DNA of 64,000 nt from Ruminiclostridium herbifermentans (lineage in GTDB: Bacteria > Bacillota > Clostridia > Acetivibrionales > DSM-1351). Positions 1 to 64,000 of this stretch are shown here, one piece after another. A program made the translations under genes and the position numbers. Below the pieces are notes generated by a model. It was not told the origin of the DNA and did no database searches. It saw only the letters and a list, made by a program, of their open reading frames with translations. The stretch lies in assembly GCF_005473905.2 (NCBI RefSeq), contig NZ_CP061336.1:2286501-2350500 (forward strand). The letters run 5' to 3'. Each line of letters opens with the position of its first letter. Position 1 is the first letter of the stretch.

Positions 1-1383
1 TGTCAAATGACGGTATCCACATTAATATCTTTTTCTGTAAAAGACTCAGTAGTTATCTTGCATGGACCTGTTGGATGCGGTTCACAAAGTCATATTATAG
101 ATTTTAGTATAAGGGCCTACGGCGCAGCACGCGGTGTAAAAATGGAAGGAGCAAGATGGTTCAGCACGAATCTTACAGAGGCAGACGTAATTTCAGGTGG
201 GGAAGAAAAACTAAAAGCAACTATTTTAGATGCAGACAAACGATTCAGACCAACGGCAATTTTTATTCTGACATCATGTACACCATCAATCATAGGTGAT
301 GATATTGATGAAGTGGTAAATCAGCTGCAAAGTGATGTGGCTGCAACATTGGTGCCATTACACTGTCCCGGCTTTAAAGCAAAGGTTTTCTCTTCTGCTT
401 ATGATGTTGTTTACCATGGTATTTTACAGAAATTTAAATTTGAGCCAATTCCATATGTAGATTACTATCCTTTTGATAAAAATGATAAGGATTATGAACT
501 GAAGGTACAGCAATATAATTACAAAAAGAGCCGTACAGTAAATCTATATAATGCATGGTCAATTGGGCCTGCTGATGAAGCAGAAATTAAGCGACTATTA
601 GAAGCCATTGGACTAAATGTTCAGATTTTTGTGGAATTTAAGGAACCGGATGAATGGAGGCATATTACAGAGGCAGCATTAAACGTAAGCTTCTGTCATG
701 TACATGATGTATATTTCCTTGAATTCTTAAAGCAAAAGTTTAATATGCCGTATATTTTACCAACTATCCCAGTAGGGCTTGGCCCAACTGCTAAATTTAT
801 ATTAGAAATAGCAGAATTCTTTGGTTTAGAAGAACAAGCAAAGAAAATTATCGAAAAGGAAGAAGCTAAAGTACTTGCTGCTTTAGAGCCAATAAAAGAA
901 AAAGTAAGAGGTAAAAGAGTTCTTATAAGCGGAGGTTATTTAAGGATTGGTGCCACTGGCTTATTGGCAAAGGAATTGGGCATGGAAGTGGTTGGTTTTA
1001 GAAACTTTAACTATGATTCCTTCGGAAATGAACTGTTTAGTGAAATAGAGGAAAAAATTGGGGATGTTTCTAATAGTATTTCAAATCAGCCATCTGAATT
1101 GGTTAATGTTCTTAGAAAATTAAAACCCGATATAGCCATTTCACATCCAGGTGTTGGCGTGTGGGTTACTAAGTCAGGAATACCTTCCATTACATTATTT
1201 GCACAAAGATTTGCTTTCTTTGGATACAGAGGGGCTTATGATTTATCTAGAAGAATTGCACGAACTGTTTCTAACCCTAATTATTCAAAAAATCTAGGCA
1301 GAAATGTTGAACTGCCATTTAAGAAAGAATGGTATGAAAAGGATCCATATCACTATATTGTTGATAGTAATTTAAATGAATAA
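1..1383 (+). CDS. Nitrogenase-like component 1, NifD-type subunit (5' end missing)
   Basis: Homologue of the NifD/BchN superfamily that binds metal clusters in two-component reductases. The reading frame is open to base 1 (Cys codon at 1-3), so the true start lies outside the window; the ATG at 7 is internal. The visible first Cys aligns with the last but one Cys of the CxxC-rich N-terminus of the other NifD-like protein at 7493. Motifs: GPVGCG, SCTPSIIGDD, HCPGFK, SHPGVGVW and GYRGAYDL near the C-terminus, all matching positions in the 7493 protein, so it is a D-type rather than a K-type subunit. It implies a second nitrogenase-like enzyme whose partners are upstream of the window. The substrate is unknown; the sulfur-gene neighbourhood argues against N2 fixation. 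Confidence 0.85.
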   Translation, partial: CQMTVSTLISFSVKDSVVILHGPVGCGSQSHIIDFSIRAYGAARGVKMEGARWFSTNLTEADVISGGEEKLKATILDADKRFRPTAIFILTSCTPSIIGDDIDEVVNQLQSDVAATLVPLHCPGFKAKVFSSAYDVVYHGILQKFKFEPIPYVDYYPFDKNDKDYELKVQQYNYKKSRTVNLYNAWSIGPADEAEIKRLLEAIGLNVQIFVEFKEPDEWRHITEAALNVSFCHVHDVYFLEFLKQKFNMPYILPTIPVGLGPTAKFILEIAEFFGLEEQAKKIIEKEEAKVLAALEPIKEKVRGKRVLISGGYLRIGATGLLAKELGMEVVGFRNFNYDSFGNELFSEIEEKIGDVSNSISNQPSELVNVLRKLKPDIAISHPGVGVWVTKSGIPSITLFAQRFAFFGYRGAYDLSRRIARTVSNPNYSKNLGRNVELPFKKEWYEKDPYHYIVDSNLNE

Positions 1384-1753
1384 TAAAGGAATGGGCAGTA
1401 CATATTTTGCATGGAATGTTTTTAAAGTATGTTAATTAATATATGTCAATTTTGGTTTACCCAAATTTACCCAATAATTTAGATGATGCGAGTATGTTAA
1501 TTAATATATGTCACTTTAGGCCCATTATTTCCAGGTTTTTTACCTGGAAAAAGAATGCTTTTATCGTATCTTTTAATTTCAGATTTGATTCTTATGATTT
1601 TCTGATTTGATTCTTACGAATGGAGGAAACAGTTATAATTCCTCCTTCGTACTATTTAGTTTATCCCAATATATTTCTGTTATATTATCAATAAAATTCT
1701 CAGTGTGTTTCATTATGTTTTTATTTGGTGAAGCGGAAGGAATGTGAGTTCAT
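1384..1753. other. Intergenic region with direct repeats and two hairpins
   Basis: There is no gene here. A 23-bp sequence beginning AGTATGTTAATTAATATA occurs identically at 1426-1448 and 1491-1513, 65 bp apart. A perfect 9-bp hairpin TTTCCAGGT / ACCTGGAAA lies at 1528-1550. A 14-bp near-repeat GATTTGATTCTTA recurs at 1582 and 1604. A second perfect hairpin GGAGGAA / TTCCTCC lies at 1622-1645. Neither hairpin is followed by a strong U-run, so terminator activity is uncertain. Confidence 0.6.
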
Positions 1754-2830
1754 ATGAAAATACATACTAAAAGACTAATTTCTATTATATTATTGCTGGT
1801 ATTTGTTTTAAGCATATCTGCTTGTGGAGGTGAGAATGAAAGAAAAGTCAGCAGTTCCTCGCAAAAAAATGTAGGAACTCTAAAGGTAGCATGGTTTCCT
1901 GCAACTATTAAAGCTGCACTGACCAGTACTGCATATAGCCTTGGCTATTTTGACGAAGAAGGTGTAACCGTTGAGTGTGAGACCTTACAAAATGCAGCTG
2001 ATGCAATTACTGCTGTGAAACTTGGAAAAGTTGATATTTCGCCGGTCGGAATTACACAACAGCTGCAGTTTATATCAGAAGGTTCTGATTTGGTTATTTT
2101 TGGAGGTTCAGCACAAGAGGGTGGTGCTGTTGTTACAAAGCCAGAAAATGCTGAAAGATTCTCTGATTTAAAAAATTGGAAGGATGCTAATTGGGCTACA
2201 GGAAGATCATTTACAGGTGATTTTGTAATTAGAAACCAACTCCGTAAATATGGTATTATTCCTGGAGAAGATATTATAATGAGTGATCTTGCCGATAATA
2301 CTCCCATTATTCAAGCGGTTGCAAAAGGAACTGCTGATGTAGGGTATATTACGTCAGATGGTGTTTCAATTGCTAAATCCATGGGATTAACAGTAGGAAT
2401 TCGAGTTGGAGACTTATCACCTTATTATCCATGTTGCCGACAAACTGCTAACGGTGAAGCTATTAAAAATAAGAAAGAGGCTTTTGTTGCTTATCAAAGA
2501 GCATTAATCCGTGCTTATAAAGTTATTCAAAGTGACCATGAAAAGGCTATTGAAGTAATGGAGGAATTAACAGGTCAAAGCCGTGAGTATGTTGAATCAG
2601 GCCTTTATGGTAAATATGCTTCAAGATATAATCCCTCACCTGCTACAAAAAAAGTGGCTGAGTTCTACGGATTTTTGAAACAAGAGGGTGTTATTAGAAA
2701 CGAAAGTTTTAAAATTGAAGATAATATTAACGTTAGCATATTCAAGGAAGCCTTAGAGGATATTTTGGATAGATATCCTGATGATAAAGATTATTTGGCT
2801 TTGAAGGCATTCTCAGATGAAAATGATTAA
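1754..2830 (+). CDS. ABC transporter substrate-binding lipoprotein, sulfonate/taurine/nitrate (SsuA/TauA/NMT1) type
   Basis: Extracytoplasmic solute receptor of 358 aa. The N-terminus has a basic start, a hydrophobic stretch and a lipobox (LSISAC, Cys at about residue 24), so it should be a membrane-anchored lipoprotein. The remainder has NMT1/SsuA-like features: an opening strand (LKVAWFPATIKAA), an internal AVKLGKVDISPVGITQQLQF region and YEVAL-like helices. It is followed after 28 bp by its ATPase and then the permease, forming a complete importer. The nitrogenase-like and sulfhydrylase neighbours suggest an organosulfur compound (sulfonate or thioether) as ligand, but the sequence alone does not fix the substrate. 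ATG 1754 is preceded by a purine-rich GGAAGGAATG. Confidence 0.85.
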   Translation: MKIHTKRLISIILLLVFVLSISACGGENERKVSSSSQKNVGTLKVAWFPATIKAALTSTAYSLGYFDEEGVTVECETLQNAADAITAVKLGKVDISPVGITQQLQFISEGSDLVIFGGSAQEGGAVVTKPENAERFSDLKNWKDANWATGRSFTGDFVIRNQLRKYGIIPGEDIIMSDLADNTPIIQAVAKGTADVGYITSDGVSIAKSMGLTVGIRVGDLSPYYPCCRQTANGEAIKNKKEAFVAYQRALIRAYKVIQSDHEKAIEVMEELTGQSREYVESGLYGKYASRYNPSPATKKVAEFYGFLKQEGVIRNESFKIEDNINVSIFKEALEDILDRYPDDKDYLALKAFSDEND

Positions 2831-2858
2831 TTGATATTCTCAGGAAGGAGGAAGCATA

Positions 2859-3659
2859 TTGAGTAAGGTTGAAATAAAAAATGTTTCGCTGGAATATAAG
2901 GATTCGGATAAATCATTCTTAGCTTTAGATAATGTAAATTTAAAAATTGAAGAGGGAGAGTTTGTCTGTATTATCGGCTCATCTGGCTGTGGAAAAAGTA
3001 CGTTGATATCTTTGCTGGCAGGCTTGAGTTTTCCTACAAAGGGTGAAGTATTAATTGATGGAAAGCAGGTTGTGGGAACAGGAACTAATAGAGGAATGGT
3101 ATTTCAACATTACTCTTTGTTTCCATGGCTAAGTGCTAAAAAAAATATTTCTTTTGGAATAAAGCAAGCTAATTTATTCAAAGAAAAGTCATTGATTGAA
3201 GAACGTGCCATTGAATTTCTTAAGAAGGTTGGATTGGGTGATTATGTTGACAAGTATCCTTATCAATTGTCAGGAGGAATGCAGCAGCGTGTTGCTATAG
3301 CGCGGACCTTAGCAATGGATACAGAAATATTGTTATTGGATGAGCCTTTTGGCGCCATTGATCCAAAGAATCGTATTGCTCTACAGAACTTAACGATTGA
3401 TTTATGTAAAAACAATGCGAATAGGAAAGCAGTTGTTTTTGTTACCCATGATATTGATGAAGCTATTATTTTGGCTGATCGAATTATTTTCATGGAGCCA
3501 AAGAGGATAAAAGAGGAAATTAAAGTTTCTTTTAAACAGGGTTTAACCAGAGAAGAAATTACAAGATCTAAACAATACTCTGAAATACATATGAAGTTGA
3601 TGGAACTATTTTATTATGAGGTTGGAGAAAGAATTGGAGGAGAGGAGGTTGTATTATGA
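2859..3659 (+). CDS. ABC transporter ATP-binding protein, SsuB/TauB type
   Basis: ATPase of the importer, 266 aa. Walker A is GSSGCGKST (about residues 37-45), the signature is LSGGMQQRVAIARTLA, and Walker B is ILLLDEPFGAID followed by the switch His in VTHDIDEA. These are typical of the nitrate/sulfonate/taurine subfamily. The start is a TTG preceded by AAGGAGG at a good distance. The stop overlaps the permease start (ATGA), which indicates translational coupling. Confidence 0.92.
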   Translation: MSKVEIKNVSLEYKDSDKSFLALDNVNLKIEEGEFVCIIGSSGCGKSTLISLLAGLSFPTKGEVLIDGKQVVGTGTNRGMVFQHYSLFPWLSAKKNISFGIKQANLFKEKSLIEERAIEFLKKVGLGDYVDKYPYQLSGGMQQRVAIARTLAMDTEILLLDEPFGAIDPKNRIALQNLTIDLCKNNANRKAVVFVTHDIDEAIILADRIIFMEPKRIKEEIKVSFKQGLTREEITRSKQYSEIHMKLMELFYYEVGERIGGEEVVL

Positions 3660-4612
3660 GCCAAGTAAATGAAGCAATTGAAATAAATGAAGGAAAAAAA
3701 ATAAACCTACTAGCCCCCGTATTCTCAATAGTTACGCTTCTCTTTTCCATATTGATTTTGCTTCTTTTTATAGATGGAAGAAGAGAAACTGATAGCCCAT
3801 TAATGTTTATTATTGTAATAACAGCTGTATGGTTATTTTATGTATACCAATTGACACGCTTTAATGAAAAGAAACATGTTAAAGACATTACATATGCTAT
3901 TTTCATACTACTTATTATTTGGGAGTTATCAACTAGAATTTTTGATTTGGTACCCAAGGTACTGTTTCCTTCACCTGAAAATGTATTTAATGTATTTATT
4001 ATAGAATATAAGCTTATGTTTTCAGGCTTATTCAGTTCATTATTTTTGTTAGTTGTGGGATTCACCATTGCTTTGGTGCTTGGGAATGTATTAGGACTTT
4101 TTGTTGGATGGAACGAAAGATTAAGAAATGATTTATATCCAGTTGCAAAAGTATTTAGTCCAATACCGCCTATGATTTATACTCCTTACTTAATAGCATT
4201 GCTGCCCACTTTTAAAAGTGCATCTATAGCAGTCATTGCATTTGGATTATTTTGGCCCACTTTTATGAATATGATTATAAGAGTTGGATCAATGGACAGG
4301 AGAATTATCGATTCTGCAAAAGTTATGGGTGTAAGTACCTATACAATGTTGTTAAAAGTTGTTCTTCCATATTCTGTACCAGCAATTGTTGGAGGTTTGA
4401 GAGTTCAACTATCAACTACGTTTATGGTATTGGTAATGGCGGAAATGATTGGAGCTAGGTCGGGCTTGGGCTTTTTTATCAAAAAGTACTCTGATTATGC
4501 AGATTATACAAGGGTAGTAGCAGGAATTATTTTTATAGGAATTATAATAACTATTTTAAATACACTGATTTCGGTTGTTGAGAAAAGGGTTGTTAAATGG
4601 AAAACGGTATAA
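3656..4612 (+). CDS. ABC transporter permease, SsuC/TauC type
   Basis: Membrane subunit of the importer, 318 aa. An N-terminal extension has two hydrophobic segments (about residues 18-40 and 45-62), followed by the usual BPD_transp_1 core with several membrane spans. The EAA loop region has MGVSTYTMLLKVVLPYSVPAIVGGLR, which contacts the ATPase. It begins in the last codons of the ATPase gene by a 4-bp ATGA overlap. The N-terminal extension makes it longer than the common 250-270 aa SsuC/TauC size. Confidence 0.88.
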   Translation: MSQVNEAIEINEGKKINLLAPVFSIVTLLFSILILLLFIDGRRETDSPLMFIIVITAVWLFYVYQLTRFNEKKHVKDITYAIFILLIIWELSTRIFDLVPKVLFPSPENVFNVFIIEYKLMFSGLFSSLFLLVVGFTIALVLGNVLGLFVGWNERLRNDLYPVAKVFSPIPPMIYTPYLIALLPTFKSASIAVIAFGLFWPTFMNMIIRVGSMDRRIIDSAKVMGVSTYTMLLKVVLPYSVPAIVGGLRVQLSTTFMVLVMAEMIGARSGLGFFIKKYSDYADYTRVVAGIIFIGIIITILNTLISVVEKRVVKWKTV

Positions 4613-4635
4613 TTAGCTATTCTTTACCATCAAAT

Positions 4636-4880
4636 TAAAACAAATATCTTTAACCAGTAGCCCATTTATCTAAGTTGTACTCGCGTAACAAATAAGCTAA
4701 GGATAAATTACTGCACTGTTTACTAGGACTCGTGTACCTATAAAAATCAAGGATAAATTACGGCACTGCTTAGTGGGACTCGTGTATCAATAAGCCATAT
4801 ATAATAATTTATCTGCCAACTCAGTTAAAAATAAATTAGAACAACGAGTTAACTTACTCGTTGTTCTTAATTATTTGTGA
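4636..4880. repeat. Dispersed repeat, copy 1 (also at 54.45-54.89 kb)
   Basis: A segment containing CTTTAACCAGTAGCCCATTT followed by TCTAAGTTGTACTCG, an ATTTATCTGCCAACTCAGTT block and an AACGAGTT block recurs, in the same order, at 54449-54540 and 54770-54890. Inside it, a 50-bp unit starting CTAAGGATAAATTA is tandemly duplicated (4697-4746 and 4747-4796, with about 7 differences). It has no coding capacity. The family looks like a non-autonomous repeat. Confidence 0.7.
4838..4875 (+). terminator. Strong hairpin after the ABC transporter operon
   Basis: AGAACAACGAGT (4838-4849) pairs perfectly with ACTCGTTGTTCT (4856-4867) across a 6-nt loop, followed by TAATTATTT. It lies 226 bp downstream of the permease stop and within the dispersed repeat, so it may belong to the repeat and act as a terminator secondarily. 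Confidence 0.6.
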
Positions 4881-5061
4881 ACATTACTGAAAAAACTCAA
4901 GCCATAATTGTACTTCAGTGCAAGCTTATAAAATGGGCTTTTCGCAAGTATTTGCTGAATTTGCAACGGCTAAATATTGTTAATTATAACGTCTTCTGCA
5001 TTCAGTTATATAAACTAAAAATAAAATAATGGAAAAGTTATCTAAAAATTCCGTTTGGTAG

Positions 5062-5090
5062 TTGACAAATGGTAAATTTGGATATATAAT
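5062..5090 (+). promoter_or_regulatory. Sigma-A promoter for the nifH-like gene
   Basis: A perfect TTGACA (5062-5067) is separated by 17 bp from a perfect TATAAT (5085-5090), about 80 bp ahead of the GTG start. Confidence 0.85.
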
Positions 5091-5096
5091 TTAAAT

Positions 5097-5126
5097 CATA
5101 GTATTCCTATTTAGTAACTATGAAAA
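5097..5126 (+). promoter_or_regulatory. Candidate Rrf2/CymR-like operator, site 1
   Basis: CATAGTATTCCTATTTAGTA followed by ACTATGAAAA sits immediately downstream of the -10 box and covers the expected start of transcription. CATAGT and ACTATG are inverted halves. The 12-mer ATAGTATTCCTA is identical to the one just after the -10 box of the minus-strand trans-sulfuration promoter (near 18880), and ATTCCTA plus a TATGAAAA half also follows the Rrf2 gene's own -10. The protein that binds it is inferred. Confidence 0.6.
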
Positions 5127-5138
5127 ATAAGAATATAG

Positions 5139-6020
<882 letters not shown>

Positions 6021-6048
6021 AATAATTATATAAAAGGAGTGTTGTACT

Positions 6049-6981
6049 ATGGCAAAAATTTATGAAAGTGTATCAGAACTAATTGGGGGAACACCATTAC
6101 TTGAAGTTAAGAAGTATGCAAAGCGCAGGAATATCAATGCAAAGTTAATTGCTAAGCTAGAGTATTTTAATCCTGCTGGAAGTGTAAAGGATAGAATAGC
6201 TCTTGCTATGATTGAAGACGCAGAAGCTAAAGGTACATTAAAGGAAGGTTCTGTTATTATTGAGCCAACTAGTGGAAATACTGGTATAGGTCTTGCAGCA
6301 ATAGCAGCAGCAAAGGGGTATAGAATTATATTAACAATGCCTGAGACAATGAGTGTAGAGAGAAGAAATCTGCTCAAAGCATATGGCGCAGAATTAGTAT
6401 TAACAGAAGGTACAAAGGGCATGAAAGGTGCAATTGCTAAGGCTGAAGAGTTAGCGAAGGAAACACCAAATGCATTTATTCCAGGACAATTTGTAAATCC
6501 TTCAAATCCAGAGATTCATCGTAAAACAACAGGACCGGAAATTTGGGCAGATACTGATGGAAATATAGATATTTTTGTTTCAGGTGTTGGAACAGGAGGA
6601 ACAATCACAGGTGCAGGTGAATTTCTAAAGTCACAAAATAAGAATATCAAAGTAGTAGCCGTAGAACCAGCAGCTTCTCCTGTATTATCAAAGGGTGTGG
6701 CTGGGGCTCATAAAATACAAGGTATTGGTGCAGGTTTTGTACCAGAAACCTTGAACACTGGAATTTATGACGAAATAATCACAGTAGAAAATGATGATGC
6801 TTTCGCTGCAGGAAGAGAGTTTGCAAAAGCGGAAGGTGTTCTTGTAGGAATTTCGTCGGGTGCGGCTTTATATGCAGCAGAAGTTTTAGCAAAGAGACCT
6901 GAAAATGCTGGTAAAAACATTGTTGTAATATTACCAGATACTGGTGACAGATATTTGTCTACACCACTTTTCACTGATTAA
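6049..6981 (+). CDS. cysK: O-acetylserine sulfhydrylase / cysteine synthase family protein (first copy)
   Basis: PLP-dependent beta-replacement enzyme, 310 aa, which would join O-acetylserine with sulfide (or a thiol) to make cysteine. The PLP lysine is Lys47 in NPAGSVKDR, the substrate loop is PTSGNTG, and the phosphate cradle is [12 protein letters not shown]. All key positions are canonical. An AAAGGAG ribosome site precedes the ATG. It is co-transcribed with the nifH-like gene and closed by a terminator at 7009. The position suggests that sulfur released by the nitrogenase-like reductase is captured directly. Confidence 0.9.
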
Positions 6982-7008
6982 TAAATAAATATAAACTAGT
7001 ATATTTTA

Positions 7009-7046
7009 GGGAATTTATAGTTGCTAAACTATAAGTTCCCTTTTAT
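7009..7046 (+). terminator. Intrinsic terminator after cysK (first copy)
   Basis: GGGAATTTATAGTT pairs with AACTATAAGTTCCC (one offset) across a GCTA loop and is followed by TTTT. It lies 28 bp after the stop codon. The terminator's right half also overlaps a possible promoter for the nifD-like operon. Confidence 0.75.
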
Positions 7047-7049
7047 AAA
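7021..7049 (+). promoter_or_regulatory. Possible promoter for the nifD-like operon
   Basis: TTGCTA (7021) is separated by 17 bp from TATAAA (7044). It overlaps the terminator stem, so the match could be fortuitous, but an operator-like palindrome follows directly, as at the other promoters in this set. Confidence 0.4.
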
Positions 7050-7053
7050 AAAA

Positions 7054-7090
7054 CAATTCATACTATTTTAATAGAAATAGTATGAAAATA
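7054..7090 (+). promoter_or_regulatory. Candidate Rrf2/CymR-like operator, site 2
   Basis: CATACTATTT (7059-7068) and AAATAGTATG (7075-7084) form a perfect 10-bp inverted repeat with a 6-bp centre. Flanks ACAATTCA on the left and AAAATAA on the right are shared with sites near 18930 and 55055. Confidence 0.55.
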
Positions 7091-7492
7091 AAAGAAGTAT
7101 TATTTTAAAAATGTATTAATAATAAAAAGTAATATTTAATAAAAAGTGCTATTTCTTAAATAAAAATTGAAGCTATGGCTTTTATTTAGGAAGAATTAAT
7201 TGGCTAGTTACGCAAAAGTCATGGAACATAGTACTTTTTCTAAGGGTAAATATTATTTATAGTTTTACAAGTATGTATAATATTTACCATAAAAAATGTC
7301 TATGTAACTATAGCAGATGCATTTCATTGATGAACCCATTTATTTTATACCAAAAATTAACCAGCTATGATTAGTGTGAGAAATATAAAGTTTATAAATG
7401 GTGTGATTATTAAAGAATAGATAATCTAAGCTTTTTTGTTATAGATAAATTATATTGTGCGTAAAGCGCATTGAAAGGATTGATAGTTAAAA
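7091..7492. other. Long leader of the nifD-like gene with a foldback structure
   Basis: There is no gene here. An imperfect foldback spans 7203-7314. Its inner arms GGTAAATATTA (7245-7255) and TAATATTTACC (7278-7288) are perfect; ACATAG pairs with CTATGT further out, and GCTAGTTAC pairs with GTAACTATAGC at the ends. It could be a small MITE or a structured 5' leader. The remainder is AT-rich without clear signals. Confidence 0.55.
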
Positions 7493-8950
7493 ATGTCAAT
7501 AAATTTAAACATTTCTGATATAGGAACCAGAGAAACAAGACTTGGTTCAATTACAGGATATATAGGTGATTTAAATGATTTAGCTACTCAAAGCAGTTGC
7601 GGAACACTTAAGGGCTGCGCAAGATGCTTTTCTCAGTCCAGCACATGTCTTTCGGGTTGCGCACTTGCTCAGTTAGCCGGAATACGTGATGTGGCAGTTA
7701 TTCATCATGGGCCTGCAGGTTGTTCTGTAACTGGAACGCAGATTTATACAGTTACAAAGCAGGTTGCTGCCAAAAGAGGTATTGTTAATAATACCGTATA
7801 TATTGGAACTGATATGAACGAGCAAGATACAATATTCGGAGCTGGTGATTCCTTAAAAAATATTGTGCTTGAGACTTATAAGAGATATAAGCCTAAAGCA
7901 ATATTTGTAAGCAGTTCATGTGCTACTGGAGTTATTGGCGAAGATATTGATAGTATAGTTGAAGAATTGAAAGAGGAAATAGATGTACCAATTGCAGCTG
8001 TACATTGTGAAGGCTTTAAGTCACGTATTTGGGCAACGGGGTTTGATATTTCAGATCACGCTGTTTTATCTAGTATTGTACAGCCGCCAAAGCAGAAGAG
8101 AAGAACTATTAATTTTAAGAATTTCTTTGAGAGCGCAAGAAATGAAATTATAAATATATTTAAGAATTTTGATGTTGAACCTGTTTTTTTATATGCTAAT
8201 GCCACTGTTGAGGAACTTTCACATTTATCAGAGGCACTTGCAACAGTATGTATATGCGGAACATTAGGAAATTATTTAGGAAATGGCTTGGAAGAAAAAT
8301 ATGGAGTTCCATATATAAGAACTATTAATCCTCTTGGTATTGCTGGATTTGAGACTTGGCTAAGAGCCATAGGCAAGGTTATTGATAAAGAAGCAGAGGT
8401 TGAAAAGTATATAGAAACAGAGAGAGAAAAGTATATCCCTCAAATTGAAGAAGTAAAAAAAGAATTAAAGGGACTTAAAGCAGTGCTTGCAATGGGTCCA
8501 GGATATACATTTGAAGTATCGCGAGTTCTTAATGAATTAGGTATTGAAGTGGTGTGGGGAGCAGCTTGGCATTATGATAAAAAATATGAGGATGGAGAAG
8601 TACCGCCATCAATGAAATATCTCCTTGAAAATAATCAAAATTTCCAAGTAAGTGTAGCTGATCAGCAAAACTTTGAAATACTTAATATTCTAAATACATA
8701 TAAGCCTGATTTATATCTGTCACGTCATCCAGGCTCCACAGTTTGGGCAATAAAGCAAGGATATCCGGCTGTATATGTTGCAGATGAATACATGATATTT
8801 GGCTATAGGGGAACTTTAGATTTTGCACATTCAGTTTTGAACACTATTCGAAATAGAAGTTTTGAGAAAAATCTAGCCAAGAGAGTTAAATTGCCATATA
8901 CGAAGTGGTGGTATAAGCAGGATCCAGGTTTATTCATTCAAGATGTATAG
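7493..8950 (+). CDS. Nitrogenase-like component 1, NifD-type alpha subunit
   Basis: Catalytic subunit homologue of NifD, 485 aa. The N-terminus is Cys-rich (SSCGTLKGCARCFSQSS, then CLSGC), followed by GPAGC with Cys77, SSCATG with Cys143 and HCEGFK, which match P-cluster-ligand regions. CICGTLGN falls in the cofactor-Cys region and RHPGSTVW (His412) in the cofactor-His region. The true FeMo-co environment of NifD is not evident, which fits group IV nitrogenase-like enzymes. The next gene is its NifK-like partner. By analogy with methylthio-alkane reductase, a C-S bond cleavage role is plausible but not shown. AAAGGATTG precedes the ATG. Confidence 0.9.
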   Translation: MSINLNISDIGTRETRLGSITGYIGDLNDLATQSSCGTLKGCARCFSQSSTCLSGCALAQLAGIRDVAVIHHGPAGCSVTGTQIYTVTKQVAAKRGIVNNTVYIGTDMNEQDTIFGAGDSLKNIVLETYKRYKPKAIFVSSSCATGVIGEDIDSIVEELKEEIDVPIAAVHCEGFKSRIWATGFDISDHAVLSSIVQPPKQKRRTINFKNFFESARNEIINIFKNFDVEPVFLYANATVEELSHLSEALATVCICGTLGNYLGNGLEEKYGVPYIRTINPLGIAGFETWLRAIGKVIDKEAEVEKYIETEREKYIPQIEEVKKELKGLKAVLAMGPGYTFEVSRVLNELGIEVVWGAAWHYDKKYEDGEVPPSMKYLLENNQNFQVSVADQQNFEILNILNTYKPDLYLSRHPGSTVWAIKQGYPAVYVADEYMIFGYRGTLDFAHSVLNTIRNRSFEKNLAKRVKLPYTKWWYKQDPGLFIQDV

Positions 8951-8982
8951 TAACTTGAGTTCATAGATGCTGATTTATGAAA

Positions 8983-9060
8983 ATTGCTGCTGAGATACTA
9001 TAAAAAGACATTAGGATGTAATAACGTGCTAACCTGATAACATGAAGCTAGAGCAGCAAT
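8983..9060 (+). ncRNA. Structured element between the nifD-like and nifK-like genes
   Basis: A 78-nt element is closed by a perfect 9-bp stem, ATTGCTGCT (8983-8991) with AGCAGCAAT (9052-9060). Inside are a small hairpin ACAT-TAGG-ATGT and the strings CTGAGAT and ACCTGAT, which recall the conserved core of the TPP riboswitch, but the spacing and 5' half do not fit. It could be a processing/attenuation hairpin that sets the D:K ratio, or an unrecognised RNA motif. Confidence 0.4.
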
Positions 9061-9108
9061 AATTTTGAAACTATTATATAGACAGTAAATTGGGGGGCAG
9101 ATTAAATT

Positions 9109-10407
9109 ATGGCAAAGATTTTAGATAAGCAAAGATATAAATGTGCTATGAGTGCAATGTCAACTGTGCAGGCAATTGAAAGAGCAATTCCAGTGCTTCA
9201 TGCTGGCCCGGGATGTGCTCAGAAGCTATCAAATTCGTCTGGAAGCAGCGGATACTTTTCGCCAAACATATTCCCATGTACCAGTATAAATGAGAAGGAT
9301 GTTGTATTTGGAGGAGAAACAAAGCTAAGGTCAACTATAGAAAATTCGCTTAAGATTATTGATGCTGATTTATATGTTGTCCTTACAGGATGTACACCTG
9401 AAATTGTTGGTGATACTGTTGAGGAGGTAGTCCAAGAGTTTGAAGATGCTGAGAAACCTGTTATATTTGCATCTACAGCAGGATTTAGAGGTAACAACTA
9501 TAAAGGTCATGAATGGGTTATTAATGCAATTATTGAACAGTATTTAGAACCCTCGGACAAGAAAACAAAAGGACTTGTTAATATTTGGGCAGATGTACCC
9601 TATCAGGATGAATTCTGGCTTGGAAATTTAAGAGAACTTGAAAAACTTGTAGCGGATTTAGGACTAATTCCTAATACTATATTTGGATATAGGAGAGGAA
9701 TAAAGAATATTAAAAAGATACCAGAAGCTCAGTTTAATTTGTTGGTATCAACATGGGTAGGTCTTGAAAATGTAAAGCTAATGGAAGAAAAATTTGGGAT
9801 ACCCTATTTACATTACCCAACGCTTCCAATAGGTGCATTTGAGACTAGCAAATTTCTTCGTACAGTAGGCGAATTTGCAGGTGTCGACAAGGACAAAGTT
9901 GAAGCTCTAATTGCAGAAAAAGAAGATTATTACTACTATTACATAGAACGTTATGCAGATTTATTTCTTGAGACTAGAGTTATGTCGAAAAAATTCTCGA
10001 TAGTTGCTGATGCCCAGTATACTCTTGGCATCACAAAGTTCCTTGTAAATGATTTGGGATTATTTCCTGCAAAACAGTTTATTACAGATGATACGCCTCT
10101 TGAGTACAGAAAAAATATAGAGGAATATTTTAAGGATTTAAACTATGACATTAAGGCTGAAATCAGCTTTATTACAGATGGCTACAAAATTCATAAAGAA
10201 ATAGAAAGTACAGATTATCATGGATATCCGTTAATTCTAGGGGGGTATTGGGAAAAGGAAGTAGCAGCTAAAACAAATGCACATTATTTAAATGTATCTT
10301 GGCCAGTTAATGAACGTTTAGTTATGAATAGTTATTATGTAGGCTATGATGGAGGACTGAAGCTTATAGAGGATATATATTCAGTTGTAAAAACCAGATT
10401 TAATTAA
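9109..10407 (+). CDS. Nitrogenase-like component 1, NifK-type beta subunit
   Basis: Partner subunit of the NifD-like protein, 432 aa. Candidate cluster ligands are Cys13 (YKCAMS), Cys36 (GPGCAQ) and Cys95 (TGCTPE), in the order seen in K/N-type subunits. SGYFSPNIFPCTSINEKDVVFGG is replaced by the usual K-type layout and PTLPIGAFETSKFLR matches the conserved middle region. It is preceded by a GGGGGG ribosome site and follows the D gene by 158 bp containing the structured element. It should form the heterotetramer that takes electrons from the NifH-like protein. Confidence 0.9.
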   Translation: MAKILDKQRYKCAMSAMSTVQAIERAIPVLHAGPGCAQKLSNSSGSSGYFSPNIFPCTSINEKDVVFGGETKLRSTIENSLKIIDADLYVVLTGCTPEIVGDTVEEVVQEFEDAEKPVIFASTAGFRGNNYKGHEWVINAIIEQYLEPSDKKTKGLVNIWADVPYQDEFWLGNLRELEKLVADLGLIPNTIFGYRRGIKNIKKIPEAQFNLLVSTWVGLENVKLMEEKFGIPYLHYPTLPIGAFETSKFLRTVGEFAGVDKDKVEALIAEKEDYYYYYIERYADLFLETRVMSKKFSIVADAQYTLGITKFLVNDLGLFPAKQFITDDTPLEYRKNIEEYFKDLNYDIKAEISFITDGYKIHKEIESTDYHGYPLILGGYWEKEVAAKTNAHYLNVSWPVNERLVMNSYYVGYDGGLKLIEDIYSVVKTRFN

Positions 10408-10539
10408 GATTTAATTGGGCAGCAAACCATTGAAAATTCTAAAGCACAATAGAAATATATGTGTGAGGTTTGAGTTAATAAAAAAGAAAAGCATTCTAGA
10501 TTACTTATTAATTTAATAACAATACAGGAGGTCACTGGT

Positions 10540-11523
10540 ATGATCGGAATACATAAATCAATCATAGACTTAATTGGAAATACACCTTTACTTGAACTAA
10601 CTAATTATGAAAAGCAAAATGAATTAGAGGCTGAACTTATAGTAAAACTGGAATATTTCAATCCTAATCAGAGTGTAAAAGACAGAATTGCATTGGCTAT
10701 GGTTGAGGATGCTGAGAGGAAAGGGTTATTGAAACCGGGATATACTATAGTGGAAACAACAAGCGGTAATACAGGGATTGGATTAGCGGCTGTTGCAGCA
10801 GCAAAAGGCTATAAGTTTAAAGTGTATATTCAGGATAATGTAAGCATAGAGAGATTTAAGGTTATTAAAGCTTTTGGGGGTCAGACAATTAAGTTATCTG
10901 AAGAACCTGTTGTAGCAAAAGTACTTGAAGAAACAGGAGGAGATTTTGTTGCAGCTATTAAGGTATTAGAAAAAGAAGTTCTTTCAAAAGAAAAAGATAT
11001 ATTTTTTGTAAATCAGGTTTCAAATCCTGCAAATCCAGAAACACATAAGGCTACAACAGGACCTGAAATTTGGCGGGACACCAATGGTAAGGTGGACATT
11101 CTAGTTGCAGCAGTAGGAACAGGCGGAACTGTATCTGGTGCAGGTGCCTATCTTAAAGCAAAGAATCCTGATTTAAAAATAGTAGCCATTCAACCAGGAC
11201 CTAACTCGCTGCCTAGTGAAGAAAATCCAGAGCCAGAGGAGATTACTGGTGTACATGCGTTTGAGGGCATACCAAAAGAGCGAATTCCAGCTACTATGGA
11301 CTTAAATATTTATGATGAAAAATTTGAAGTGGAAACTTATCAAGCTTATGAAGCTGCTAGAGCAGTTGCTAAGTCAGATGGGATTTTAATAGGCACTTCA
11401 TCTGGGGCGGTTATTTATGCAGCTACGCAGATAGCAAGAAGACCTGAAAATAAAGGTAAACGAATTGTTGCTGTTTTGGCGGACACAGGCCTGCGTTATT
11501 TGTCAACAGGATTGTTTGAATAA
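10540..11523 (+). CDS. Cysteine-synthase-family sulfhydrylase (second copy, variant active-site loop)
   Basis: PLP-dependent enzyme of 327 aa, related to the gene at 6049 but divergent. PLP lysine is Lys47 in NPNQSVKDR, where the usual NPAGS/NPGGS is replaced by NPNQS. The substrate loop TTSGNTG and the cradle AVGTGGTVSGAG are kept. A central segment (about residues 120-145) is longer than in the first copy. AGGAGG precedes the ATG. Location directly after the NifK-like gene suggests it handles the product of that enzyme, for example sulfide or a thiol; cysteine synthase or another beta-replacement activity are both possible. Confidence 0.85.
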   Translation: MIGIHKSIIDLIGNTPLLELTNYEKQNELEAELIVKLEYFNPNQSVKDRIALAMVEDAERKGLLKPGYTIVETTSGNTGIGLAAVAAAKGYKFKVYIQDNVSIERFKVIKAFGGQTIKLSEEPVVAKVLEETGGDFVAAIKVLEKEVLSKEKDIFFVNQVSNPANPETHKATTGPEIWRDTNGKVDILVAAVGTGGTVSGAGAYLKAKNPDLKIVAIQPGPNSLPSEENPEPEEITGVHAFEGIPKERIPATMDLNIYDEKFEVETYQAYEAARAVAKSDGILIGTSSGAVIYAATQIARRPENKGKRIVAVLADTGLRYLSTGLFE

Positions 11524-11576
11524 CAATTGGTTTGAATGATAAATGATTTAAATAACAATGAAAGGGAGGCTGAGAC

Positions 11577-12068
11577 ATGTCATACAAAATTGCAATTGCT
11601 TCAACTGATGGGATTCATGTAAATGCTCATTTCAGAAGTTCTTTAATATTTTATATTGTAGAAGTAAATGATGATGGAAGTTATTTTTTCAAAGAAGAGC
11701 GAATTGTTCCTAGCTTAGCTGTAGACCAGGTAAGCGATGATAAGCTTTCCTCGTGCGGTAATAAGGAAGTCTTCAGCGAAAACAATTCTTGTGGCAGCAA
11801 TTCCAATTGTGGAAGTGGCAGCTGCAGTAACTTACACATTAATGGCTGTGGTGGTGGTCATTCTGATGAACAAATAGAGCAAAGAGTTTCTCTAATTTCT
11901 GATTGCCGATGCTTATTATGCAAGAAAATTGGGCCCAGCGCTGAAAGACAGTTAGCGCGAAAAGCCATAACTACTTTTCAGATAGATAATAAAATTGATT
12001 TTTTGCTGGCAAAAATTATTGATTATTATACAAAAGTGGATAATCACATTTCACTTAGAAAAAGGTAG
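11577..12068 (+). CDS. NifX/NifB-C-terminal-like protein with Cys-rich insert
   Basis: 163 aa. The N-terminus (YKIAIASTDGIHVNAHFRSS) matches the dinitrogenase iron-molybdenum cofactor biosynthesis fold (Nitro_FeMo-Co family), proteins that bind cluster precursors or regulate them. The C-terminal part (ERQLARKAITTFQI) is like the family's last strands. Between them (about residues 60-100) sits a low-complexity insert rich in Cys, Gly, Ser and Asn with a CGGGH run, plus CRCLLC near residue 111. The Cys-rich stretch may bind metal or a cluster intermediate. It is the last gene of the nifD-like operon; AGGGAGG precedes the ATG. Confidence 0.75.
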   Translation: MSYKIAIASTDGIHVNAHFRSSLIFYIVEVNDDGSYFFKEERIVPSLAVDQVSDDKLSSCGNKEVFSENNSCGSNSNCGSGSCSNLHINGCGGGHSDEQIEQRVSLISDCRCLLCKKIGPSAERQLARKAITTFQIDNKIDFLLAKIIDYYTKVDNHISLRKR

Positions 12069-12078
12069 AATAGTACTC

Positions 12079-12618
12079 TCTTATTGTTATTTGTTGGTGC
12101 TTGTATTTTTAGAGCTTATATTTTTAAATGAAAAATGTGGTAGAACAAAGTTATGCTTATAATTGTTATCTGTAGGTGTTTGTATTCTGAGCCTGACAAA
12201 TGCAGTAGAACAAAGTTATTCTTATAATTGTTATTTGTAGGTGTTTGTATTCTGAGCCTAGCAAATGTAGTAGAACAGAGTTATGCTTATAATTGTTATT
12301 TGTAGGTGTTTGTATTCTGAGCCTAGCAAATGTAGTAGAACAGAGTTATGCTTATAATTGTTATCTGTAGGTGTTTGTATTCTGAGCCTGACAAATGCAG
12401 TAGAACAAAGTTATGCTTATAATTGTTATTTGTAGGTGTTTGTATTCTGAGCCTAGCAAATGTAGTAGAACAGAGTTATGCTTATAATTGTTATCTGTAG
12501 GTGTTTGTATTCTGAGCCTGACAAATGTAGTAAAACAAAGTTATGCTTATAATTGTTATCTGTAGGTGTTTGTATTCTGAGCCTAGCAAATGTAGCAAAA
12601 TATAACTATGCTTATTAA
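12079..12618. repeat. 65-bp tandem repeat array (minisatellite)
   Basis: Units start with TGTATTCTGAGCCT at 12181, 12246, 12311, 12376, 12441, 12506 and 12571, exactly 65 bp apart. A degenerate unit lies before the first (about 12079-12180) and the last unit decays after 12618. Copies differ mainly at GCCTGACAAATGC versus GCCTAGCAAATGT and in ATCTG/ATTTG. Since 65 is not a multiple of three and stops occur in every frame, it is non-coding. There are no unique spacers, so it is not CRISPR. Confidence 0.92.
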
Positions 12619-12681
12619 TTATTTTGACCTTATACAACAAATGGCAAAGCACCTGCTAAGGATTAATCCCATATCTTGTAG

Positions 12682-12927
12682 ATGGATGCTTCATGGTTAG
12701 TAAAGATAGTTTGTTTAGAAGAGATAAATGAATTTTTCTCTGTTACAGAATTTGAGAAATTTCAAAATTATATCGAAAGACTTATAAATGACGGAAAATT
12801 AGTAGAAGTACTAGTTCAGAAACCATATGCTGATTTTCCCGAACAATGGTACCAATGTAAATTATGTTCACAAGTTTGGAGATTAGTACACCCGGACTTT
12901 CCTTTTAAAGGATATAGGAGATTGTAA
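12682..12927 (+). CDS. Small CxxC protein of unknown function
   Basis: 81 aa, acidic-aromatic. CKLCSQVWRLV holds a CxxC knuckle, followed by HPDFPFKG. I recall similar small proteins ending in a Cys-x-x-Cys plus WRLV-PDFPFKG-like tail but know no function. An in-frame TAG lies directly before the ATG and no ribosome site is visible, so the gene may be poorly expressed or a relic that lost its upstream control to the adjacent repeat array. Confidence 0.5.
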   Translation: MDASWLVKIVCLEEINEFFSVTEFEKFQNYIERLINDGKLVEVLVQKPYADFPEQWYQCKLCSQVWRLVHPDFPFKGYRRL

Positions 12928-12942
12928 AATAATAATTTTTGT

Positions 12943-12976
12943 AAAAAGGTCACACCATTATTAATGTGACCTTTCT
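12943..12976. terminator. Bidirectional terminator
   Basis: AAAGGTCACA pairs with TGTGACCTTT across a 10-nt loop (12945-12974), with A-rich sequence on the left and T-rich on the right. It lies between two convergent genes and can serve both. Confidence 0.8.
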
Positions 12977-13056
12977 TAATGCTACACAAGTAGATATAAA
13001 ACATTGATGATAGAACTTAGCCATTTTTTCTTAGAAACCGTTTAAATTGAGTAAGT

Positions 13057-13290
13057 CTAATTAAAAGTCGGCAGGTTATCTAGGTTATCACTCTCGTATC
13101 CGTTAGGGTCACTTCTGAGAAATTCTCTTCCATTTTTTGCTTTGCCTACATTAACGCCTTCTATTTTATTTTCTTTAGCCATCATTATAGCTTCTTTGAT
13201 AGGATATATAGTGCCATTTTGAAGCATTACGTCTGTAATATCTCCTTCATTATTTTTTTTGACTTTTACAATTTTAGATGATTCTTTCAC
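13057..13290 (-). CDS. DUF3892-like small protein
   Basis: 77 aa. The pattern IVKVKKNNEGDITDVMLQNG, then KEAIMMAKENKIEGVNV, then FLRSDPNG and NLDNLP matches the DUF3892 family, small bacterial proteins of unknown role often near stress or mobile genes. Start is GTG with AGGAGTG 7 bp upstream. It ends toward the shared terminator at 12943. Confidence 0.75.
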   Translation of the reverse strand: MKESSKIVKVKKNNEGDITDVMLQNGTIYPIKEAIMMAKENKIEGVNVGKAKNGREFLRSDPNGYESDNLDNLPTFN

Positions 13291-13886
13291 AATATCACTC
13301 CTATATCTGCTATATAAAATTATGAATTAAACTTTCACTTTCCAAGTTTAAAAATCGTAGTTATTAAACTTATCAATGGAAAGTTGAATTTAAAATTTTT
13401 ATATTTGCATTGTTTCATTTTTTGCTATCTAATTGATATCAAACTAAAGGCTTTCGCTCAATAAGCTTTTCAATGGGAACCTCAGCCTTGTTCAGTGTCC
13501 AATTTATAGCCTCCTATTTTTTATTAGTATTTACGAAGGAATGTTTTTTATTCAAAACAGTAAATTTTATCAGATACTTATGCTTAAAGTTATTCATAAT
13601 AATGTATGTTCGTTCAAGATCATATAACAACAACGAAGGATTAATGAAATAATTAAATGCAATACGGTGTGTTTTAAATATGTCTAATAAAGTATATAGA
13701 TTACATTATTCATTCTATATTAACTCAATACAATAAACTTTATCAAAAATATTTCAAATGTTGCTGAAATAACAAAAAATATGGGTATATATAATTAAGA
13801 GTATAATTTTATTTGGTGAAGCCAAAAGATAAATACATAGTTATTCTCGAGTACAGTCTAGATTATATAGAGGAGAAGATATTAAT
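13291..13886. other. Intergenic region, mostly featureless
   Basis: AT-rich with no intact gene. On the minus strand, 13439-13513 reads 24 codons (NWTLNKAEVPIEKLIERKPL) with gene-like composition, perhaps a relic. A 16-mer TTTTATTTGGTGAAGC at 13807-13822 also occurs at 1719-1734 ahead of the ABC lipoprotein gene. Confidence 0.45.
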
Positions 13887-14867
13887 ATGGATAATAAAGT
13901 TAAAGCAAAAGAAACCGTTAAAGAAATCTACTTAGCTGGAGGCTGTTTTTGGGGTACTGAAAAATATCTATCTCTAGTTAAGGGCATTGTAAGCACTGAG
14001 GTTGGTTATGCAAATGGAAATACAGAAAACCCTAGTTATGAGGATGTATGCTATAGAAAAACTGGTCATGCAGAAACAGTCAAAGTATTATATGACCCGA
14101 GCATTGTCAGCTTAGAATTTATCTTAAATCTATATTATGATGTAATAAATCCAATATCAATAAATCGCCAAGGAAATGATATAGGTACTCAGTATCGAAC
14201 TGGCATATATTATACTGATAATAAGGATAAGGACACAATTCTTGAATCAATCAATGAACTTCAGAAAAAGTATGACAAGCCTATTGCAATTGAGGTATTA
14301 CCATTAGATAATTACTTTAGAGCAGAAGAATACCATCAAAAGTATTTAGATAAAAACCCAAATGGTTATTGTCATATTGGGCGAGATAAATTTGAGAAAG
14401 CAGAGAAGGCAGAAGACTTTCAGATAAAATACAAGGCAGAGTCCAAAGAATTTCTAAAAGAAACTCTTACAGATATCCAATATGCTGTGACACAAAACAA
14501 TGCTACAGAGCCGCCCTTTAGAAATGAATATTATGACAATTTTAAGAAGGGGATATATGTAGATGTTACCACTGGAGAACCGCTTTTTACATCTAGTGAT
14601 AAATTTGAATCAGGGTGTGGATGGCCAAGCTTTTCAAAGCCTATTAGTCCTGATTTGATTCGTGAACTTGACGATAATACTTATGGTATGCACAGAATAG
14701 AGGTTAGAAGTAAAACTGGTGACGCACATCTTGGTCATGTATTTAGTGATGGACCAAGAGAAATGGGCGGTTTGCGATATTGCATAAACAGTGCATCTCT
14801 TCTTTTTATCCCAAAAGAAGAGATGGAAGAAAAGGGGTATGGATATTTGTTAGATTTAGTGAAATAG
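13887..14867 (+). CDS. msrAB: Bifunctional methionine sulfoxide reductase MsrA-MsrB
   Basis: 326 aa fusion that reduces both diastereomers of methionine sulfoxide. MsrA domain is residues 14-165 with catalytic Cys20 in GGCFWG. MsrB domain is about residues 190-322 with [25 protein letters not shown] and the catalytic Cys299 in RYCINS. The MsrB zinc CxxC pairs are absent, as in the non-zinc type. GAGGAGAAG precedes the ATG. It is monocistronic. A role in oxidative damage repair of an anaerobe and methionine recovery fits the sulfur-rich surroundings. Confidence 0.95.
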
Positions 14868-15077
14868 GAGGGATAGCAGAATTTTGCATATAACAATTTG
14901 GATTTGGTTCTTCATATAGGTTTATATAAAATTCTGCTTAATATAAAATTATTTAAAGTCAATTTTGTCTATTAAAAAAATGACTGTTTTAAAAATTGCA
15001 ATTAAAATGACTGTTTAAAATATGACAGTGTATAAGAATAGTTGAACATGATTAATTTATTAAAGGAGTTGTAAAAA
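14868..15077. other. Intergenic region
   Basis: Contains a near-duplicated AAAATGACTGTTTAAAA string (about 14978 and 15004) and the AAAGGAG ribosome site of the next gene. No terminator with a clear U-run was seen. Confidence 0.4.
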
Positions 15078-15431
15078 ATGTTATTTGTATGTTATCCAAA
15101 GTGTACCACTTGTCAAAAGGCTAAGAAGTGGTTAGACGATCATGGGGTTTCTTATGAATTGCGTGATATAAAAATTGAAAATCCGACTTACGAAGAATTA
15201 AGTCAATGGCACCTAAAAAGTGATCTTCCGCTTAAGAAGTTTTGGAATACAAGCGGACTTCAGTACAAAGCATTGGGGTTAAAGGATCGAATAACAACAA
15301 TGAATGATGAGGAACAGCTTAAACTGCTTTCTACTGATGGTATGCTGGTAAAAAGGCCAATTCTTGTTGGTGAAGACTTTGTTTTGGTAGGCTTTAAGGA
15401 AAGTGAGTGGGAAAATAAAGTGGGAAAATAA
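15078..15431 (+). CDS. ArsC/Spx-family thioredoxin-fold protein
   Basis: 117 aa with PKCTTCQKAKKWL at the N-terminus (Cys11 and Cys14) and the family's C-terminal VKRPILV motif that holds the cis-Pro. The ArsC/Spx/YffB family includes arsenate reductases and transcription factors. The CxxC pair and absence of the Spx-specific RNA polymerase-binding features suggest a reductase of unknown substrate. AAAGGAG precedes the ATG. Confidence 0.85.
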   Translation: MLFVCYPKCTTCQKAKKWLDDHGVSYELRDIKIENPTYEELSQWHLKSDLPLKKFWNTSGLQYKALGLKDRITTMNDEEQLKLLSTDGMLVKRPILVGEDFVLVGFKESEWENKVGK

Positions 15432-15511
15432 ATGGAATCGGTATTAGAGCAATGGTAGGGTGTACAGTTCTATCTTCATTGTCAGGTAAATCAGCAATGA
15501 AAAATGCTAAA

Positions 15512-15655
15512 CATGCACAATTACATTCTCTTACAATTGATACTAATTATTTACGAGAGAATTACTTGTTCTAAATTTTTTAATGCTTGTTTAAGTACCC
15601 TTTGAACAAGTATTATTAATTTGCTCAAATAATGCAGTCTTTTTTCAAATATAGA
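15512..15655 (-). pseudogene. Decayed duplicate of the PatB-like gene's 3' end
   Basis: This segment aligns with 16286-16430, the last codons plus downstream flank of the minus-strand PatB-like gene: both contain CATG-ACAATTACAT, a TTTACGAG tail and ATTTGCTCAAATAATGCAGT-like sequence. The reverse translation gives ALFEQINNTCSKG, then loses frame by a 2-nt deletion relative to the intact ALFERINIACPRS. It is a partial duplication that the next plus-strand gene now follows. Confidence 0.75.
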
Positions 15656-15670
15656 AGGGAACAATCTATT

Positions 15671-16126
15671 ATGACAAAAAATAAATTCACAGTAAGCTTA
15701 CCAAAAACTTATTTTTGGTACATGTTATGTGGGACAGCGATTTTTGTGCTTTTGCCTGTACCATTCACAATTTTTCAAGGTATACAGCATGTTGCATTAT
15801 ATATATTATGCTCTATCATGTCATTACCATTTATCTACTACATGGCAAAGTCAAAACTATTTAAAATATCGGTAGATGACCAAAAAATCACAGTAAGAAA
15901 TGTAATTGGGTCATATAGCCTTGATGTATCTGAAATAGAGAAGGTGGATTGGAAAATCTCTATAACAAATTTTGGGCAAAGTGAAAAAATCTTAGTTAAA
16001 ACTTCCTCTAAACGATTTACTATTGAAACCCTCATGGAAGATTTTGATAGGATGTCACAATACATATCAGCCAATGTTGACATTAGTAAAATAAAAACAC
16101 ATAAGAAAAACATGATTAAACAATAA
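15671..16126 (+). CDS. Small membrane protein with PH-like C-terminal domain
   Basis: 151 aa. Two hydrophobic segments (about residues 14-33 and 38-58) form a membrane hairpin, followed by a beta-rich soluble part (FKISVDDQKITVRNVIGSY, then SEIEKVDWKI) that resembles bacterial PH-like membrane proteins. Function unknown. I chose ATG 15671 because the upstream in-frame ATG at 15632 lies inside the duplicated PatB 3' fragment; AGAAGGGA precedes 15671. Confidence 0.6.
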   Translation: MTKNKFTVSLPKTYFWYMLCGTAIFVLLPVPFTIFQGIQHVALYILCSIMSLPFIYYMAKSKLFKISVDDQKITVRNVIGSYSLDVSEIEKVDWKISITNFGQSEKILVKTSSKRFTIETLMEDFDRMSQYISANVDISKIKTHKKNMIKQ

Positions 16127-16323
16127 ACTTGTAAAATAAAGATAAAATACCTAATTGATTGCAGTTGGGCATAAGTTTATTGGAACAATCTAATCTGTTG
16201 GATATCTTTATCCTTATTATCAGTAGAATATAGCATTGTCTAGGCAATTTATTTATACAGAATATTACAATGTAACAAGCGGAACATGTACAATTACATG
16301 CTCCTGCAAATGAAACTTAATAT

Positions 16324-17493
16324 TTACGAGTGAATTGCTTGCTCCAAATTTTTTAATGCTTGTTCAAGTATGCTCCTTGGGCAGGCAATATTTATTCGCT
16401 CAAATAATGCAGTTTTTCTTCCAAATATAATACCGCCATCTAACCACAGTTTTGCTTTGTCTATAATAATTTTTTCTAGTTCCTTATAAGTTAAGCCTAA
16501 TCCACTGCAGTCTAACCATATTAGATATGTTCCTTCAGGTTCAACAAGCTTAATTTCAGGCAGATTTTCAGCAAGGAAGTTTCTAACGAAGTCCAAATTT
16601 TCCTTTAGATATACTTTTAGTTCGTTTAACCATGCTTCACCCTTTGAATAGGCTGACTGACATGCTACTAGTCCAATAGAATTAAGCTGACTATAGCCGC
16701 TTGCATCATATTCATCACGAAATGCATTTCTTAAAGTTTTATTTGGTATAAAGATATTGGAAACCTGCAATCCTGCTATATTAAAGGTTTTGCTAGGAGC
16801 AGTACATATTATTGAGTTCATTGCAAATTCTTCACTAATTGATGCAAACACTGTATGAGTGTTACCAGGGTATACAAAATCGCAGTGGATTTCATCAGAT
16901 AACACAATTACTTTATGCTTAAGGCATATTTCACCAATTCGAGTAAGTTCATCCTTTGTCCATACACGACCAGTAGGATTTTGAGGACTGCAAAGTAAGA
17001 ATAATTTTACATGCTCATTTATTATTTTTGATTCAAAGTCTTCATAGTCAATTGTATATTTACCGTCTTTGTATACCAATTGGTTATTTACAAGCTTACG
17101 CTTATTTGCTAATATACACTCAGAAAATGGGTAATAGACTGGTTGTTGTATTAGTACAGATTCCCCCTTATTAGTAAAGGCTTTAATTGCTAAAGCAATA
17201 GCAAAAACAATTCCAGGAGTTTTAACAAGCCATTCTTCTTTCAATTCCCAGTTAAAATTCTTTTGAAACCAATTATATAAAGTAGTGAAATAGCTTCTCT
17301 TCACATCACTATAGCCGAAAATACCATGAGCTACAGCTTTTTGAATATCAGAAATAATTTCATCTGGAAGGCGGAAATCCATATCTGCAATCCAAAGAGG
17401 TAATAAATCGTCCCTTTGCTTGCGTTCAAATGTGAAATCATATTTTAAACAATTTGTATTTTTACGGTCAATAATTTCATCAAAATTAGTCAT
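16324..17493 (-). CDS. PLP-dependent C-S lyase, MalY/PatB family
   Basis: 389 aa fold-type I enzyme; family members split cystathionine, cysteine or S-alkyl cysteine to a thiol, pyruvate and ammonia. Motifs: LPLWIADMDF at the N-terminus, FGYSD, SPQNPTGR, SDEIHCDF, and the PLP lysine in SKTFNIAG. ATG 17493 has GGAGG 8 bp upstream; the longer TTG form would place the ribosome site inside the gene. It follows the trans-sulfuration gene by 66 bp on the same strand, so the pair can convert cystathionine or homocysteine-linked sulfur, releasing sulfide or thiols. Confidence 0.88.
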   Translation of the reverse strand: MTNFDEIIDRKNTNCLKYDFTFERKQRDDLLPLWIADMDFRLPDEIISDIQKAVAHGIFGYSDVKRSYFTTLYNWFQKNFNWELKEEWLVKTPGIVFAIALAIKAFTNKGESVLIQQPVYYPFSECILANKRKLVNNQLVYKDGKYTIDYEDFESKIINEHVKLFLLCSPQNPTGRVWTKDELTRIGEICLKHKVIVLSDEIHCDFVYPGNTHTVFASISEEFAMNSIICTAPSKTFNIAGLQVSNIFIPNKTLRNAFRDEYDASGYSQLNSIGLVACQSAYSKGEAWLNELKVYLKENLDFVRNFLAENLPEIKLVEPEGTYLIWLDCSGLGLTYKELEKIIIDKAKLWLDGGIIFGRKTALFERINIACPRSILEQALKNLEQAIHS

Positions 17494-17559
17494 ATAAGAT
17501 TCCTCCAATCAAAAAACAATAGCTTATTACATGAGGTTAAGCAGCTTAGTTGTATAAGA

Positions 17560-18714
17560 TTATAGTGCTTGAGATAAATCATTTATTAAGTCATTAACAT
17601 CTTCAATTCCAATTGAAAGTCTTAAAATATTATCAGTAATACCATTTTTTTCTCGAACGTCTTTTGGAACATCAGCATGTGTCTGCGTCATTGGATAAGT
17701 AATTAAGGTTTCAACACCACCCAAGCTTTCGGCAAACTGAATTAATTTAACTGAGCTCAATATGTGCAAAGCAATTTCTGAATTTTCAACTTCAAAGGTC
17801 AGCATGCTTCCAAAGCCTCGAGATTGATTTTTACTGATTTCATATCCGGGATGGTCAGGAAGCCCAGGATAATACACATTCTTCACCTTAGAATTAGCTT
17901 TTAACCATTGAGCGATAGCAATAGCATTTTGCTGCTGGCGCTCCATTCTAATTGCTAAAGTTTTAATACCTCTTAAAATTAACCAACTATCAAAAGGAGC
18001 TAAACCTGAACCCACGGTTTTAAGTATGAACCTTAATTTTTCTGATAATTCCTCATTATTTACAACTATGAATCCAGCTAACGTATCATTATGTCCGCCA
18101 AGAAACTTTGTGCCGCTGTGAACAACAATATCAGCTCCTAAATCAATTGGATTCTGAAAATATGGAGACAGGAAAGTATTATCTACAATAAATAATATAT
18201 TATACTTTTTAGCTATTGCTGCTACTTTACTAATATCAGTAACATTCATCATTGGATTTGTAGGTGTCTCAACATAAATGGCTTTTGTTGATGGGGTAAT
18301 ATATTTTTCTATATCTTCCTTACTAGTATCTATAAAGTCAAATTTAAGAAGATTTTTATTATTAATATTATTAAATAAACGAATAGAACCACCGTATAAA
18401 TCATTGCCAGATATGATATGGTCACCAGGACTAAATAATTCCATAAGTGCTGTAAGAGCTGCCATACCACTTGAAAAAGCAAGAGCATCATAGCCATTTT
18501 CCAATGAACAGACAACTTTCTCAAGCTGTTCTCTGGTTGGATTTTGCAATCTGCTATAATCATAACCTGTACTATTTCCTACACCAGGATGTGCAAAGGT
18601 AGCAGTTTGGTAAATAGGAAAACTAATAGCACCTGATTTATCACAGGAAGTAGCATCATTATTGCCATAAATACATTTTGTTGAAAAATTATAAGTCATA
18701 ATCAATTCATGCAT
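17560..18714 (-). CDS. Trans-sulfuration PLP enzyme (cystathionine gamma-synthase/gamma-lyase family)
   Basis: 384 aa Cys/Met metabolism PLP-dependent enzyme. Motifs: YDYSRLQNPTREQLE (phosphate-binding Tyr/Arg), the AFSSGMAA loop, VDNTFLSPYFQNP, and PLP lysine in SGTKFLGGHND. The family splits or makes cystathionine, or uses O-acetylhomoserine with sulfide; the exact reaction cannot be set from sequence. No ribosome site precedes ATG 18714 or the alternative ATG 18699. A short ORF with AGGAGG ends 18 bp upstream, so translational coupling is possible. Forms an operon with the PatB-like gene. Confidence 0.85.
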   Translation of the reverse strand: MHELIMTYNFSTKCIYGNNDATSCDKSGAISFPIYQTATFAHPGVGNSTGYDYSRLQNPTREQLEKVVCSLENGYDALAFSSGMAALTALMELFSPGDHIISGNDLYGGSIRLFNNINNKNLLKFDFIDTSKEDIEKYITPSTKAIYVETPTNPMMNVTDISKVAAIAKKYNILFIVDNTFLSPYFQNPIDLGADIVVHSGTKFLGGHNDTLAGFIVVNNEELSEKLRFILKTVGSGLAPFDSWLILRGIKTLAIRMERQQQNAIAIAQWLKANSKVKNVYYPGLPDHPGYEISKNQSRGFGSMLTFEVENSEIALHILSSVKLIQFAESLGGVETLITYPMTQTHADVPKDVREKNGITDNILRLSIGIEDVNDLINDLSQAL

Positions 18715-18731
18715 AGAGTTAATGTAGAAAT

Positions 18732-18806
18732 CTATTTATTACGCTTTCTAACTATTCTTAACTCTACATTGCGCACATTAAATTTGAAAGAATTCTTGCG
18801 CTGCAT
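18732..18806 (-). CDS. Possible 24-residue basic leader peptide
   Basis: Short ORF just upstream of the trans-sulfuration gene: ATG at 18806, TAG at 18732, peptide starting MQRKNSFKFNVRNVEL and carrying nine Lys/Arg. AGGAGG lies directly before it, with a close spacing of only 1-2 nt. The next gene lacks its own ribosome site. No run of Cys or Met codons is present, so it is not a classical attenuation peptide; coupling or nascent-chain control are possible. Confidence 0.4.
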   Translation of the reverse strand: MQRKNSFKFNVRNVELRIVRKRNK

Positions 18807-18860
18807 GCCTCCTATATTATTTCTTTCAAATATGTATATCTTAAGGGAAAATATATACTA

Positions 18861-18887
18861 TACTAATACTGTAGGAATACTATTAAT
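18861..18887 (-). promoter_or_regulatory. Candidate Rrf2/CymR-like operator, site 3
   Basis: Read on the minus strand, ATAGTATTCCTACAGTATTA starts at the -10 box. Its first 12 bases are identical to the nifH-like operator at 5098-5109, at the same distance from the -10. Confidence 0.6.
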
Positions 18888-18913
18888 ATAAATGATGATA
18901 CTATAATAGTCAA
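18885..18913 (-). promoter_or_regulatory. Promoter for the leader ORF and trans-sulfuration operon
   Basis: On the minus strand, TTGACT (18913-18908) is followed after 17 bp by TATATT (18890-18885). Expected transcription start is near 18877. Confidence 0.75.
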
Positions 18914-18922
18914 GAAGAAATT

Positions 18923-18955
18923 AACAATTCATATTGAAATAATATGAAAATAATA
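18923..18955 (-). promoter_or_regulatory. Operator-like motif upstream of the -35 box, site 4
   Basis: ACAATTCATATTGAAATAAT followed by ATGAAAATAAT shares ACAATTCA and the TATGAAAATAA half with sites at 7054 and 55053. It lies just upstream of the -35 box of the minus-strand promoter. Confidence 0.45.
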
Positions 18956-19297
18956 TAAAAAAATGTAACGGGGAAATATTAGGTATTTGCTAAATATTCA
19001 TTTACTTCATCTATTACAGTTTTGAGTTACTAAACGTTATTTATTGACAGCTCGTGATTAAGCAATGCCGCATTATGATATATAGAAATATTTCGCTGTT
19101 TTCCTTTTTCAGTGAATATTAAATATTATGTATAAAAATTTTACAGACGGCTACACTCTTATAAGACTATCAGCATTTAAACTCTTAAAAATTGGAGATA
19201 ATCATAACTAAAGATGAAAATATATGATGTAAATTTTATTTTTTAGGGCTGAACAGTATCAATTAGTTAAATTATTAGCATCAGTATATAAACTAGG
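18956..19297. other. Intergenic region between divergent promoters
   Basis: AT-rich with no ORF of note and no clear hairpin. It separates the minus-strand trans-sulfuration promoter from the plus-strand Rrf2 promoter. Confidence 0.5.
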
Positions 19298-19326
19298 TTG
19301 ACGAACCTTAATAATAATTGTATTAT
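19298..19326 (+). promoter_or_regulatory. Promoter of the Rrf2 regulator gene
   Basis: TTGACG (19298) and TATTAT (19321) are separated by 17 bp. The 5' leader is about 160 nt long. Confidence 0.65.
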
Positions 19327-19332
19327 ATATTT

Positions 19333-19360
19333 AATTCCTATTATACTAGTATGAAAACAT
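19333..19360 (+). promoter_or_regulatory. Candidate autoregulatory operator, site 5
   Basis: AATTCCTATTATACTAGTAT followed by GAAAACAT lies just after the -10 box. ATTCCTAT and the TAGTATGAAAA half are shared with the nifH-like, nifD-like and paaK-like sites, which suggests that the regulator controls itself. Confidence 0.5.
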
Positions 19361-19495
19361 GAAATTATAAAATATGGTTAATATTAACAACATAAACAAG
19401 AAATATATTATGAATTACTGTGTCATCTGTTACTTAACTATTGTTTATTAAGTAAGATTCTTTACACATACATTTAAATAAAGGGAGAGTTTGAT

Positions 19496-19930
19496 ATGAA
19501 AATATCTACAAAAGGAAGATATGCCTTAAGACTAATGTTGGATATGGCATTGCATAATAATGGAGATTTAGTGAGAATTAAGGATGTGGCAGCAAGGCAG
19601 GATATTTCTGACAAATATTTAGAGCAAATTATTTCTGCTTTAAATAAAGCCGGATATGTAAAAAGTGTGAGAGGTCCGCAAGGAGGATATCGCTTAACTA
19701 AGGATCCTGAAGAATATACTGTTGGCATGATACTTCGTATAACTGAAGGAAGTCTGGCACCAGTAGCTTGTCTGGAAGGTGACGTAAACGAGTGTACAAG
19801 AAATGCTGGTTGTGCTACTCTTTTGCTTTGGAAAAAGCTTGATGAAGCTATTAAGGGCGTTGTTGATACAGTTACAATTGCAGATTTAGTAAGATGGCAG
19901 GAGAGTACAACTGATAATTATAACATATAA
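19496..19930 (+). CDS. Rrf2-family transcriptional regulator (IscR/CymR-like)
   Basis: 144 aa winged-helix repressor. The start MKISTKGRYALRLMLDMA, recognition region KYLEQIISALNKAGYVKS and wing RGPQGGYRL are canonical. Three Cys lie in CLEGDVNECTRNAGC (about residues 92-106), in the place of the Fe-S ligands of IscR; CymR-type sulfur regulators instead sense O-acetylserine through CysK. Location beside trans-sulfuration genes and the shared operator motif argue for control of sulfur assimilation in this window. AAAGGGAGAG precedes the ATG. Confidence 0.88.
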   Translation: MKISTKGRYALRLMLDMALHNNGDLVRIKDVAARQDISDKYLEQIISALNKAGYVKSVRGPQGGYRLTKDPEEYTVGMILRITEGSLAPVACLEGDVNECTRNAGCATLLLWKKLDEAIKGVVDTVTIADLVRWQESTTDNYNI

Positions 19931-20447
19931 GTCACAAAGAAAAGCATTGATTCAAATTATACTTATTGGACTTAGGTGTATGTTTCATACCTGATTACTA
20001 AAATCAATAAAAACTGCTCATAGTCTTTGACATTAATAGCAATTAAATTAAAATTAAATCTTTATATTCAAAATTGGTATTGGCAAAACGGAGGTTAGCA
20101 AGCTAATCTCCATATCTATTTGCAAAAATTAATAAACACTAACATTAATTATTATTTCATACAGTACATCTTATCATAAGTAATAAAAAATCATTATATA
20201 AGCATAAACTATATTTGATTTTAGCTTGCATACAATATAATCTATATACAATTATACAATTTCAAATCTGACTCTCCGCTTTTATTAAATAATACTATAA
20301 AATATTTAATTTTAAATGATCTGAATAAATATAATTTTTAATTATTATTTATTATAAAAAATATTACATTTTATGTATAATTTGTCGCTAATTTTCATTT
20401 GATATGGTATAATTAGTAATATGAAAACATATTTAGGGAGTATACCA
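19931..20447. other. Intergenic region with one hairpin
   Basis: GGAGGTTAGC (20090-20099) pairs with GCTAATCTCC (20102-20111) apart from one G-T pair; there is no U-run, so it is a weak terminator candidate for the Rrf2 gene. The remainder is AT-rich. A TATAAT with TTTTCAT / ATGAAAA inverted halves lies at 20392-20427 directly ahead of the GGDEF gene. Confidence 0.5.
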
Positions 20448-21566
20448 ATGAATGCCAATCCGACTTTTTATGATAAGTGGAGAAAAATGCTAATTAAGCA
20501 CTGTTTAATTATAGCATGTATTGTGTTTATATCAGAAATTATAATATCTGTATTTTATTATATAGCTGGTTTGTTTGTATTACCACTGCCTTTAGTTATT
20601 TCTTGTTATATAATTCTTCCCAGTATTATCAATTTCACTGCTGTAGCAGCAGGACGACACATTATTTTATCTGCAAAATACAATGAAAATATAAAAAATT
20701 ATGCTGCAATTTTAGTTTTATGTATTCTATGTGCGTGTGTGCAATGTGTACATTACAGATTTCCAGCTGTAATGTGCGTTTTTTGTGTACCAATTTTTTT
20801 ATCTATACTATTCCAAAGTAAGGCATTGGTTAGACTAGTACATATACTTAGCAGTTTTTTTATTATATTATCGGGAGTAATTGCAAACTTTGGAACAAGG
20901 AAAGATGATCCATATTTAATTTTTGACTGTGTGGTTGCTGCAATTGTGGTGGCTTGTTCCTATATTGTAAGTAAAATATTAATACAATATGAAAAGCATA
21001 GAACTGAGTATGTTAAGTTTTGTTATACAAAGCAAATGGAACTAAGCGAGCAATTAAAGTATGATTTGCTTACGGGTTTATATAATTATAATGCATTCTT
21101 TGAAATATTAAAATTAAAACGTAGTAGTACTTGCAGCCGTTTGCAGCTAGTGGTAATAGATTTGGATGATTTTAAATATATAAACGATACATATGGGCAT
21201 ATACAAGGAAATGAAGTACTGATTTATATTTCATACTTATTAAAAAAATATACTTCAAATATAGGGTATCCTGCAAGATACGGCGGAGAAGAGTTCGTTG
21301 TATTATTTCAAGATATATCAATTGATGAAGCATTTAATATAATGGAAAAAGTTAGAAAAGAATTTTCAGAACATTATTTTGAGTTTTCACAAGGTTGCAA
21401 GTTTACTTTTAGCTGCGGATTAGCTGAGAATAATGGAGAATTAACCTCACCTCAGGAACTATTTGATAATGCAGATAGAGCTATGTATTTAGCAAAGAGG
21501 TCTGGAAAGAACAAAACAGTTATTGCTCCGAAGAAATATAGTATGTCAGTAAATAAAGCTCTATAA
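20448..21566 (+). CDS. Membrane-bound diguanylate cyclase (GGDEF)
   Basis: 372 aa. About six hydrophobic segments fill residues 15-185, followed by a GGDEF domain with YDLLTGLYNYNAF, VVIDLDDFKYINDTYGH and the active-site loop ARYGGEEF (the allowed GGEEF form). It should make cyclic di-GMP from two GTP. No clear RxxD inhibitory site is visible before the loop. ATG 20448 is preceded by TTAGGGAG; the upstream in-frame ATG at 20421 would place that ribosome site inside the gene. Monocistronic. Confidence 0.9.
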   Translation: MNANPTFYDKWRKMLIKHCLIIACIVFISEIIISVFYYIAGLFVLPLPLVISCYIILPSIINFTAVAAGRHIILSAKYNENIKNYAAILVLCILCACVQCVHYRFPAVMCVFCVPIFLSILFQSKALVRLVHILSSFFIILSGVIANFGTRKDDPYLIFDCVVAAIVVACSYIVSKILIQYEKHRTEYVKFCYTKQMELSEQLKYDLLTGLYNYNAFFEILKLKRSSTCSRLQLVVIDLDDFKYINDTYGHIQGNEVLIYISYLLKKYTSNIGYPARYGGEEFVVLFQDISIDEAFNIMEKVRKEFSEHYFEFSQGCKFTFSCGLAENNGELTSPQELFDNADRAMYLAKRSGKNKTVIAPKKYSMSVNKAL

Positions 21567-21722
21567 CATATTAACTCAACTTTTTTGCTGGAACTGTATA
21601 TAAAATACCTTTCAGTATACAAGTCAATTATGGTTTAAAACCACCCAGTAAAGTATATTCTTTTACTTTCTGTTGTTTTCCATAGTGCTAAAAAATGATA
21701 TAATGATAACTGTAAATTTAAC

Positions 21723-21757
21723 ACCATATGATTAGCAAATAATCTTATGGTATTTTT
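21723..21757 (+). terminator. Intrinsic terminator after the GGDEF gene
   Basis: ACCATATGATT (21723-21733) pairs with AATCTTATGGT (21741-21751) with one mismatch, followed by ATTTTTATG. Confidence 0.7.
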
Positions 21758-21811
21758 ATGCTGTATTTGAGCATTAAATAAGTTAAGACATATAATTATG
21801 AGGAGATAATT

Positions 21812-23749
21812 TTGGGTAAGAAATTATTTATAACTGAAAAACCATCCGTTGCAGCAAGTTTTGCGAATATCTTAGGACTTGATATCTCTAAAGGAGACAG
21901 AGCCAGAGGCTTTGCGGAAAATAAAGAAGTGATAGTTTCATGGTGTTTTGGACACCTTGTCACTATGGCTTATCCTGATGCGTATAATTCAAAATATAAG
22001 GAATGGAAAATAGAAGATTTACCAATAATACCTAATGAATATAAATATGTTGTTATAGACCAAAAAGGAGTAGGGAAACAATTTGAGGTAATTCAGACTT
22101 TAATGTGCAGAGAGGATGTTGATTTGATTTATTGCTGTACCGATAGTGGGCGTGAAGGAGAATATATCTTCAGACTTGTATATTCACAAAGTGGAAGCGA
22201 TAAGCCTGCTAAGAGGGTATGGATTTCTTCACAAACAGAGGAAGCTGTAAAAAAAGGTATTGATGAGGCTAAAAGTATAAGAGAATATGATTTGCTTGCC
22301 AAGGCTGCTTATAGCAGGGCAAAAGAAGATTGGCTTTTTGGTATGAACCTAAGCAGGATGTATACATGTCAATACGGCAGGACATTATCTAATTACCTAA
22401 AAGAAAGCAAGTCTTCGGTTATACCTATTGGAAGGGTTATGACTTGCGTACTTGGTCTTGTAGTTGACAGAGAGCTTGAAATAAGAAATTTTGTTCCCCA
22501 AAAGCACTATGGTGTTAAGGCCAGCTTTAAATCACAGGATAATGGTATTGAATATTTCGGTAAATGGCAACCTAAGAAAAGCAAAGGCAAAAAATCTGAG
22601 GAAATAGATGAACAGGATAAATACATAAGTAAGGAAGAAGCAGAAGAATTAATTGAAAAGCTTAAGAATAAGGAAGCAGTCATTAAAAAGGTTGATGTAA
22701 AGGTGAAGAGCGAACAACCACCTTTGCTATTTAATCTTGCTGAATTACAGTCTGAAGCAAACAAAAAGTTCAAGCTTCCTGTTGACAAAACATTAGAAAT
22801 AGCTCAGAGCTTATACGAAAAAAAGCTTATTTCTTACCCTAGAACTGACAGTAGAGTTCTTTCAACTGATGTAGTTGCAGAAATACCTAAAATTTTAAAC
22901 GGGCTTTTCAAAAATGAGTCCTTTAAGGATTATGTACTTAGAATAAAGGAACAAGGAGAGCTTAAGGTAAATAAGACCACAAAAAGATATGTTGATGATA
23001 GTAAGGTTACTGATCACTATGCTATTATACCAACCTATGTTACTGCTAATCTGTCAAGCCTTGATGCAGATTCAGCAAAAATATATAACCTTGTCGTAAA
23101 GAGATTTCTTGCAGCTTTTTATCCTGTGGCTCAATATAATACGGTAAAGGTTGAAACCAATATAGAGGGTGAAATATTTGTTTCTAATGCAAAGACTTTG
23201 CTTAGTTTAGGCTGGAAGGAAGTTTATGAGGTTTCTGCAAAGAAAGATGAGGAAGAAATAACAGATTCTCCTATTCATAAGCTTGTTAAAAATGAAAAAA
23301 GCGAAGTGCTTGGTTTTGACTTAGAAGAAAAAGAAACAAAACCTCCTTCAAGATATACAGATGGCTCATTGATTATTACTATGGAGAAGGCTGGAAAATT
23401 TATTGAAAATGAAGAGTTACGCGAACAAATAAAAACCACTGGTATTGGTACTTCTGCCACTCGTTCAGGTATTATCAAAAAACTGAAGGAAATTGGACAT
23501 ATAAGCATACACAGCAAGACACAAGTTGTTACGCCAACCTTGAAGGGTGAAGCCATAGTTAAACTTGTAAGAAAAACAGCAAGGGAACTTTTAAACCCAT
23601 CATTGACAGCAAGCTGGGAAAAAGGACTTGCAATGATAGAAAATGGGGAAACTACAGAGGAAATTTTTATGGAAAAACTGCATTCCTATATAATTAAGTC
23701 TATTGAAAAGGTCAAGAACACAAGAGACAATAGAAATATTCTAAATTAA
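21812..23749 (+). CDS. topB: DNA topoisomerase III
   Basis: 645 aa type IA topoisomerase that unlinks DNA by single-strand passage. Toprim domain at the N-terminus (LFITEKPSVAASFA, then CTDSGREGEYIF), central region with the catalytic Tyr342 in SYPRTDSR, and GTSATRSGIIKKL near residue 550. It ends shortly after the core with no zinc-ribbon tail, as usual for clostridial TopB. The start is TTG with GAGGAG upstream. Likely chromosomal; TopB copies are also common on mobile elements, and a decayed IS follows. Confidence 0.95.
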   Translation: MGKKLFITEKPSVAASFANILGLDISKGDRARGFAENKEVIVSWCFGHLVTMAYPDAYNSKYKEWKIEDLPIIPNEYKYVVIDQKGVGKQFEVIQTLMCREDVDLIYCCTDSGREGEYIFRLVYSQSGSDKPAKRVWISSQTEEAVKKGIDEAKSIREYDLLAKAAYSRAKEDWLFGMNLSRMYTCQYGRTLSNYLKESKSSVIPIGRVMTCVLGLVVDRELEIRNFVPQKHYGVKASFKSQDNGIEYFGKWQPKKSKGKKSEEIDEQDKYISKEEAEELIEKLKNKEAVIKKVDVKVKSEQPPLLFNLAELQSEANKKFKLPVDKTLEIAQSLYEKKLISYPRTDSRVLSTDVVAEIPKILNGLFKNESFKDYVLRIKEQGELKVNKTTKRYVDDSKVTDHYAIIPTYVTANLSSLDADSAKIYNLVVKRFLAAFYPVAQYNTVKVETNIEGEIFVSNAKTLLSLGWKEVYEVSAKKDEEEITDSPIHKLVKNEKSEVLGFDLEEKETKPPSRYTDGSLIITMEKAGKFIENEELREQIKTTGIGTSATRSGIIKKLKEIGHISIHSKTQVVTPTLKGEAIVKLVRKTARELLNPSLTASWEKGLAMIENGETTEEIFMEKLHSYIIKSIEKVKNTRDNRNILN

Positions 23750-23944
23750 TGGGTTATTCACTTTTACGAGAGTACCAATAAGACAGTATATACGTGCATG
23801 ATTCATAAGTTGGTTTGTACAACATGAAAGTTAACTTGTAGTTCTAAATTAGTCAAGACAACCCGTAAAACGTGCAATGTCGTCAACTTAAGAAAAATTA
23901 AATAAATATCAAAAAACACTTGACAAGGTGACACTAAAATGCTG

Positions 23945-23977
23945 CCTCGCAATTGATATGACTATTTGATTGCGAGG
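23945..23977. repeat. Hairpin at the left edge of the IS4-type relic
   Basis: CCTCGCAAT (23945-23953) pairs perfectly with ATTGCGAGG (23969-23977), just before the transposase ATG. It may protect the element from read-through or mark its left end. Confidence 0.55.
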
Positions 23978-23985
23978 TACATATA

Positions 23986-24560
23986 ATGAAAGCTAGAGTA
24001 TTACTTAAATCTATTATAGAAGAATCGAAGGCATTAATTAAATCCAAAGATTTTATAAATGCTCATCGTATTGGAAATTCTTTTACCCGATCTAGAAAAC
24101 TTTCTTTTACTAATTTGTTTTATTTTATAATGCATTCTACAAAGAAATCTTTATCGATTAATTATTCTCAGTTTAAGATGGACTTTCCTGAATTAATGCT
24201 TCCTATAGTGTCTAAACAAGCTATTTCCAAGGCTAGACAGGGTATATCACATGAAGCATTTCATGAAATTTTTGATTGAGCGGTAATGAAATACTATGAA
24301 TTAAACTCTGAGTTAAAGAAGTGGAATGATTTTAATATTTATTCTATTGATGGGAGCACAATTCAGGTACCAAACTCAGATGAGAATCTTGAAATCTTCG
24401 GTACAAATCCTAATCAGTACAAAAAAGATGGTGCTCTTGCATCTGTACCTGTATTATATGATGTTATGAATGATATCAGAATACCACTTGTTATATATCA
24501 TATTCAAAATTCTTGTATTCATTTAATGAGCTTTTCCATTAATTCGCAAATTTAATTAAA
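23986..24560 (+). pseudogene. IS4-family transposase relic
   Basis: The first 97 codons (ending AFHEIFD) run to a TGA at 24277-24279, then the same frame continues from ATG 24286 with YSIDGSTIQVPNSDENLEIF, typical of the first catalytic Asp region of IS4/IS231-like transposases. Homology is lost after DVMNDIRIPLV (about 24495), where the frame drifts into a stop at 24555. The DDE core beyond the first Asp is missing, so the element cannot move itself. Confidence 0.8.
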
Positions 24561-25140
24561 TGGTGTTTATAAGCCAAAACTCTGCTTATGAAGAGATTAG
24601 GCTATTTAAAAAGTTCTACTATTTTCACAAATAATACAGTGACCAATATAAATAAATCAAATCAAAAAGTCAAATCTAATATTCAAAATTTTACATAAGC
24701 AGAATATTGACTACAGAAAAAAAACTATAATACAATTATATTTAAAATTGTTAATATTTATGTTATACTTATAAAAGTTTTGTCATAAGTGCTATAATAT
24801 TACAATGTATAAATGGTCTATGAATTCACTTAGAGTCTCATATGCTAGAAACTGTTTGTCTATAAGCTGTTTGTGTAGTATATATTATTATCTGTAGATC
24901 TTTAAGGAATTTATTGCACTCTAGATTATCAAAAGAAATAGTAAAACAATGTATTTTTGATGCGAGATCTGGATTTTGTAGTTTTTAATGATCAGTATTA
25001 TTGTACCTTGAAAATAGAATAGTTGTGCAGATAAATTAAATCAATTTGAATCTTCAATTGTTACACCTAAAATATCTAATGTAAAATATTAATAAGCATT
25101 TCACTACATACAAAAATATAATTTCAAAGGAGTAAATTAA
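24561..25140. other. Intergenic region, nothing distinct seen
   Basis: 580 bp of AT-rich sequence between the IS relic and the dockerin gene. A possible promoter-like TTGTCA / TATAAT pair lies near 24779-24800. The last bases hold the AAAGGAG ribosome site of the next gene. Confidence 0.45.
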
Positions 25141-27735
25141 ATGAAAAAAAATATATCTTTTATTATAAGTATTATAATTATCATTTTATTAAGTATGCAA
25201 ATGAGTAATGTTTCTGCTTTTGATATTTCGGAAAGTACTGATAATAACATCAAAACACTAAAAACAGTATATGGAGATATTAACAATGATGGAGATATTG
25301 ATAGCTTAGATTATGCAACACTTAAAATGTACCTGTTAGAGGCAGATAATGAGTATAATGAATGTTATGACCTTAACAAAGATAATTCTGTCGATGCAAT
25401 TGATTTTGCACTATTAAAAAAATACTTGCTAATTTATGAACAAATTGAAAAAACAGTTGATACAGATGGAGATGGGTTACCTGATTACTATGAAAAAATG
25501 ATTGGTACTGATTTAAATAAAGTTGATACGGATGGGGATGGTATAAATGACTATAATGAAGTGATTTTATTGCATTCTGATCCGTTATCCAGTGATAGTG
25601 ATAAAAACGGAATAAGTGATGGCGATGAAATTTATATGATAAAAAAATCGCTTGAGGATACAGGAAATCTTGAAATAAAGCCTACTGTAACACTTGAACT
25701 TAAAGGTAATGATATAGATACATTACAAATTAATAAAATATCTGATTACCATGATCAAATATTTAAAACGTTTGATGGTTATACGGGATTAGGTTTTGAC
25801 TTTAGCGTAAATACAGTATTTAGTGAAGCAATTATAAGTTATACATTTAAGGATGGTTTAAATAAAAATTCTAATAAAATTTATGAAATATGCGAATTTA
25901 ATGAAGAAGAAAATACGCTTATACCAGTTGAAAATCAAGAGATTGATTGGGAATCAGGAACTATTACTGCTGTAGTAAAACATTTTTCACCTTGGCCTAT
26001 TGTTGAAAGAGCATGGGATAAATATAATGATTCTTTAGCAGACAGTATATCTACTAGTAGCTTAAATTCAGAAAAAATAGGGGCAATTGTTTTTGGTATT
26101 GATATCAGTACAGAAATGGAACAAAATGAGTTGGGTCTTGAATCACAAAGGAAGAGAAAGTCAATTGCTTCACAATTGTTAGATTTCATTTCAAATGATT
26201 ATTTTGTAACATACAATTATATCGGTGGAGTAGTGTCTACGTCTTCTAAAGGTAATGAAAGCTGTAATTTGATAGATTCTAGACCTTACATAGTAAGTGA
26301 TTTTTATAAGGGTGAGAATTTTTATAATCAAGTGTTTAACTCAAATTATAATGTTAAGGCAAATTTAGATTCAGGTATTAAGTCCTCAATCAAAAGAGTA
26401 AATCAAATACAACAGGAATATGCTCCCAATAATGATAAGTTTAAGAAAACAGTTGTTATACTAACTGACGGAAATGGTTCTTGGAATTCAAGTAATTTTA
26501 TAGAAAACACTAATGATATTCAATTAATTATTATTGGAGTTGGTAAATCAATTAATGAAACTAAGCTTGAGGCTATTGCAAAAGCAAATAAACAAGTTTA
26601 TTATTCTGCTAATACTCACCTAGAATCATTGAAAAAATATTTTAAAGAAAATGTTTCAAATAGAGAAAGTAAATATAGTTGTATAGTAAATAAAATTAGT
26701 TCAACTCGAATTGAAAAATTCAATTCGATAGAACCTGTTGCTTTTAGTAGAGGTTATAGTGAAAATAGTGATATTGGAGGTATTAAGATATCAGATTCAA
26801 GTTTATGTAGTATAGGTGAAGTTGAATTTACAAATTCATTAAATGATGAAGAAGATGAGGGCGAGAAAGAGATATCAGTAACAGAAAGAACATTATTTTT
26901 TGGTGATGGTGATGCAAAGTTATCACTAAAAGATTTTACTGACATAGAAATAAAAGTTCGTGCGGAAAAAGGGAATTACCTAGCCTTAGCAGCCTATGAT
27001 AATGCTCAGGCTGATACAGTTACAAATTTCATATTAATAGAAAATCAAAATGGTGAAGCGTATTATTATATTAAGGCGGCAGCATTACGGAAAGAGAATA
27101 TTAGAGAACTATATATTGGTTTTACCGAAAACTATGATTATTCTCAAAATTCAATTGAGGAAATAAACCTATATAATATACCAGAGGGAGAATTAATAAT
27201 TGGTTCTAATTTACATACAACTGTAGTCCCTTATTCACTTTCTAGTGTTTGCTATAATGCATATAATAAAAATAACTCTTCAACTTATAATATAAGTTAT
27301 GAAATAGACTATAGCAATGCAAGTGAATATGTGAATCCAGTATTTAAAGCTAAAGAAGACTCTCAAGAAATGGATGTTGAGACTATGCTTTTTTATACTA
27401 ACAAAAATACAGGAGAACGAACTTATTTATATTCATATATATATAGAGGTAGTAATGTAGCAGAAAATAACAATGGAGTAGAAATTAAAAAAGAAAATGG
27501 AAAGTGTTTTATAAATACAAGTAATATTCAATTAGATGAAGAAGAATTGTATGAATGGATATTATTTTTTACAGTACATCTTAAAGCTCCAATTAATAAG
27601 TATTACGAAGAAGTGACCGAAAATAAAGATCTTAAATGCGAAATGACTGTAATTTTTGATGATATTAATTCTAATATTAATGATAAACAAGTATTTACTG
27701 AATGCACTTATTCTCAACTTCCTATTATTCTATAA
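25141..27735 (+). CDS. Secreted dockerin protein with calcium repeats and VWA domain
   Basis: 864 aa. Signal peptide at residues 1-26. Type I dockerin at about 43-100: two DxNxDGxID-type calcium loops (DINNDGDIDSLD, DLNKDNSVDAID) each followed by a LKxYLL helix. Thrombospondin-3-like DTDGDG repeats at about 106-165. VWA-like domain at about 313-503 with DIST and LTDGNG metal-site motifs. C-terminal beta-rich region unknown. The dockerin would dock the protein on a cohesin scaffold (cellulosome), though here it is N-terminal rather than C-terminal. No catalytic glycosidase domain is seen, so it may be a structural or adhesion component. Confidence 0.8.
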   Translation: MKKNISFIISIIIIILLSMQMSNVSAFDISESTDNNIKTLKTVYGDINNDGDIDSLDYATLKMYLLEADNEYNECYDLNKDNSVDAIDFALLKKYLLIYEQIEKTVDTDGDGLPDYYEKMIGTDLNKVDTDGDGINDYNEVILLHSDPLSSDSDKNGISDGDEIYMIKKSLEDTGNLEIKPTVTLELKGNDIDTLQINKISDYHDQIFKTFDGYTGLGFDFSVNTVFSEAIISYTFKDGLNKNSNKIYEICEFNEEENTLIPVENQEIDWESGTITAVVKHFSPWPIVERAWDKYNDSLADSISTSSLNSEKIGAIVFGIDISTEMEQNELGLESQRKRKSIASQLLDFISNDYFVTYNYIGGVVSTSSKGNESCNLIDSRPYIVSDFYKGENFYNQVFNSNYNVKANLDSGIKSSIKRVNQIQQEYAPNNDKFKKTVVILTDGNGSWNSSNFIENTNDIQLIIIGVGKSINETKLEAIAKANKQVYYSANTHLESLKKYFKENVSNRESKYSCIVNKISSTRIEKFNSIEPVAFSRGYSENSDIGGIKISDSSLCSIGEVEFTNSLNDEEDEGEKEISVTERTLFFGDGDAKLSLKDFTDIEIKVRAEKGNYLALAAYDNAQADTVTNFILIENQNGEAYYYIKAAALRKENIRELYIGFTENYDYSQNSIEEINLYNIPEGELIIGSNLHTTVVPYSLSSVCYNAYNKNNSSTYNISYEIDYSNASEYVNPVFKAKEDSQEMDVETMLFYTNKNTGERTYLYSYIYRGSNVAENNNGVEIKKENGKCFINTSNIQLDEEELYEWILFFTVHLKAPINKYYEEVTENKDLKCEMTVIFDDINSNINDKQVFTECTYSQLPIIL

Positions 27736-27781
27736 TTATATTTAAAATTAACTAATTTGATATATTGAGTTCATTATTAAT

Positions 27782-27831
27782 AAAGATATAGTTAATAATT
27801 AATCTAAGATTATTAGTTATATCTTTTTATT
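27782..27831 (+). terminator. Intrinsic terminator between the two secreted-protein genes
   Basis: AAAGATATAGTTAATAAT (27782-27799) pairs with ATTATTAGTTATATCTTT (27809-27826) except for a 2-nt internal mismatch, followed by TTAT. Confidence 0.8.
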
Positions 27832-27856
27832 AGAAAAACATAAAGGAGAAAAGACT

Positions 27857-30800
27857 ATGAAAAATAAAAGAAAATATTTAGCATATATACTTTGTTTTAC
27901 AATAATTATGACATTATTACCTATAAAGACTTTTGCAGAAAAAAAAGATAATGTCACTGAAAGAACAAATGCATCTGTATTGAATTATGAATTTGTACAA
28001 CAAACGACTACTCCAAGTGCTATCCCAATTAATCCATCAAAATATGTTGATGATGGATACGAAGTGACTTTTAAAGTGAACAACTATTGGGATGGAGAAT
28101 TTAATGGTGAGTTTACAGTTACAAATACTGGGGAAAAGCCTTTAGAAAATTGGTACTTAAGTTTTGATTTTAAACATGAAATATGCGATATTTGGAATGC
28201 TGAAATCGTATCTCATAAAGGGGATAATTATATTGTTAAAAATAAGAAATATATTCAGGATATACCAATTAATGAAAATATAACATTTGGTTTTCAGGCA
28301 AAATGGACAAATGAAATTATTGCACCTGAACAATATAGTTTAATTATTCAAGAACAACCAGTTGCAAGTGAAGATTACAATATTGATTTTATAGTTTTGA
28401 ATGATTGGGGAAGCGGTTTCAATGGTCAAATTAGTATTACAAATAATACACAAGAAACAATAGAAGATTGGATATTAGAATTTGATTCTAATAGAGAAAT
28501 TGAAAATTTTTGGACAGCTAATATAGAAAAACATGAAGGCGGACATTATGTTATTAAAAATGCTGAATACAATAGCAATATAGAGCCTCGGCAAACTTTG
28601 ATTTTAGGTTTTTCTGCTAAACTTGGAGGGGAATCTATAAATATATCTAATTTTCAGCTAAAATCTTGTAATTTAAAACCAGTTATTGAAATTGATCAGT
28701 TAACGGATGAAACAGATACATATGTCGTTAATACAAAAACTATTAATTTAAGTGGCTCGGTACAGTCTGCAGGAAAAGTTGAAGAAGTAAAATATGAATT
28801 AGAAGGCCGTAATGGAGAGACTATCACTGGAACTGCTGAAGGAACTACTAATTGGAAGATAGACAATTTAGATGTACATATAGGTAGAAGCGATATTAAA
28901 ATCATAGCCAGTACTCAATTTGGAAAAGTAATTGAAAAATCCTTTGTAATTGATAGAATGAGTACAGAAGTTAATTTATCAGAAGATATGTATGTACCAG
29001 ACCAAGCACAGTGCCTTGAAATAATGGAAAGTATCAGGGGGTATTGGATTGATAAACATGACAAAGACAATGTACGATTTGCTCTTCTTATGGATGAGAT
29101 AAATCCCTTAAAGGAAGCTCTAGATAAAGGAAATATAGCTGAGGGTGATATTTTATTTATACCAGCTAATGAAAAGATGACTATCGAATTTGTAAAAATG
29201 ATAGTAGGACAAGGGGAACTCTTGGATGATTATGTTTATAATGATTTGAATAGTGACTTACAAGAATTATATCCACAAGATGAGTATCCAAATGAACATT
29301 ACCATATTGTTTATTTTAAAAATGTAGGTTTTATGGATATTTTTAAGGATGATATAAGAATAAGTGCTAATTCTATCGACTTAGATGATCCTATAGCTTT
29401 CTCAACATTTAAAAATGATGTTAAGATAAATGTTACAACTTCATCAGGAATTAATGTGTTAAATGAACCAAGGCTACTAAGTTCTAATAGTAATTCTATT
29501 AGTTCTAGTAGGAATAGCTCAGGAATAAAGCTAGAAAATATTAAGATAGAACCAAAAGTTTCATTTGGAGGTAAATCACATGAAGTTACTTTTCAGTTTT
29601 TAGACTGTGTCATTTATGATAATGATAATGATGAAACAACAAAAAATGACCAAATAAAGTTAAATGGTAAAGTGGGGCTAAATAATTTAAAGTTTGATAC
29701 AGAAATTTTTTGGAAACCAACATTAAATGATGTGTTACCACAATGGATTAAGTGCATATTAACATATGATCAGATTACAGAAACTAATATAAAGTTTAAC
29801 GGTAAATATTCCTTAAAAGATATGTTTTTTTCAGGGATAAATTCAAATTTCAAATTTGATAATAAAAGAGAATTCGATTACAATGTTCTATCACTAGATA
29901 TTAATGCAGAGATGACTGGTGTAGATATGAGTGATACACTTATTCTGGGCGCTATTGGAATTAATACAGCTCCTGTTTCCGCTGTCATTAAAAAGGTAAA
30001 AGACATATCGAATGATACGATAAGAATCCCATTGAAACCTATAATTGTAGTAATGCTAACAATGGATATTAATGGTGAGATATCCTGTCAAATTGGTTTA
30101 AATTACGAATATAGCCAAAAATATAAAAAAGGTTTTGAACTAAGAGAATCTGATAATAAAAAAGAGTACAAATACGAAGCTGGAACTTCAGTTTATGATT
30201 TAGGATTTAATAGAGAGTTAATTATATATGATGAACAGTCAGAGCCTGATAAAGAGCTATTTATAGAAGGAAAAGGAAAACTTGAGGCTAGCGTAGCGCC
30301 TGGTGTTAAAGTTGGTTTAATGACTGCAGGAATTATGCCAGCTATTATTTCAGCATGCGTGTCTTTTGAAACAAAGGCAGAAGTAGAAGGTAAAATTACT
30401 ATATTTCCAAAATTTGAGTTGGACGGATTTGTTTCTACTCAGCTTGATATCTTATTAAAAGCTGCAATGTCACTTCGTTTAAAAGCAGAAGCTAAGAAAA
30501 TTGGTTCTGTTGATATAGAGATGCCACCTTTGGAGTATGAGTATCCAATTTTCCAATACAAGTATACTACTGATGGCTTTAAATTAGAAGGAACAGTTTA
30601 TGATGGTATAATTGAGGCGGTCAATCCAATTTCGGATAAAAAACCAGCAAGCACTATGGTTAATAAAGCACTTAGCAATGTCAAGATAAGTATAGTAGGC
30701 ACTGATGCCAACAATTCTTCAATAAATGAAGAGTGTTATTCTGATACTAATGGTGCATATAAAATTAGAGGTTTGAAAAAGGGAAATTATAAAATTACAT

Positions 30801-32200
30801 ATTCTAAAAAAGGATATAAGGATGTTATTACTTATCAGACTATTAATCTAGACAAGAAGCTATATACAACAATAAATAGAGGAAAATATGATTTGAAACT
30901 ACTAGTTAAAGATAAAGATGGGAATGCTATTTCAGATGCAATAATAACAATTAATGCAAAGGAATATGGAGTTTCAGAACCACAAAAAAAATATAACACA
31001 AAGAATAATGGAGAATGCTTAATTAGTGGTTTGACAGCAGGTACTTATTCAATAAGTGTATCTAAGTCCGGTTATTTTGATAATTCTCTATTAATAAAAT
31101 TATTAGAAAATGATAGCAAAAATATAATGCTTGCAGTACCAGGTAAAAGTAAAATACATGGAAAAATAGTAGAAGCTGATGAAGATACTGATTTAATAAA
31201 TAATATGGGATTACAAGGTGTTATTGTAAGATTAGTTGGATTAAATGAAATCTCAAGTTTTACAAAAACTCAAATTACTAATAGTGAAGGTGCATATTTT
31301 TTAGACCAGTTACCAATAGGAAGCTATAAACTTAATATATCTAAGGATGGTTACTATCCTGTTGAAGAGTATCTAACTATTTATGATAACGATCCTATAG
31401 TTTATAATCTTGCATTAGAACTAGTTTCTACTAGATATGTAGGATATGGTACTGCTAAAGGAGTAGTTAAAGATGCAGAAACTGGTCTTCAAGTTGGACC
31501 TGGGTTTAGCATTAAGGTAAGAAAAGGAATTAATAATAGAACAGGTGAAATTCTACAAGTGATAAAAACTGATATTAATGGTGCATATTCACTTATAGCC
31601 GAAAGTGGCAATTATACTCTTGAGATTATAGATGACAGAAGCAATCTAGATGCAAATGTACCTAGATATATAACAGGTACAATTAATGTAAAAATATTAG
31701 GAGGAAAAATAATCAGCAATCAAGATGCTACTATTACTCAACAGTTTAAGAATTCTGGTATGGTAAGAATTGTTTTAACTTGGGGAAGTCAGCCTACTGA
31801 TTTAGATTCACATTTAATTGGTCCTAGTAAAGAAGGGGGATTATTCCATGTTTATTATTACAACAAAAAGTATGGGGAGTATGTAGAATTAGACGTTGAC
31901 GATACCAATAGTTATGGGCCTGAGACAACTACTATCTATATTCCAATTGATTCAGACACCAATTATTCATTTTTTGTTCATGACTATAGTAATATTAGCA
32001 ATTCAGCATCAAATGCTCTCTCACAATCAGGGGCTACTGTTAAAGTGTATACAGGAACATCTACTCCTAGGGTCTTTAATGTACCAACAACAACAAGTGG
32101 GAATTTGTGGAAAGTTTTTAGTTATAATGCTAAAACACAAACTATTACTCCTATAAATATGATTTGGTTCAAAAGCGATCCTTCCAAAATCGGAGAGTAA
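27857..32200 (+). CDS. Large secreted protein with tandem CBM2-like modules, regulatory repeats and YfaP-like C-terminus
   Basis: 1447 aa. Signal peptide at 1-28. Two cellulose-binding-type modules at about 67-158 and 174-265, each with W-rich strands (NNYWDGEFNGEFTVTN, NDWGSGFNGQISITN). A large middle region (about 370-900) is of unknown fold. About four carboxypeptidase-regulatory/CNA-B-like beta repeats lie at about 913-1281 (SDTNGAYKIRGLKKGNYKI type). The C-terminus at about 1300-1385 has LTWGSQPTDLDSHLIGP, a YfaP/DUF2135-like feature. No enzyme motif seen. It is probably a cell-surface or matrix protein that binds plant polysaccharide; it follows the dockerin protein but has its own ribosome site. 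Confidence 0.75.
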   Translation: MKNKRKYLAYILCFTIIMTLLPIKTFAEKKDNVTERTNASVLNYEFVQQTTTPSAIPINPSKYVDDGYEVTFKVNNYWDGEFNGEFTVTNTGEKPLENWYLSFDFKHEICDIWNAEIVSHKGDNYIVKNKKYIQDIPINENITFGFQAKWTNEIIAPEQYSLIIQEQPVASEDYNIDFIVLNDWGSGFNGQISITNNTQETIEDWILEFDSNREIENFWTANIEKHEGGHYVIKNAEYNSNIEPRQTLILGFSAKLGGESINISNFQLKSCNLKPVIEIDQLTDETDTYVVNTKTINLSGSVQSAGKVEEVKYELEGRNGETITGTAEGTTNWKIDNLDVHIGRSDIKIIASTQFGKVIEKSFVIDRMSTEVNLSEDMYVPDQAQCLEIMESIRGYWIDKHDKDNVRFALLMDEINPLKEALDKGNIAEGDILFIPANEKMTIEFVKMIVGQGELLDDYVYNDLNSDLQELYPQDEYPNEHYHIVYFKNVGFMDIFKDDIRISANSIDLDDPIAFSTFKNDVKINVTTSSGINVLNEPRLLSSNSNSISSSRNSSGIKLENIKIEPKVSFGGKSHEVTFQFLDCVIYDNDNDETTKNDQIKLNGKVGLNNLKFDTEIFWKPTLNDVLPQWIKCILTYDQITETNIKFNGKYSLKDMFFSGINSNFKFDNKREFDYNVLSLDINAEMTGVDMSDTLILGAIGINTAPVSAVIKKVKDISNDTIRIPLKPIIVVMLTMDINGEISCQIGLNYEYSQKYKKGFELRESDNKKEYKYEAGTSVYDLGFNRELIIYDEQSEPDKELFIEGKGKLEASVAPGVKVGLMTAGIMPAIISACVSFETKAEVEGKITIFPKFELDGFVSTQLDILLKAAMSLRLKAEAKKIGSVDIEMPPLEYEYPIFQYKYTTDGFKLEGTVYDGIIEAVNPISDKKPASTMVNKALSNVKISIVGTDANNSSINEECYSDTNGAYKIRGLKKGNYKITYSKKGYKDVITYQTINLDKKLYTTINRGKYDLKLLVKDKDGNAISDAIITINAKEYGVSEPQKKYNTKNNGECLISGLTAGTYSISVSKSGYFDNSLLIKLLENDSKNIMLAVPGKSKIHGKIVEADEDTDLINNMGLQGVIVRLVGLNEISSFTKTQITNSEGAYFLDQLPIGSYKLNISKDGYYPVEEYLTIYDNDPIVYNLALELVSTRYVGYGTAKGVVKDAETGLQVGPGFSIKVRKGINNRTGEILQVIKTDINGAYSLIAESGNYTLEIIDDRSNLDANVPRYITGTINVKILGGKIISNQDATITQQFKNSGMVRIVLTWGSQPTDLDSHLIGPSKEGGLFHVYYYNKKYGEYVELDVDDTNSYGPETTTIYIPIDSDTNYSFFVHDYSNISNSASNALSQSGATVKVYTGTSTPRVFNVPTTTSGNLWKVFSYNAKTQTITPINMIWFKSDPSKIGE

Positions 32201-32757
32201 TATATAATGAATTAGTAAAACAACTAATAGATTTGAATATAATAAAGAACAGTAAACATAATATTACAAAGGTACCATAATGTACAAACTTATCTAAATG
32301 GATTACTCACAAGATATTTGTTGAATTTGGAATGTAAATATTTTTGTGTATGGAACCACATTATACTAGTTTCTGGTTAAGTATTTCCTAAGAATTAACT
32401 AATAAAATTTAATTTGTATATTTAAATTATTGCCGGATTTTCTTATTATATGCATGGTAATGAATAAATCTGGCAATAATATTTTATAATGATATTCTTA
32501 TACCCTAACCCTTGTACTTTGAGGGTCTAGCCCGTCCGGAAATGAGGACGAGCCCTTTAGGGCGGTGGGGCTTAGATATTTAAATATATTGTTCTAGCCT
32601 TCCATCGTACATAATCATCAATTGACTCATTACCTGATCCCAGTTTCGGTATCTTTGAGTCCATGTTTATTTAATATTCATTTTAGCTAAAGAGAATAAT
32701 TACTTAATTTTGATGGCAACTTAATATTGAGATTCATATAAAGGAGAGTTAAGCAAG
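32201..32757. other. Intergenic region with hairpin and IS605-like end
   Basis: No gene. ATTGCCGGATTT (32429-32440) pairs with AAATCTGGCAAT (32466-32477) except one G-T pair and may terminate the upstream gene. A GC-rich structured island follows at 32502-32575 (listed separately). The rest is AT-rich. Confidence 0.5.
32502..32575 (+). mobile_element. Possible IS200/IS605-type right-end / omegaRNA relic
   Basis: Three small hairpins lie in a row: ACCCT-AGGGT, CGTCC-GGACG and GCCC-TTTA-GGGC, ending GGTGGGGCTTAG. This sharply GC-rich, structured end is typical of the 3' end of TnpB-carrying IS605-family elements, where it also forms the scaffold of a guide RNA. No tnpA or tnpB is nearby, so it would be a solo end. 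A different structured RNA is possible. Confidence 0.4.
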
Positions 32758-32784
32758 CTGGAAAACCAGAATTGCATAATTAAT

Positions 32785-33390
32785 ATGACAACAATTCAAG
32801 AATTATTTTACGAAATAAATAATCATTTATTAGAAGACCAACAGCCATCTGCATACCTTAATGAAATATCTAAAACTAAATTATTTGAAGTATATCCCTT
32901 TAATATGCTTGACAAATTAAAAAAAACAGAGCAGTCTCTAAAGCATCATCCTGAAGGGAATGTATGGAATCATACTATGCTGGTTATAGATGAAGCAGCA
33001 AAGGTTAAGGATATAAGTAAAGACAAAAAAGTATTTATGTGGGCAGCATTACTGCATGACATTGGAAAGCCTGATACAACTATGATTCGAAAGGGTAGAA
33101 TAACATCATATGATCATGATAAGCTTGGAGCTGAGCTTTCAGTTAGATTTTTATCAGAGCTGACCGATGATACGGCTTTTGTAAAAAAAGTATCAACACT
33201 TGTACGCTGGCATATGCAGATACTTTTTGTTGTTAATAACTTACCCTTTGCGGATATAAAGGGGATGAAAAAAAGTATAGATATAAACGAAGTAGCACTG
33301 TTTGGATTTTGTGACAGAATGGGCAGAACGCACGCCGAGCATGACAAGGAAGAGGAAAATATTAAAAAATTTCTTGAAAAGTGTAAATAA
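32785..33390 (+). CDS. HD-domain phosphohydrolase-like protein
   Basis: 201 aa. HD metal-binding motif: NHTMLVIDEA (His), ALLHDIGKPDT (HD), DHDKLGAELS and VRWHMQ (further His). This resembles the HD domain of tRNA nucleotidyltransferase-like proteins and predicted nucleotide phosphohydrolases. ATG 32785 lacks a ribosome site; an in-frame CTG at 32758 has AAAGGAGAG 9 bp upstream and would add nine residues, so the true start is uncertain. It stands alone before the giant gene cluster and its link to that cluster is unknown. Confidence 0.75.
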   Translation: MTTIQELFYEINNHLLEDQQPSAYLNEISKTKLFEVYPFNMLDKLKKTEQSLKHHPEGNVWNHTMLVIDEAAKVKDISKDKKVFMWAALLHDIGKPDTTMIRKGRITSYDHDKLGAELSVRFLSELTDDTAFVKKVSTLVRWHMQILFVVNNLPFADIKGMKKSIDINEVALFGFCDRMGRTHAEHDKEEENIKKFLEKCK

Positions 33391-33582
33391 ATATAATATA
33401 CAAAAGTAAAATATTAGCATAAAAAAACGTATAGTGGTGAAATCTTTGAATATGCGATTGGCAATTCTAGTAATTTTATGTCAAATATACACAAAAATAT
33501 TACTTGATTTTCCATAATTATTTTAATATACTAATACTAATAATATTTTTGGGTTTTATTTACATTACTTACTGGAGGATGG

Positions 33583-36500
33583 ATGTATATGGGACTAAGA
33601 ATAACTGAGAGCAGGCTTCCATCAGGTCTTTCACCACATGAATTAGGACAGGCCGTTTTGAGTGATTGTGGTAAGTATTCACTTATCAGTAATTTAACAT
33701 CACCTCTTCGTGTTGGCATAAATAATGGTGAAGCTATTGTAAATAAGGTTGAATATTATGTTTTTATAAATGAAACTAATATAGCCGAATTTTTCAATTA
33801 CAAATATCAATGGAATATAACTTTGGTTGATTCAGATGGCAAATCCAATATCTTTCTCAAGAATGAAGCACCTGTTGAGAATGGATTTGTATACATTGAT
33901 GTAAATAAAACTGGAAAATTGATTGTATCGGTTACAGTTCTTAATAATGATTCATGTATTGAACTAAGGCTAGAGCAGAATGTTATCGAACTAGATATAA
34001 CACTTGAAAATCTATATTCAAAAATTAAGAGTAATAAAGGCATAAATATTGGTGCATTAGCTGGAAACATTGAAACATCAAGAGAAATTATAAATGATTT
34101 TCATAACTATATAATTTTAGCTGCTCCTCCTCCTTCTTTAGCAAATTCTATTTCTTCATCATGGGCATTTCACTCAACTGACATTCCTGCAAAGTTTTTA
34201 ACTGCAATTGTATATGAGTTGATTTTTGCCTATCCTAATAATACAAAGGATTACAGAATTAATGCCTGTGAATCTGCAGCAAACTTTTTAAATCAAGACA
34301 ATTTCGATGAGTTTCTTTTAAACTATACATATATGATACCATTAGGTGTCTGCGGAATTACACCACAATATGCCGCAAATATACTTAATGTTTATCCTGA
34401 TTTATCAAATAAGGATGATAATGGACGAATACAGAGGATTGATTTGTTTAATATTCTTAGATTTCCAAAAACCAATATACAGGTTTGTTCAGCTATCTTG
34501 TCAAGTATTAAAAGTAAAAATGATAAATATAAAGACATTAAGCAGGAATTATTCTTAAAAAATAATGAAGCTTTGATATCTATATGTAGTGAATTTTTTA
34601 ACGGCTTACGCAATTCAATTTCAAATTATGCTCCTATAAATGAAAATCAGGTAAAAGTCGATGCTTTAGCAAAAAAAACAGTTGATATTCTTTCATATCC
34701 GTTTATTTCAATTCAAAATTACGAGCCTATTTATGGTTTTGAGACATATAAGATCATGGTGTTGGATTGCCGTTCTGGTAAACCTGTTAAAAATGCTCCT
34801 GTTAAGAGAATAAAAATAGGAAATATAGATAGTATCTTTGATATACCATTTGATGATACATTCGAAAAGGAAACTAATGGTAGTAAAAGTATCATTGTCA
34901 ACTTGATTAATTCTCAAAGGGCTTTAAATAACTTGAAGGAAGAGTATGAGGATAATGGTACAAAAAAACTTAGAAGTAAATACGACTGTGGTACACCTAG
35001 CAGCAACTATGGGAAAAAGGGCAGGACAGCCTATAATAAATATTGGACAGAAAGAGGCTGTTCGTTTATGTGCCTCAATACCGAAAATGGAGGAAATCCG
35101 CTAGATAGTGCTGTTAAGCTTATAATGGAAGAATATTTGTCACATAGGGAAACTGATATATATGGATATTTGAATGTAAAAATTCCTAGAATATTACTGC
35201 TGACACAGGAGAAAATCACAATAGAAGTAGGTTTTTATGATTTTCCAGTTGTATTGGAGAAACAGAAAATGGATCCCAGGACTAATCCTATTATGCGTAG
35301 CAGCAATGTATTTAAAGAAACTGGCTTCAAAGTAACTTGGGATGAAAACCAGAGTACAGAATGGGGAAAGAGCATTGGCTGGAAGGTTAGTGAGAAATCT
35401 AACAGTTCATTGTTTAAGATATCCGAAAAAATAGAGGTAAGTATGTTAATAGGAGAAGATGGCAAAGACAGTTTTAAAGAAGAATACACAAACATATATT
35501 TTGATGCCAAAAAGGAAAGAGATGCCATAGAGCAAAAAGATACTAATAAGACTCAAGAGGAAGAAAACAATCCCCACGCGGTTTTATTCGCTATGCAGTG
35601 GTGTCAGCCAGTATGGGATAAATTGAGTGATGCAGCTAATGACAGAATAAATGATATAGCCTTTACTGCAAAAAAAGATGGTAAGGGCAATTGGATTAAG
35701 GACTTGAATATGCACATTGTTTCAAAATATTCGGCAGGTGATGCAAATCCCTTCGGACATTATTACGGTTTTTTTGATATGACACCGCCCACACATAGGA
35801 AAACAAATAATAATCCCAACAGAGTGCATCAAGGAATAGATTTGTTTTCCGGTTCAAGCGGAAGCATAGATTGCTTTGCCTCCCACGGAGGCAGGATAGA
35901 AAATAATACTTCAAGCTCTTACGGACATAATATTTTACTTCGCCTTACAGAAAAAGCGGGGCCTTATTTTAGATATGCACACCTTGATTCTACTAGTGGA
36001 ACTTACACAACTAAAGAACGTGTTTTATGCGGAGAAATTATTGCAAAGACAGGCAGAACAGGCAATATACTTCCATATAACGATCTTCCATCCCATTTAC
36101 ACTTTGAGTTAAGAAACGACTCCGGCAATGAAATTGAACCTAATGCAATAACAACAATTAGCGGCGATATAGGAGATTTAGTCAATGCCTCTATAATGCC
36201 AAGTAATAAATTGCCTCTGATTTTTCCCTGTAAATGCAAATATGGTAATGACAATCAACCAGTGTCAAGCTGTAGATTTTCGGACGCAGAAGTTTTAAAA
36301 ACCTGCTGGGCTGTTCAGGAATTTCCTTATGATCAAGCTACAGTTGAATATTCAAGTAATGGAAATACTGATCATCAAAGTGAAGCTTTTATAGATAGTA
36401 GCAATATAATACGTTTTGCATGTCCTTATATTTTCAAAAAAGATGGTGACAAAAAAGCACAATTACAGGCTCAGTTAAAATTTGTCTATCACAATCAGGG

Positions 36501-36801
36501 TAAACAACCGAATATTGCTATTCCTACAAGCAGTTACTTTCAGGACCTAAATTCAGGCACCAATGCTGCACCGTTCGGAGGTATTAACGGAAATATCACT
36601 ACAAATGCAGCTGACAAAACAAGAATGGCTATACAGGGCTTAATAATGGCATATATGGAGTCGCAAAATATCCCTAACCCACAAGCTGATAATAATGATG
36701 TAAATCAATTTATAGAATTGTACTTAAATGGAACTCAAGCGTCAAATGAAAATGTTAAAAATGCATGTACATGGTTAAATAATATGGTTCCTATTATATA
36801 G
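33583..36801 (+). CDS. Giant cluster protein 1: 1072 aa with M23 (LytM) peptidase domain
   Basis: The N-terminal two thirds have no recognised domain. An M23 metallopeptidase domain lies at about residues 720-860: HQGID with His749 and Asp753, then HLHFE with His838, the usual zinc and catalytic residues. Such domains cut peptidoglycan cross-links. The segment around residues 440-500 has a Cys cluster (YDCGTPSSN, RGCSFMC). No signal peptide is visible, which is unusual for an M23 enzyme. ATG 33583 and ATG 33589 both follow GGAGG. First of five co-directional giant genes. Confidence 0.7.
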   Translation: MYMGLRITESRLPSGLSPHELGQAVLSDCGKYSLISNLTSPLRVGINNGEAIVNKVEYYVFINETNIAEFFNYKYQWNITLVDSDGKSNIFLKNEAPVENGFVYIDVNKTGKLIVSVTVLNNDSCIELRLEQNVIELDITLENLYSKIKSNKGINIGALAGNIETSREIINDFHNYIILAAPPPSLANSISSSWAFHSTDIPAKFLTAIVYELIFAYPNNTKDYRINACESAANFLNQDNFDEFLLNYTYMIPLGVCGITPQYAANILNVYPDLSNKDDNGRIQRIDLFNILRFPKTNIQVCSAILSSIKSKNDKYKDIKQELFLKNNEALISICSEFFNGLRNSISNYAPINENQVKVDALAKKTVDILSYPFISIQNYEPIYGFETYKIMVLDCRSGKPVKNAPVKRIKIGNIDSIFDIPFDDTFEKETNGSKSIIVNLINSQRALNNLKEEYEDNGTKKLRSKYDCGTPSSNYGKKGRTAYNKYWTERGCSFMCLNTENGGNPLDSAVKLIMEEYLSHRETDIYGYLNVKIPRILLLTQEKITIEVGFYDFPVVLEKQKMDPRTNPIMRSSNVFKETGFKVTWDENQSTEWGKSIGWKVSEKSNSSLFKISEKIEVSMLIGEDGKDSFKEEYTNIYFDAKKERDAIEQKDTNKTQEEENNPHAVLFAMQWCQPVWDKLSDAANDRINDIAFTAKKDGKGNWIKDLNMHIVSKYSAGDANPFGHYYGFFDMTPPTHRKTNNNPNRVHQGIDLFSGSSGSIDCFASHGGRIENNTSSSYGHNILLRLTEKAGPYFRYAHLDSTSGTYTTKERVLCGEIIAKTGRTGNILPYNDLPSHLHFELRNDSGNEIEPNAITTISGDIGDLVNASIMPSNKLPLIFPCKCKYGNDNQPVSSCRFSDAEVLKTCWAVQEFPYDQATVEYSSNGNTDHQSEAFIDSSNIIRFACPYIFKKDGDKKAQLQAQLKFVYHNQGKQPNIAIPTSSYFQDLNSGTNAAPFGGINGNITTNAADKTRMAIQGLIMAYMESQNIPNPQADNNDVNQFIELYLNGTQASNENVKNACTWLNNMVPII

Positions 36802-37020
36802 GGAGGTTTATATTTATACTACTCAATTTGATATTAAAACATAGAAAAATATTTTTTAATTGCAATAATAACCTTTTGCACATAAGTCTAAAGGTACTAG
36901 ACAAGTATCAATTGATAGTTGATAAAACAAATGTCTAAATACAGTTTTAGCTTATGTGATTCACAAGGTACTATTAAAAGGTATACTGGTTAGTCTATAA
37001 AACGAAGTGGGGTGTAAAAA
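36802..37020. repeat. Foldback in the leader of giant gene 2
   Basis: CACATAAG (36879-36886), followed after one base by CTAAA, pairs with TTTAG-CTTATGTG (36946-36958), and ACCTTTT / AAAAGGT extend the pairing on the outside (36871 and 36975). It may be an mRNA structure ahead of the DUF6603-like gene. GGGGTG precedes the GTG start. Confidence 0.5.
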
Positions 37021-40000
37021 GTGCAGGATAAAACACAATCTGTTTTTGAAAAAGCAATTCTTGAGATGCATAAAGTGTTGTTGCCCCTTTTGCATATTGA
37101 TTCAAAGTATAGTGCAAATAAACTGATTAACAAGCTGGGATATGTTTTTGATGAGGCTGAGGAAATTGGCTCAAGCTTTTCATCTATAGCCTCAAATGTT
37201 GAAAAGCTTCCTCAAGCTGCAACCGAAGCTATACAAGCAAGCAGTACTGCAGATAAAATAGTTAAAATTGCTTTTCTGGCTGAAAAAGTTACTGAAATTG
37301 TAAAAAATATTCTTAGCTTAAAAGAATCAATTTTAAGAGTTTATTCAAATGCTGTAAAAAACACAGAAACACTGCTTAATATTGCAGAGGAGTTACCAAG
37401 GCGTTTGCTGGATTACTTGTTGTGTACATATTTATCCTCAAATCACACCAAGCTTTACTCAATTTTAAATCTTGTTGGAATTACAACCACTGTTGAAGAA
37501 AATTATATATCGCTTACAGGAGAAAAAACTTCTGAAAAAGTTAAGATAAGCAGAGTTTCATGGCAATATGTTTCTATGGTTTTTTCTGATCCTGCAGCAA
37601 TTATTAGACAGGAATATAATTGGAAGCAGGGAGAAAATATATACTTCCAGTTATTATTTGAAAGAGTTTTACAAATTATGAGAGCTTATTTACTGCCTGG
37701 TGGAATATATACTCAGGATAAGCAAATAACAGCCAGTTTGACAGGGATGCAAACAGATGAATTGGTAAAGGAATTAAGAATTCCTTTGCTTCAGGCAGGT
37801 AATTGGCCAGATACATACAGTGAAGCAGGCATAAGTATATCACCAATAGTAAAGAACAGTATATCTGATGGGATGGCTATTTTGCCTTATATATTTGGTG
37901 AAGTACAGGCAAAGTCGGATATTAGTGACAGTCTCCAATTGGAGCTTAATGCAAATGGAGGATTGGATAACGGCTTAGGGATAATATTAAGGCCTGCTTG
38001 TAATATTGAATTCATATCAGATTTATTTAAAAATCCTCTTGAATCAGTAGATTTTAATTTAAAGTTGAAAATAAGCCAGAAGGAAACTACCAGTAATGAA
38101 ATAGTGCTTTTAGGTTATGCAGATTCAAGCAAATTAAGTATAAATAAATTAGGAATTATTCTCTTTGGAGAAAACAAAGACAATGTACAGGACTTTGGTA
38201 TTGAATTTGAAATAGGAGAAATATTGCTTGTTATAAAGACTGGAGATGGTGATGGCTTTATTCAAAAGCTGTTGCCTAATATTACAATAGAACAGGGATT
38301 TAGTATAAAGCTTGGATTTTCAATCAATAAAGGATTTTATATAAAATCAGGGACTGGTTCAGGAGGAGGACTGGAGTATTCAATATACTTAAATAAAGAA
38401 ATAGGTCCTCTACTTTTGGATATCTTGAAATTTAAGTTAAAATTTAATAATGACAAAATCAATTTGATTGCTTCTATTTCAGGTGGGGCAAGCATGGGGC
38501 CATTAAGTATCAGTATAACTGATATTGGAATACAGACTTGGCTTAAACTTGGCAAATCAGGTCTATTAGGAGGAGCAGATATTGGATTCGGTTTTAAACC
38601 ACCTGATGGCTTTGGTCTTGCCGTTAAAACATCCCTTGTCAGTGGCGGAGGTTTTCTGCAAATTGATGTGGATAAGGGAAGGTATTTTGGAGCATTGCAG
38701 CTCAAAGTAAAGAATATTTCTTTGGCAGCCATCGGCCTTCTGGATACGAAAGATTCTGAAGGAAAGCCTCTTGGTGGTGGCTTCAGTCTGCTCATAATAA
38801 TATGTGCCGAAATTCCTCCAATTCAGTTAGGGTATGGTTTTTCACTTATGGGAATTGGAGGATTGCTGGGGTTAAATAGGACTGTAGATATTGATGAGCT
38901 AAGAGATGGAGTCAGGAATAAAGCCCTTGATAATATAATGTTTCCTGCTGATCCTGTGGGAAATGCTAACCAATTAGTACAATCACTCAGTAAAATATTC
39001 CCCCCAAAAGAAGATTGCTTTCTGATTGCACCTATGGTTCGAATAGGCTGGGGAGTTCCAACACCTATTTTAAAATTAGATTTAAGTATACTTGTAGAAT
39101 TACCTTCATTTGATAAAATAGCCATACTTGGAAGGATGAAGCTTGCTTTGCCAAGTGAGACGGATGCTGTTATTTCAATACAGCTTGACTCTGTGGGAAT
39201 AGTGTCATTTGAAAAAGGGATGGTTTCTATTGACGCTGTTTTATATGATTCATACATAGCAAAAATAATGATTTCAGGTGAGATGGCACTTAGGGCAAAC
39301 TGGAAGGGCAATCCTGACTTTGTGTTATCTATAGGTGGCTTTCACCCTGCGTTTACTCCTCCCATTGGTTTCCCTGATTTAAAAAGGCTTACCTTATCAA
39401 TTGACTTCTGTAAAGACGCACGGCTCAGAATGGAATCTTACTTTGCATTAACCACAAATTCTATTCAATTTGGTTCTCATGTTGATTTTTATGCTAAAGT
39501 AGGGTGCTTTAGCGCAGAAGGTATGCTTGCTTTTGACACACTCATTTATTTTAATCCCTTTGGTCTTTCTGTTGATTTTAAAAGCTCTGTATCAATAAAG
39601 TGCTCTGGCAAAAGTATATGTGCAGTAACTCTGGCTGCTCATCTTAGTGGACCTAGGCCTTGGCATATAAAAGGACAAGCAAAATTCTCATTGTTGTGTG
39701 TATCCCATACCTTTAATGTGGATTTTACAATTGGTTCAGCAAGACCAGCTGAGCTGCCAAAGCCAGTAAATGTTGAAGAAATACTTGAAAGAGAAATTGT
39801 TTACATACAGAATTGGTCAGCTCAACCACCTGATGGTTTGTCCATTATTTCCTTAAAGGAAGCAGCTGATTCAAAAGAAGGAGAAATTCGCGTTCATCCG
39901 CTTGGTGGTTTAAAGTTTGTACAAACTCGGGTACCTTTGGATTTTGAACTAGAGCTTTTCGGAAGTTCGTCTGTTGAGGGAAATAACCTATTTAATATAT

Positions 40001-40530
40001 CTAGTATAACTGTTGGGAATAGTAGTACTTCATACAGCTTTAGGAAAATACAAAGTGCTTTTGCACCCGCACAATTTATGGTTATGTCTGAATCAGAAAA
40101 ATTGACTTCACCAGCTTTTGAAAACTATGATAGCGGTGTTGAAATTGATTTTGACTGTGTGGATTATGACGAACAATTTGATATTACTGATTTTGAATAT
40201 GAGACTATATTTGCAGATAATAAGGATGCTGAGCCTGCAAAAAAAGTGCATATGTCATCAGAGGAAATAACAGCTGCAGCACCTTCAGGTCCTGCTGGTT
40301 TAGCTAACTTGAAAAACAAGGAGCTTAAGTATTTCAAGGAACCTGAATTATTAATAAAGACTAAAAGATATAGCTATTCCGTTATTGAAGCTTATGATAA
40401 CAAGAAAGAATCTGAAACCAACAACTTACAAATTACTAGTAGCCAAATTACTAACAGCTTTTCAAAAGCGACACAAATAAAAAGAGCTTCTGTAAAGAAG
40501 GCTCATATACTCACTGTTATGGAGGGATAA
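37021..40530 (+). CDS. Giant cluster protein 2: DUF6603-like, 1169 aa
   Basis: A long central region (about residues 230-950) is built of Gly-rich beta strands with repeated GxGxxGGLEYSI, LGGADIGFGFKPPDGFGLAV, GGGFLQIDVDKGRYFGAL and GYGFSLMGIGGLLGLNR stretches, a pattern I associate with DUF6603 proteins. The N-terminus (1-140) is helical and the C-terminus polar. No signal peptide. It may form a large beta-structured shell or barrel-like assembly; this is inference. Start is GTG with GGGGTG upstream. It ends 2 bp before the next gene. Confidence 0.65.
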   Translation: MQDKTQSVFEKAILEMHKVLLPLLHIDSKYSANKLINKLGYVFDEAEEIGSSFSSIASNVEKLPQAATEAIQASSTADKIVKIAFLAEKVTEIVKNILSLKESILRVYSNAVKNTETLLNIAEELPRRLLDYLLCTYLSSNHTKLYSILNLVGITTTVEENYISLTGEKTSEKVKISRVSWQYVSMVFSDPAAIIRQEYNWKQGENIYFQLLFERVLQIMRAYLLPGGIYTQDKQITASLTGMQTDELVKELRIPLLQAGNWPDTYSEAGISISPIVKNSISDGMAILPYIFGEVQAKSDISDSLQLELNANGGLDNGLGIILRPACNIEFISDLFKNPLESVDFNLKLKISQKETTSNEIVLLGYADSSKLSINKLGIILFGENKDNVQDFGIEFEIGEILLVIKTGDGDGFIQKLLPNITIEQGFSIKLGFSINKGFYIKSGTGSGGGLEYSIYLNKEIGPLLLDILKFKLKFNNDKINLIASISGGASMGPLSISITDIGIQTWLKLGKSGLLGGADIGFGFKPPDGFGLAVKTSLVSGGGFLQIDVDKGRYFGALQLKVKNISLAAIGLLDTKDSEGKPLGGGFSLLIIICAEIPPIQLGYGFSLMGIGGLLGLNRTVDIDELRDGVRNKALDNIMFPADPVGNANQLVQSLSKIFPPKEDCFLIAPMVRIGWGVPTPILKLDLSILVELPSFDKIAILGRMKLALPSETDAVISIQLDSVGIVSFEKGMVSIDAVLYDSYIAKIMISGEMALRANWKGNPDFVLSIGGFHPAFTPPIGFPDLKRLTLSIDFCKDARLRMESYFALTTNSIQFGSHVDFYAKVGCFSAEGMLAFDTLIYFNPFGLSVDFKSSVSIKCSGKSICAVTLAAHLSGPRPWHIKGQAKFSLLCVSHTFNVDFTIGSARPAELPKPVNVEEILEREIVYIQNWSAQPPDGLSIISLKEAADSKEGEIRVHPLGGLKFVQTRVPLDFELELFGSSSVEGNNLFNISSITVGNSSTSYSFRKIQSAFAPAQFMVMSESEKLTSPAFENYDSGVEIDFDCVDYDEQFDITDFEYETIFADNKDAEPAKKVHMSSEEITAAAPSGPAGLANLKNKELKYFKEPELLIKTKRYSYSVIEAYDNKKESETNNLQITSSQITNSFSKATQIKRASVKKAHILTVMEG

Positions 40531-40532
40531 AT

Positions 40533-43500
40533 ATGGGGCTTGCATTTTTGAGCTGGGTTCGTACAGGGCTTGGCGGTGAATTAAATAAAAACGAAACAAA
40601 CAATAATATACTTGGGGGAAATGAATTTCCTCTTAATACAAGCTTACCAATTAATATTCAGCTTAATACAGGGAAAAGCAAATCAATTACGGCTTATATT
40701 CATGGTCCTGGCGATATTACTGGTTTTGATATTGAGCAAATAATCAGAAAAGAGCCATGTGAAAATGCAATTGAGGTATCTCCTAATTATATTCCGTCCA
40801 TAGATTTTGATTCTCCTGAGTTGCCGTGGTTGCTTTCAACAACTGGACCACAGAGAGGTGGCACAGAGAATGGGTTGAATAAAAGAGGGCTTTATCCTTG
40901 GTTATGTCTCATAACTATTGAAGAACCTGATAGATTTACTATATCTCCTCCTGGTTTTAAGAAACCGCTGTCCTCTGTTGTTCTTCCAGTAAATGAACTG
41001 CCTTTATTAGAATGGTCATGGCTTTGGGCTCATACTCAGGTTGTCATAAATAGTGCGGACGAGTCTATTGAAGATATAATAAAAAATAAGCCTGATAGAA
41101 ACCTGTCAAGACTTATTTCTCCAATTAGACTAAAACCCGAAAAGCTTTATCAAGCCTTTGTTGTACCAGTATTTGAAGCAGGACGCATTGCAGGTCTGGG
41201 AATGGAGCTTGAAAACAGTAATAAAACGAATTTTGCATGGGATAGTTCTAAAACAGAGGTTGAATTACCTATTTATACAAGCTGGAGATTTTCAACAGGT
41301 AAACATGGAGATTTTCAGTATCTAGCTGAGCTTCTTGAACCTTCTCACCAGTCTAATAATGGAATTTGTAAGCTTAGTATATTTGACGAAGCAGAAAATA
41401 TGAATGCAGCTGCCTCAGGAAGTTCTAAAGATAAATGGACTATAAATCTTGAAGGAGCGGTTGTAGACGCTAATTTAACAACTGGTACATGGAGCTTGAG
41501 TACAACAGATAAAAAAAGATTTACGGACAAGCTTGCAGATAGGCTTGAAAAAAAGCCTGGGGTGCTGCCTTTGCCTGCTTATGGCTCAGTAAATACTGAA
41601 TTTTCTGGTAATTTAAATCAAACAGGAGTACCCGCTTGGCTTAAGGAGCTTAATTTAGATCCTAGGTACCGCATTGCCGCTTCTCTCGGCACTCAGGTTA
41701 TAAAAGAAAATCAGGAAGAATTAATGGCATCAGCATGGGAACAGGCAGCGCAAATAAAAGAAGTGAATCAGTCATTGAGACAGGGACAGCTGGCACTAAA
41801 AACAAGTCATAATATTTACAAAAAGAGAATTGGGGAAAACGGCAGCAATGCCGCTCTTTCAAACAGCAGTCTTATCAGCCTGACTGCTTCAGCACATACG
41901 GCTATGCTGTATAAGAGTAAACCTGAAAGCACAATAGCAAAGGGTCTTAAGGAACTTTATACTAATATGACGCTAGAAGGAGTTATGTCACTTCAGTATC
42001 GCAAGCTTGCAAGACCAAGTGGAAAAATTTCTAAGAGAATTAAAAATAAAAAGTTAATAAAAAAAGTAAATCCTTTGGAATATACTTCAGAGAAGCTTGC
42101 TAAGGGTAATTTTGCTTTGATATTTGAAAAGAAGCCGATATTAGGAAGTATTAACATTGAAGAACTTTCTGGAAATGCTATTTCAATGGTGTCTTTTGTT
42201 CCTCAAATAGAAAATACAGTAGCTAAACAATTAAATATAGAAAATAATAAAGGAAAACAATTGAAAAATGAGTTTGTATCTGATGTAATTATAGGCTTTA
42301 AATCAGGAAGGATAATAAAAGGAACATGTGTAGCTATTGACGCAAAGCATCATCTAAACTTTAGCGCAAGCTTTAATATGAATGAAAACATGTACGGTTA
42401 TTTGTCAGGCACAAATTGGATACAATTTTTTGAACATGCCTATGCGGGGTCTAAAAATATCCTGTATGACAGCAGAGCAGTAACATATAAAAAAATAAAC
42501 GGAGAATACATAACAATAAATGCACTTTTCCGACTCAGTGTAACTTCAGATAGTTATAAAGAGTATTACATTCTAAATGGCTATTACACATGGAATAAAG
42601 GATATATATGTGAAACAGTTCCAATGAGCCACTATTATCCAAGTAATTCAAAAGATTGGTATGATATTGAGTATATGAGTTATATATTTGCTCAAGAAAA
42701 TTACTACTCTAATAACAGTTCTATATATGATATGAGTAGGCCCTGTGTGTCAGTTATGTATGTAAAAAACGAGTATAATATTATCTTTGTAGCTAAATCA
42801 CGTAATTGTAAAAAAATAGGAATAACAATAGGACTTAATGTTGATAATAAAGGAAAAGTGCGTAATGGATGGAAACATATACCTATTGGATATGATTGTG
42901 ATAAAGACATAAGCATGGATGCATATAACAACCATATATATATATTGACTGGAAAAAAGCTATTAATTGTTACGTTAGATGAAAACTGCAATGTTGTAAA
43001 GAAACGTGAATCATCTCAATGGATAATACCGGAAGGATATGTGTCAGGAGTAATAACTGCCTGCGACTTTAGGAAATCAACCAATCCAGATTTACTATTT
43101 GTTTATTCTATAAAAGACGGCGAGGCTAGTAAATGTTTCTATAGATTAGCTTATAATGTCGATGATGAAGGTAATGTGTTAGAATGGGGTAAGCCTGTTC
43201 CTGTATTAACAGAAGGAAAAGAAAATACAGGTACACCACTTTCGGTTATATTAGGTATATCAGATAAGGATAGTGCAGAAAAGCTTCAGCAGTTTACTAA
43301 ACAATTCTTAGATCAAGTAGAGGAAACACAAAATAGACTTAATAATATTTTTATGTATAATAAAAAAACTTCAATAGGAGCCTTAGATATTGATAACATT
43401 GCTGAAGAAATACGCAAGGAAATTAATCCACAAAAAGCCATTGTTCAAAAAATAGGTGAAACTCTTGAGCTGCCTGATTCAATATCGAGCAATGTGAACG

Positions 43501-44378
43501 AGAGATTGCAGCCAATTGCTGTAGTACCTAGATTTACTCAGCCTGTCAATGAGCTGCTTAGGAGTATGAATCCTGAGAATTTCTTAATAGGAGCTAAATC
43601 AATTCCCGATAATAGTGTTACAGTACTTAAACCCAATAAAAAGTTTATTGAAGCATTTTTAATAGGAATGAACAACGAAATGAGTAATGAGTTTCTTTGG
43701 AGAAACTATCCTGCTGATTTTTCAGCTACTTATTTTAATAGATTCTGGGATAACCGATCGGAAGACGGCAATATATTGCCTGATATAGCTCCTATTAACA
43801 AATGGAAGAAAACTAAAAAGCTAGGAGATAATCTTATAAATGACAATATAGGTCTATTTCTCACTATACGCGGTGAGCTATTAAGACGATTGCCAAATGT
43901 TATGCTTTATGCTCTTCCGGCAAAAGAATCAGGTGGCAAAAGAACTATTGACACTGAGAAAAAGAAAGAATTCCCTATTTTCAGCAGTAAAATTGATCCT
44001 GATATATATTTCTTTGCTTTTACCAAAACACCTGAAGAAGTATATGGCAATTCACAATATGATGGCTGGTATTTTATTTTTCAAGAGCATCCAACTGCTC
44101 CTCGTTTTGGCGCAAATGAAAGTAATCAAGATAATGAACCAGTGAATATAGATCAATTAACAAAATGGGAAGATTTAGAATGGTCAATGATTGACACAAA
44201 AAATAATTATATAGATTTCGGAGAAGATTCAAGTCTCAGCGGTAAGCAGCTGCCTGACACATTAGGAAAAAGTTCAACACACAGATGGGCATTCAGTTCA
44301 GCACATCTAGCACATATTTTATTACAGAGACCTGTTCAGGTGGCAATACATGCTACGAAATTGATGGAAAAACCGTAA
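40533..44378 (+). CDS. Giant cluster protein 3: 1281 aa, unknown function
   Basis: N-terminus FLSWVRTGLGG, then YIHGPGDITGFD, RGLYPWLCLITIEEPDRF and WSWLWAHTQV. The central part (about residues 560-910) looks like an inserted beta-rich/propeller-like region (repeating aromatic strands such as GVITACDFRKSTNPDLLFVY). The C-terminus has GWYFIFQEHPTAPRFG. I recall uncharacterised large bacterial proteins with this N- and C-terminal pattern, usually next to DUF6603-type proteins, but no known function. GGAGGG precedes the ATG, which lies 2 bp after the previous stop, so translation is coupled. Confidence 0.6.
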   Translation: MGLAFLSWVRTGLGGELNKNETNNNILGGNEFPLNTSLPINIQLNTGKSKSITAYIHGPGDITGFDIEQIIRKEPCENAIEVSPNYIPSIDFDSPELPWLLSTTGPQRGGTENGLNKRGLYPWLCLITIEEPDRFTISPPGFKKPLSSVVLPVNELPLLEWSWLWAHTQVVINSADESIEDIIKNKPDRNLSRLISPIRLKPEKLYQAFVVPVFEAGRIAGLGMELENSNKTNFAWDSSKTEVELPIYTSWRFSTGKHGDFQYLAELLEPSHQSNNGICKLSIFDEAENMNAAASGSSKDKWTINLEGAVVDANLTTGTWSLSTTDKKRFTDKLADRLEKKPGVLPLPAYGSVNTEFSGNLNQTGVPAWLKELNLDPRYRIAASLGTQVIKENQEELMASAWEQAAQIKEVNQSLRQGQLALKTSHNIYKKRIGENGSNAALSNSSLISLTASAHTAMLYKSKPESTIAKGLKELYTNMTLEGVMSLQYRKLARPSGKISKRIKNKKLIKKVNPLEYTSEKLAKGNFALIFEKKPILGSINIEELSGNAISMVSFVPQIENTVAKQLNIENNKGKQLKNEFVSDVIIGFKSGRIIKGTCVAIDAKHHLNFSASFNMNENMYGYLSGTNWIQFFEHAYAGSKNILYDSRAVTYKKINGEYITINALFRLSVTSDSYKEYYILNGYYTWNKGYICETVPMSHYYPSNSKDWYDIEYMSYIFAQENYYSNNSSIYDMSRPCVSVMYVKNEYNIIFVAKSRNCKKIGITIGLNVDNKGKVRNGWKHIPIGYDCDKDISMDAYNNHIYILTGKKLLIVTLDENCNVVKKRESSQWIIPEGYVSGVITACDFRKSTNPDLLFVYSIKDGEASKCFYRLAYNVDDEGNVLEWGKPVPVLTEGKENTGTPLSVILGISDKDSAEKLQQFTKQFLDQVEETQNRLNNIFMYNKKTSIGALDIDNIAEEIRKEINPQKAIVQKIGETLELPDSISSNVNERLQPIAVVPRFTQPVNELLRSMNPENFLIGAKSIPDNSVTVLKPNKKFIEAFLIGMNNEMSNEFLWRNYPADFSATYFNRFWDNRSEDGNILPDIAPINKWKKTKKLGDNLINDNIGLFLTIRGELLRRLPNVMLYALPAKESGGKRTIDTEKKKEFPIFSSKIDPDIYFFAFTKTPEEVYGNSQYDGWYFIFQEHPTAPRFGANESNQDNEPVNIDQLTKWEDLEWSMIDTKNNYIDFGEDSSLSGKQLPDTLGKSSTHRWAFSSAHLAHILLQRPVQVAIHATKLMEKP

Positions 44379-44500
44379 ACATAATTATTGTTAGAAACAA
44401 ACCATTGATAAACCATTTATAAGATTGAACAACGATAAGATAAAATATTCAAGTGGGAAATATGAATTATTTAGTTATATGAATTAGACGGAGGCTAAAA

Positions 44501-47500
44501 ATGAGTGAGATACTATTTTCGGGAATTTCTCCCATTACATTTTTTCCGATAAGACTTGAAACAAGGTTTTATCCCTATAAAAGAAAAGAAGGAACTAAAC
44601 CTGATGAATTACATATTCGCATTTATCCGGACATTATTCATATTGACAGCCATGAAAAAGAGCTAACAGAATTTGAAAAAGAAATGGGTAAGCAATTCTG
44701 GACCCAATTGTTGAATGCTGAAAATAATGTGAATATAAAAGATGACTTATGGAATCAGCTTGTTAGCACATTAGGAGCAGAGAGAGCATCATGGGTAGCA
44801 CGAATAATGAAACCTAATCTTAACAATGCTATTGAATTTCCAAATGTTGAATTAAAGGATAGTTCATGGACAAGGCCAGCGTTAGTAAGATTACTGCCTA
44901 CTAAATGGAGAGCAGTTGCTATACTTGGAAATCAGAAAATTACTGCGGTGGGTAAAAACATAATTACGCCTCTGCCTATCTCAATAGACCCGTTAAGTAC
45001 TAAAACAGAAATTGATTGGCTTATTGACTTTAATAAGGCACTTGATGCAGGTATGGCAATCAAGCTTCCGTTGTCTTCTGAAATGAAAACTAATGGGATT
45101 GACAGACTATTAGTTTATGGAATTAAAGAAAATCAAAATGGTGCAAGTGGAGCAGAGGAACTGAAAGAAGTACTAAATGCTCACTATTATACTGATGGCT
45201 TTGGATATATTGAACCGGGTACTCCTACCAATAATACTGAAAATACCTTTAGTGGCTATGACAAAAGTGATCCGCAATACATTTCAGGCTATTCAATTTT
45301 TGAACAGGATGATTTTAATTCTGATGAAAAATCTTCTGCTTCAAGAACTGCAAAATATATGGGTATAAGCTTATCACAAACAGGACAATTTGATGAAAAA
45401 GTTAACTCGTTTGTTTATGCTGCTAACAGACATTGCAGAGAGGAATTATTTTCTGAAGCTGTAAATGAAGGGCTATGGGCTTCTACTTGGGGTTACTTTT
45501 TATCACAAATGCTTGTTGAATCAGAGGGAGAATATGCAAGTAATACTTGCAGCTATTCGAAAATTGAAGAAAGAGCATATTTTAACTATTTAGAAAGAGA
45601 ACGATTGAAAAGAGAAGATTGGCTGAAGTCTGAACTTGAAGCTATTGCAGAAGTAGTGTATAATGAACAAATTTATAAATATATAGATAAGAAAACGTAT
45701 ACTAGAGAAGAGGCTCTTAAAAAAGCTGAAAATATTCAGAAAGGATATGAAAGTTGGGATACATTTTTGCAGCAGTGGGTTTATGCTAGAAAACAAGCCA
45801 ATCCTTATATTAACATAAATGTAGAAGCTTTAAGGAGAGAAATTATTCAGACCATAAATTTTAAGGCATACATAAAATGGAAAGAAAGAGGAAGTATTAT
45901 TGGAGATCGTGATTCAGACTGGATACGGGCAGAGAAGCAGCTTTATCTCGATAGGGTTTCCAAATATGCATATTTAAGATGGGAGTGGAGAAATTCTATA
46001 AAAATGGATGATTCTCCAGAAAATGATTGGTATGCTGGAGAACGTGCTCTTAGTTACTCGGCTGATTCAATTAAAGTAGGAAGAAAACACTTTACTAAAT
46101 ATGTTCGACCTGGAGGGCCTCTTCCTGCTATCAGAATTGCAAATCAGCCATATGGAGTATTACCTGTAATGTCATTAGATAATTGGAAGCCTAGTGAAAA
46201 TGAGAATAATCTAGAGAAATTAGTAAAGGCAATTAATGTACTAAAAAGCAAAGTATGGCTTCCCTCTGTGTCAAATGTTCCAAGAATAGGCTGTAATGAA
46301 AATGAAACTGAAAACAAGGAATTGTCTGATTTACTTACAATATTAATGACAAGTCCTTTAAGTCAAGAGTTTGATGCTTCAATGAGGCTTAGTTATGAAT
46401 TTGTTAAAAGTATTCTTCGTATAACTAATAAGGAAGTCAGCGGTAACTGGGAAATGACACTGAATGCTTCAAATAAAGTGATTTTAGATGCTTTAGGGAT
46501 TTCGTGGCTACCAAGAATAAATTCATTTGTAGGTACAAAGGATATTTTAACTGTATCGATACCATTAATTGGGGAAAAGGACAAAGAAATTCTTGATTGG
46601 TTTGTAGGCTCAAAAAATGTAACATTGTTAGAGGCACTTAAAAATGATGATGAACATATGCCTGATAACTTAAAAAATTCCAAGTCTCTTTTGTATTTAC
46701 TATTGCGTCACAGCTGCTTAAGAGAGCTTGTTGATGCTGCTATTAGTATTCTTAAAGATAATAACAAGCTAAAGGATTGGGAACATCTTGATGCAGACCT
46801 TATTAATATGAAGATTGAAGACAGTAGTGAACCATCACGCATTGTATGGGAACTTTTTAATAGAAGAATTACTATAGAAAATACGGTAATAAATACAAAT
46901 CGTCCTATAAGAGCAAATACAATAACTGTAGGTACATATATAGAAAAAAATTATAAAAATTGCAGTGAGGATTCACCTCTATATGGTTTGAGAAAGTTTA
47001 TGGAGGCAGTTGAAACCATAAAAGATGCTTCTTATCAACAGATAGATCGCCTCGTAAGACAAACCCTTGACTCTGCTTCTCACCGACTTGATGCATGGAT
47101 TACATCTTTTGCTACACGCCGCTTGTCGGAAATAAGAGACAGAGGAATAGAAGGAACACTGATTGGAGGCTTTGGATGGGTAGAGGATTTAAAAGCACAG
47201 GAAGGAGAACATTCTAATGCGCAAAGCAATACAAATATGAATAAAACACAAGATGGATTCATACATGCTCCTTCTATAAGGCAGGCTATAACAGCAGGAG
47301 TGTTAAGAAGTGCATATCTGGCGCATGCAAGCGATAATGGTAACTCTTGTGCAATAAATCTATCTTCTTCTAGAGTAAGAAAAGCAGAATGGCTTTTAGA
47401 CGGTATGAGACAGGGGCAAACACTTTCTAGTCTATTAGGATACTTATTCGAAAAGGAACTTCATAAAGGACAGGCAGATGAGTACATTGATGATTTTAGA

Positions 47501-49393
47501 GTGATCGCGCCGCTAGAAGCTGAGGTTATTGAAAGCAGTGATGATGCAAGTGGTGCAAACAGCTATGTATTATCAAAGCCTAATACTTTGGATGGATTGA
47601 AGCTTCATGAAATGTGGAAGGACAATTCAAGCAATCCTGCAATTATAGATTTACTCGATAATATAAAGCATAACTCTCTAGCAAAGTATAACCTTGTAGT
47701 TGCTGCGTTAGATGCTTTAGAAGATGCATTTGACTGTGTTTCTGATGCTCTTATTGCCGAAAGTGTTCATCACACGGTAAATGGTAATCCAGAGAGAGCA
47801 TCAGCTATATTAAATATGCTTTCTAAAGGGGAAGGCCCAATACCACAACTAGAGTTTACAAAAACACCAAGGACAGGTAAAAACATATCTCACAGGATTA
47901 TAGCATTGAAAGCTTGTGGCTTTGAGATATCAGGTTTGTGGAATACATCTGGAAGGCATAGAGCAGTACACTCTCAGGAACTAGAAGCACAGGTTCAAAA
48001 ATTGCTGCCATCACCTAAAAAAGTAAGATGCAAAGTAAAGATAAATAAAAATGGAAAAATAAATAAAGGTGAAGAGCTTATGATAGACACTGATATTTAT
48101 TTAAGTGAATGTGAACTTTGTGCTCTTGATTATGTTTATGAAGCTAGGACAGGAAGTGATGTAATTCCTTTAATTATCAAATTATCAATTATTGCTGCGG
48201 CATGTAAAAAGAACAATATACCTCTTGATTTTTCAGCTGAGGTAGAATACGCAGTAAATAAAAGTTTTTCGCCAGATGAGATCACAGTTCCAGAGTTTAT
48301 GAGAGTTTGCGCTTTAGTTAGGCAGGTTTTAGGAAAATCAAGGGCATTAACTCCCGATGATTTTGTATCACCAGAAGCAGGATATATAGAACAGGTGGAG
48401 GATATGAATTTGACTGCTTCTGCTCAGTCAGCAAATAACCTGTTAAGAAGATTACATGACAGAATATCTCAATACATTACTTCGGATGAGATTGTTTCAA
48501 CGGAAGAAGCCTATATGCTGTTTACTGAAGCTTCAGAATTAGGCATAAACGGAGCTGCTGAAGCTGCGGTTAAAAATACAAAGGAAAGTGCATATCCTGT
48601 AGAAGCCGAAATTAAAAAACGTATTAAAGAATTAGATAGTCTGATTAATAGTGAATCAGGTATATCCAACGGAGCAGCACAAGAAAATAATATTAGTGAT
48701 ATTAATAAATATAATATTGAAATTATAAGAACAGTATTCGGCGGAGAGTTTTTAGTAACACCGAGATTCAATATATTGAATGCTGATACCTTCAATGAAG
48801 CAGTTTATAATGGTCGAAAAATTGCAACCTCATCTGCTGTAAGAAGATGGTTTGGCAATATGTCTAGAGTTCACGGAGGTGCGGCAGTCTTTAATAGATA
48901 CCTTTTAGCAGGTTCTGCATTAAGAATTAATATAATGAATTCTTTTTCAGCTATACAATTACCCGTAATTCAAAATGAGAAATGGGTAGGTAATACATTA
49001 AATGAAAATGGAATAGATGGATCTCGCTTAAATCTTGTAATATTCGGAGAAAAATTACAAGAGGACTATAATTCTGTTTCAGGATTTGTTATAGATGAAT
49101 GGAATGAGACTATTCCAAACAAAGAGGAGACAACAGGAATTGCATTTCATTATGATAGCCCTGGTTCAGAGCCTCCTCAGACAATTTTAATAGCAGTTCA
49201 GCCTGATATTAATGATAAGAAATGGACTACCGATATGCTGGAAATGGTATTGCATGAAACACTTGAACTAGCGAAAATCCGTTCAGTAGGGAGAAATGAA
49301 TTAAATGATTTGGGGCAGATATTGCCAGCAATATACCTGACAAATAATTTAAATAAAGATACAGTATCAACAGAACTTTTCCCGATGGAATAA
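44501..49393 (+). CDS. Giant cluster protein 4: 1630 aa, unknown function
   Basis: Largest protein of the window. Starts with PITFFPIRLETRFYPYK and HIRIYPDIIHIDSHEKELT, contains RPGGPLPAIRIANQPYGVLP at about residue 540, and a helical second half with GGFGWVEDL, HAPSIRQAITAGVLRSAYLA and SSRVRKAEWLLDGMRQGQTL. No signal peptide, membrane segment or enzyme motif found. The pattern matches uncharacterised long proteins that I know only as hypothetical. GGAGG precedes the ATG. Probably a structural partner of the other giant proteins. Confidence 0.6.
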   Translation: MSEILFSGISPITFFPIRLETRFYPYKRKEGTKPDELHIRIYPDIIHIDSHEKELTEFEKEMGKQFWTQLLNAENNVNIKDDLWNQLVSTLGAERASWVARIMKPNLNNAIEFPNVELKDSSWTRPALVRLLPTKWRAVAILGNQKITAVGKNIITPLPISIDPLSTKTEIDWLIDFNKALDAGMAIKLPLSSEMKTNGIDRLLVYGIKENQNGASGAEELKEVLNAHYYTDGFGYIEPGTPTNNTENTFSGYDKSDPQYISGYSIFEQDDFNSDEKSSASRTAKYMGISLSQTGQFDEKVNSFVYAANRHCREELFSEAVNEGLWASTWGYFLSQMLVESEGEYASNTCSYSKIEERAYFNYLERERLKREDWLKSELEAIAEVVYNEQIYKYIDKKTYTREEALKKAENIQKGYESWDTFLQQWVYARKQANPYININVEALRREIIQTINFKAYIKWKERGSIIGDRDSDWIRAEKQLYLDRVSKYAYLRWEWRNSIKMDDSPENDWYAGERALSYSADSIKVGRKHFTKYVRPGGPLPAIRIANQPYGVLPVMSLDNWKPSENENNLEKLVKAINVLKSKVWLPSVSNVPRIGCNENETENKELSDLLTILMTSPLSQEFDASMRLSYEFVKSILRITNKEVSGNWEMTLNASNKVILDALGISWLPRINSFVGTKDILTVSIPLIGEKDKEILDWFVGSKNVTLLEALKNDDEHMPDNLKNSKSLLYLLLRHSCLRELVDAAISILKDNNKLKDWEHLDADLINMKIEDSSEPSRIVWELFNRRITIENTVINTNRPIRANTITVGTYIEKNYKNCSEDSPLYGLRKFMEAVETIKDASYQQIDRLVRQTLDSASHRLDAWITSFATRRLSEIRDRGIEGTLIGGFGWVEDLKAQEGEHSNAQSNTNMNKTQDGFIHAPSIRQAITAGVLRSAYLAHASDNGNSCAINLSSSRVRKAEWLLDGMRQGQTLSSLLGYLFEKELHKGQADEYIDDFRVIAPLEAEVIESSDDASGANSYVLSKPNTLDGLKLHEMWKDNSSNPAIIDLLDNIKHNSLAKYNLVVAALDALEDAFDCVSDALIAESVHHTVNGNPERASAILNMLSKGEGPIPQLEFTKTPRTGKNISHRIIALKACGFEISGLWNTSGRHRAVHSQELEAQVQKLLPSPKKVRCKVKINKNGKINKGEELMIDTDIYLSECELCALDYVYEARTGSDVIPLIIKLSIIAAACKKNNIPLDFSAEVEYAVNKSFSPDEITVPEFMRVCALVRQVLGKSRALTPDDFVSPEAGYIEQVEDMNLTASAQSANNLLRRLHDRISQYITSDEIVSTEEAYMLFTEASELGINGAAEAAVKNTKESAYPVEAEIKKRIKELDSLINSESGISNGAAQENNISDINKYNIEIIRTVFGGEFLVTPRFNILNADTFNEAVYNGRKIATSSAVRRWFGNMSRVHGGAAVFNRYLLAGSALRINIMNSFSAIQLPVIQNEKWVGNTLNENGIDGSRLNLVIFGEKLQEDYNSVSGFVIDEWNETIPNKEETTGIAFHYDSPGSEPPQTILIAVQPDINDKKWTTDMLEMVLHETLELAKIRSVGRNELNDLGQILPAIYLTNNLNKDTVSTELFPME

Positions 49394-49415
49394 ATGGCAA
49401 GAAAGGATGATAATA

Positions 49416-51176
49416 ATGCCAAACCCTTCAATTACAACATGGACAAGGCTTGAGCCAAACCCATTAAGCGATAATATGACCCCCTCTTTGGAGGCTTGTG
49501 TATATGATCCAGCTTGGATGATTGCAAGACAATGGCAGATTGGTGAATTTCACGGAGAAGATGCCGGAACTCCTATTGATGTATCTATTGAGGTAAATGC
49601 AGCTCCTTTAGTTACGTTTCAGACAAAAAATGGAAACTATATAGAAATCAAAGGAGTTCCTTTGGAGAATTTGGCTGGAGCGGAGCAAAAGGGTGAATTA
49701 TTGCCCTTTGAAGTAGCTGAAGCAGGAATGGAGTTTCTTAATATATGTTATGAAAATAATATAAGCAATAAGGTTATTGAAAATATTGTTAATGAGTTTC
49801 CTCTGAAAAGAAATGAAAATGATATCATTGATAGTACTGGAGAATATTTGCTTGATTTGCTTGAAGGATGTTCAGATAGGATGCTTGGTTTGCCTAATGT
49901 ATTTTCATTAGATAAGTCCGGTTATAAAACACTTGAAGAAATGCTGCGAAATACACAACGAAATAAAACTCCAGATTCAAAATTAAATATACCATCAAAT
50001 GAAGCAGATGCTTTTGTGAAGGTTGCTTGTGAATGGATAGAATGGTTTGATTCATTTATGTATTATTCATCAGATCAAGAGGATTCATGGGATAATGAGA
50101 GAATGGAATACAGCTTTAAAGCTGAAGCTAGAGATATAAAGGGAACATCTATAATATTTAAGGCTGACGAATGGAACGGCAGTCAACTTGATTGGTACAG
50201 CATGGATATTGATGATTCCAATACAGAATATAAAAAGCTTCAGATTAACATGCCAAAGCTTATTGGAATGGATGATAGCTATAAAAAAAGTCATCAAGGA
50301 TTACCTACCATGCTTACATATCAAGGTATGCCATGTTCTCGTTGGTGGGAGTTCGAGGATGCACAGGTGAATTTTGCACAAATTGATTGTGAGAAAAATG
50401 ATATTGCCAGAATGTTAGTTGTAGAGTTTGCATGTGCATATGGAAACGATTGGTATTTGATTCCTATGGAACTTCCTATTGGTGCTATTTATACAATCAA
50501 AAATTTCAAAGTTAAAAATACTTTTGGAGAAGAACAGGAAATTTTCCCTGTAAGTGGTTCTTCAAGTGGTGATTTAAATGATTGGTGTCTTTTCAACCAA
50601 AGCTATTCAAATAATAAAAAAACATATCAGGGGTTGTTACTATACCCAAGAGCAAATATTGATAAGAGTGAAGCAATAGAGCAGGTGGAATTCTTCAGAG
50701 ATGAAATGGCAAATATGGCATGGGCTGTAGAAAAACATGTTGAAAGTTCTGATGGGCGTAAGTTTGACAGAAATAGAAACTATACTTCAAATAAGAGCAA
50801 AGCCGTTACTGATAAAGACAAGCACAATAGCAATTCATATACAGAAAAACTGCTTGAATATAAATTAGTTAGTGAAATACCGCAGCACTTTTTCCCATTG
50901 GTTCCTAAGGCACCTATTACACCTGCATCAAAGCCAGAACACATTTATCAAATGCTCTTGATGTCTTCAGATTTAAAGCCTTTTGGAGAAATTTTGAATT
51001 CTTCTGATGACATTAATATTTCGCAGGAAGAAATACCAGCAGAAGGCATTGAAGTTACAAGAAATTATATGGTGACACGGTGTGATGACGGTAAAACTCT
51101 TTTATGCAGAATTAAGCAAAAGAAGACAGGCAGAGGTGAAGGCTCAAGCGGATTAGAATATGATAAGGCTGAATAA
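49416..51176 (+). CDS. Giant cluster protein 5: 586 aa, unknown function
   Basis: N-terminus TTWTRLEPNPLSDNM, then the striking EACVYDPAWMIARQWQIGEF followed by HGEDAGTPID, a block I associate with hypothetical proteins beside large LETRF-type proteins. The middle has RWWEFEDAQVNF and the C-terminus IPQHFFPLVPKAPITPA. No signal peptide or known enzyme motif. AAAGGATG favours ATG 49416 over ATG 49407, which overlaps the ribosome site. Ends in a terminator that includes the stop codon, closing the five-gene operon. Confidence 0.6.
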   Translation: MPNPSITTWTRLEPNPLSDNMTPSLEACVYDPAWMIARQWQIGEFHGEDAGTPIDVSIEVNAAPLVTFQTKNGNYIEIKGVPLENLAGAEQKGELLPFEVAEAGMEFLNICYENNISNKVIENIVNEFPLKRNENDIIDSTGEYLLDLLEGCSDRMLGLPNVFSLDKSGYKTLEEMLRNTQRNKTPDSKLNIPSNEADAFVKVACEWIEWFDSFMYYSSDQEDSWDNERMEYSFKAEARDIKGTSIIFKADEWNGSQLDWYSMDIDDSNTEYKKLQINMPKLIGMDDSYKKSHQGLPTMLTYQGMPCSRWWEFEDAQVNFAQIDCEKNDIARMLVVEFACAYGNDWYLIPMELPIGAIYTIKNFKVKNTFGEEQEIFPVSGSSSGDLNDWCLFNQSYSNNKKTYQGLLLYPRANIDKSEAIEQVEFFRDEMANMAWAVEKHVESSDGRKFDRNRNYTSNKSKAVTDKDKHNSNSYTEKLLEYKLVSEIPQHFFPLVPKAPITPASKPEHIYQMLLMSSDLKPFGEILNSSDDINISQEEIPAEGIEVTRNYMVTRCDDGKTLLCRIKQKKTGRGEGSSGLEYDKAE

Positions 51177-51200
51177 TCAGCCTTTTCTTTATTTTTGTTA
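51165..51200 (+). terminator. Terminator closing the giant gene operon
   Basis: AAGGCTGA (51165-51172) pairs perfectly with TCAGCCTT (51177-51184) across ATAA and is followed by a T-rich run. The TAA stop of protein 5 lies in the loop. Confidence 0.85.
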
Positions 51201-51654
51201 TCAGCACAGTATTGTAAACAATTAAAAAAAATGATATAGTATTCAAGTAATTATAGAGTCTAATATAAAAATTAGTTGAATTACAACTAAATAAGACAGT
51301 TCGCGAAGTCCTGTCTATAAACAAAACTAATTTTAATAGTATTGTCGGAATTTAATGGGGCAGTTTATTTATTCTATTTTAAAATGTTGTTTATAGTAGA
51401 GCCGAGGGGTTCTTTTTTTTTGAGTGAGAACTACTTGTAAGCTTGAGTTAAAAAAATTGCTGTTGGTGATTTAAGATGCCTGAAACAGCCATAAGTCTAA
51501 TCTACAAATATTATTTAATAGATAAATGTTCAGTACATTTTAGTGTTGTTTTTGATAAAATAAAAATGCAGACTATATTGAAGACTTTATTACAGTTTTT
51601 GAAGCAAAATAAAATAAATGGAGTCAGATTGAAGCCGAAGATACATAAAATTAT
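51201..51654. other. Intergenic region before the folate operon
   Basis: One small hairpin AGACAG / CTGTCT (51294-51316) and a run of nine T at about 51412. A 60-codon ORF at 51476-51658 has no ribosome site and is judged not real. No folate riboswitch motif was recognised. Confidence 0.5.
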
Positions 51655-51683
51655 CTGACATCCAAGTATGAGAGGGGTATAAT
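51655..51683 (+). promoter_or_regulatory. Possible promoter very close to folE
   Basis: CTGACA (51655) is separated by 17 bp from TATAAT (51678). The ATG of folE begins 6 bp after the -10 box, so the transcript would be leaderless, although AGAGGGG also lies upstream. Confidence 0.4.
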
Positions 51684-51689
51684 ATACTA

Positions 51690-52274
51690 ATGATAGATAG
51701 AGCAAAAATTGAAGAACATATTAGAGGTATATTGTTGGCAATTGGCGAAAACCCAAATAGAGAGGGGCTTGTGGATACCCCTGCTCGTGTAGCTAAAATG
51801 TACGAAGAAATATTCGAAGGCATAGGATATACCAATAATGAAATTGCAGAAATGTTTAATAAAACCTTTGAAGAAGATTTAGAAATACCTGAGGATAATA
51901 AGGAAATGGTTATTATGAAGGATATTGAGATATTTAGCTATTGCGAGCACCATTTGGCATTGATGTACAATATGAAGGCTACTATTGCATATATCCCCAA
52001 TAAGAAAATTATCGGACTAAGTAAAATAGCACGAATTGCTGACATGGTATCAAGACGCCTGCAGCTTCAAGAACGAATAGGCTCTGATATAGCTGAAATA
52101 ATGCAGAAGGTTACTGGCTCGGAGGATGTTGCAGTTATAATTGAGGGACAACATGCATGCATGACTGCTAGAGGAATAAAAAACACTAAAGCAGTTACTA
52201 AAACAACTACTTTGCGTGGAAAGTTTGAATCAGATGACAGTATAAATAGCAAATTGTTTATGATGCTAAAATAG
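51690..52274 (+). CDS. folE: GTP cyclohydrolase I
   Basis: 194 aa. Converts GTP to dihydroneopterin triphosphate, the first step of folate synthesis. The zinc and active-site residues lie in YCEHHLALM and [26 protein letters not shown] is the usual subunit-contact helix. Length is normal. First gene of folE-folP-folB-folK; 47 bp to folP. Confidence 0.95.
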
Positions 52275-52321
52275 AGTTGAAATAGATTTAAAAAGATTTG
52301 AAATATATAGGAGAAACTTAA

Positions 52322-53158
52322 ATGACAGTAAAGCACAAAGGATTTATTAATATTGGAAAAAATGTATGGGAGTGGGGTAAACGCACTTACATAATGGGTA
52401 TACTAAATGTAACACCTGACTCATTTTCAGATGGTGGTAAATTCAATAATGAAAAGACTGCTTTAAAACAGGCAATACGTATGGTTGATGAAGGTGCTGA
52501 CATTATTGATGTAGGCGGTGAATCAACAAGACCAGGCAGTACTGTGATTTCAGAGCAGGAAGAAATTGAGCGTGTTATTCCAATTATTCAATTGCTAAGC
52601 AAAGAACTAAATATTCCAATATCAGTTGATACATACAGAGCCAAAACAGCAGAAGCAGCTATAAATGCAGGTGCCCATATGATTAATGATGTATGGGGCT
52701 TAAAATATGATGACCAAATGGCATCAGTAGCAGCTAAATATAATGTGCCTGTCTGTATCATGCACAATAGAACTACTGGTACAGAATATCATAACCTTAT
52801 TGAGGACATGCTCATAGAGTTGACTCAAAGTATAGAACTGGCGCACAAAGCGGGAATCAAGGATGAAAATATAATTATTGATCCTGGTATTGGATTTGCA
52901 AAAACCTTTGAACAGAATTTGGAGGTTATGAGACAATTAGATGCATTTAAAAGACTAGGCTATCCAATTTTACTTGGAGCCTCTAGAAAATCCTTCATTG
53001 GCAAGATTCTTGATTTAGAGGTTAATGACAGGCTGGAAGGAACGCTTGCAATAACTGCTGCTGGAATTATCAAGGGTTGTGACATAGTGAGAGTGCATGA
53101 TATTAAGGAAAATGTTCGTGTATCAAAAATTATAGATTGTTTAGAAAGGAAATCCTAA
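52322..53158 (+). CDS. folP: Dihydropteroate synthase
   Basis: 278 aa TIM-barrel enzyme joining the pterin pyrophosphate with p-aminobenzoate. Motifs: ILNVTPDSFSDGG at the N-terminus, DVGGESTRPG, DPGIGFAKT and GASRKSFIG. All are canonical sulfonamide-target positions. GGAGAAAC precedes the ATG. It is followed at 2 bp by folB. Confidence 0.95.
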   Translation: MTVKHKGFINIGKNVWEWGKRTYIMGILNVTPDSFSDGGKFNNEKTALKQAIRMVDEGADIIDVGGESTRPGSTVISEQEEIERVIPIIQLLSKELNIPISVDTYRAKTAEAAINAGAHMINDVWGLKYDDQMASVAAKYNVPVCIMHNRTTGTEYHNLIEDMLIELTQSIELAHKAGIKDENIIIDPGIGFAKTFEQNLEVMRQLDAFKRLGYPILLGASRKSFIGKILDLEVNDRLEGTLAITAAGIIKGCDIVRVHDIKENVRVSKIIDCLERKS

Positions 53159-53160
53159 TA

Positions 53161-53538
53161 ATGGATAAGATAATTGTTGAAGATCTTGAAATATATGCTT
53201 ATCATGGTGTCGCTAATGAAGAAAAAGCATTGGGGCAAATGTTTGTTCTTTCTATTGAAATAGGTGCTGATTTAGAAAATGCAGCTAGAAGCGATAACCT
53301 TAACGACACAATAAATTACTCTGCAGTTTGTAAAACAGCTGTTGCTGTTTTGCAGTCGGAAAGCTATGATTTAATTGAGACAGCTGCATATAAAGTAATT
53401 GAAGGAATATTTAAAAGATTTAAAAATGCACAAACGGTAAAGGTTTTATTAAAAAAGCCGTGGGCGCCAATGGGACAGCATCTGAAATATGCTGCTGTAG
53501 AGCTTGAGCGCAAACGAGGTGACAGAAATGACTGGTAA
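53161..53538 (+). CDS. folB: Dihydroneopterin aldolase
   Basis: 125 aa. Splits dihydroneopterin to 6-hydroxymethyl-dihydropterin. Motifs: YAYHGVANEEKALGQMF and LIETAAYKVIEG, with KKPWAPM near the C-terminus. ATG 53161 is chosen because it gives the standard N-terminus; the upstream TTG lies inside folP. The 3' end overlaps folK by 11 bp. Confidence 0.92.
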   Translation: MDKIIVEDLEIYAYHGVANEEKALGQMFVLSIEIGADLENAARSDNLNDTINYSAVCKTAVAVLQSESYDLIETAAYKVIEGIFKRFKNAQTVKVLLKKPWAPMGQHLKYAAVELERKRGDRNDW

Positions 53539-53989
53539 AATTGCTACTGCCTATATAGCTCTTGGGTCAAATATAGGTAATCGTGAAGATAATCTAAATA
53601 AAGCTATAGAAATGTTGAAGCAAAATGATGAGGTTGAGGTAAATAAAATCTCATCATATTTAAATACAGCTCCTGTTGGATATACAGATCAGCCAGATTT
53701 TTTAAATGCAGTTGTTGAAGTTAAAACAACATTATCTCCTCATAAGCTGCTTATGGTATGCTCTGATATCGAGAAAAAGCTGAAAAGAGAAAGAATTATC
53801 CATTGGGGTCCTCGGACTATAGATTTGGACATTCTCTTATATGAGGATTTAGTTTTAAATCATGAGGATTTAGTTATTCCGCATCCTAGAATGCATGAGA
53901 GAGAATTTGTATTAAAGCCTCTAAAGGAAATTGCACCAAAAGCCTTTCATCCAGTATTGAAAAAAACTATTGAAGACATATCATTGTAA
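53528..53989 (+). CDS. folK: 6-hydroxymethyl-7,8-dihydropterin pyrophosphokinase
   Basis: 153 aa. Adds pyrophosphate to the pterin before FolP acts. Motifs: ALGSNIGNREDNL, TAPVGYTDQPDFLNAV and the signature WGPRTIDLDILLY. ATG 53528 follows GAGGTGACAGAA and overlaps the end of folB, showing translational coupling; an upstream in-frame ATG at 53504 lies further inside folB. Confidence 0.95.
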   Translation: MTGKIATAYIALGSNIGNREDNLNKAIEMLKQNDEVEVNKISSYLNTAPVGYTDQPDFLNAVVEVKTTLSPHKLLMVCSDIEKKLKRERIIHWGPRTIDLDILLYEDLVLNHEDLVIPHPRMHEREFVLKPLKEIAPKAFHPVLKKTIEDISL

Positions 53990-54046
53990 CTTCATTCATA
54001 CAAAGTGTCTGTTGCAAGACAAGAAATAATATATCAGTAGTATATT

Positions 54047-54281
54047 AGTACTCCAGTGCAATATATATCTATTGCTTGCTCACGAAATTGACGCTGAAAT
54101 AATTACGGTGAAGAACAAGCACTTCCGCCGACCGTATTAAACTCGACTTCCTTGTCTCGGATTAATACTCACAGCTACTGACTTTCGCTGTGTCGGCTGT
54201 AATACTTGTTCTTCACCTATTATTTCTAGCTTCAACTACTAACCGAGCATCGCAACTAGATATATATTACTACTTAGTACT
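54047..54281. repeat. 235-bp foldback element
   Basis: Arms of about 85 bp start and end with AGTACT and share CAATATATATCTA-like, GCTGAAATAAT-like and GGTGAAGAACAAG blocks in inverted order. The inner limits are GCCGAC (54127) and GTCGGC (54192). No ORF is present. It has the shape of a MITE or a long structured RNA. Confidence 0.7.
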
Positions 54282-54863
54282 ATTTTTGCAAAAAACATCG
54301 GGATGCGGCAAATTTGTTTGGTAACAGCACATATAATGTTTTATCATTAAATAAGTGATGAGATAGTTAATTATATCAACAGCTACATTCAGCATCCAAG
54401 CTTCATCATTTCGTTGGTATACATTAACTATTCTTCGCCTACAAATTCAAATAAATATCTTTAACCAAGTAACCCATTTCTCTAAGTTGTACTCGCATAC
54501 CAATAAATGCAATAAGTAATTTATCTGCAAACTCAGTTCCTATTATTTCTAGCTTCAATTTCTAACCGAGCATCGCAACTAGATATATATTACACTCGCG
54601 TACTATTTTTGCAAAAAACATCGGGATGCAGCAAGTTTGTTTGGTAACAGCACATATAATGTTTTATCATTAAATAAGTTATGAGATAGTTAATTATATC
54701 AACAGCTACATTCAGCATCCATGTTCTTCGTTTCGTTAGTAGACATTAGCTTTTCTTCGCCTACAAATTCAAATAAATATCTTTAACCAAGTAACCCATT
54801 TCTCTAAGTTGTACTTGCATACCAATAAATGCAATAAATGATTTTTCTGAAAACCCATTCCTA
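54218..54863. repeat. 323-bp tandem duplication with dispersed-repeat core
   Basis: Sequence from TATTATTTCTAGCTTCAA at 54218 is repeated at 54541 with a constant 323-bp offset (for example GTTTTATCATTAAATAAG at 54338 and 54661). The first part of unit 1 is the right arm of the foldback. The CTTTAACCAAGTAACCCATT block near the end of each unit matches the repeat at 4.64 kb. Confidence 0.75.
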
Positions 54864-55005
54864 AATAAACTAGCATAACGAGTTATTTTATTTAATCAAT
54901 CAAATTTTCTCTTGCTTAAACTCAAAGTTTTCTATCTATAACATATCACTGAATATTATGTTGAATTTTGCAAAAACATTAGAATCAAATTTTTAATTTT
55001 TACTA
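54864..55005. other. Intergenic sequence before the paaK-like promoter
   Basis: Contains the end of the dispersed-repeat homology (ATAACGAGTTAT at about 54873) and AT-rich sequence. No gene. Confidence 0.45.
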
Positions 55006-55034
55006 TTGACATGTATAGAATTAAGCTGTATATT
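55006..55034 (+). promoter_or_regulatory. Promoter of the paaK-like operon
   Basis: TTGACA (55006) and TATATT (55029) are separated by 17 bp. Confidence 0.75.
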
Positions 55035-55052
55035 TATATAAAGTAAATCTAT

Positions 55053-55080
55053 ACAATTCACATAGAAATACTATGAAATA
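55053..55080 (+). promoter_or_regulatory. Candidate Rrf2/CymR-like operator, site 6
   Basis: ACAATTCACATAGAAATACT followed by ATGAAATA contains the perfect inverted repeat CATAG-AAATA-CTATG. ACAATTCA and the TATGAAA half are shared with sites at 7054 and 18923. It lies about 20 bp after the -10 box. Confidence 0.55.
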
Positions 55081-55129
55081 AAAAATGTATGAATCTTCTT
55101 TATCAAAGAAGAATAAATGGGGGAATATT

Positions 55130-56446
55130 ATGGGGAAAAAATATTGGGCAGAAGAAATTGAAACTATAGGAAGAGATGAATTAGAAGCATATCAGCTTGA
55201 AAAACTAAAGTCTCAGATTAAATTAGCATATGAAAAATCCACTTACTACAGAGAAGTCTTTGATGAATCTGGTTTATCACCAGAAGATATAAAAACACTT
55301 GACGATATAAGAAAGTTTCCGATATTAACAAAACAAACTATAAGAGATAGACAAAGCCAAAAACCTATACTTGGTGATTTAGTTACAGTAGATGAAGAAC
55401 AGGTTGTTTTTATTTCTTCATCCAGTGGCTCAACAGGAGTACCTACAGCTAGTCCTTTTACCAAGATTGATTTTGATGAATTTCAGGATGTACAGAGCAG
55501 GCTTTTTTGGGCAGCAAGCATGAGGCCTAAGGATAGATACATACATGCACTAAACTTTTCATTATTTGTTGGAGGGCCGGATGTAATCGGAGCACAAAAC
55601 TTAGGAGCGCTTTGTATTTGGGCCGGTACAATTCCAGCTGACAGACTTCTATTTATTCTAAAGGAATATCAGCCAAATATAATTTGGACAACGCCATCAT
55701 ATGCATGGTATCTTGGAGAAACAGCAATTAAAAAAGGTATAGATATTAAAAAAGAGTTAGCAATAAGAACAATTATTGTAGCAGGAGAGCCCGGTGGTTC
55801 AATACCAGCAACTAGAGAAGCTATTGAAAATTTATGGGGTGCTACAGTATATGACTTCTATGGTATTTCTGATATATTTGGAGCTTGCGCAGGTGCATGT
55901 GAATATCATGACGGCCTTCATATTGCAGAAGATCATATATTAGTTGAAGTAGTGGACGAAAAGACAGGAGAGCCTGTTGCAGAAGGTGAAAGAGGCGAAA
56001 TGCTGCTTACCACACTTAGAAAAGAAGCAAGGCCCATGATTAGATTTAAAACTGGAGATATTGTTACATATACCAATCAAAAGTGCCGATGCGGACGTAC
56101 CCACAAGAGAATTAACATTGTTGGAAGAGTAGATGATATGTTTATTTGCAGTGGCGTAAATGTATTTCCAAGTGACATAGAAGTAGTAATCAGAAATATA
56201 GAGGACTTAACAGGCGAATATAGGATTACAGTACTTACTGATAATCACATTACTAAATTTAATGTAGAGGTTGAAAAACGTAAAACTTCAACAATTGAAA
56301 ATGAGAAATTAATAGACATTATTTCAAAAGAACTTAAAACACATCTTGGAATAAAGCCTAAAGAAATTATTTTGCTTAATGACGGTGAACTTCCAAGAGC
56401 TACTCATAAAGCAAAAAGAATAGTGGATATTAGAGAAAATAAGTAA
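55130..56446 (+). CDS. Phenylacetate-CoA ligase-family AMP-forming acyl-CoA ligase
   Basis: 438 aa adenylate-forming enzyme of the PaaK family, making an acyl-CoA from a carboxylic acid with ATP, or the reverse. Motifs: AMP-binding SSSSGSTGVPT, DFYGISDIFG, and the C-terminal RVDDMFICSGVNVFPSDIE. A CGRTHKR zinc-like region (CRCGRTH) is typical. ATG 55130 follows GGGGGAA; the ORF extends 15 codons further upstream without a ribosome site. With the aminotransferase and 2-oxoacid oxidoreductase downstream, it suggests a pathway from an amino acid through an oxo acid to acyl-CoA and acid. Confidence 0.85.
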   Translation: MGKKYWAEEIETIGRDELEAYQLEKLKSQIKLAYEKSTYYREVFDESGLSPEDIKTLDDIRKFPILTKQTIRDRQSQKPILGDLVTVDEEQVVFISSSSGSTGVPTASPFTKIDFDEFQDVQSRLFWAASMRPKDRYIHALNFSLFVGGPDVIGAQNLGALCIWAGTIPADRLLFILKEYQPNIIWTTPSYAWYLGETAIKKGIDIKKELAIRTIIVAGEPGGSIPATREAIENLWGATVYDFYGISDIFGACAGACEYHDGLHIAEDHILVEVVDEKTGEPVAEGERGEMLLTTLRKEARPMIRFKTGDIVTYTNQKCRCGRTHKRINIVGRVDDMFICSGVNVFPSDIEVVIRNIEDLTGEYRITVLTDNHITKFNVEVEKRKTSTIENEKLIDIISKELKTHLGIKPKEIILLNDGELPRATHKAKRIVDIRENK

Positions 56447-56501
56447 GCACAATTTCATTATTTTATAGTACCAATTATGGATGCAGAGGAAGGTTGTATA
56501 T

Positions 56502-57659
56502 ATGCCAAAATTAAGTACCAGATTAGACGGATTTACAGAATCTATTATTAGAAAAATGACAAGAATTGCAAATCAATATGGTGCAATAAATCTTGCACAG
56601 GGTTTTCCAGACTTTGACCCGCCAAAGGAATTAATAGAAGAACTTCAAAAGGTTGCTTTAGAAGGACCGCATCAGTATGAAATCACTTGGGGTTCCAAGC
56701 TTTTTAGAGAAACTCTGGCACAGAAGCAGCAGAAATTTATGAATATTAAGATAAATCCAGATGAAAATATAGTGGTCACCTGTGGCAGCACAGAAGCCAT
56801 GATGACTGCTATGATGTCTGTTTGTGAAGTAGGAGAAAAAGTAGCTATATTTTCACCCTTTTATGAAAACTATGCAGCAGATACAATTCTCTGTGGTGCG
56901 GAGCCAATATATGTTCCATTAAATCCACCTGAGTTTACCTTTGACAAGGCACAGCTTGAAGAAGCGTTCAAACAAGGTGCTAAGGCATTAATATTATGCA
57001 ATCCCTCCAATCCGATAGGAAAGGTATTTACAGAGGAAGAACTTACATTTATAGCTCAATTGGTGACAAAGTATGATGCTTTTGTAATAACTGATGAAGT
57101 ATATGAACATATTGTATATGAACCAAACAAGCATATATACTTTGCCTCCTTACCGGGTATGTTTGAAAGAACCATATCCTGCAGTTCACTTTCAAAAACA
57201 TATTCCATCACAGGTTGGAGACTCGGCTATGTTATAGCTGCCAAAAATATTATAGATAACTGTAAAAAAGTACACGATTTTCTTACTGTAGGTGCGGCGG
57301 CACCATTGCAAAAAGCTGTTTTACCGGGACTTTCCTTCGGAGATGAATATTACATAGAATTAAATAAGCTTTATACCCAAAAGAGAGAGCTATTTTTAAA
57401 TGGACTTGATGCAATAGGTCTTAAATATCATAAACCTGAAGGTGCTTATTATGTAATGGTAGACATAAGCGAATTTGGTATAAAGAATGATAACGAGTTT
57501 GCTGAAAAATTAGCAAAAACTGTAGGTGTTGCAGGTGTTCCAGGTTCCAGCTTTTTTAAAGAAAATATAAATAATTATATTAGGTTCCACTTTGCAAAGA
57601 AAAAAGAAACTCTAGAACAGGCACTTGAGCGTTTGCAAAATATAAGAAAACATTTTTAA
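56502..57659 (+). CDS. Class I/II aminotransferase, KAT/methionine-aminotransferase type
   Basis: 385 aa fold-type I PLP enzyme. Motifs: INLAQGFPDFDPP, GSTEAMM, NPSNPIGKVFTEEE, TDEVYEHI and the PLP lysine in SSLSKTYSITGWRLGY, with the C-terminal Arg in NNYIRFHFA. Close to bacterial kynurenine/glutamine-transaminase-K-like and methionine aminotransferases. ATG 56502 follows GAGGAAGG. It could start the breakdown of methionine or an aromatic amino acid. Confidence 0.85.
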   Translation: MPKLSTRLDGFTESIIRKMTRIANQYGAINLAQGFPDFDPPKELIEELQKVALEGPHQYEITWGSKLFRETLAQKQQKFMNIKINPDENIVVTCGSTEAMMTAMMSVCEVGEKVAIFSPFYENYAADTILCGAEPIYVPLNPPEFTFDKAQLEEAFKQGAKALILCNPSNPIGKVFTEEELTFIAQLVTKYDAFVITDEVYEHIVYEPNKHIYFASLPGMFERTISCSSLSKTYSITGWRLGYVIAAKNIIDNCKKVHDFLTVGAAAPLQKAVLPGLSFGDEYYIELNKLYTQKRELFLNGLDAIGLKYHKPEGAYYVMVDISEFGIKNDNEFAEKLAKTVGVAGVPGSSFFKENINNYIRFHFAKKKETLEQALERLQNIRKHF

Positions 57660-57974
57660 TTTTTTAATATTTATTTTTATATATTTTAAATTATCTATAG
57701 AATAACATACAAATTTAGATGTACTCAAGGTTGTTGTATAGAAACAAAAATGTTGCCATACTACACTGGAAAATTATCATATAGTTCTATTGATATTGAT
57801 TCATATTGACTGTTGAATCAATGCTGGATGTATGTAATTCAAACGAAGTATCATATGTTAATGTTTTCTTGATTATCCATTTCATAATATATTGCAGTTA
57901 ATTTAAATATATCTAGCTTGTGTTTATGTAAACTAACAAAGCCCATCTGTTAGCATTAAAAGGAGTATTAAAAA
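57660..57974. other. Intergenic region with two inverted repeats
   Basis: ATTGATTCA (57795-57803) and TGAATCAAT (57814-57822) form a perfect 9-bp inverted repeat; CTAACA / TGTTAG (57933-57954) form a smaller one just before porG. Either may be an operator. No terminator with a stem was seen after the aminotransferase, only a T-rich tract. Confidence 0.5.
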
Positions 57975-58505
57975 ATGATTGAGATAACTTTTTTAGGAAG
58001 AGGAGGGCAAGGGGCATTTACTTCCTCTAGAATTTTAGGAGCAGCTGTAAGTCTCTATGAAAACAAATATGCACTAAGCTTTCCTAGCTTTGGACCTGAG
58101 AGGCGCGGTGCTCCAGTATTTGCATATACCAAAATTGATAATAAACCCATCAGGGATAGAAGTCAAAGTGAATTAAGCGATTATTTTGTAATACTTGATG
58201 ACAGCTTATATACTGACAAACTGCTTACAAAGCTTAAGCCAAATGGAAAAATAATTCTTAATACATCACAGAACATAGAGTCAGAAAATATTATAGGCTT
58301 TAATGCTAACAATGCAGCAGAACAATTTCTAGGTGCTCCAATATCAAATACTGCAATGCTTGCGGTATTAGTGGCAAATACAAAGATTGTTTCCCGTGAG
58401 AATCTGCTTTCTGCAATAGATTACGATATGCCTCAGCGTTTAGCTGTAAAAAATAAAACTCTTGTAGAAAACATTTTTGAAGCTATTGAAGGAGTAAAGA
58501 TATGA
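57975..58505 (+). CDS. 2-oxoacid:ferredoxin oxidoreductase, gamma subunit
   Basis: 176 aa. The N-terminal GRGGQGAFTSSRILG is the family hallmark, with SFPSFGPERRGAPVFAY following. Gamma subunit of the four-subunit pyruvate/2-oxoisovalerate/oxo-acid oxidoreductases that make acyl-CoA and reduced ferredoxin. AAAAGGAG precedes the ATG. Its stop overlaps the delta gene by ATGA. Confidence 0.9.
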   Translation: MIEITFLGRGGQGAFTSSRILGAAVSLYENKYALSFPSFGPERRGAPVFAYTKIDNKPIRDRSQSELSDYFVILDDSLYTDKLLTKLKPNGKIILNTSQNIESENIIGFNANNAAEQFLGAPISNTAMLAVLVANTKIVSRENLLSAIDYDMPQRLAVKNKTLVENIFEAIEGVKI

Positions 58506-58798
58506 CTAGAGCAATTGTAAACAAAAAATTCTCCGGAGAAATTCCCGTTGGTACTTATGGTCCTGCAATGCACTTAACGGAAACCTTGGAGGGTTGGAGA
58601 AATGAAAAACCAGTTATAAGTGCTGATGCTTGTAATAACTGTAAGCTTTGTTATTTAGTATGTCCAGAAGGAGTTATTTTTTCAGAGAATAATCAGATAC
58701 AAATAGATTATCGCTTTTGTAAGGGCTGCGGTATCTGTGCGAAAGAGTGCAAGAGGGCTGCAATTATAATGGAGAAGGAGGTTACAGCTAATGGGTAA
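58502..58798 (+). CDS. 2-oxoacid:ferredoxin oxidoreductase, delta subunit (2x 4Fe-4S ferredoxin)
   Basis: 98 aa with two ferredoxin motifs, CNNCKLCYLVCP and CKGCGICAKECK. It passes electrons from the catalytic subunits to ferredoxin. Starts within the gamma gene's stop and overlaps the alpha gene by 8 bp, so all three are coupled. Confidence 0.92.
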   Translation: MTRAIVNKKFSGEIPVGTYGPAMHLTETLEGWRNEKPVISADACNNCKLCYLVCPEGVIFSENNQIQIDYRFCKGCGICAKECKRAAIIMEKEVTANG

Positions 58799-59960
58799 TA
58801 AGGTTTTTGTTTCTGGCGATGAAGCTGTTGCGCTTGCTGTAAAGCTTGCAAAGCCAAAAGTCATAGCTGCATATCCTATAACTCCACAAACGATAGTTGT
58901 TGAGAGATTAGCAGAAATGGTTGAAAAGCGTGAACTAGATGCACAGTATATGTACGTTGAGTCTGAACATTCTGCATTAGCTGCTGTTATGGGAGCAAGT
59001 GTACTAGGAGCCAGAACTTTCACAGCAACGTCCTCTCAAGGTCTTCTGTATATGGCAGAGGTTATGCATTATGCAAGCGGAGGAAGAGTACCACTAGTTA
59101 TGATGAATGCCAACAGAGCGTTAGCATTGCCTTGGAGCATTTTTGGAGACCAAAGAGATTCGCTGTCTTTGCTTGACAGCGGCTGGATACAAGCTTATGT
59201 GGAGGATGCTCAGGAAAGCTTGGATATGATAATTCAAGCCTATGCAATAGCAGAGAATAATAAGGTACTAACTCCAGTGATGATAAATTTAGATGGATTT
59301 GTACTTACACATACCTTTGAAGCAATAGAGGTACCTACCGAAGAACAGGTTTCAAGGTTTCTGCCTGAGTTTAACCTAGAAGGAAAAATGGATCTAAATA
59401 ATCCAAAGAACTTATTTTTTTCTTCAAGTCCTGCAGATAATATAAAATTTAAATTTCAGCAACAGCAAGCTATAGAGGACGCCAAAGAAATTATAGCAGA
59501 GTTGGATAAACAATATAAAGAGATAACAGGAAGAGGCTATGGAGGCTTAGCTGTAGGTTATAAAACTGAGGATGCTGATACTATAATAATAACTTTAGGC
59601 AGCATAACTGGCTTGGTTAAGGACGTAGTAGATAGTCTTAGAAATGAGGGGCTTAAAGTAGGTGTTGTTAAAATAAGATTTATGCGCCCCTTTCCAGATA
59701 AAGAAATTCTTGAACTTTGCAAAAACGCAAAAAAAGTTGGTGTTCTAGAAAAAGATATTTCCTTTGGATATCATGGTACAGTTTATACAAATGTTGCAGA
59801 TGCACTAAAGTCAGCAGGAATAGAGTTGGTTAACTATATTGCTGGTTTGGGCGGTAAAAATATTAGCTTTAATGATATTGAGAATATATTTAGAGAACTA
59901 ATTAGTATAGATTCTGGGAGAAAAGTGCAAACATTAAATTTTGTAGGTGTTACGGATTAG
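58791..59960 (+). CDS. 2-oxoacid:ferredoxin oxidoreductase, alpha subunit
   Basis: 389 aa. Motifs: AAYPITPQTIVVE at the N-terminus, ESEHSALAAVMGAS, TATSSQGLLYM and GRVPLVMM, typical of PorA/VorB-type alpha subunits that bind substrate and part of the thiamine diphosphate site. GAAGGAGG precedes the ATG. The beta gene, which normally follows at once, is separated here by a 683-bp repeat region. Confidence 0.92.
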   Translation: MGNKVFVSGDEAVALAVKLAKPKVIAAYPITPQTIVVERLAEMVEKRELDAQYMYVESEHSALAAVMGASVLGARTFTATSSQGLLYMAEVMHYASGGRVPLVMMNANRALALPWSIFGDQRDSLSLLDSGWIQAYVEDAQESLDMIIQAYAIAENNKVLTPVMINLDGFVLTHTFEAIEVPTEEQVSRFLPEFNLEGKMDLNNPKNLFFSSSPADNIKFKFQQQQAIEDAKEIIAELDKQYKEITGRGYGGLAVGYKTEDADTIIITLGSITGLVKDVVDSLRNEGLKVGVVKIRFMRPFPDKEILELCKNAKKVGVLEKDISFGYHGTVYTNVADALKSAGIELVNYIAGLGGKNISFNDIENIFRELISIDSGRKVQTLNFVGVTD

Positions 59961-60171
59961 CTAAAAATGTGAAGTTTATATTTCTTAAATTATTCGTATT
60001 ATAGTTATTTTTTACTTCAAAATGCTTCGTATAGCTTTTGATAGTTGTTCTCTTCGTGTTACAGAAAAATTTGAGCAGCTATTTTGCAGTTTTTTATCAA
60101 TCAAGCAATAGATATATACTTTTTAATTAATATGCAAATTGATGGATTTACCATTTTTATTTACCAAATAG
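59961..60171. other. Intergenic stretch before the RBS repeat array
   Basis: Mostly AT-rich. No clear terminator was identified between the alpha gene and the array. Confidence 0.4.
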
Positions 60172-60642
60172 GCGTGGAGGTTAGCTATAAAAAAATGTGT
60201 ATGCAGTCATAAATCAGATGCGTACCTCCACAAAAAGTTCATTTTTCTTTATGTCAATTTTAGACGTGGAGGTTAGCTTAAAAAAATGTGTATGCAAATA
60301 TAAATTAGATGCGTACCTCCACAAAAGTTACACTGTTTAATATGCTTAAAGTAGGCGTGGAGGTTAGCTTGAAAATAATGTGTATGCAGTCATAAATCAG
60401 ATGCGTACCTCCCAAAAGTTACACTGTTTAATATGCTTAAAGTAGGCGTGGAGGTTAGCTTGAAAAAAATGTGTATGCAGTCATAAATCAGATGCGTACC
60501 TCCACAAAAGTTACACTGTTTATTATGCTTAAAGTAGGCGTGGAGGTTAGCTTGAAAAAAATGTGTATGCAGTCATAAATCAGATGCGTACCTCCACAAA
60601 AAGTTCATTTTTCTTTATGTCAATTTTAGACGTGGAGGTTAG
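60172..60642 (+). repeat. Tandem array of ribosome-site hairpin units ahead of the beta-subunit gene
   Basis: CGTGGAGGTTAG occurs at 60173, 60265, 60356, 60447, 60539 and 60631, spaced 91-92 bp; the last copy is the ribosome site of the beta gene. Each of the first five is followed about 40 nt later by ACCTCCAC (ACCTCCCA in the third), which can pair with GTGGAGGT and hide the site. Each unit also carries a mini-ORF ATG-TGT-ATG (MCMQS-like). Spacers are of two types; the first and last are identical, the inner three share another, a sign of internal expansion. Confidence 0.85.
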
Positions 60643-60643
60643 T

Positions 60644-61522
60644 ATGCTAAATAAATTAGAACAAGAAGAATATTTCTACGGTCATAAGGGTTGTGGAGGC
60701 TGTGGAGGAAGCTTAGCAGTAAGACTTGCACTAAAGGTGCTTGGGAAAAATACTTTTGTTGTATTACCTGCTGGTTGTATGTCAGCAGTAGGCTTTGTAT
60801 ATCCACAGCTATGCTTTGGTGTTAATGCATTAATATCACCTTTTGCAAGTACGGCAGCAATGCTTTCTGGTATACGAGCATCTGCAAATGCTTTGAATAT
60901 ACAGGATTGTAATGTAGTAGGCTTTGCAGGTGATGGAGGCACTGCAGATATTGGACTTCAAGCATTATCAGGGGCAATTGACAGAGGCGACAAAATAATT
61001 TATATATGCTATGACAATGAAGCATATATGAACACGGGAGTTCAACAGAGTAGTCTGACTCCTTACGGTGCAAGAACGACAACAACACCTCCGGGTGATT
61101 ACATACATGGAAGTATTAATAATAAGAAAGATATGTTTGCAATTGTTGCAGCCCACCATATAAAATACGCTGCAACAGCAAGTATCGGAAATATACCTGA
61201 CTATATCAGAAAAGTTGAAAAAGCCAAAAATACAAATGGCACATCCTATATTCATGTTGCAGCACCTTGTCCAACAGGATGGGGAATAGATAGTAGCGAT
61301 ACAGTATCAATTGCTAGAGAAGCTATTGAATGCGGGCTATGGTATTTAGCTGAATATGAAGACGGTGTATATAAATTGAATCAGAAAAAACATGAATTTA
61401 CAAGCATTAAAGAATATTTAAAAAAGCAATCAAGATTTAAGCATGTAACTGATGAAGACATTGAAATAATTAAAAAACAAAGAGACCAAAAACTAGAATT
61501 TATAGAGCGAATGTGCAGTTAA
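60644..61522 (+). CDS. 2-oxoacid:ferredoxin oxidoreductase, beta subunit
   Basis: 292 aa. GCGGCGGS at the N-terminus and LPAGCM supply cluster Cys; thiamine diphosphate motif is FAGDGGTADIGLQALSGA followed by CYDNEAYMNTG. PCPTGW near the end is canonical. ATG 60644 follows CGTGGAGG; an in-frame reading open back to GTG 60563 (27 extra residues through the last repeat unit) is possible but unlikely to be the main start. It completes the enzyme with the genes at 57975-59960. Confidence 0.92.
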   Translation: MLNKLEQEEYFYGHKGCGGCGGSLAVRLALKVLGKNTFVVLPAGCMSAVGFVYPQLCFGVNALISPFASTAAMLSGIRASANALNIQDCNVVGFAGDGGTADIGLQALSGAIDRGDKIIYICYDNEAYMNTGVQQSSLTPYGARTTTTPPGDYIHGSINNKKDMFAIVAAHHIKYAATASIGNIPDYIRKVEKAKNTNGTSYIHVAAPCPTGWGIDSSDTVSIAREAIECGLWYLAEYEDGVYKLNQKKHEFTSIKEYLKKQSRFKHVTDEDIEIIKKQRDQKLEFIERMCS

Positions 61523-61768
61523 TAAGGCCTATTCCATAACTAGAATTTTAATTTCAGTAAACTGCTTACCAATTTCTTGATTAAGTCATTTTAATACAGA
61601 AATTACTGCTTTATAAATTCTAATATTAATATTTTGGAGTTAGAAGAAGGCTGATGCCTTATAAAAATATTAAAATTTAAAGTCTGATTTCTTCTAAATA
61701 AAAAAGCTCAAAATTTTGCTTGGAAGACTAAGGTTTAAAAAGTTAATTTATGAAAGGTGGAGAAAATT
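61523..61768. terminator. Weak hairpin after the beta-subunit gene
   Basis: AAGGC (61647-61651) pairs with GCCTT (61656-61660) across TGAT, followed by ATAAAAATATT, a weak terminator. No S-box or T-box was recognised ahead of metQ. Confidence 0.4.
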
Positions 61769-62665
61769 ATGAAAAAAATATTAAGAATAAGTAGTGCAAT
61801 CATTTTAACTTTAGCATTAGGATTAGATGCAGTAAGCTGCGGAAATAGTAATGACAATAAAGAAGCAACAAACTCGACAAAACAACAAGCAAAAAGTTCA
61901 GATTCCCAAAATGCTGAAAATAAAGAGATAAAGGAAATAGTTTTTGGAGTAGCGCCAGGACCATATGGTGATATGGCAAAATTGGCTATTCAACCTGAAT
62001 TAGAGAAAAAGGGATACACTGTAAAGCTCATTGAGTTTAGTGATTATGTTCAGCCAAATCTTGCTCTGGGAAATGGCGAAGTAAATGTTAATATGTTTCA
62101 GCATTCTGTATACTTAGAGAATTTTGCAAAAGAACATAAATTAGAATTAAGTAGAGTTATCAGTATTCCAACTGCTGGTATGGGAATTTTCTCAAAAAAA
62201 CATAAGACACTTTCAGAACTTCCTGAAGGAGCAGTTGTTACTCTTCCGAACGATGTTCCAAATTTGGCAAGAGCTCTAAGGTTCCTAGTACAAGAAAATT
62301 TAATAACATTAAAGCCTGATATTGACTTAACAAAGGCTTCTGAAAAGGATATTGCAGAAAATCCTAAAAAGTTGAAGTTTACCCCTGCAGAAGCAGCACA
62401 ATTGCCAAGAACCTTAGAAAGTGCTGATATTGCAATAATTAACGGAAACTATGCTATTTCATCAGGCTTATCCTTGGCCGATGCTGTTGCAAAGGAAAAA
62501 CTTGAAGAGCCCTATAAAAACATTATTGCAGTGAGAACAGCTGATAAGGATGCACAGTTTGTTAAGGATATTGAGGAAATAGTAAGATCTGAAGCATTTA
62601 GAACAGTAATTCTTGATAGCAAAAACATTTTTAAGGATTTTGATTTCCCAGAATGGTTTAAATAA
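61769..62665 (+). CDS. metQ: Methionine ABC transporter substrate-binding lipoprotein
   Basis: 298 aa NlpA/MetQ-family receptor. The signal has a hydrophobic core and Cys at about residue 25 in DAVSCGN, a lipobox-like but non-ideal form (VSC). Family motifs: VFGVAPGPYGDMA, NVNMFQHSVYLENF, IPTAGMGIFSKKH, and NGNYAISSG near the end. ATG 61769 follows AAAGGTGG; the TTG at 61757 lies upstream. It would bring methionine to the importer whose ATPase follows. Confidence 0.88.
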   Translation: MKKILRISSAIILTLALGLDAVSCGNSNDNKEATNSTKQQAKSSDSQNAENKEIKEIVFGVAPGPYGDMAKLAIQPELEKKGYTVKLIEFSDYVQPNLALGNGEVNVNMFQHSVYLENFAKEHKLELSRVISIPTAGMGIFSKKHKTLSELPEGAVVTLPNDVPNLARALRFLVQENLITLKPDIDLTKASEKDIAENPKKLKFTPAEAAQLPRTLESADIAIINGNYAISSGLSLADAVAKEKLEEPYKNIIAVRTADKDAQFVKDIEEIVRSEAFRTVILDSKNIFKDFDFPEWFK

Positions 62666-62854
62666 TTTTGCTGGAATGGAGAATAAATATGATTAAGCTT
62701 GAAAAATGCGAAGTTAACATTTAGTGCATACATGGATTTCTTCGCATTGCAAAAAGCCGCAAGCAGCTTTTTGTTAGTTTGATACAATCAAGCAAAGAAC
62801 ATACACTTTTTAATTACTATTTCGCTGAATACTACATAAGAATGGAGAATTATT
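62666..62854 (+). promoter_or_regulatory. metQ-metN spacer with decoy start and attenuator-like hairpins
   Basis: GGAATGGAGAATAA followed by ATG opens a mini-ORF 62689-62724 (MIKLEKCEVNI) that duplicates the metN ribosome site and first codons (MIRLEKVSVE). Its TGC codon lies in AATGCGAAG (62705-62713), which pairs perfectly with CTTCGCATT (62740-62748). Next comes AAAAAGC / GCTTTTT (62751-62772), a terminator-like hairpin. This could be attenuation or merely a relic of duplication. Confidence 0.5.
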
Positions 62855-63865
62855 ATGATTAGGCTTGAGAAAGTTAGTGTAGAATTTGAGCAAAAACAGC
62901 ATAAGAAGGTTACTGCTGTTAAGGATGTATCACTACATATTAAAAAAGGAGAAATTTTTGGTATCGTTGGTATGAGTGGGGCTGGAAAAAGCAGCCTCAT
63001 CAGAACAATAAATGGCTTGCAAAAGCCTACTAGTGGTCATGTGTTTGTTGATGGTGAAGATATAACCAATATCAGTGGTAAACAGCTTCGAACAGTAAGA
63101 AAAAAAATCGGAATGATTTTTCAGCACTTCAACTTAATTTCAAGAAAGACGGTTGGTCAAAATATTGAGTATGCACTTAAAATTCAAAAGTATCCTAAAG
63201 AGCATAGAAAGACAAGAGTTAAAGAGTTGCTTGAAATTGTAGGATTGACAGAAAAAGAGCATGTTTATCCGGCGAATCTCAGTGGAGGTCAGAAGCAGCG
63301 TGTTGGTATTGCAAGAGCATTAGCAACTAACCCAAAGGTACTATTGTGTGATGAAGCTACTTCTGCACTAGATGTTCAAACCACAGATGAAATTTTGGAA
63401 CTTTTAAAGAAAATTAATAAAGAACTACACATTACAATAGTTTTTATAACACATCAACTGGAAATAGCCAAGATATTGTTTGATAGAATTGCAGTAATGA
63501 GTGAAGGAAGGGTAATAGAAGAAAATGATACATATAATATTTTTGCATCACCATCTTGTGAAGTTACTCGTGCGCTAACAAAAGATAACATAAAATTGCC
63601 ATCGGAGATGGTTAAAGCTGCAAAGGGTGAAATACTCACAGTTGTGTACAAAGGCGAAAGAAGTGTTGAACCAGTTATATCAAATGCTATTAAAAGGTTT
63701 AATATTACTATCAATATTTTGCACGGTAAAATTGAGTATATACAGCAACAGCCCATTGGGACATTGGTTGTTGCAATTGAAGGAAGCGAAGATGAACGTC
63801 AAAAGGCACGTCAATATATCTTTGAGAATGTAGAAGAAATTGTGCCATATAGACAGATTTCATAA
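62855..63865 (+). CDS. metN: Methionine ABC transporter ATP-binding protein
   Basis: 336 aa. Walker A GMSGAGKSS (about residues 38-46), signature LSGGQKQRVGIARALA, Walker B VLLCDEATSALD and switch His in FITHQLEIA. The C-terminal 80 residues form the NIL ligand-sensing domain that gives methionine feedback in MetN. GAATGGAG precedes the ATG. The permease gene metI is not in the window: 135 bp follow without an ORF. Confidence 0.92.
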   Translation: MIRLEKVSVEFEQKQHKKVTAVKDVSLHIKKGEIFGIVGMSGAGKSSLIRTINGLQKPTSGHVFVDGEDITNISGKQLRTVRKKIGMIFQHFNLISRKTVGQNIEYALKIQKYPKEHRKTRVKELLEIVGLTEKEHVYPANLSGGQKQRVGIARALATNPKVLLCDEATSALDVQTTDEILELLKKINKELHITIVFITHQLEIAKILFDRIAVMSEGRVIEENDTYNIFASPSCEVTRALTKDNIKLPSEMVKAAKGEILTVVYKGERSVEPVISNAIKRFNITINILHGKIEYIQQQPIGTLVVAIEGSEDERQKARQYIFENVEEIVPYRQIS

Positions 63866-64000
63866 ACTTTATTTTTTGAGAATGATGGTGAGAATTCTTT
63901 AAACCCTAAAATTTGATGTTATTTATAAGCATTTATTCAATTGCATTTGACTCTTCTATATCTTAATAAAATAGAAATATGACATTATTAACATCTATAA
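63866..64000. other. Downstream of metN, no ORF
   Basis: AT-rich sequence with no recognisable gene start for a MetI permease; a downstream gene could lie beyond the window. Confidence 0.4.

What the first reader, a model, noticed from the sequence alone, without database searches (positions are those of the whole stretch)
33583..51200. Operon of five giant proteins with no known function, one with a LytM peptidase domain and one DUF6603-like
Seen: five co-directional genes (1072, 1169, 1281, 1630 and 586 aa), small gaps (2 to 219 bp), each with a ribosome site, ending in one strong terminator that includes the last stop codon. Proteins 2-5 show no signal peptide, membrane span or enzyme motif. 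Known: M23 domains cut peptidoglycan; the DUF6603, LETRF-type and ARQWQ-type patterns occur in uncharacterised large proteins. Inference: the five act together as a large assembly, perhaps a secreted or released particle or wall-associated machine that uses the M23 domain to pass the cell wall.
Basis: partly seen in the sequence, partly recalled or inferred. Interest (0 to 1): 0.85.

Follow-up and report, generated by a model that had tools for sequence, protein, structure and literature searches.

The report
Undescribed giant-protein operon with swappable enzyme
Four giant proteins of unknown function are encoded side by side in the same order in bacteria and archaea, often led by an interchangeable cell-degrading enzyme, which suggests an undescribed molecular machine that may attack other cells.

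Summary
Five co-directional genes (P1-P5; 1072, 1169, 1281, 1630 and 589 aa) lie at 33583-51176, each with a ribosome-site-like motif, ending in a terminator whose loop holds the last stop codon. P1 has an M23 peptidase domain with its motif residues; P2 has DUF6603; P3-P5 match no Pfam family above cut-off.

P2-P3-P4-P5 is a fixed unit: 75 of 87 loci have the same order and strand, and 10 of the other 12 are cut by contig ends; the 78 loci of the genome scan span ten phyla. The P1 position varies: a close upstream gene exists at 31 of 68 testable loci, and in different genomes it is a PhoD, PLD, S8, M64, M23, GH-like or Het-C protein, most of those checked with catalytic motifs. P3 has a variable middle; some P3 and P5 relatives carry PA14, lamin-tail, F5/8C or Kelch domains. 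Signal peptides are nearly absent. Here the cassette lies in a 27.5-kb block missing from the nearest relative examined.

Best reading, inferred: a complex assembled in the cytoplasm that binds targets and presents an interchangeable hydrolase. No particle, secretion or activity is shown. I found no paper naming DUF6603.

The parts
33583..36801 (+). P1, 1072 aa, variable-slot protein: unknown N-terminal part, M23 peptidase domain, C-terminal tail
   Evidence: no homologue by phmmer at E 1e-5 among the loci
35824..36135 (+). M23 (LytM) domain of P1, aa 748-851, with HxxxD at aa 749 and HxH at aa 838
   Evidence: Pfam E 2.9e-9; motif positions
37021..40530 (+). P2, 1169 aa: helical N-terminal part and DUF6603
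   Evidence: predicted model
38389..40095 (+). DUF6603 region, aa 457-1025: predicted long antiparallel beta meander, strands amphipathic on average
40533..44378 (+). P3, 1281 aa: conserved N-core (aa 1-505), variable middle, conserved C-core (aa 990-1281)
42048..43502 (+). variable middle of P3; its end resembles FG-GAP-type repeats of other P3 proteins
44501..49393 (+). P4, 1630 aa, LETRF-type conserved giant protein, no Pfam family above cut-off
45551..46000 (+). insert in P4 (about aa 351-500), present in the window's row only of a 41-row alignment that left out the longest P4 proteins
   Evidence: occupancy 0.02
49407..51176 (+). P5, 589 aa, ARQWQ-type conserved protein, no convincing fold match
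51165..51184 (+). terminator-like hairpin; the P5 stop codon lies in its loop
23746..51204 (.). 27.5-kb block, including the cassette, missing between topB and folE in the nearest relative examined (G025)

Best explanation
P2-P5 form the constant body of a multi-protein complex that is made without signal peptides, and so is assembled in the cytoplasm and released by lysis or an unknown route. P3 and P5 carry the parts that touch the outside, with exchangeable lectin-like or propeller-like modules. P2 supplies a very large, on average amphipathic beta-sheet (open groove or barrel) that could contact lipid or hold the cargo. The exchangeable first gene supplies a hydrolase (here an M23 peptidase) that damages walls, membranes or proteins of a target cell. 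Shown: the fixed four-gene unit, the exchangeable hydrolases (most of those checked with catalytic motifs), the variable modules, the near absence of signal peptides. Predicted: the amphipathic sheet. Inferred: that the proteins form a complex, that it acts outside the cell, and that the hydrolase is the effector.
For: Fixed order and strand in 75 of 87 loci. In a draw of 118 Actinomycetes genomes, P5 and strong P3 matches are in the same 7. P1-position proteins: Pfam matches among 35 scanned are PhoD 15, PLDc 3, M64 2, M23 2, PG_binding 2, S8 1, Rv2525c-like GH 1, Het-C 1 (ten scanned one by one). Motifs (motif meanings recalled): M23 HxxxD and HxH in the window; two HxKxxxxD motifs in each of 3 PLD proteins; HExGH in both proteins of the M64 group; GTSMA in the S8 protein; all three PhoD-type motifs in 15 of 17 members of the PhoD group (not L001 or the short L048). 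Ten of 31 close upstream genes overlap P2 by 4 bases and 14 overlap it at all. Long P3/P5 proteins (26 scanned) carry FG-GAP_3 in 8, LTD 3, PA14 3, F5/8C 3, Kelch_6 2. P3 middle in 46 rows: 64 to 545 aa, 16% mean pairwise identity against 35% and 38% in the cores. N-terminal hydrophobic segments in 0 or 1 member of each family (35 to 46 members each). DUF6603-region strands: face difference 2.88 against 1.15, sd 0.15, shuffled. P5 tree: 16 phylum changes where 8 is the least possible (17 with the window's row counted); DUF6603 absent from 3 same-genus genomes and the site without the block in one of them: these fit horizontal spread.
Against: 37 of 68 testable loci have no gene of 250 aa or more within 120 bp before P2, so the hydrolase is not universal (ORF calls in GC-rich loci may miss some). 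No shared docking domain was found among P1 groups. P1 type on the P5 tree needs 10 changes against 9.8 shuffled (22 rows, 8 types, low power). No conserved downstream gene. Missing signal peptides fit an ordinary cytoplasmic complex equally well. The amphipathy control is only a shuffle; ordinary beta-sheets would also exceed it, and 8 of 30 strands differ by less than 1.3. P5 has no fold match and P2 only generic beta-sheet matches. No experiment.
Confidence: 0.42

Rival explanations
1. An intracellular complex (lipid or metabolite handling, stress or storage) whose giant proteins scaffold a cytoplasmic hydrolase.
For: Nearly no signal peptides. Foldseek's best matches for P2 are apoB100, an S-layer deinoxanthin-binding complex, an usher and LptD, some of which handle lipid. 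PhoD and PLD types could act on phospholipid (general knowledge).
Against: M23, Rv2525c-like and PG-binding domains point to peptidoglycan, and PA14, F5/8C and lamin-tail modules are often extracellular (general knowledge).
Confidence: 0.25
2. A surface or wall-anchored machine of the producing cell, for adhesion or substrate degradation, with the hydrolase remodelling its own wall.
For: M23 and PG-binding domains in some P1-position proteins; ligand-binding modules; dockerin and CBM2 genes in the same block here.
Against: Pfam finds no anchor or S-layer domain in window P1-P5 and there are no signal peptides; the cassette also occurs in haloarchaea, which lack murein (general knowledge); most Pfam-named P1-position enzymes are not wall enzymes.
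Confidence: 0.18
3. An accessory or cargo set of an extracellular contractile injection system (eCIS).
For: 15 of 28 cassette genomes have a phage-sheath match (PF04984), 14 over the cut-off. The own genome has a sheath gene with neighbours like those of another sheath cluster, and one Anaerolineae contig carries both systems.
Against: 13 of 28 have no sheath match. In the own genome the two are 1.2 Mb apart. No baseline for cassette-free relatives was obtained, and PF04984 also hits prophages (3 of 14 control genomes ring).
Confidence: 0.06
4. An anti-phage or genome-conflict system.
For: Sporadic distribution, plasmid and island location, exchangeable effector-like enzymes.
Against: No PADLOC match for P1-P5 at E up to 1; Pfam shows no sensor, nuclease or nucleotide-binding domain in P1-P5.
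Confidence: 0.08

Closest known systems
Extracellular contractile injection systems (eCIS)
   Same: Multi-gene, sporadic, in bacteria and archaea, variable cargo and binding modules (recalled, and abstracts)
   Different: No sheath, tube, spike or baseplate family in the 25 window proteins scanned with Pfam
Tc (ABC) toxins
   Same: Few giant proteins, propeller modules, no classical signal peptide (recalled)
   Different: No TcA, TcB or Rhs family in P1-P5; the variable enzyme is a separate first gene, not a C-terminal cargo domain
Polymorphic toxin systems (PMC3482391, search listing and start of abstract only)
   Same: Exchangeable toxin-like domains on a constant apparatus
   Different: No shared N-terminal trafficking domain found among P1 groups; immunity genes were not specifically sought
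DUF6603 (PF20248)
   Same: P2 is a strong member (E 9.8e-134)
   Different: Pfam gives no function; DUF6603 also occurs in a second, diverged context in proteins of about 1400-3600 aa

Membership tests
DUF6603 (PF20248) | profile score over the curated cut-off of 27 bits | tested here: met
   447.1 bits, aa 457-1025 of P2
Peptidase M23 | profile score over cut-off and zinc-ligand motifs HxxxD and HxH (motifs recalled) | tested here: met
   37.4 bits against 28.7; motifs at aa 749 and 838
Peptidase M23 | peptidoglycan cleavage | not testable with these tools
   needs an enzyme assay
eCIS | sheath, tube and baseplate genes in the locus | tested here: not met
   none among 25 window proteins scanned with Pfam, of 43 ORFs of 100 aa or more. 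The own genome has a separate sheath cluster 1.2 Mb away
eCIS | dependence of the cassette on an eCIS in the same genome | tested here: inconclusive
   sheath match in 15 of 28 cassette genomes, no cassette-free baseline
Tc toxin | TcA, TcB or Rhs/TcC families | tested here: not met
   no such Pfam family in P1-P5; one of 26 long P3/P5 proteins has a weak TcdB_toxin_midN match, E 0.0074
Phage or prophage genes | families found in phages | tested here: not met
   no PHROGs match below E 0.03 for P2-P5; P5 single-protein scan and P4 alignment scan of viral contigs found no relative (limited sensitivity); of 50,697 phage records one unverified, unannotated fecal scaffold matches P4 and P5 and none P2 by tblastn
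Known anti-phage defence | PADLOC model match | tested here: not met
   0 families for five proteins at E up to 1
Porin/LptD/apoB-like folds (P2) | same closed barrel or lipid belt | tested here: inconclusive
   Z about 13 but rmsd about 11 A and 4-11% identity in the top rows; Foldseek best E 1.9e-4, TM 0.05-0.19 in the top five
Polymorphic toxins | shared N-terminal trafficking region with variable C-terminal toxin | tested here: inconclusive
   hhalign between nine P1 groups: no pair above 2.1% probability, but several groups are single sequences, so power is low

The most novel reading that the evidence does not exclude
P2-P5 are a new class of cell-to-cell delivery or killing machine, not derived from phage tails, shared by bacteria and archaea. 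It has a constant four-protein body, exchangeable target-binding modules in P3 and P5, and an exchangeable hydrolytic warhead in the first gene.
Probability: 0.28. Interest if true: 0.95.

Novelty: categorically new. Interest (0 to 1): 0.78.

Why it matters
A four-gene unit of about 4,700 residues kept in fixed order across ten phyla and two domains, with almost no annotation and no paper found, probably does something specific that needs all four proteins together. The exchangeable hydrolases and binding modules give testable predictions (target cells, lysis) and possibly point to a new delivery platform.

Tried and rejected
Sequence profiles of P2-P5 against the PDB gave only weak hits (best E 0.045, designed helical proteins); P1, a PhoD-type P1 and the P3 middle gave none of use. 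The P5 model has no convincing PDB or viral fold match (Foldseek best E 0.28 and 4.0e-3 at probability 0.06; VIA Z 3.4 at most), which does not prove a new fold. P2 matches long beta-sheet proteins; a closed porin barrel is not accepted because rmsd is about 11 A. Hidden homology among P3, P4 and P5 was sought: none, except a weak P4-P5 stretch (probability 25%, E 7.6e-4). A shared docking domain in P1 proteins was sought and not found. Conserved downstream genes were sought in 46 proteins (44 of the 115 listed, and two more from annotation): no family in more than 2 of 46 among the 25 of 117 families shown, and only small clusters, the largest of 3. An eCIS accessory role was considered and left as a weak rival. 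Of seven literature searches, six (DUF6603, PF20248 and four on injection systems, toxins or giant proteins) listed no description; one search was used to find an eCIS paper. For the P1 tally, 40 upstream genes were listed; I left out six (L027, L055, L056, L060, L061 for gaps over 500 bp, and the incomplete L082) and added L001 from its annotation, giving 35. Upstream genes of TonB and histidine-kinase type at L052 and L071 (gaps of 266 and 187 bp) were judged unrelated neighbours but stay in the 35. The called P1 of L072 looks out of frame in its N-terminal part (by eye).
Full report
What is there. Five co-directional ORFs stand at the stated coordinates, each with a ribosome-site-like motif. 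They end in a hairpin with a T-rich tail whose loop holds the P5 stop codon. P1 holds an M23 domain (E 2.9e-9) with HxxxD and HxH motifs. P2 holds DUF6603 (E 9.8e-134). P3, P4 and P5 match no Pfam family over its cut-off. NCBIfam, PHROGs and PADLOC add only weak matches on the M23 region of P1.

A fixed four-gene unit. tblastn of P4 against plasmids found 13 records in Streptomyces, Rhizobium, haloarchaea, Gemmatirosa, Paraburkholderia and Nocardia. In the six annotated neighbourhoods that I opened, DUF6603, P3, P4 and P5 stood in the same order, although some genes are split (P3 and P4 in L003, P4 in L006) and the last gene of L006 is not recognised as P5 by the profile. One scan of genome contigs with a P4 alignment found 100 relatives, of which the best 80 gave 78 distinct loci. 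With iterated profiles in six frames, 75 of 87 loci (78, plus L001-L008, plus the window) carry P2-P3-P4-P5 in one order on one strand. Of the other 12, ten are cut by contig ends; L006 lacks a recognisable P5, and L038 keeps only P4 and a piece of P5. The loci were fetched by P4, so P4 itself is not independent evidence. The 78 loci fall in ten phyla: Actinomycetota 33, Pseudomonadota 15, Bacteroidota 12, Acidobacteriota 7, Nitrospirota 4, Chloroflexota 2, Methanobacteriota (haloarchaea) 2, and one each of Myxococcota, Planctomycetota and Bacillota.

Co-occurrence without choosing by P4. In a draw of 118 Actinomycetes genomes (it includes G196, a known carrier), P5 is in 7 genomes. P3 is strong in the same 7 and weak (E about 1e-5) in 3 others. 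DUF6603 is in 15, among them 6 of the 7. DUF6603 genomes without P5 show a second context: DUF6603 in frames of about 1400-3600 aa, in some loci followed by a gene with a diverged P3 N-terminal region (probability 95%, E 4e-8 for L092). The third gene of two such loci has no detectable P4 similarity. P5 is in 4 of 145 genomes of a haloarchaeal class and 4 of 198 Bacteroidota, each draw including its seed genome. DUF6603 is in 1 of 196 genomes of the window's class, the window's own.

The first gene is exchangeable. Of 68 loci with at least 1 kb before P2, 31 have a co-directional gene of 250 aa or more within -60 to +120 bp of the called P2 start, and 14 of these overlap it. The other 37 do not, the window among them (gap 219 bp). 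I scanned 35 upstream proteins with Pfam (choice told under Tried and rejected): PhoD in 15, PLDc in 3, M64 in 2, M23 in 2, PG_binding in 2, and S8, Rv2525c-like GH and Het-C in 1 each. Ten of them scanned one by one gave PLD (L025), S8 (L032), M64 (L014), GH-like (L030), Het-C (L029), M23 (L072), no family (L006, L050), and TonB (L052) and histidine-kinase (L071) hits that I judge to be unrelated neighbours. Catalytic motifs are present in the M23, PLD, M64 and S8 examples and in 15 of 17 PhoD-group members; L001 has none of the three PhoD motifs and the short L048 has one. The groups share no detectable domain. In a supported P5-tree clade, L078 is of the PhoD group, L026 of the PLD group and L029 has Het-C. 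Over 22 rows the P1 type needs 10 changes against a shuffled mean of 9.8, so P1 type does not follow the tree, with low power.

Variable binding modules and no signal peptide. In 46 aligned P3 proteins (the longest were left out) the ends are conserved (35% and 38% mean pairwise identity over 400 sampled pairs) and a middle of 64-545 aa is not (16%). The end of the window's middle resembles FG-GAP-type repeats of other P3 proteins (E 6.1e-7 for L016). In 26 long P3 and P5 proteins Pfam finds FG-GAP_3 (8), LTD (3), PA14 (3), F5/8C (3) and Kelch_6 (2) among others. Sixteen P4 proteins, mostly long ones, show only three weak matches, one of them FG-GAP_3 at E 0.0024. A hydropathy test finds an N-terminal segment in 1 of 35 P1-position, 1 of 45 P2, 0 of 46 P3, 0 of 41 P4 and 0 of 46 P5 proteins. 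Stretches over the 19-residue threshold anywhere occur in 7 of 35, 21 of 45, 4 of 46, 4 of 41 and 1 of 46; in P2 they may reflect the beta-sheet.

Predicted structures. P2 (mean pLDDT 78.5, pTM 0.52) is helical at the N-terminus, and the DUF6603 region is a long antiparallel beta meander. Its 30 strands at aa 371-904 are amphipathic on average (2.88 against 1.15, sd 0.15, in 500 shuffles), though 8 of 30 differ by less than 1.3, and ordinary beta-sheets would also exceed a shuffle. The best Foldseek matches are apoB100, an S-layer deinoxanthin-binding complex, an usher and LptD at low TM scores; VIA gives Z about 13 to porins but rmsd about 11 A. I read this as a generic up-and-down sheet that may form a groove, belt or barrel. 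P5 (pLDDT 75.4, pTM 0.76) has no convincing match. P3 and P4 were not folded.

Genome setting. The nearest relative examined (G025; FolE 87% identical) has topB and folE 1.5 kb apart, with queuosine-type genes (named by eye) between them. The window has 27.5 kb there (23746-51204), with the right edge about 20 bp after the P5 terminator. In the stretches fetched before folE from six same-genus genomes, no P1-P5 relative was found at E 1e-10 (L099-L104). DUF6603 itself was sought in three same-genus genomes and not found. The block also holds a dockerin protein, a CBM2 protein and an HD-domain gene. The P5 tree (46 rows) needs 16 phylum changes (least possible 8; 17 with the window's row) against a shuffled mean of 27.2, so the cassette seems to pass between phyla but not freely.

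Mechanism. Shown: the fixed unit, the exchangeable hydrolases, the variable binding-type modules, the near lack of signal peptides. Inferred: assembly into one complex, action outside the cell, and the hydrolase as effector. The weakest points are that more than half of the testable loci have no adjacent hydrolase gene, and that no docking domain is visible.

Relation to eCIS. The own genome has a sheath gene (PF04984, E 2.6e-19) 1.2 Mb away, in a cluster whose neighbours I take for tube and AAA genes from size and from similarity to another sheath cluster, without a domain scan. One Anaerolineae contig holds both systems. Fifteen of 28 cassette genomes have a sheath match and 13 do not; 3 of 14 control genomes ring too. 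Without a baseline in relatives I draw no link. Passages of PMC8213781 show that eCIS is also patchy and common in some of these genera (69% of sequenced Algoriphagus), which could explain co-occurrence; DUF6603 and PhoD do not occur in its main text.

Literature. DUF6603 and PF20248 occur in no held paper; four other searches listed no description of such an operon. Of these papers I saw listings only. Most subscription papers and all preprints are missing from the library, so this is no proof of absence.

Noticed in passing
G000:C1 about 3,556,000-3,580,000 (loci L107, L115, L116): The window's own genome carries an eCIS-like cluster: a sheath gene of 761 aa (PF04984) with neighbours of 145 and 717 aa that resemble genes beside the sheath on an Anaerolineae contig.
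   Followed up: partly
L089-L095: A second DUF6603 context in Actinomycetes: large proteins up to about 3600 aa, some followed by a diverged P3-like gene, without recognisable P4 or P5.
   Followed up: partly
window 25141-32200: A dockerin/TSP3-repeat protein and a 1447-aa CBM2 protein with carboxypeptidase-regulatory-like repeats lie in the same variable block as the cassette.
   Followed up: no
L008 (MT835531.1): A fecal scaffold deposited as an unverified bacteriophage carries the whole P2-P5 cassette by profile; it may be bacterial DNA labelled as phage.
   Followed up: no
window 45551-46000: P4 here has an insert of about 150 aa with a weak DUF2934 match (E 2.6e-4, just below cut-off), present in this row only of the 41 aligned.
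   Followed up: no
L032 (aa 546) and L040 (aa 590) of P3: The variable middle of P3 in a planctomycete and a Syntrophomonadaceae bacterium contains a strongly hydrophobic, membrane-span-like segment.
   Followed up: no
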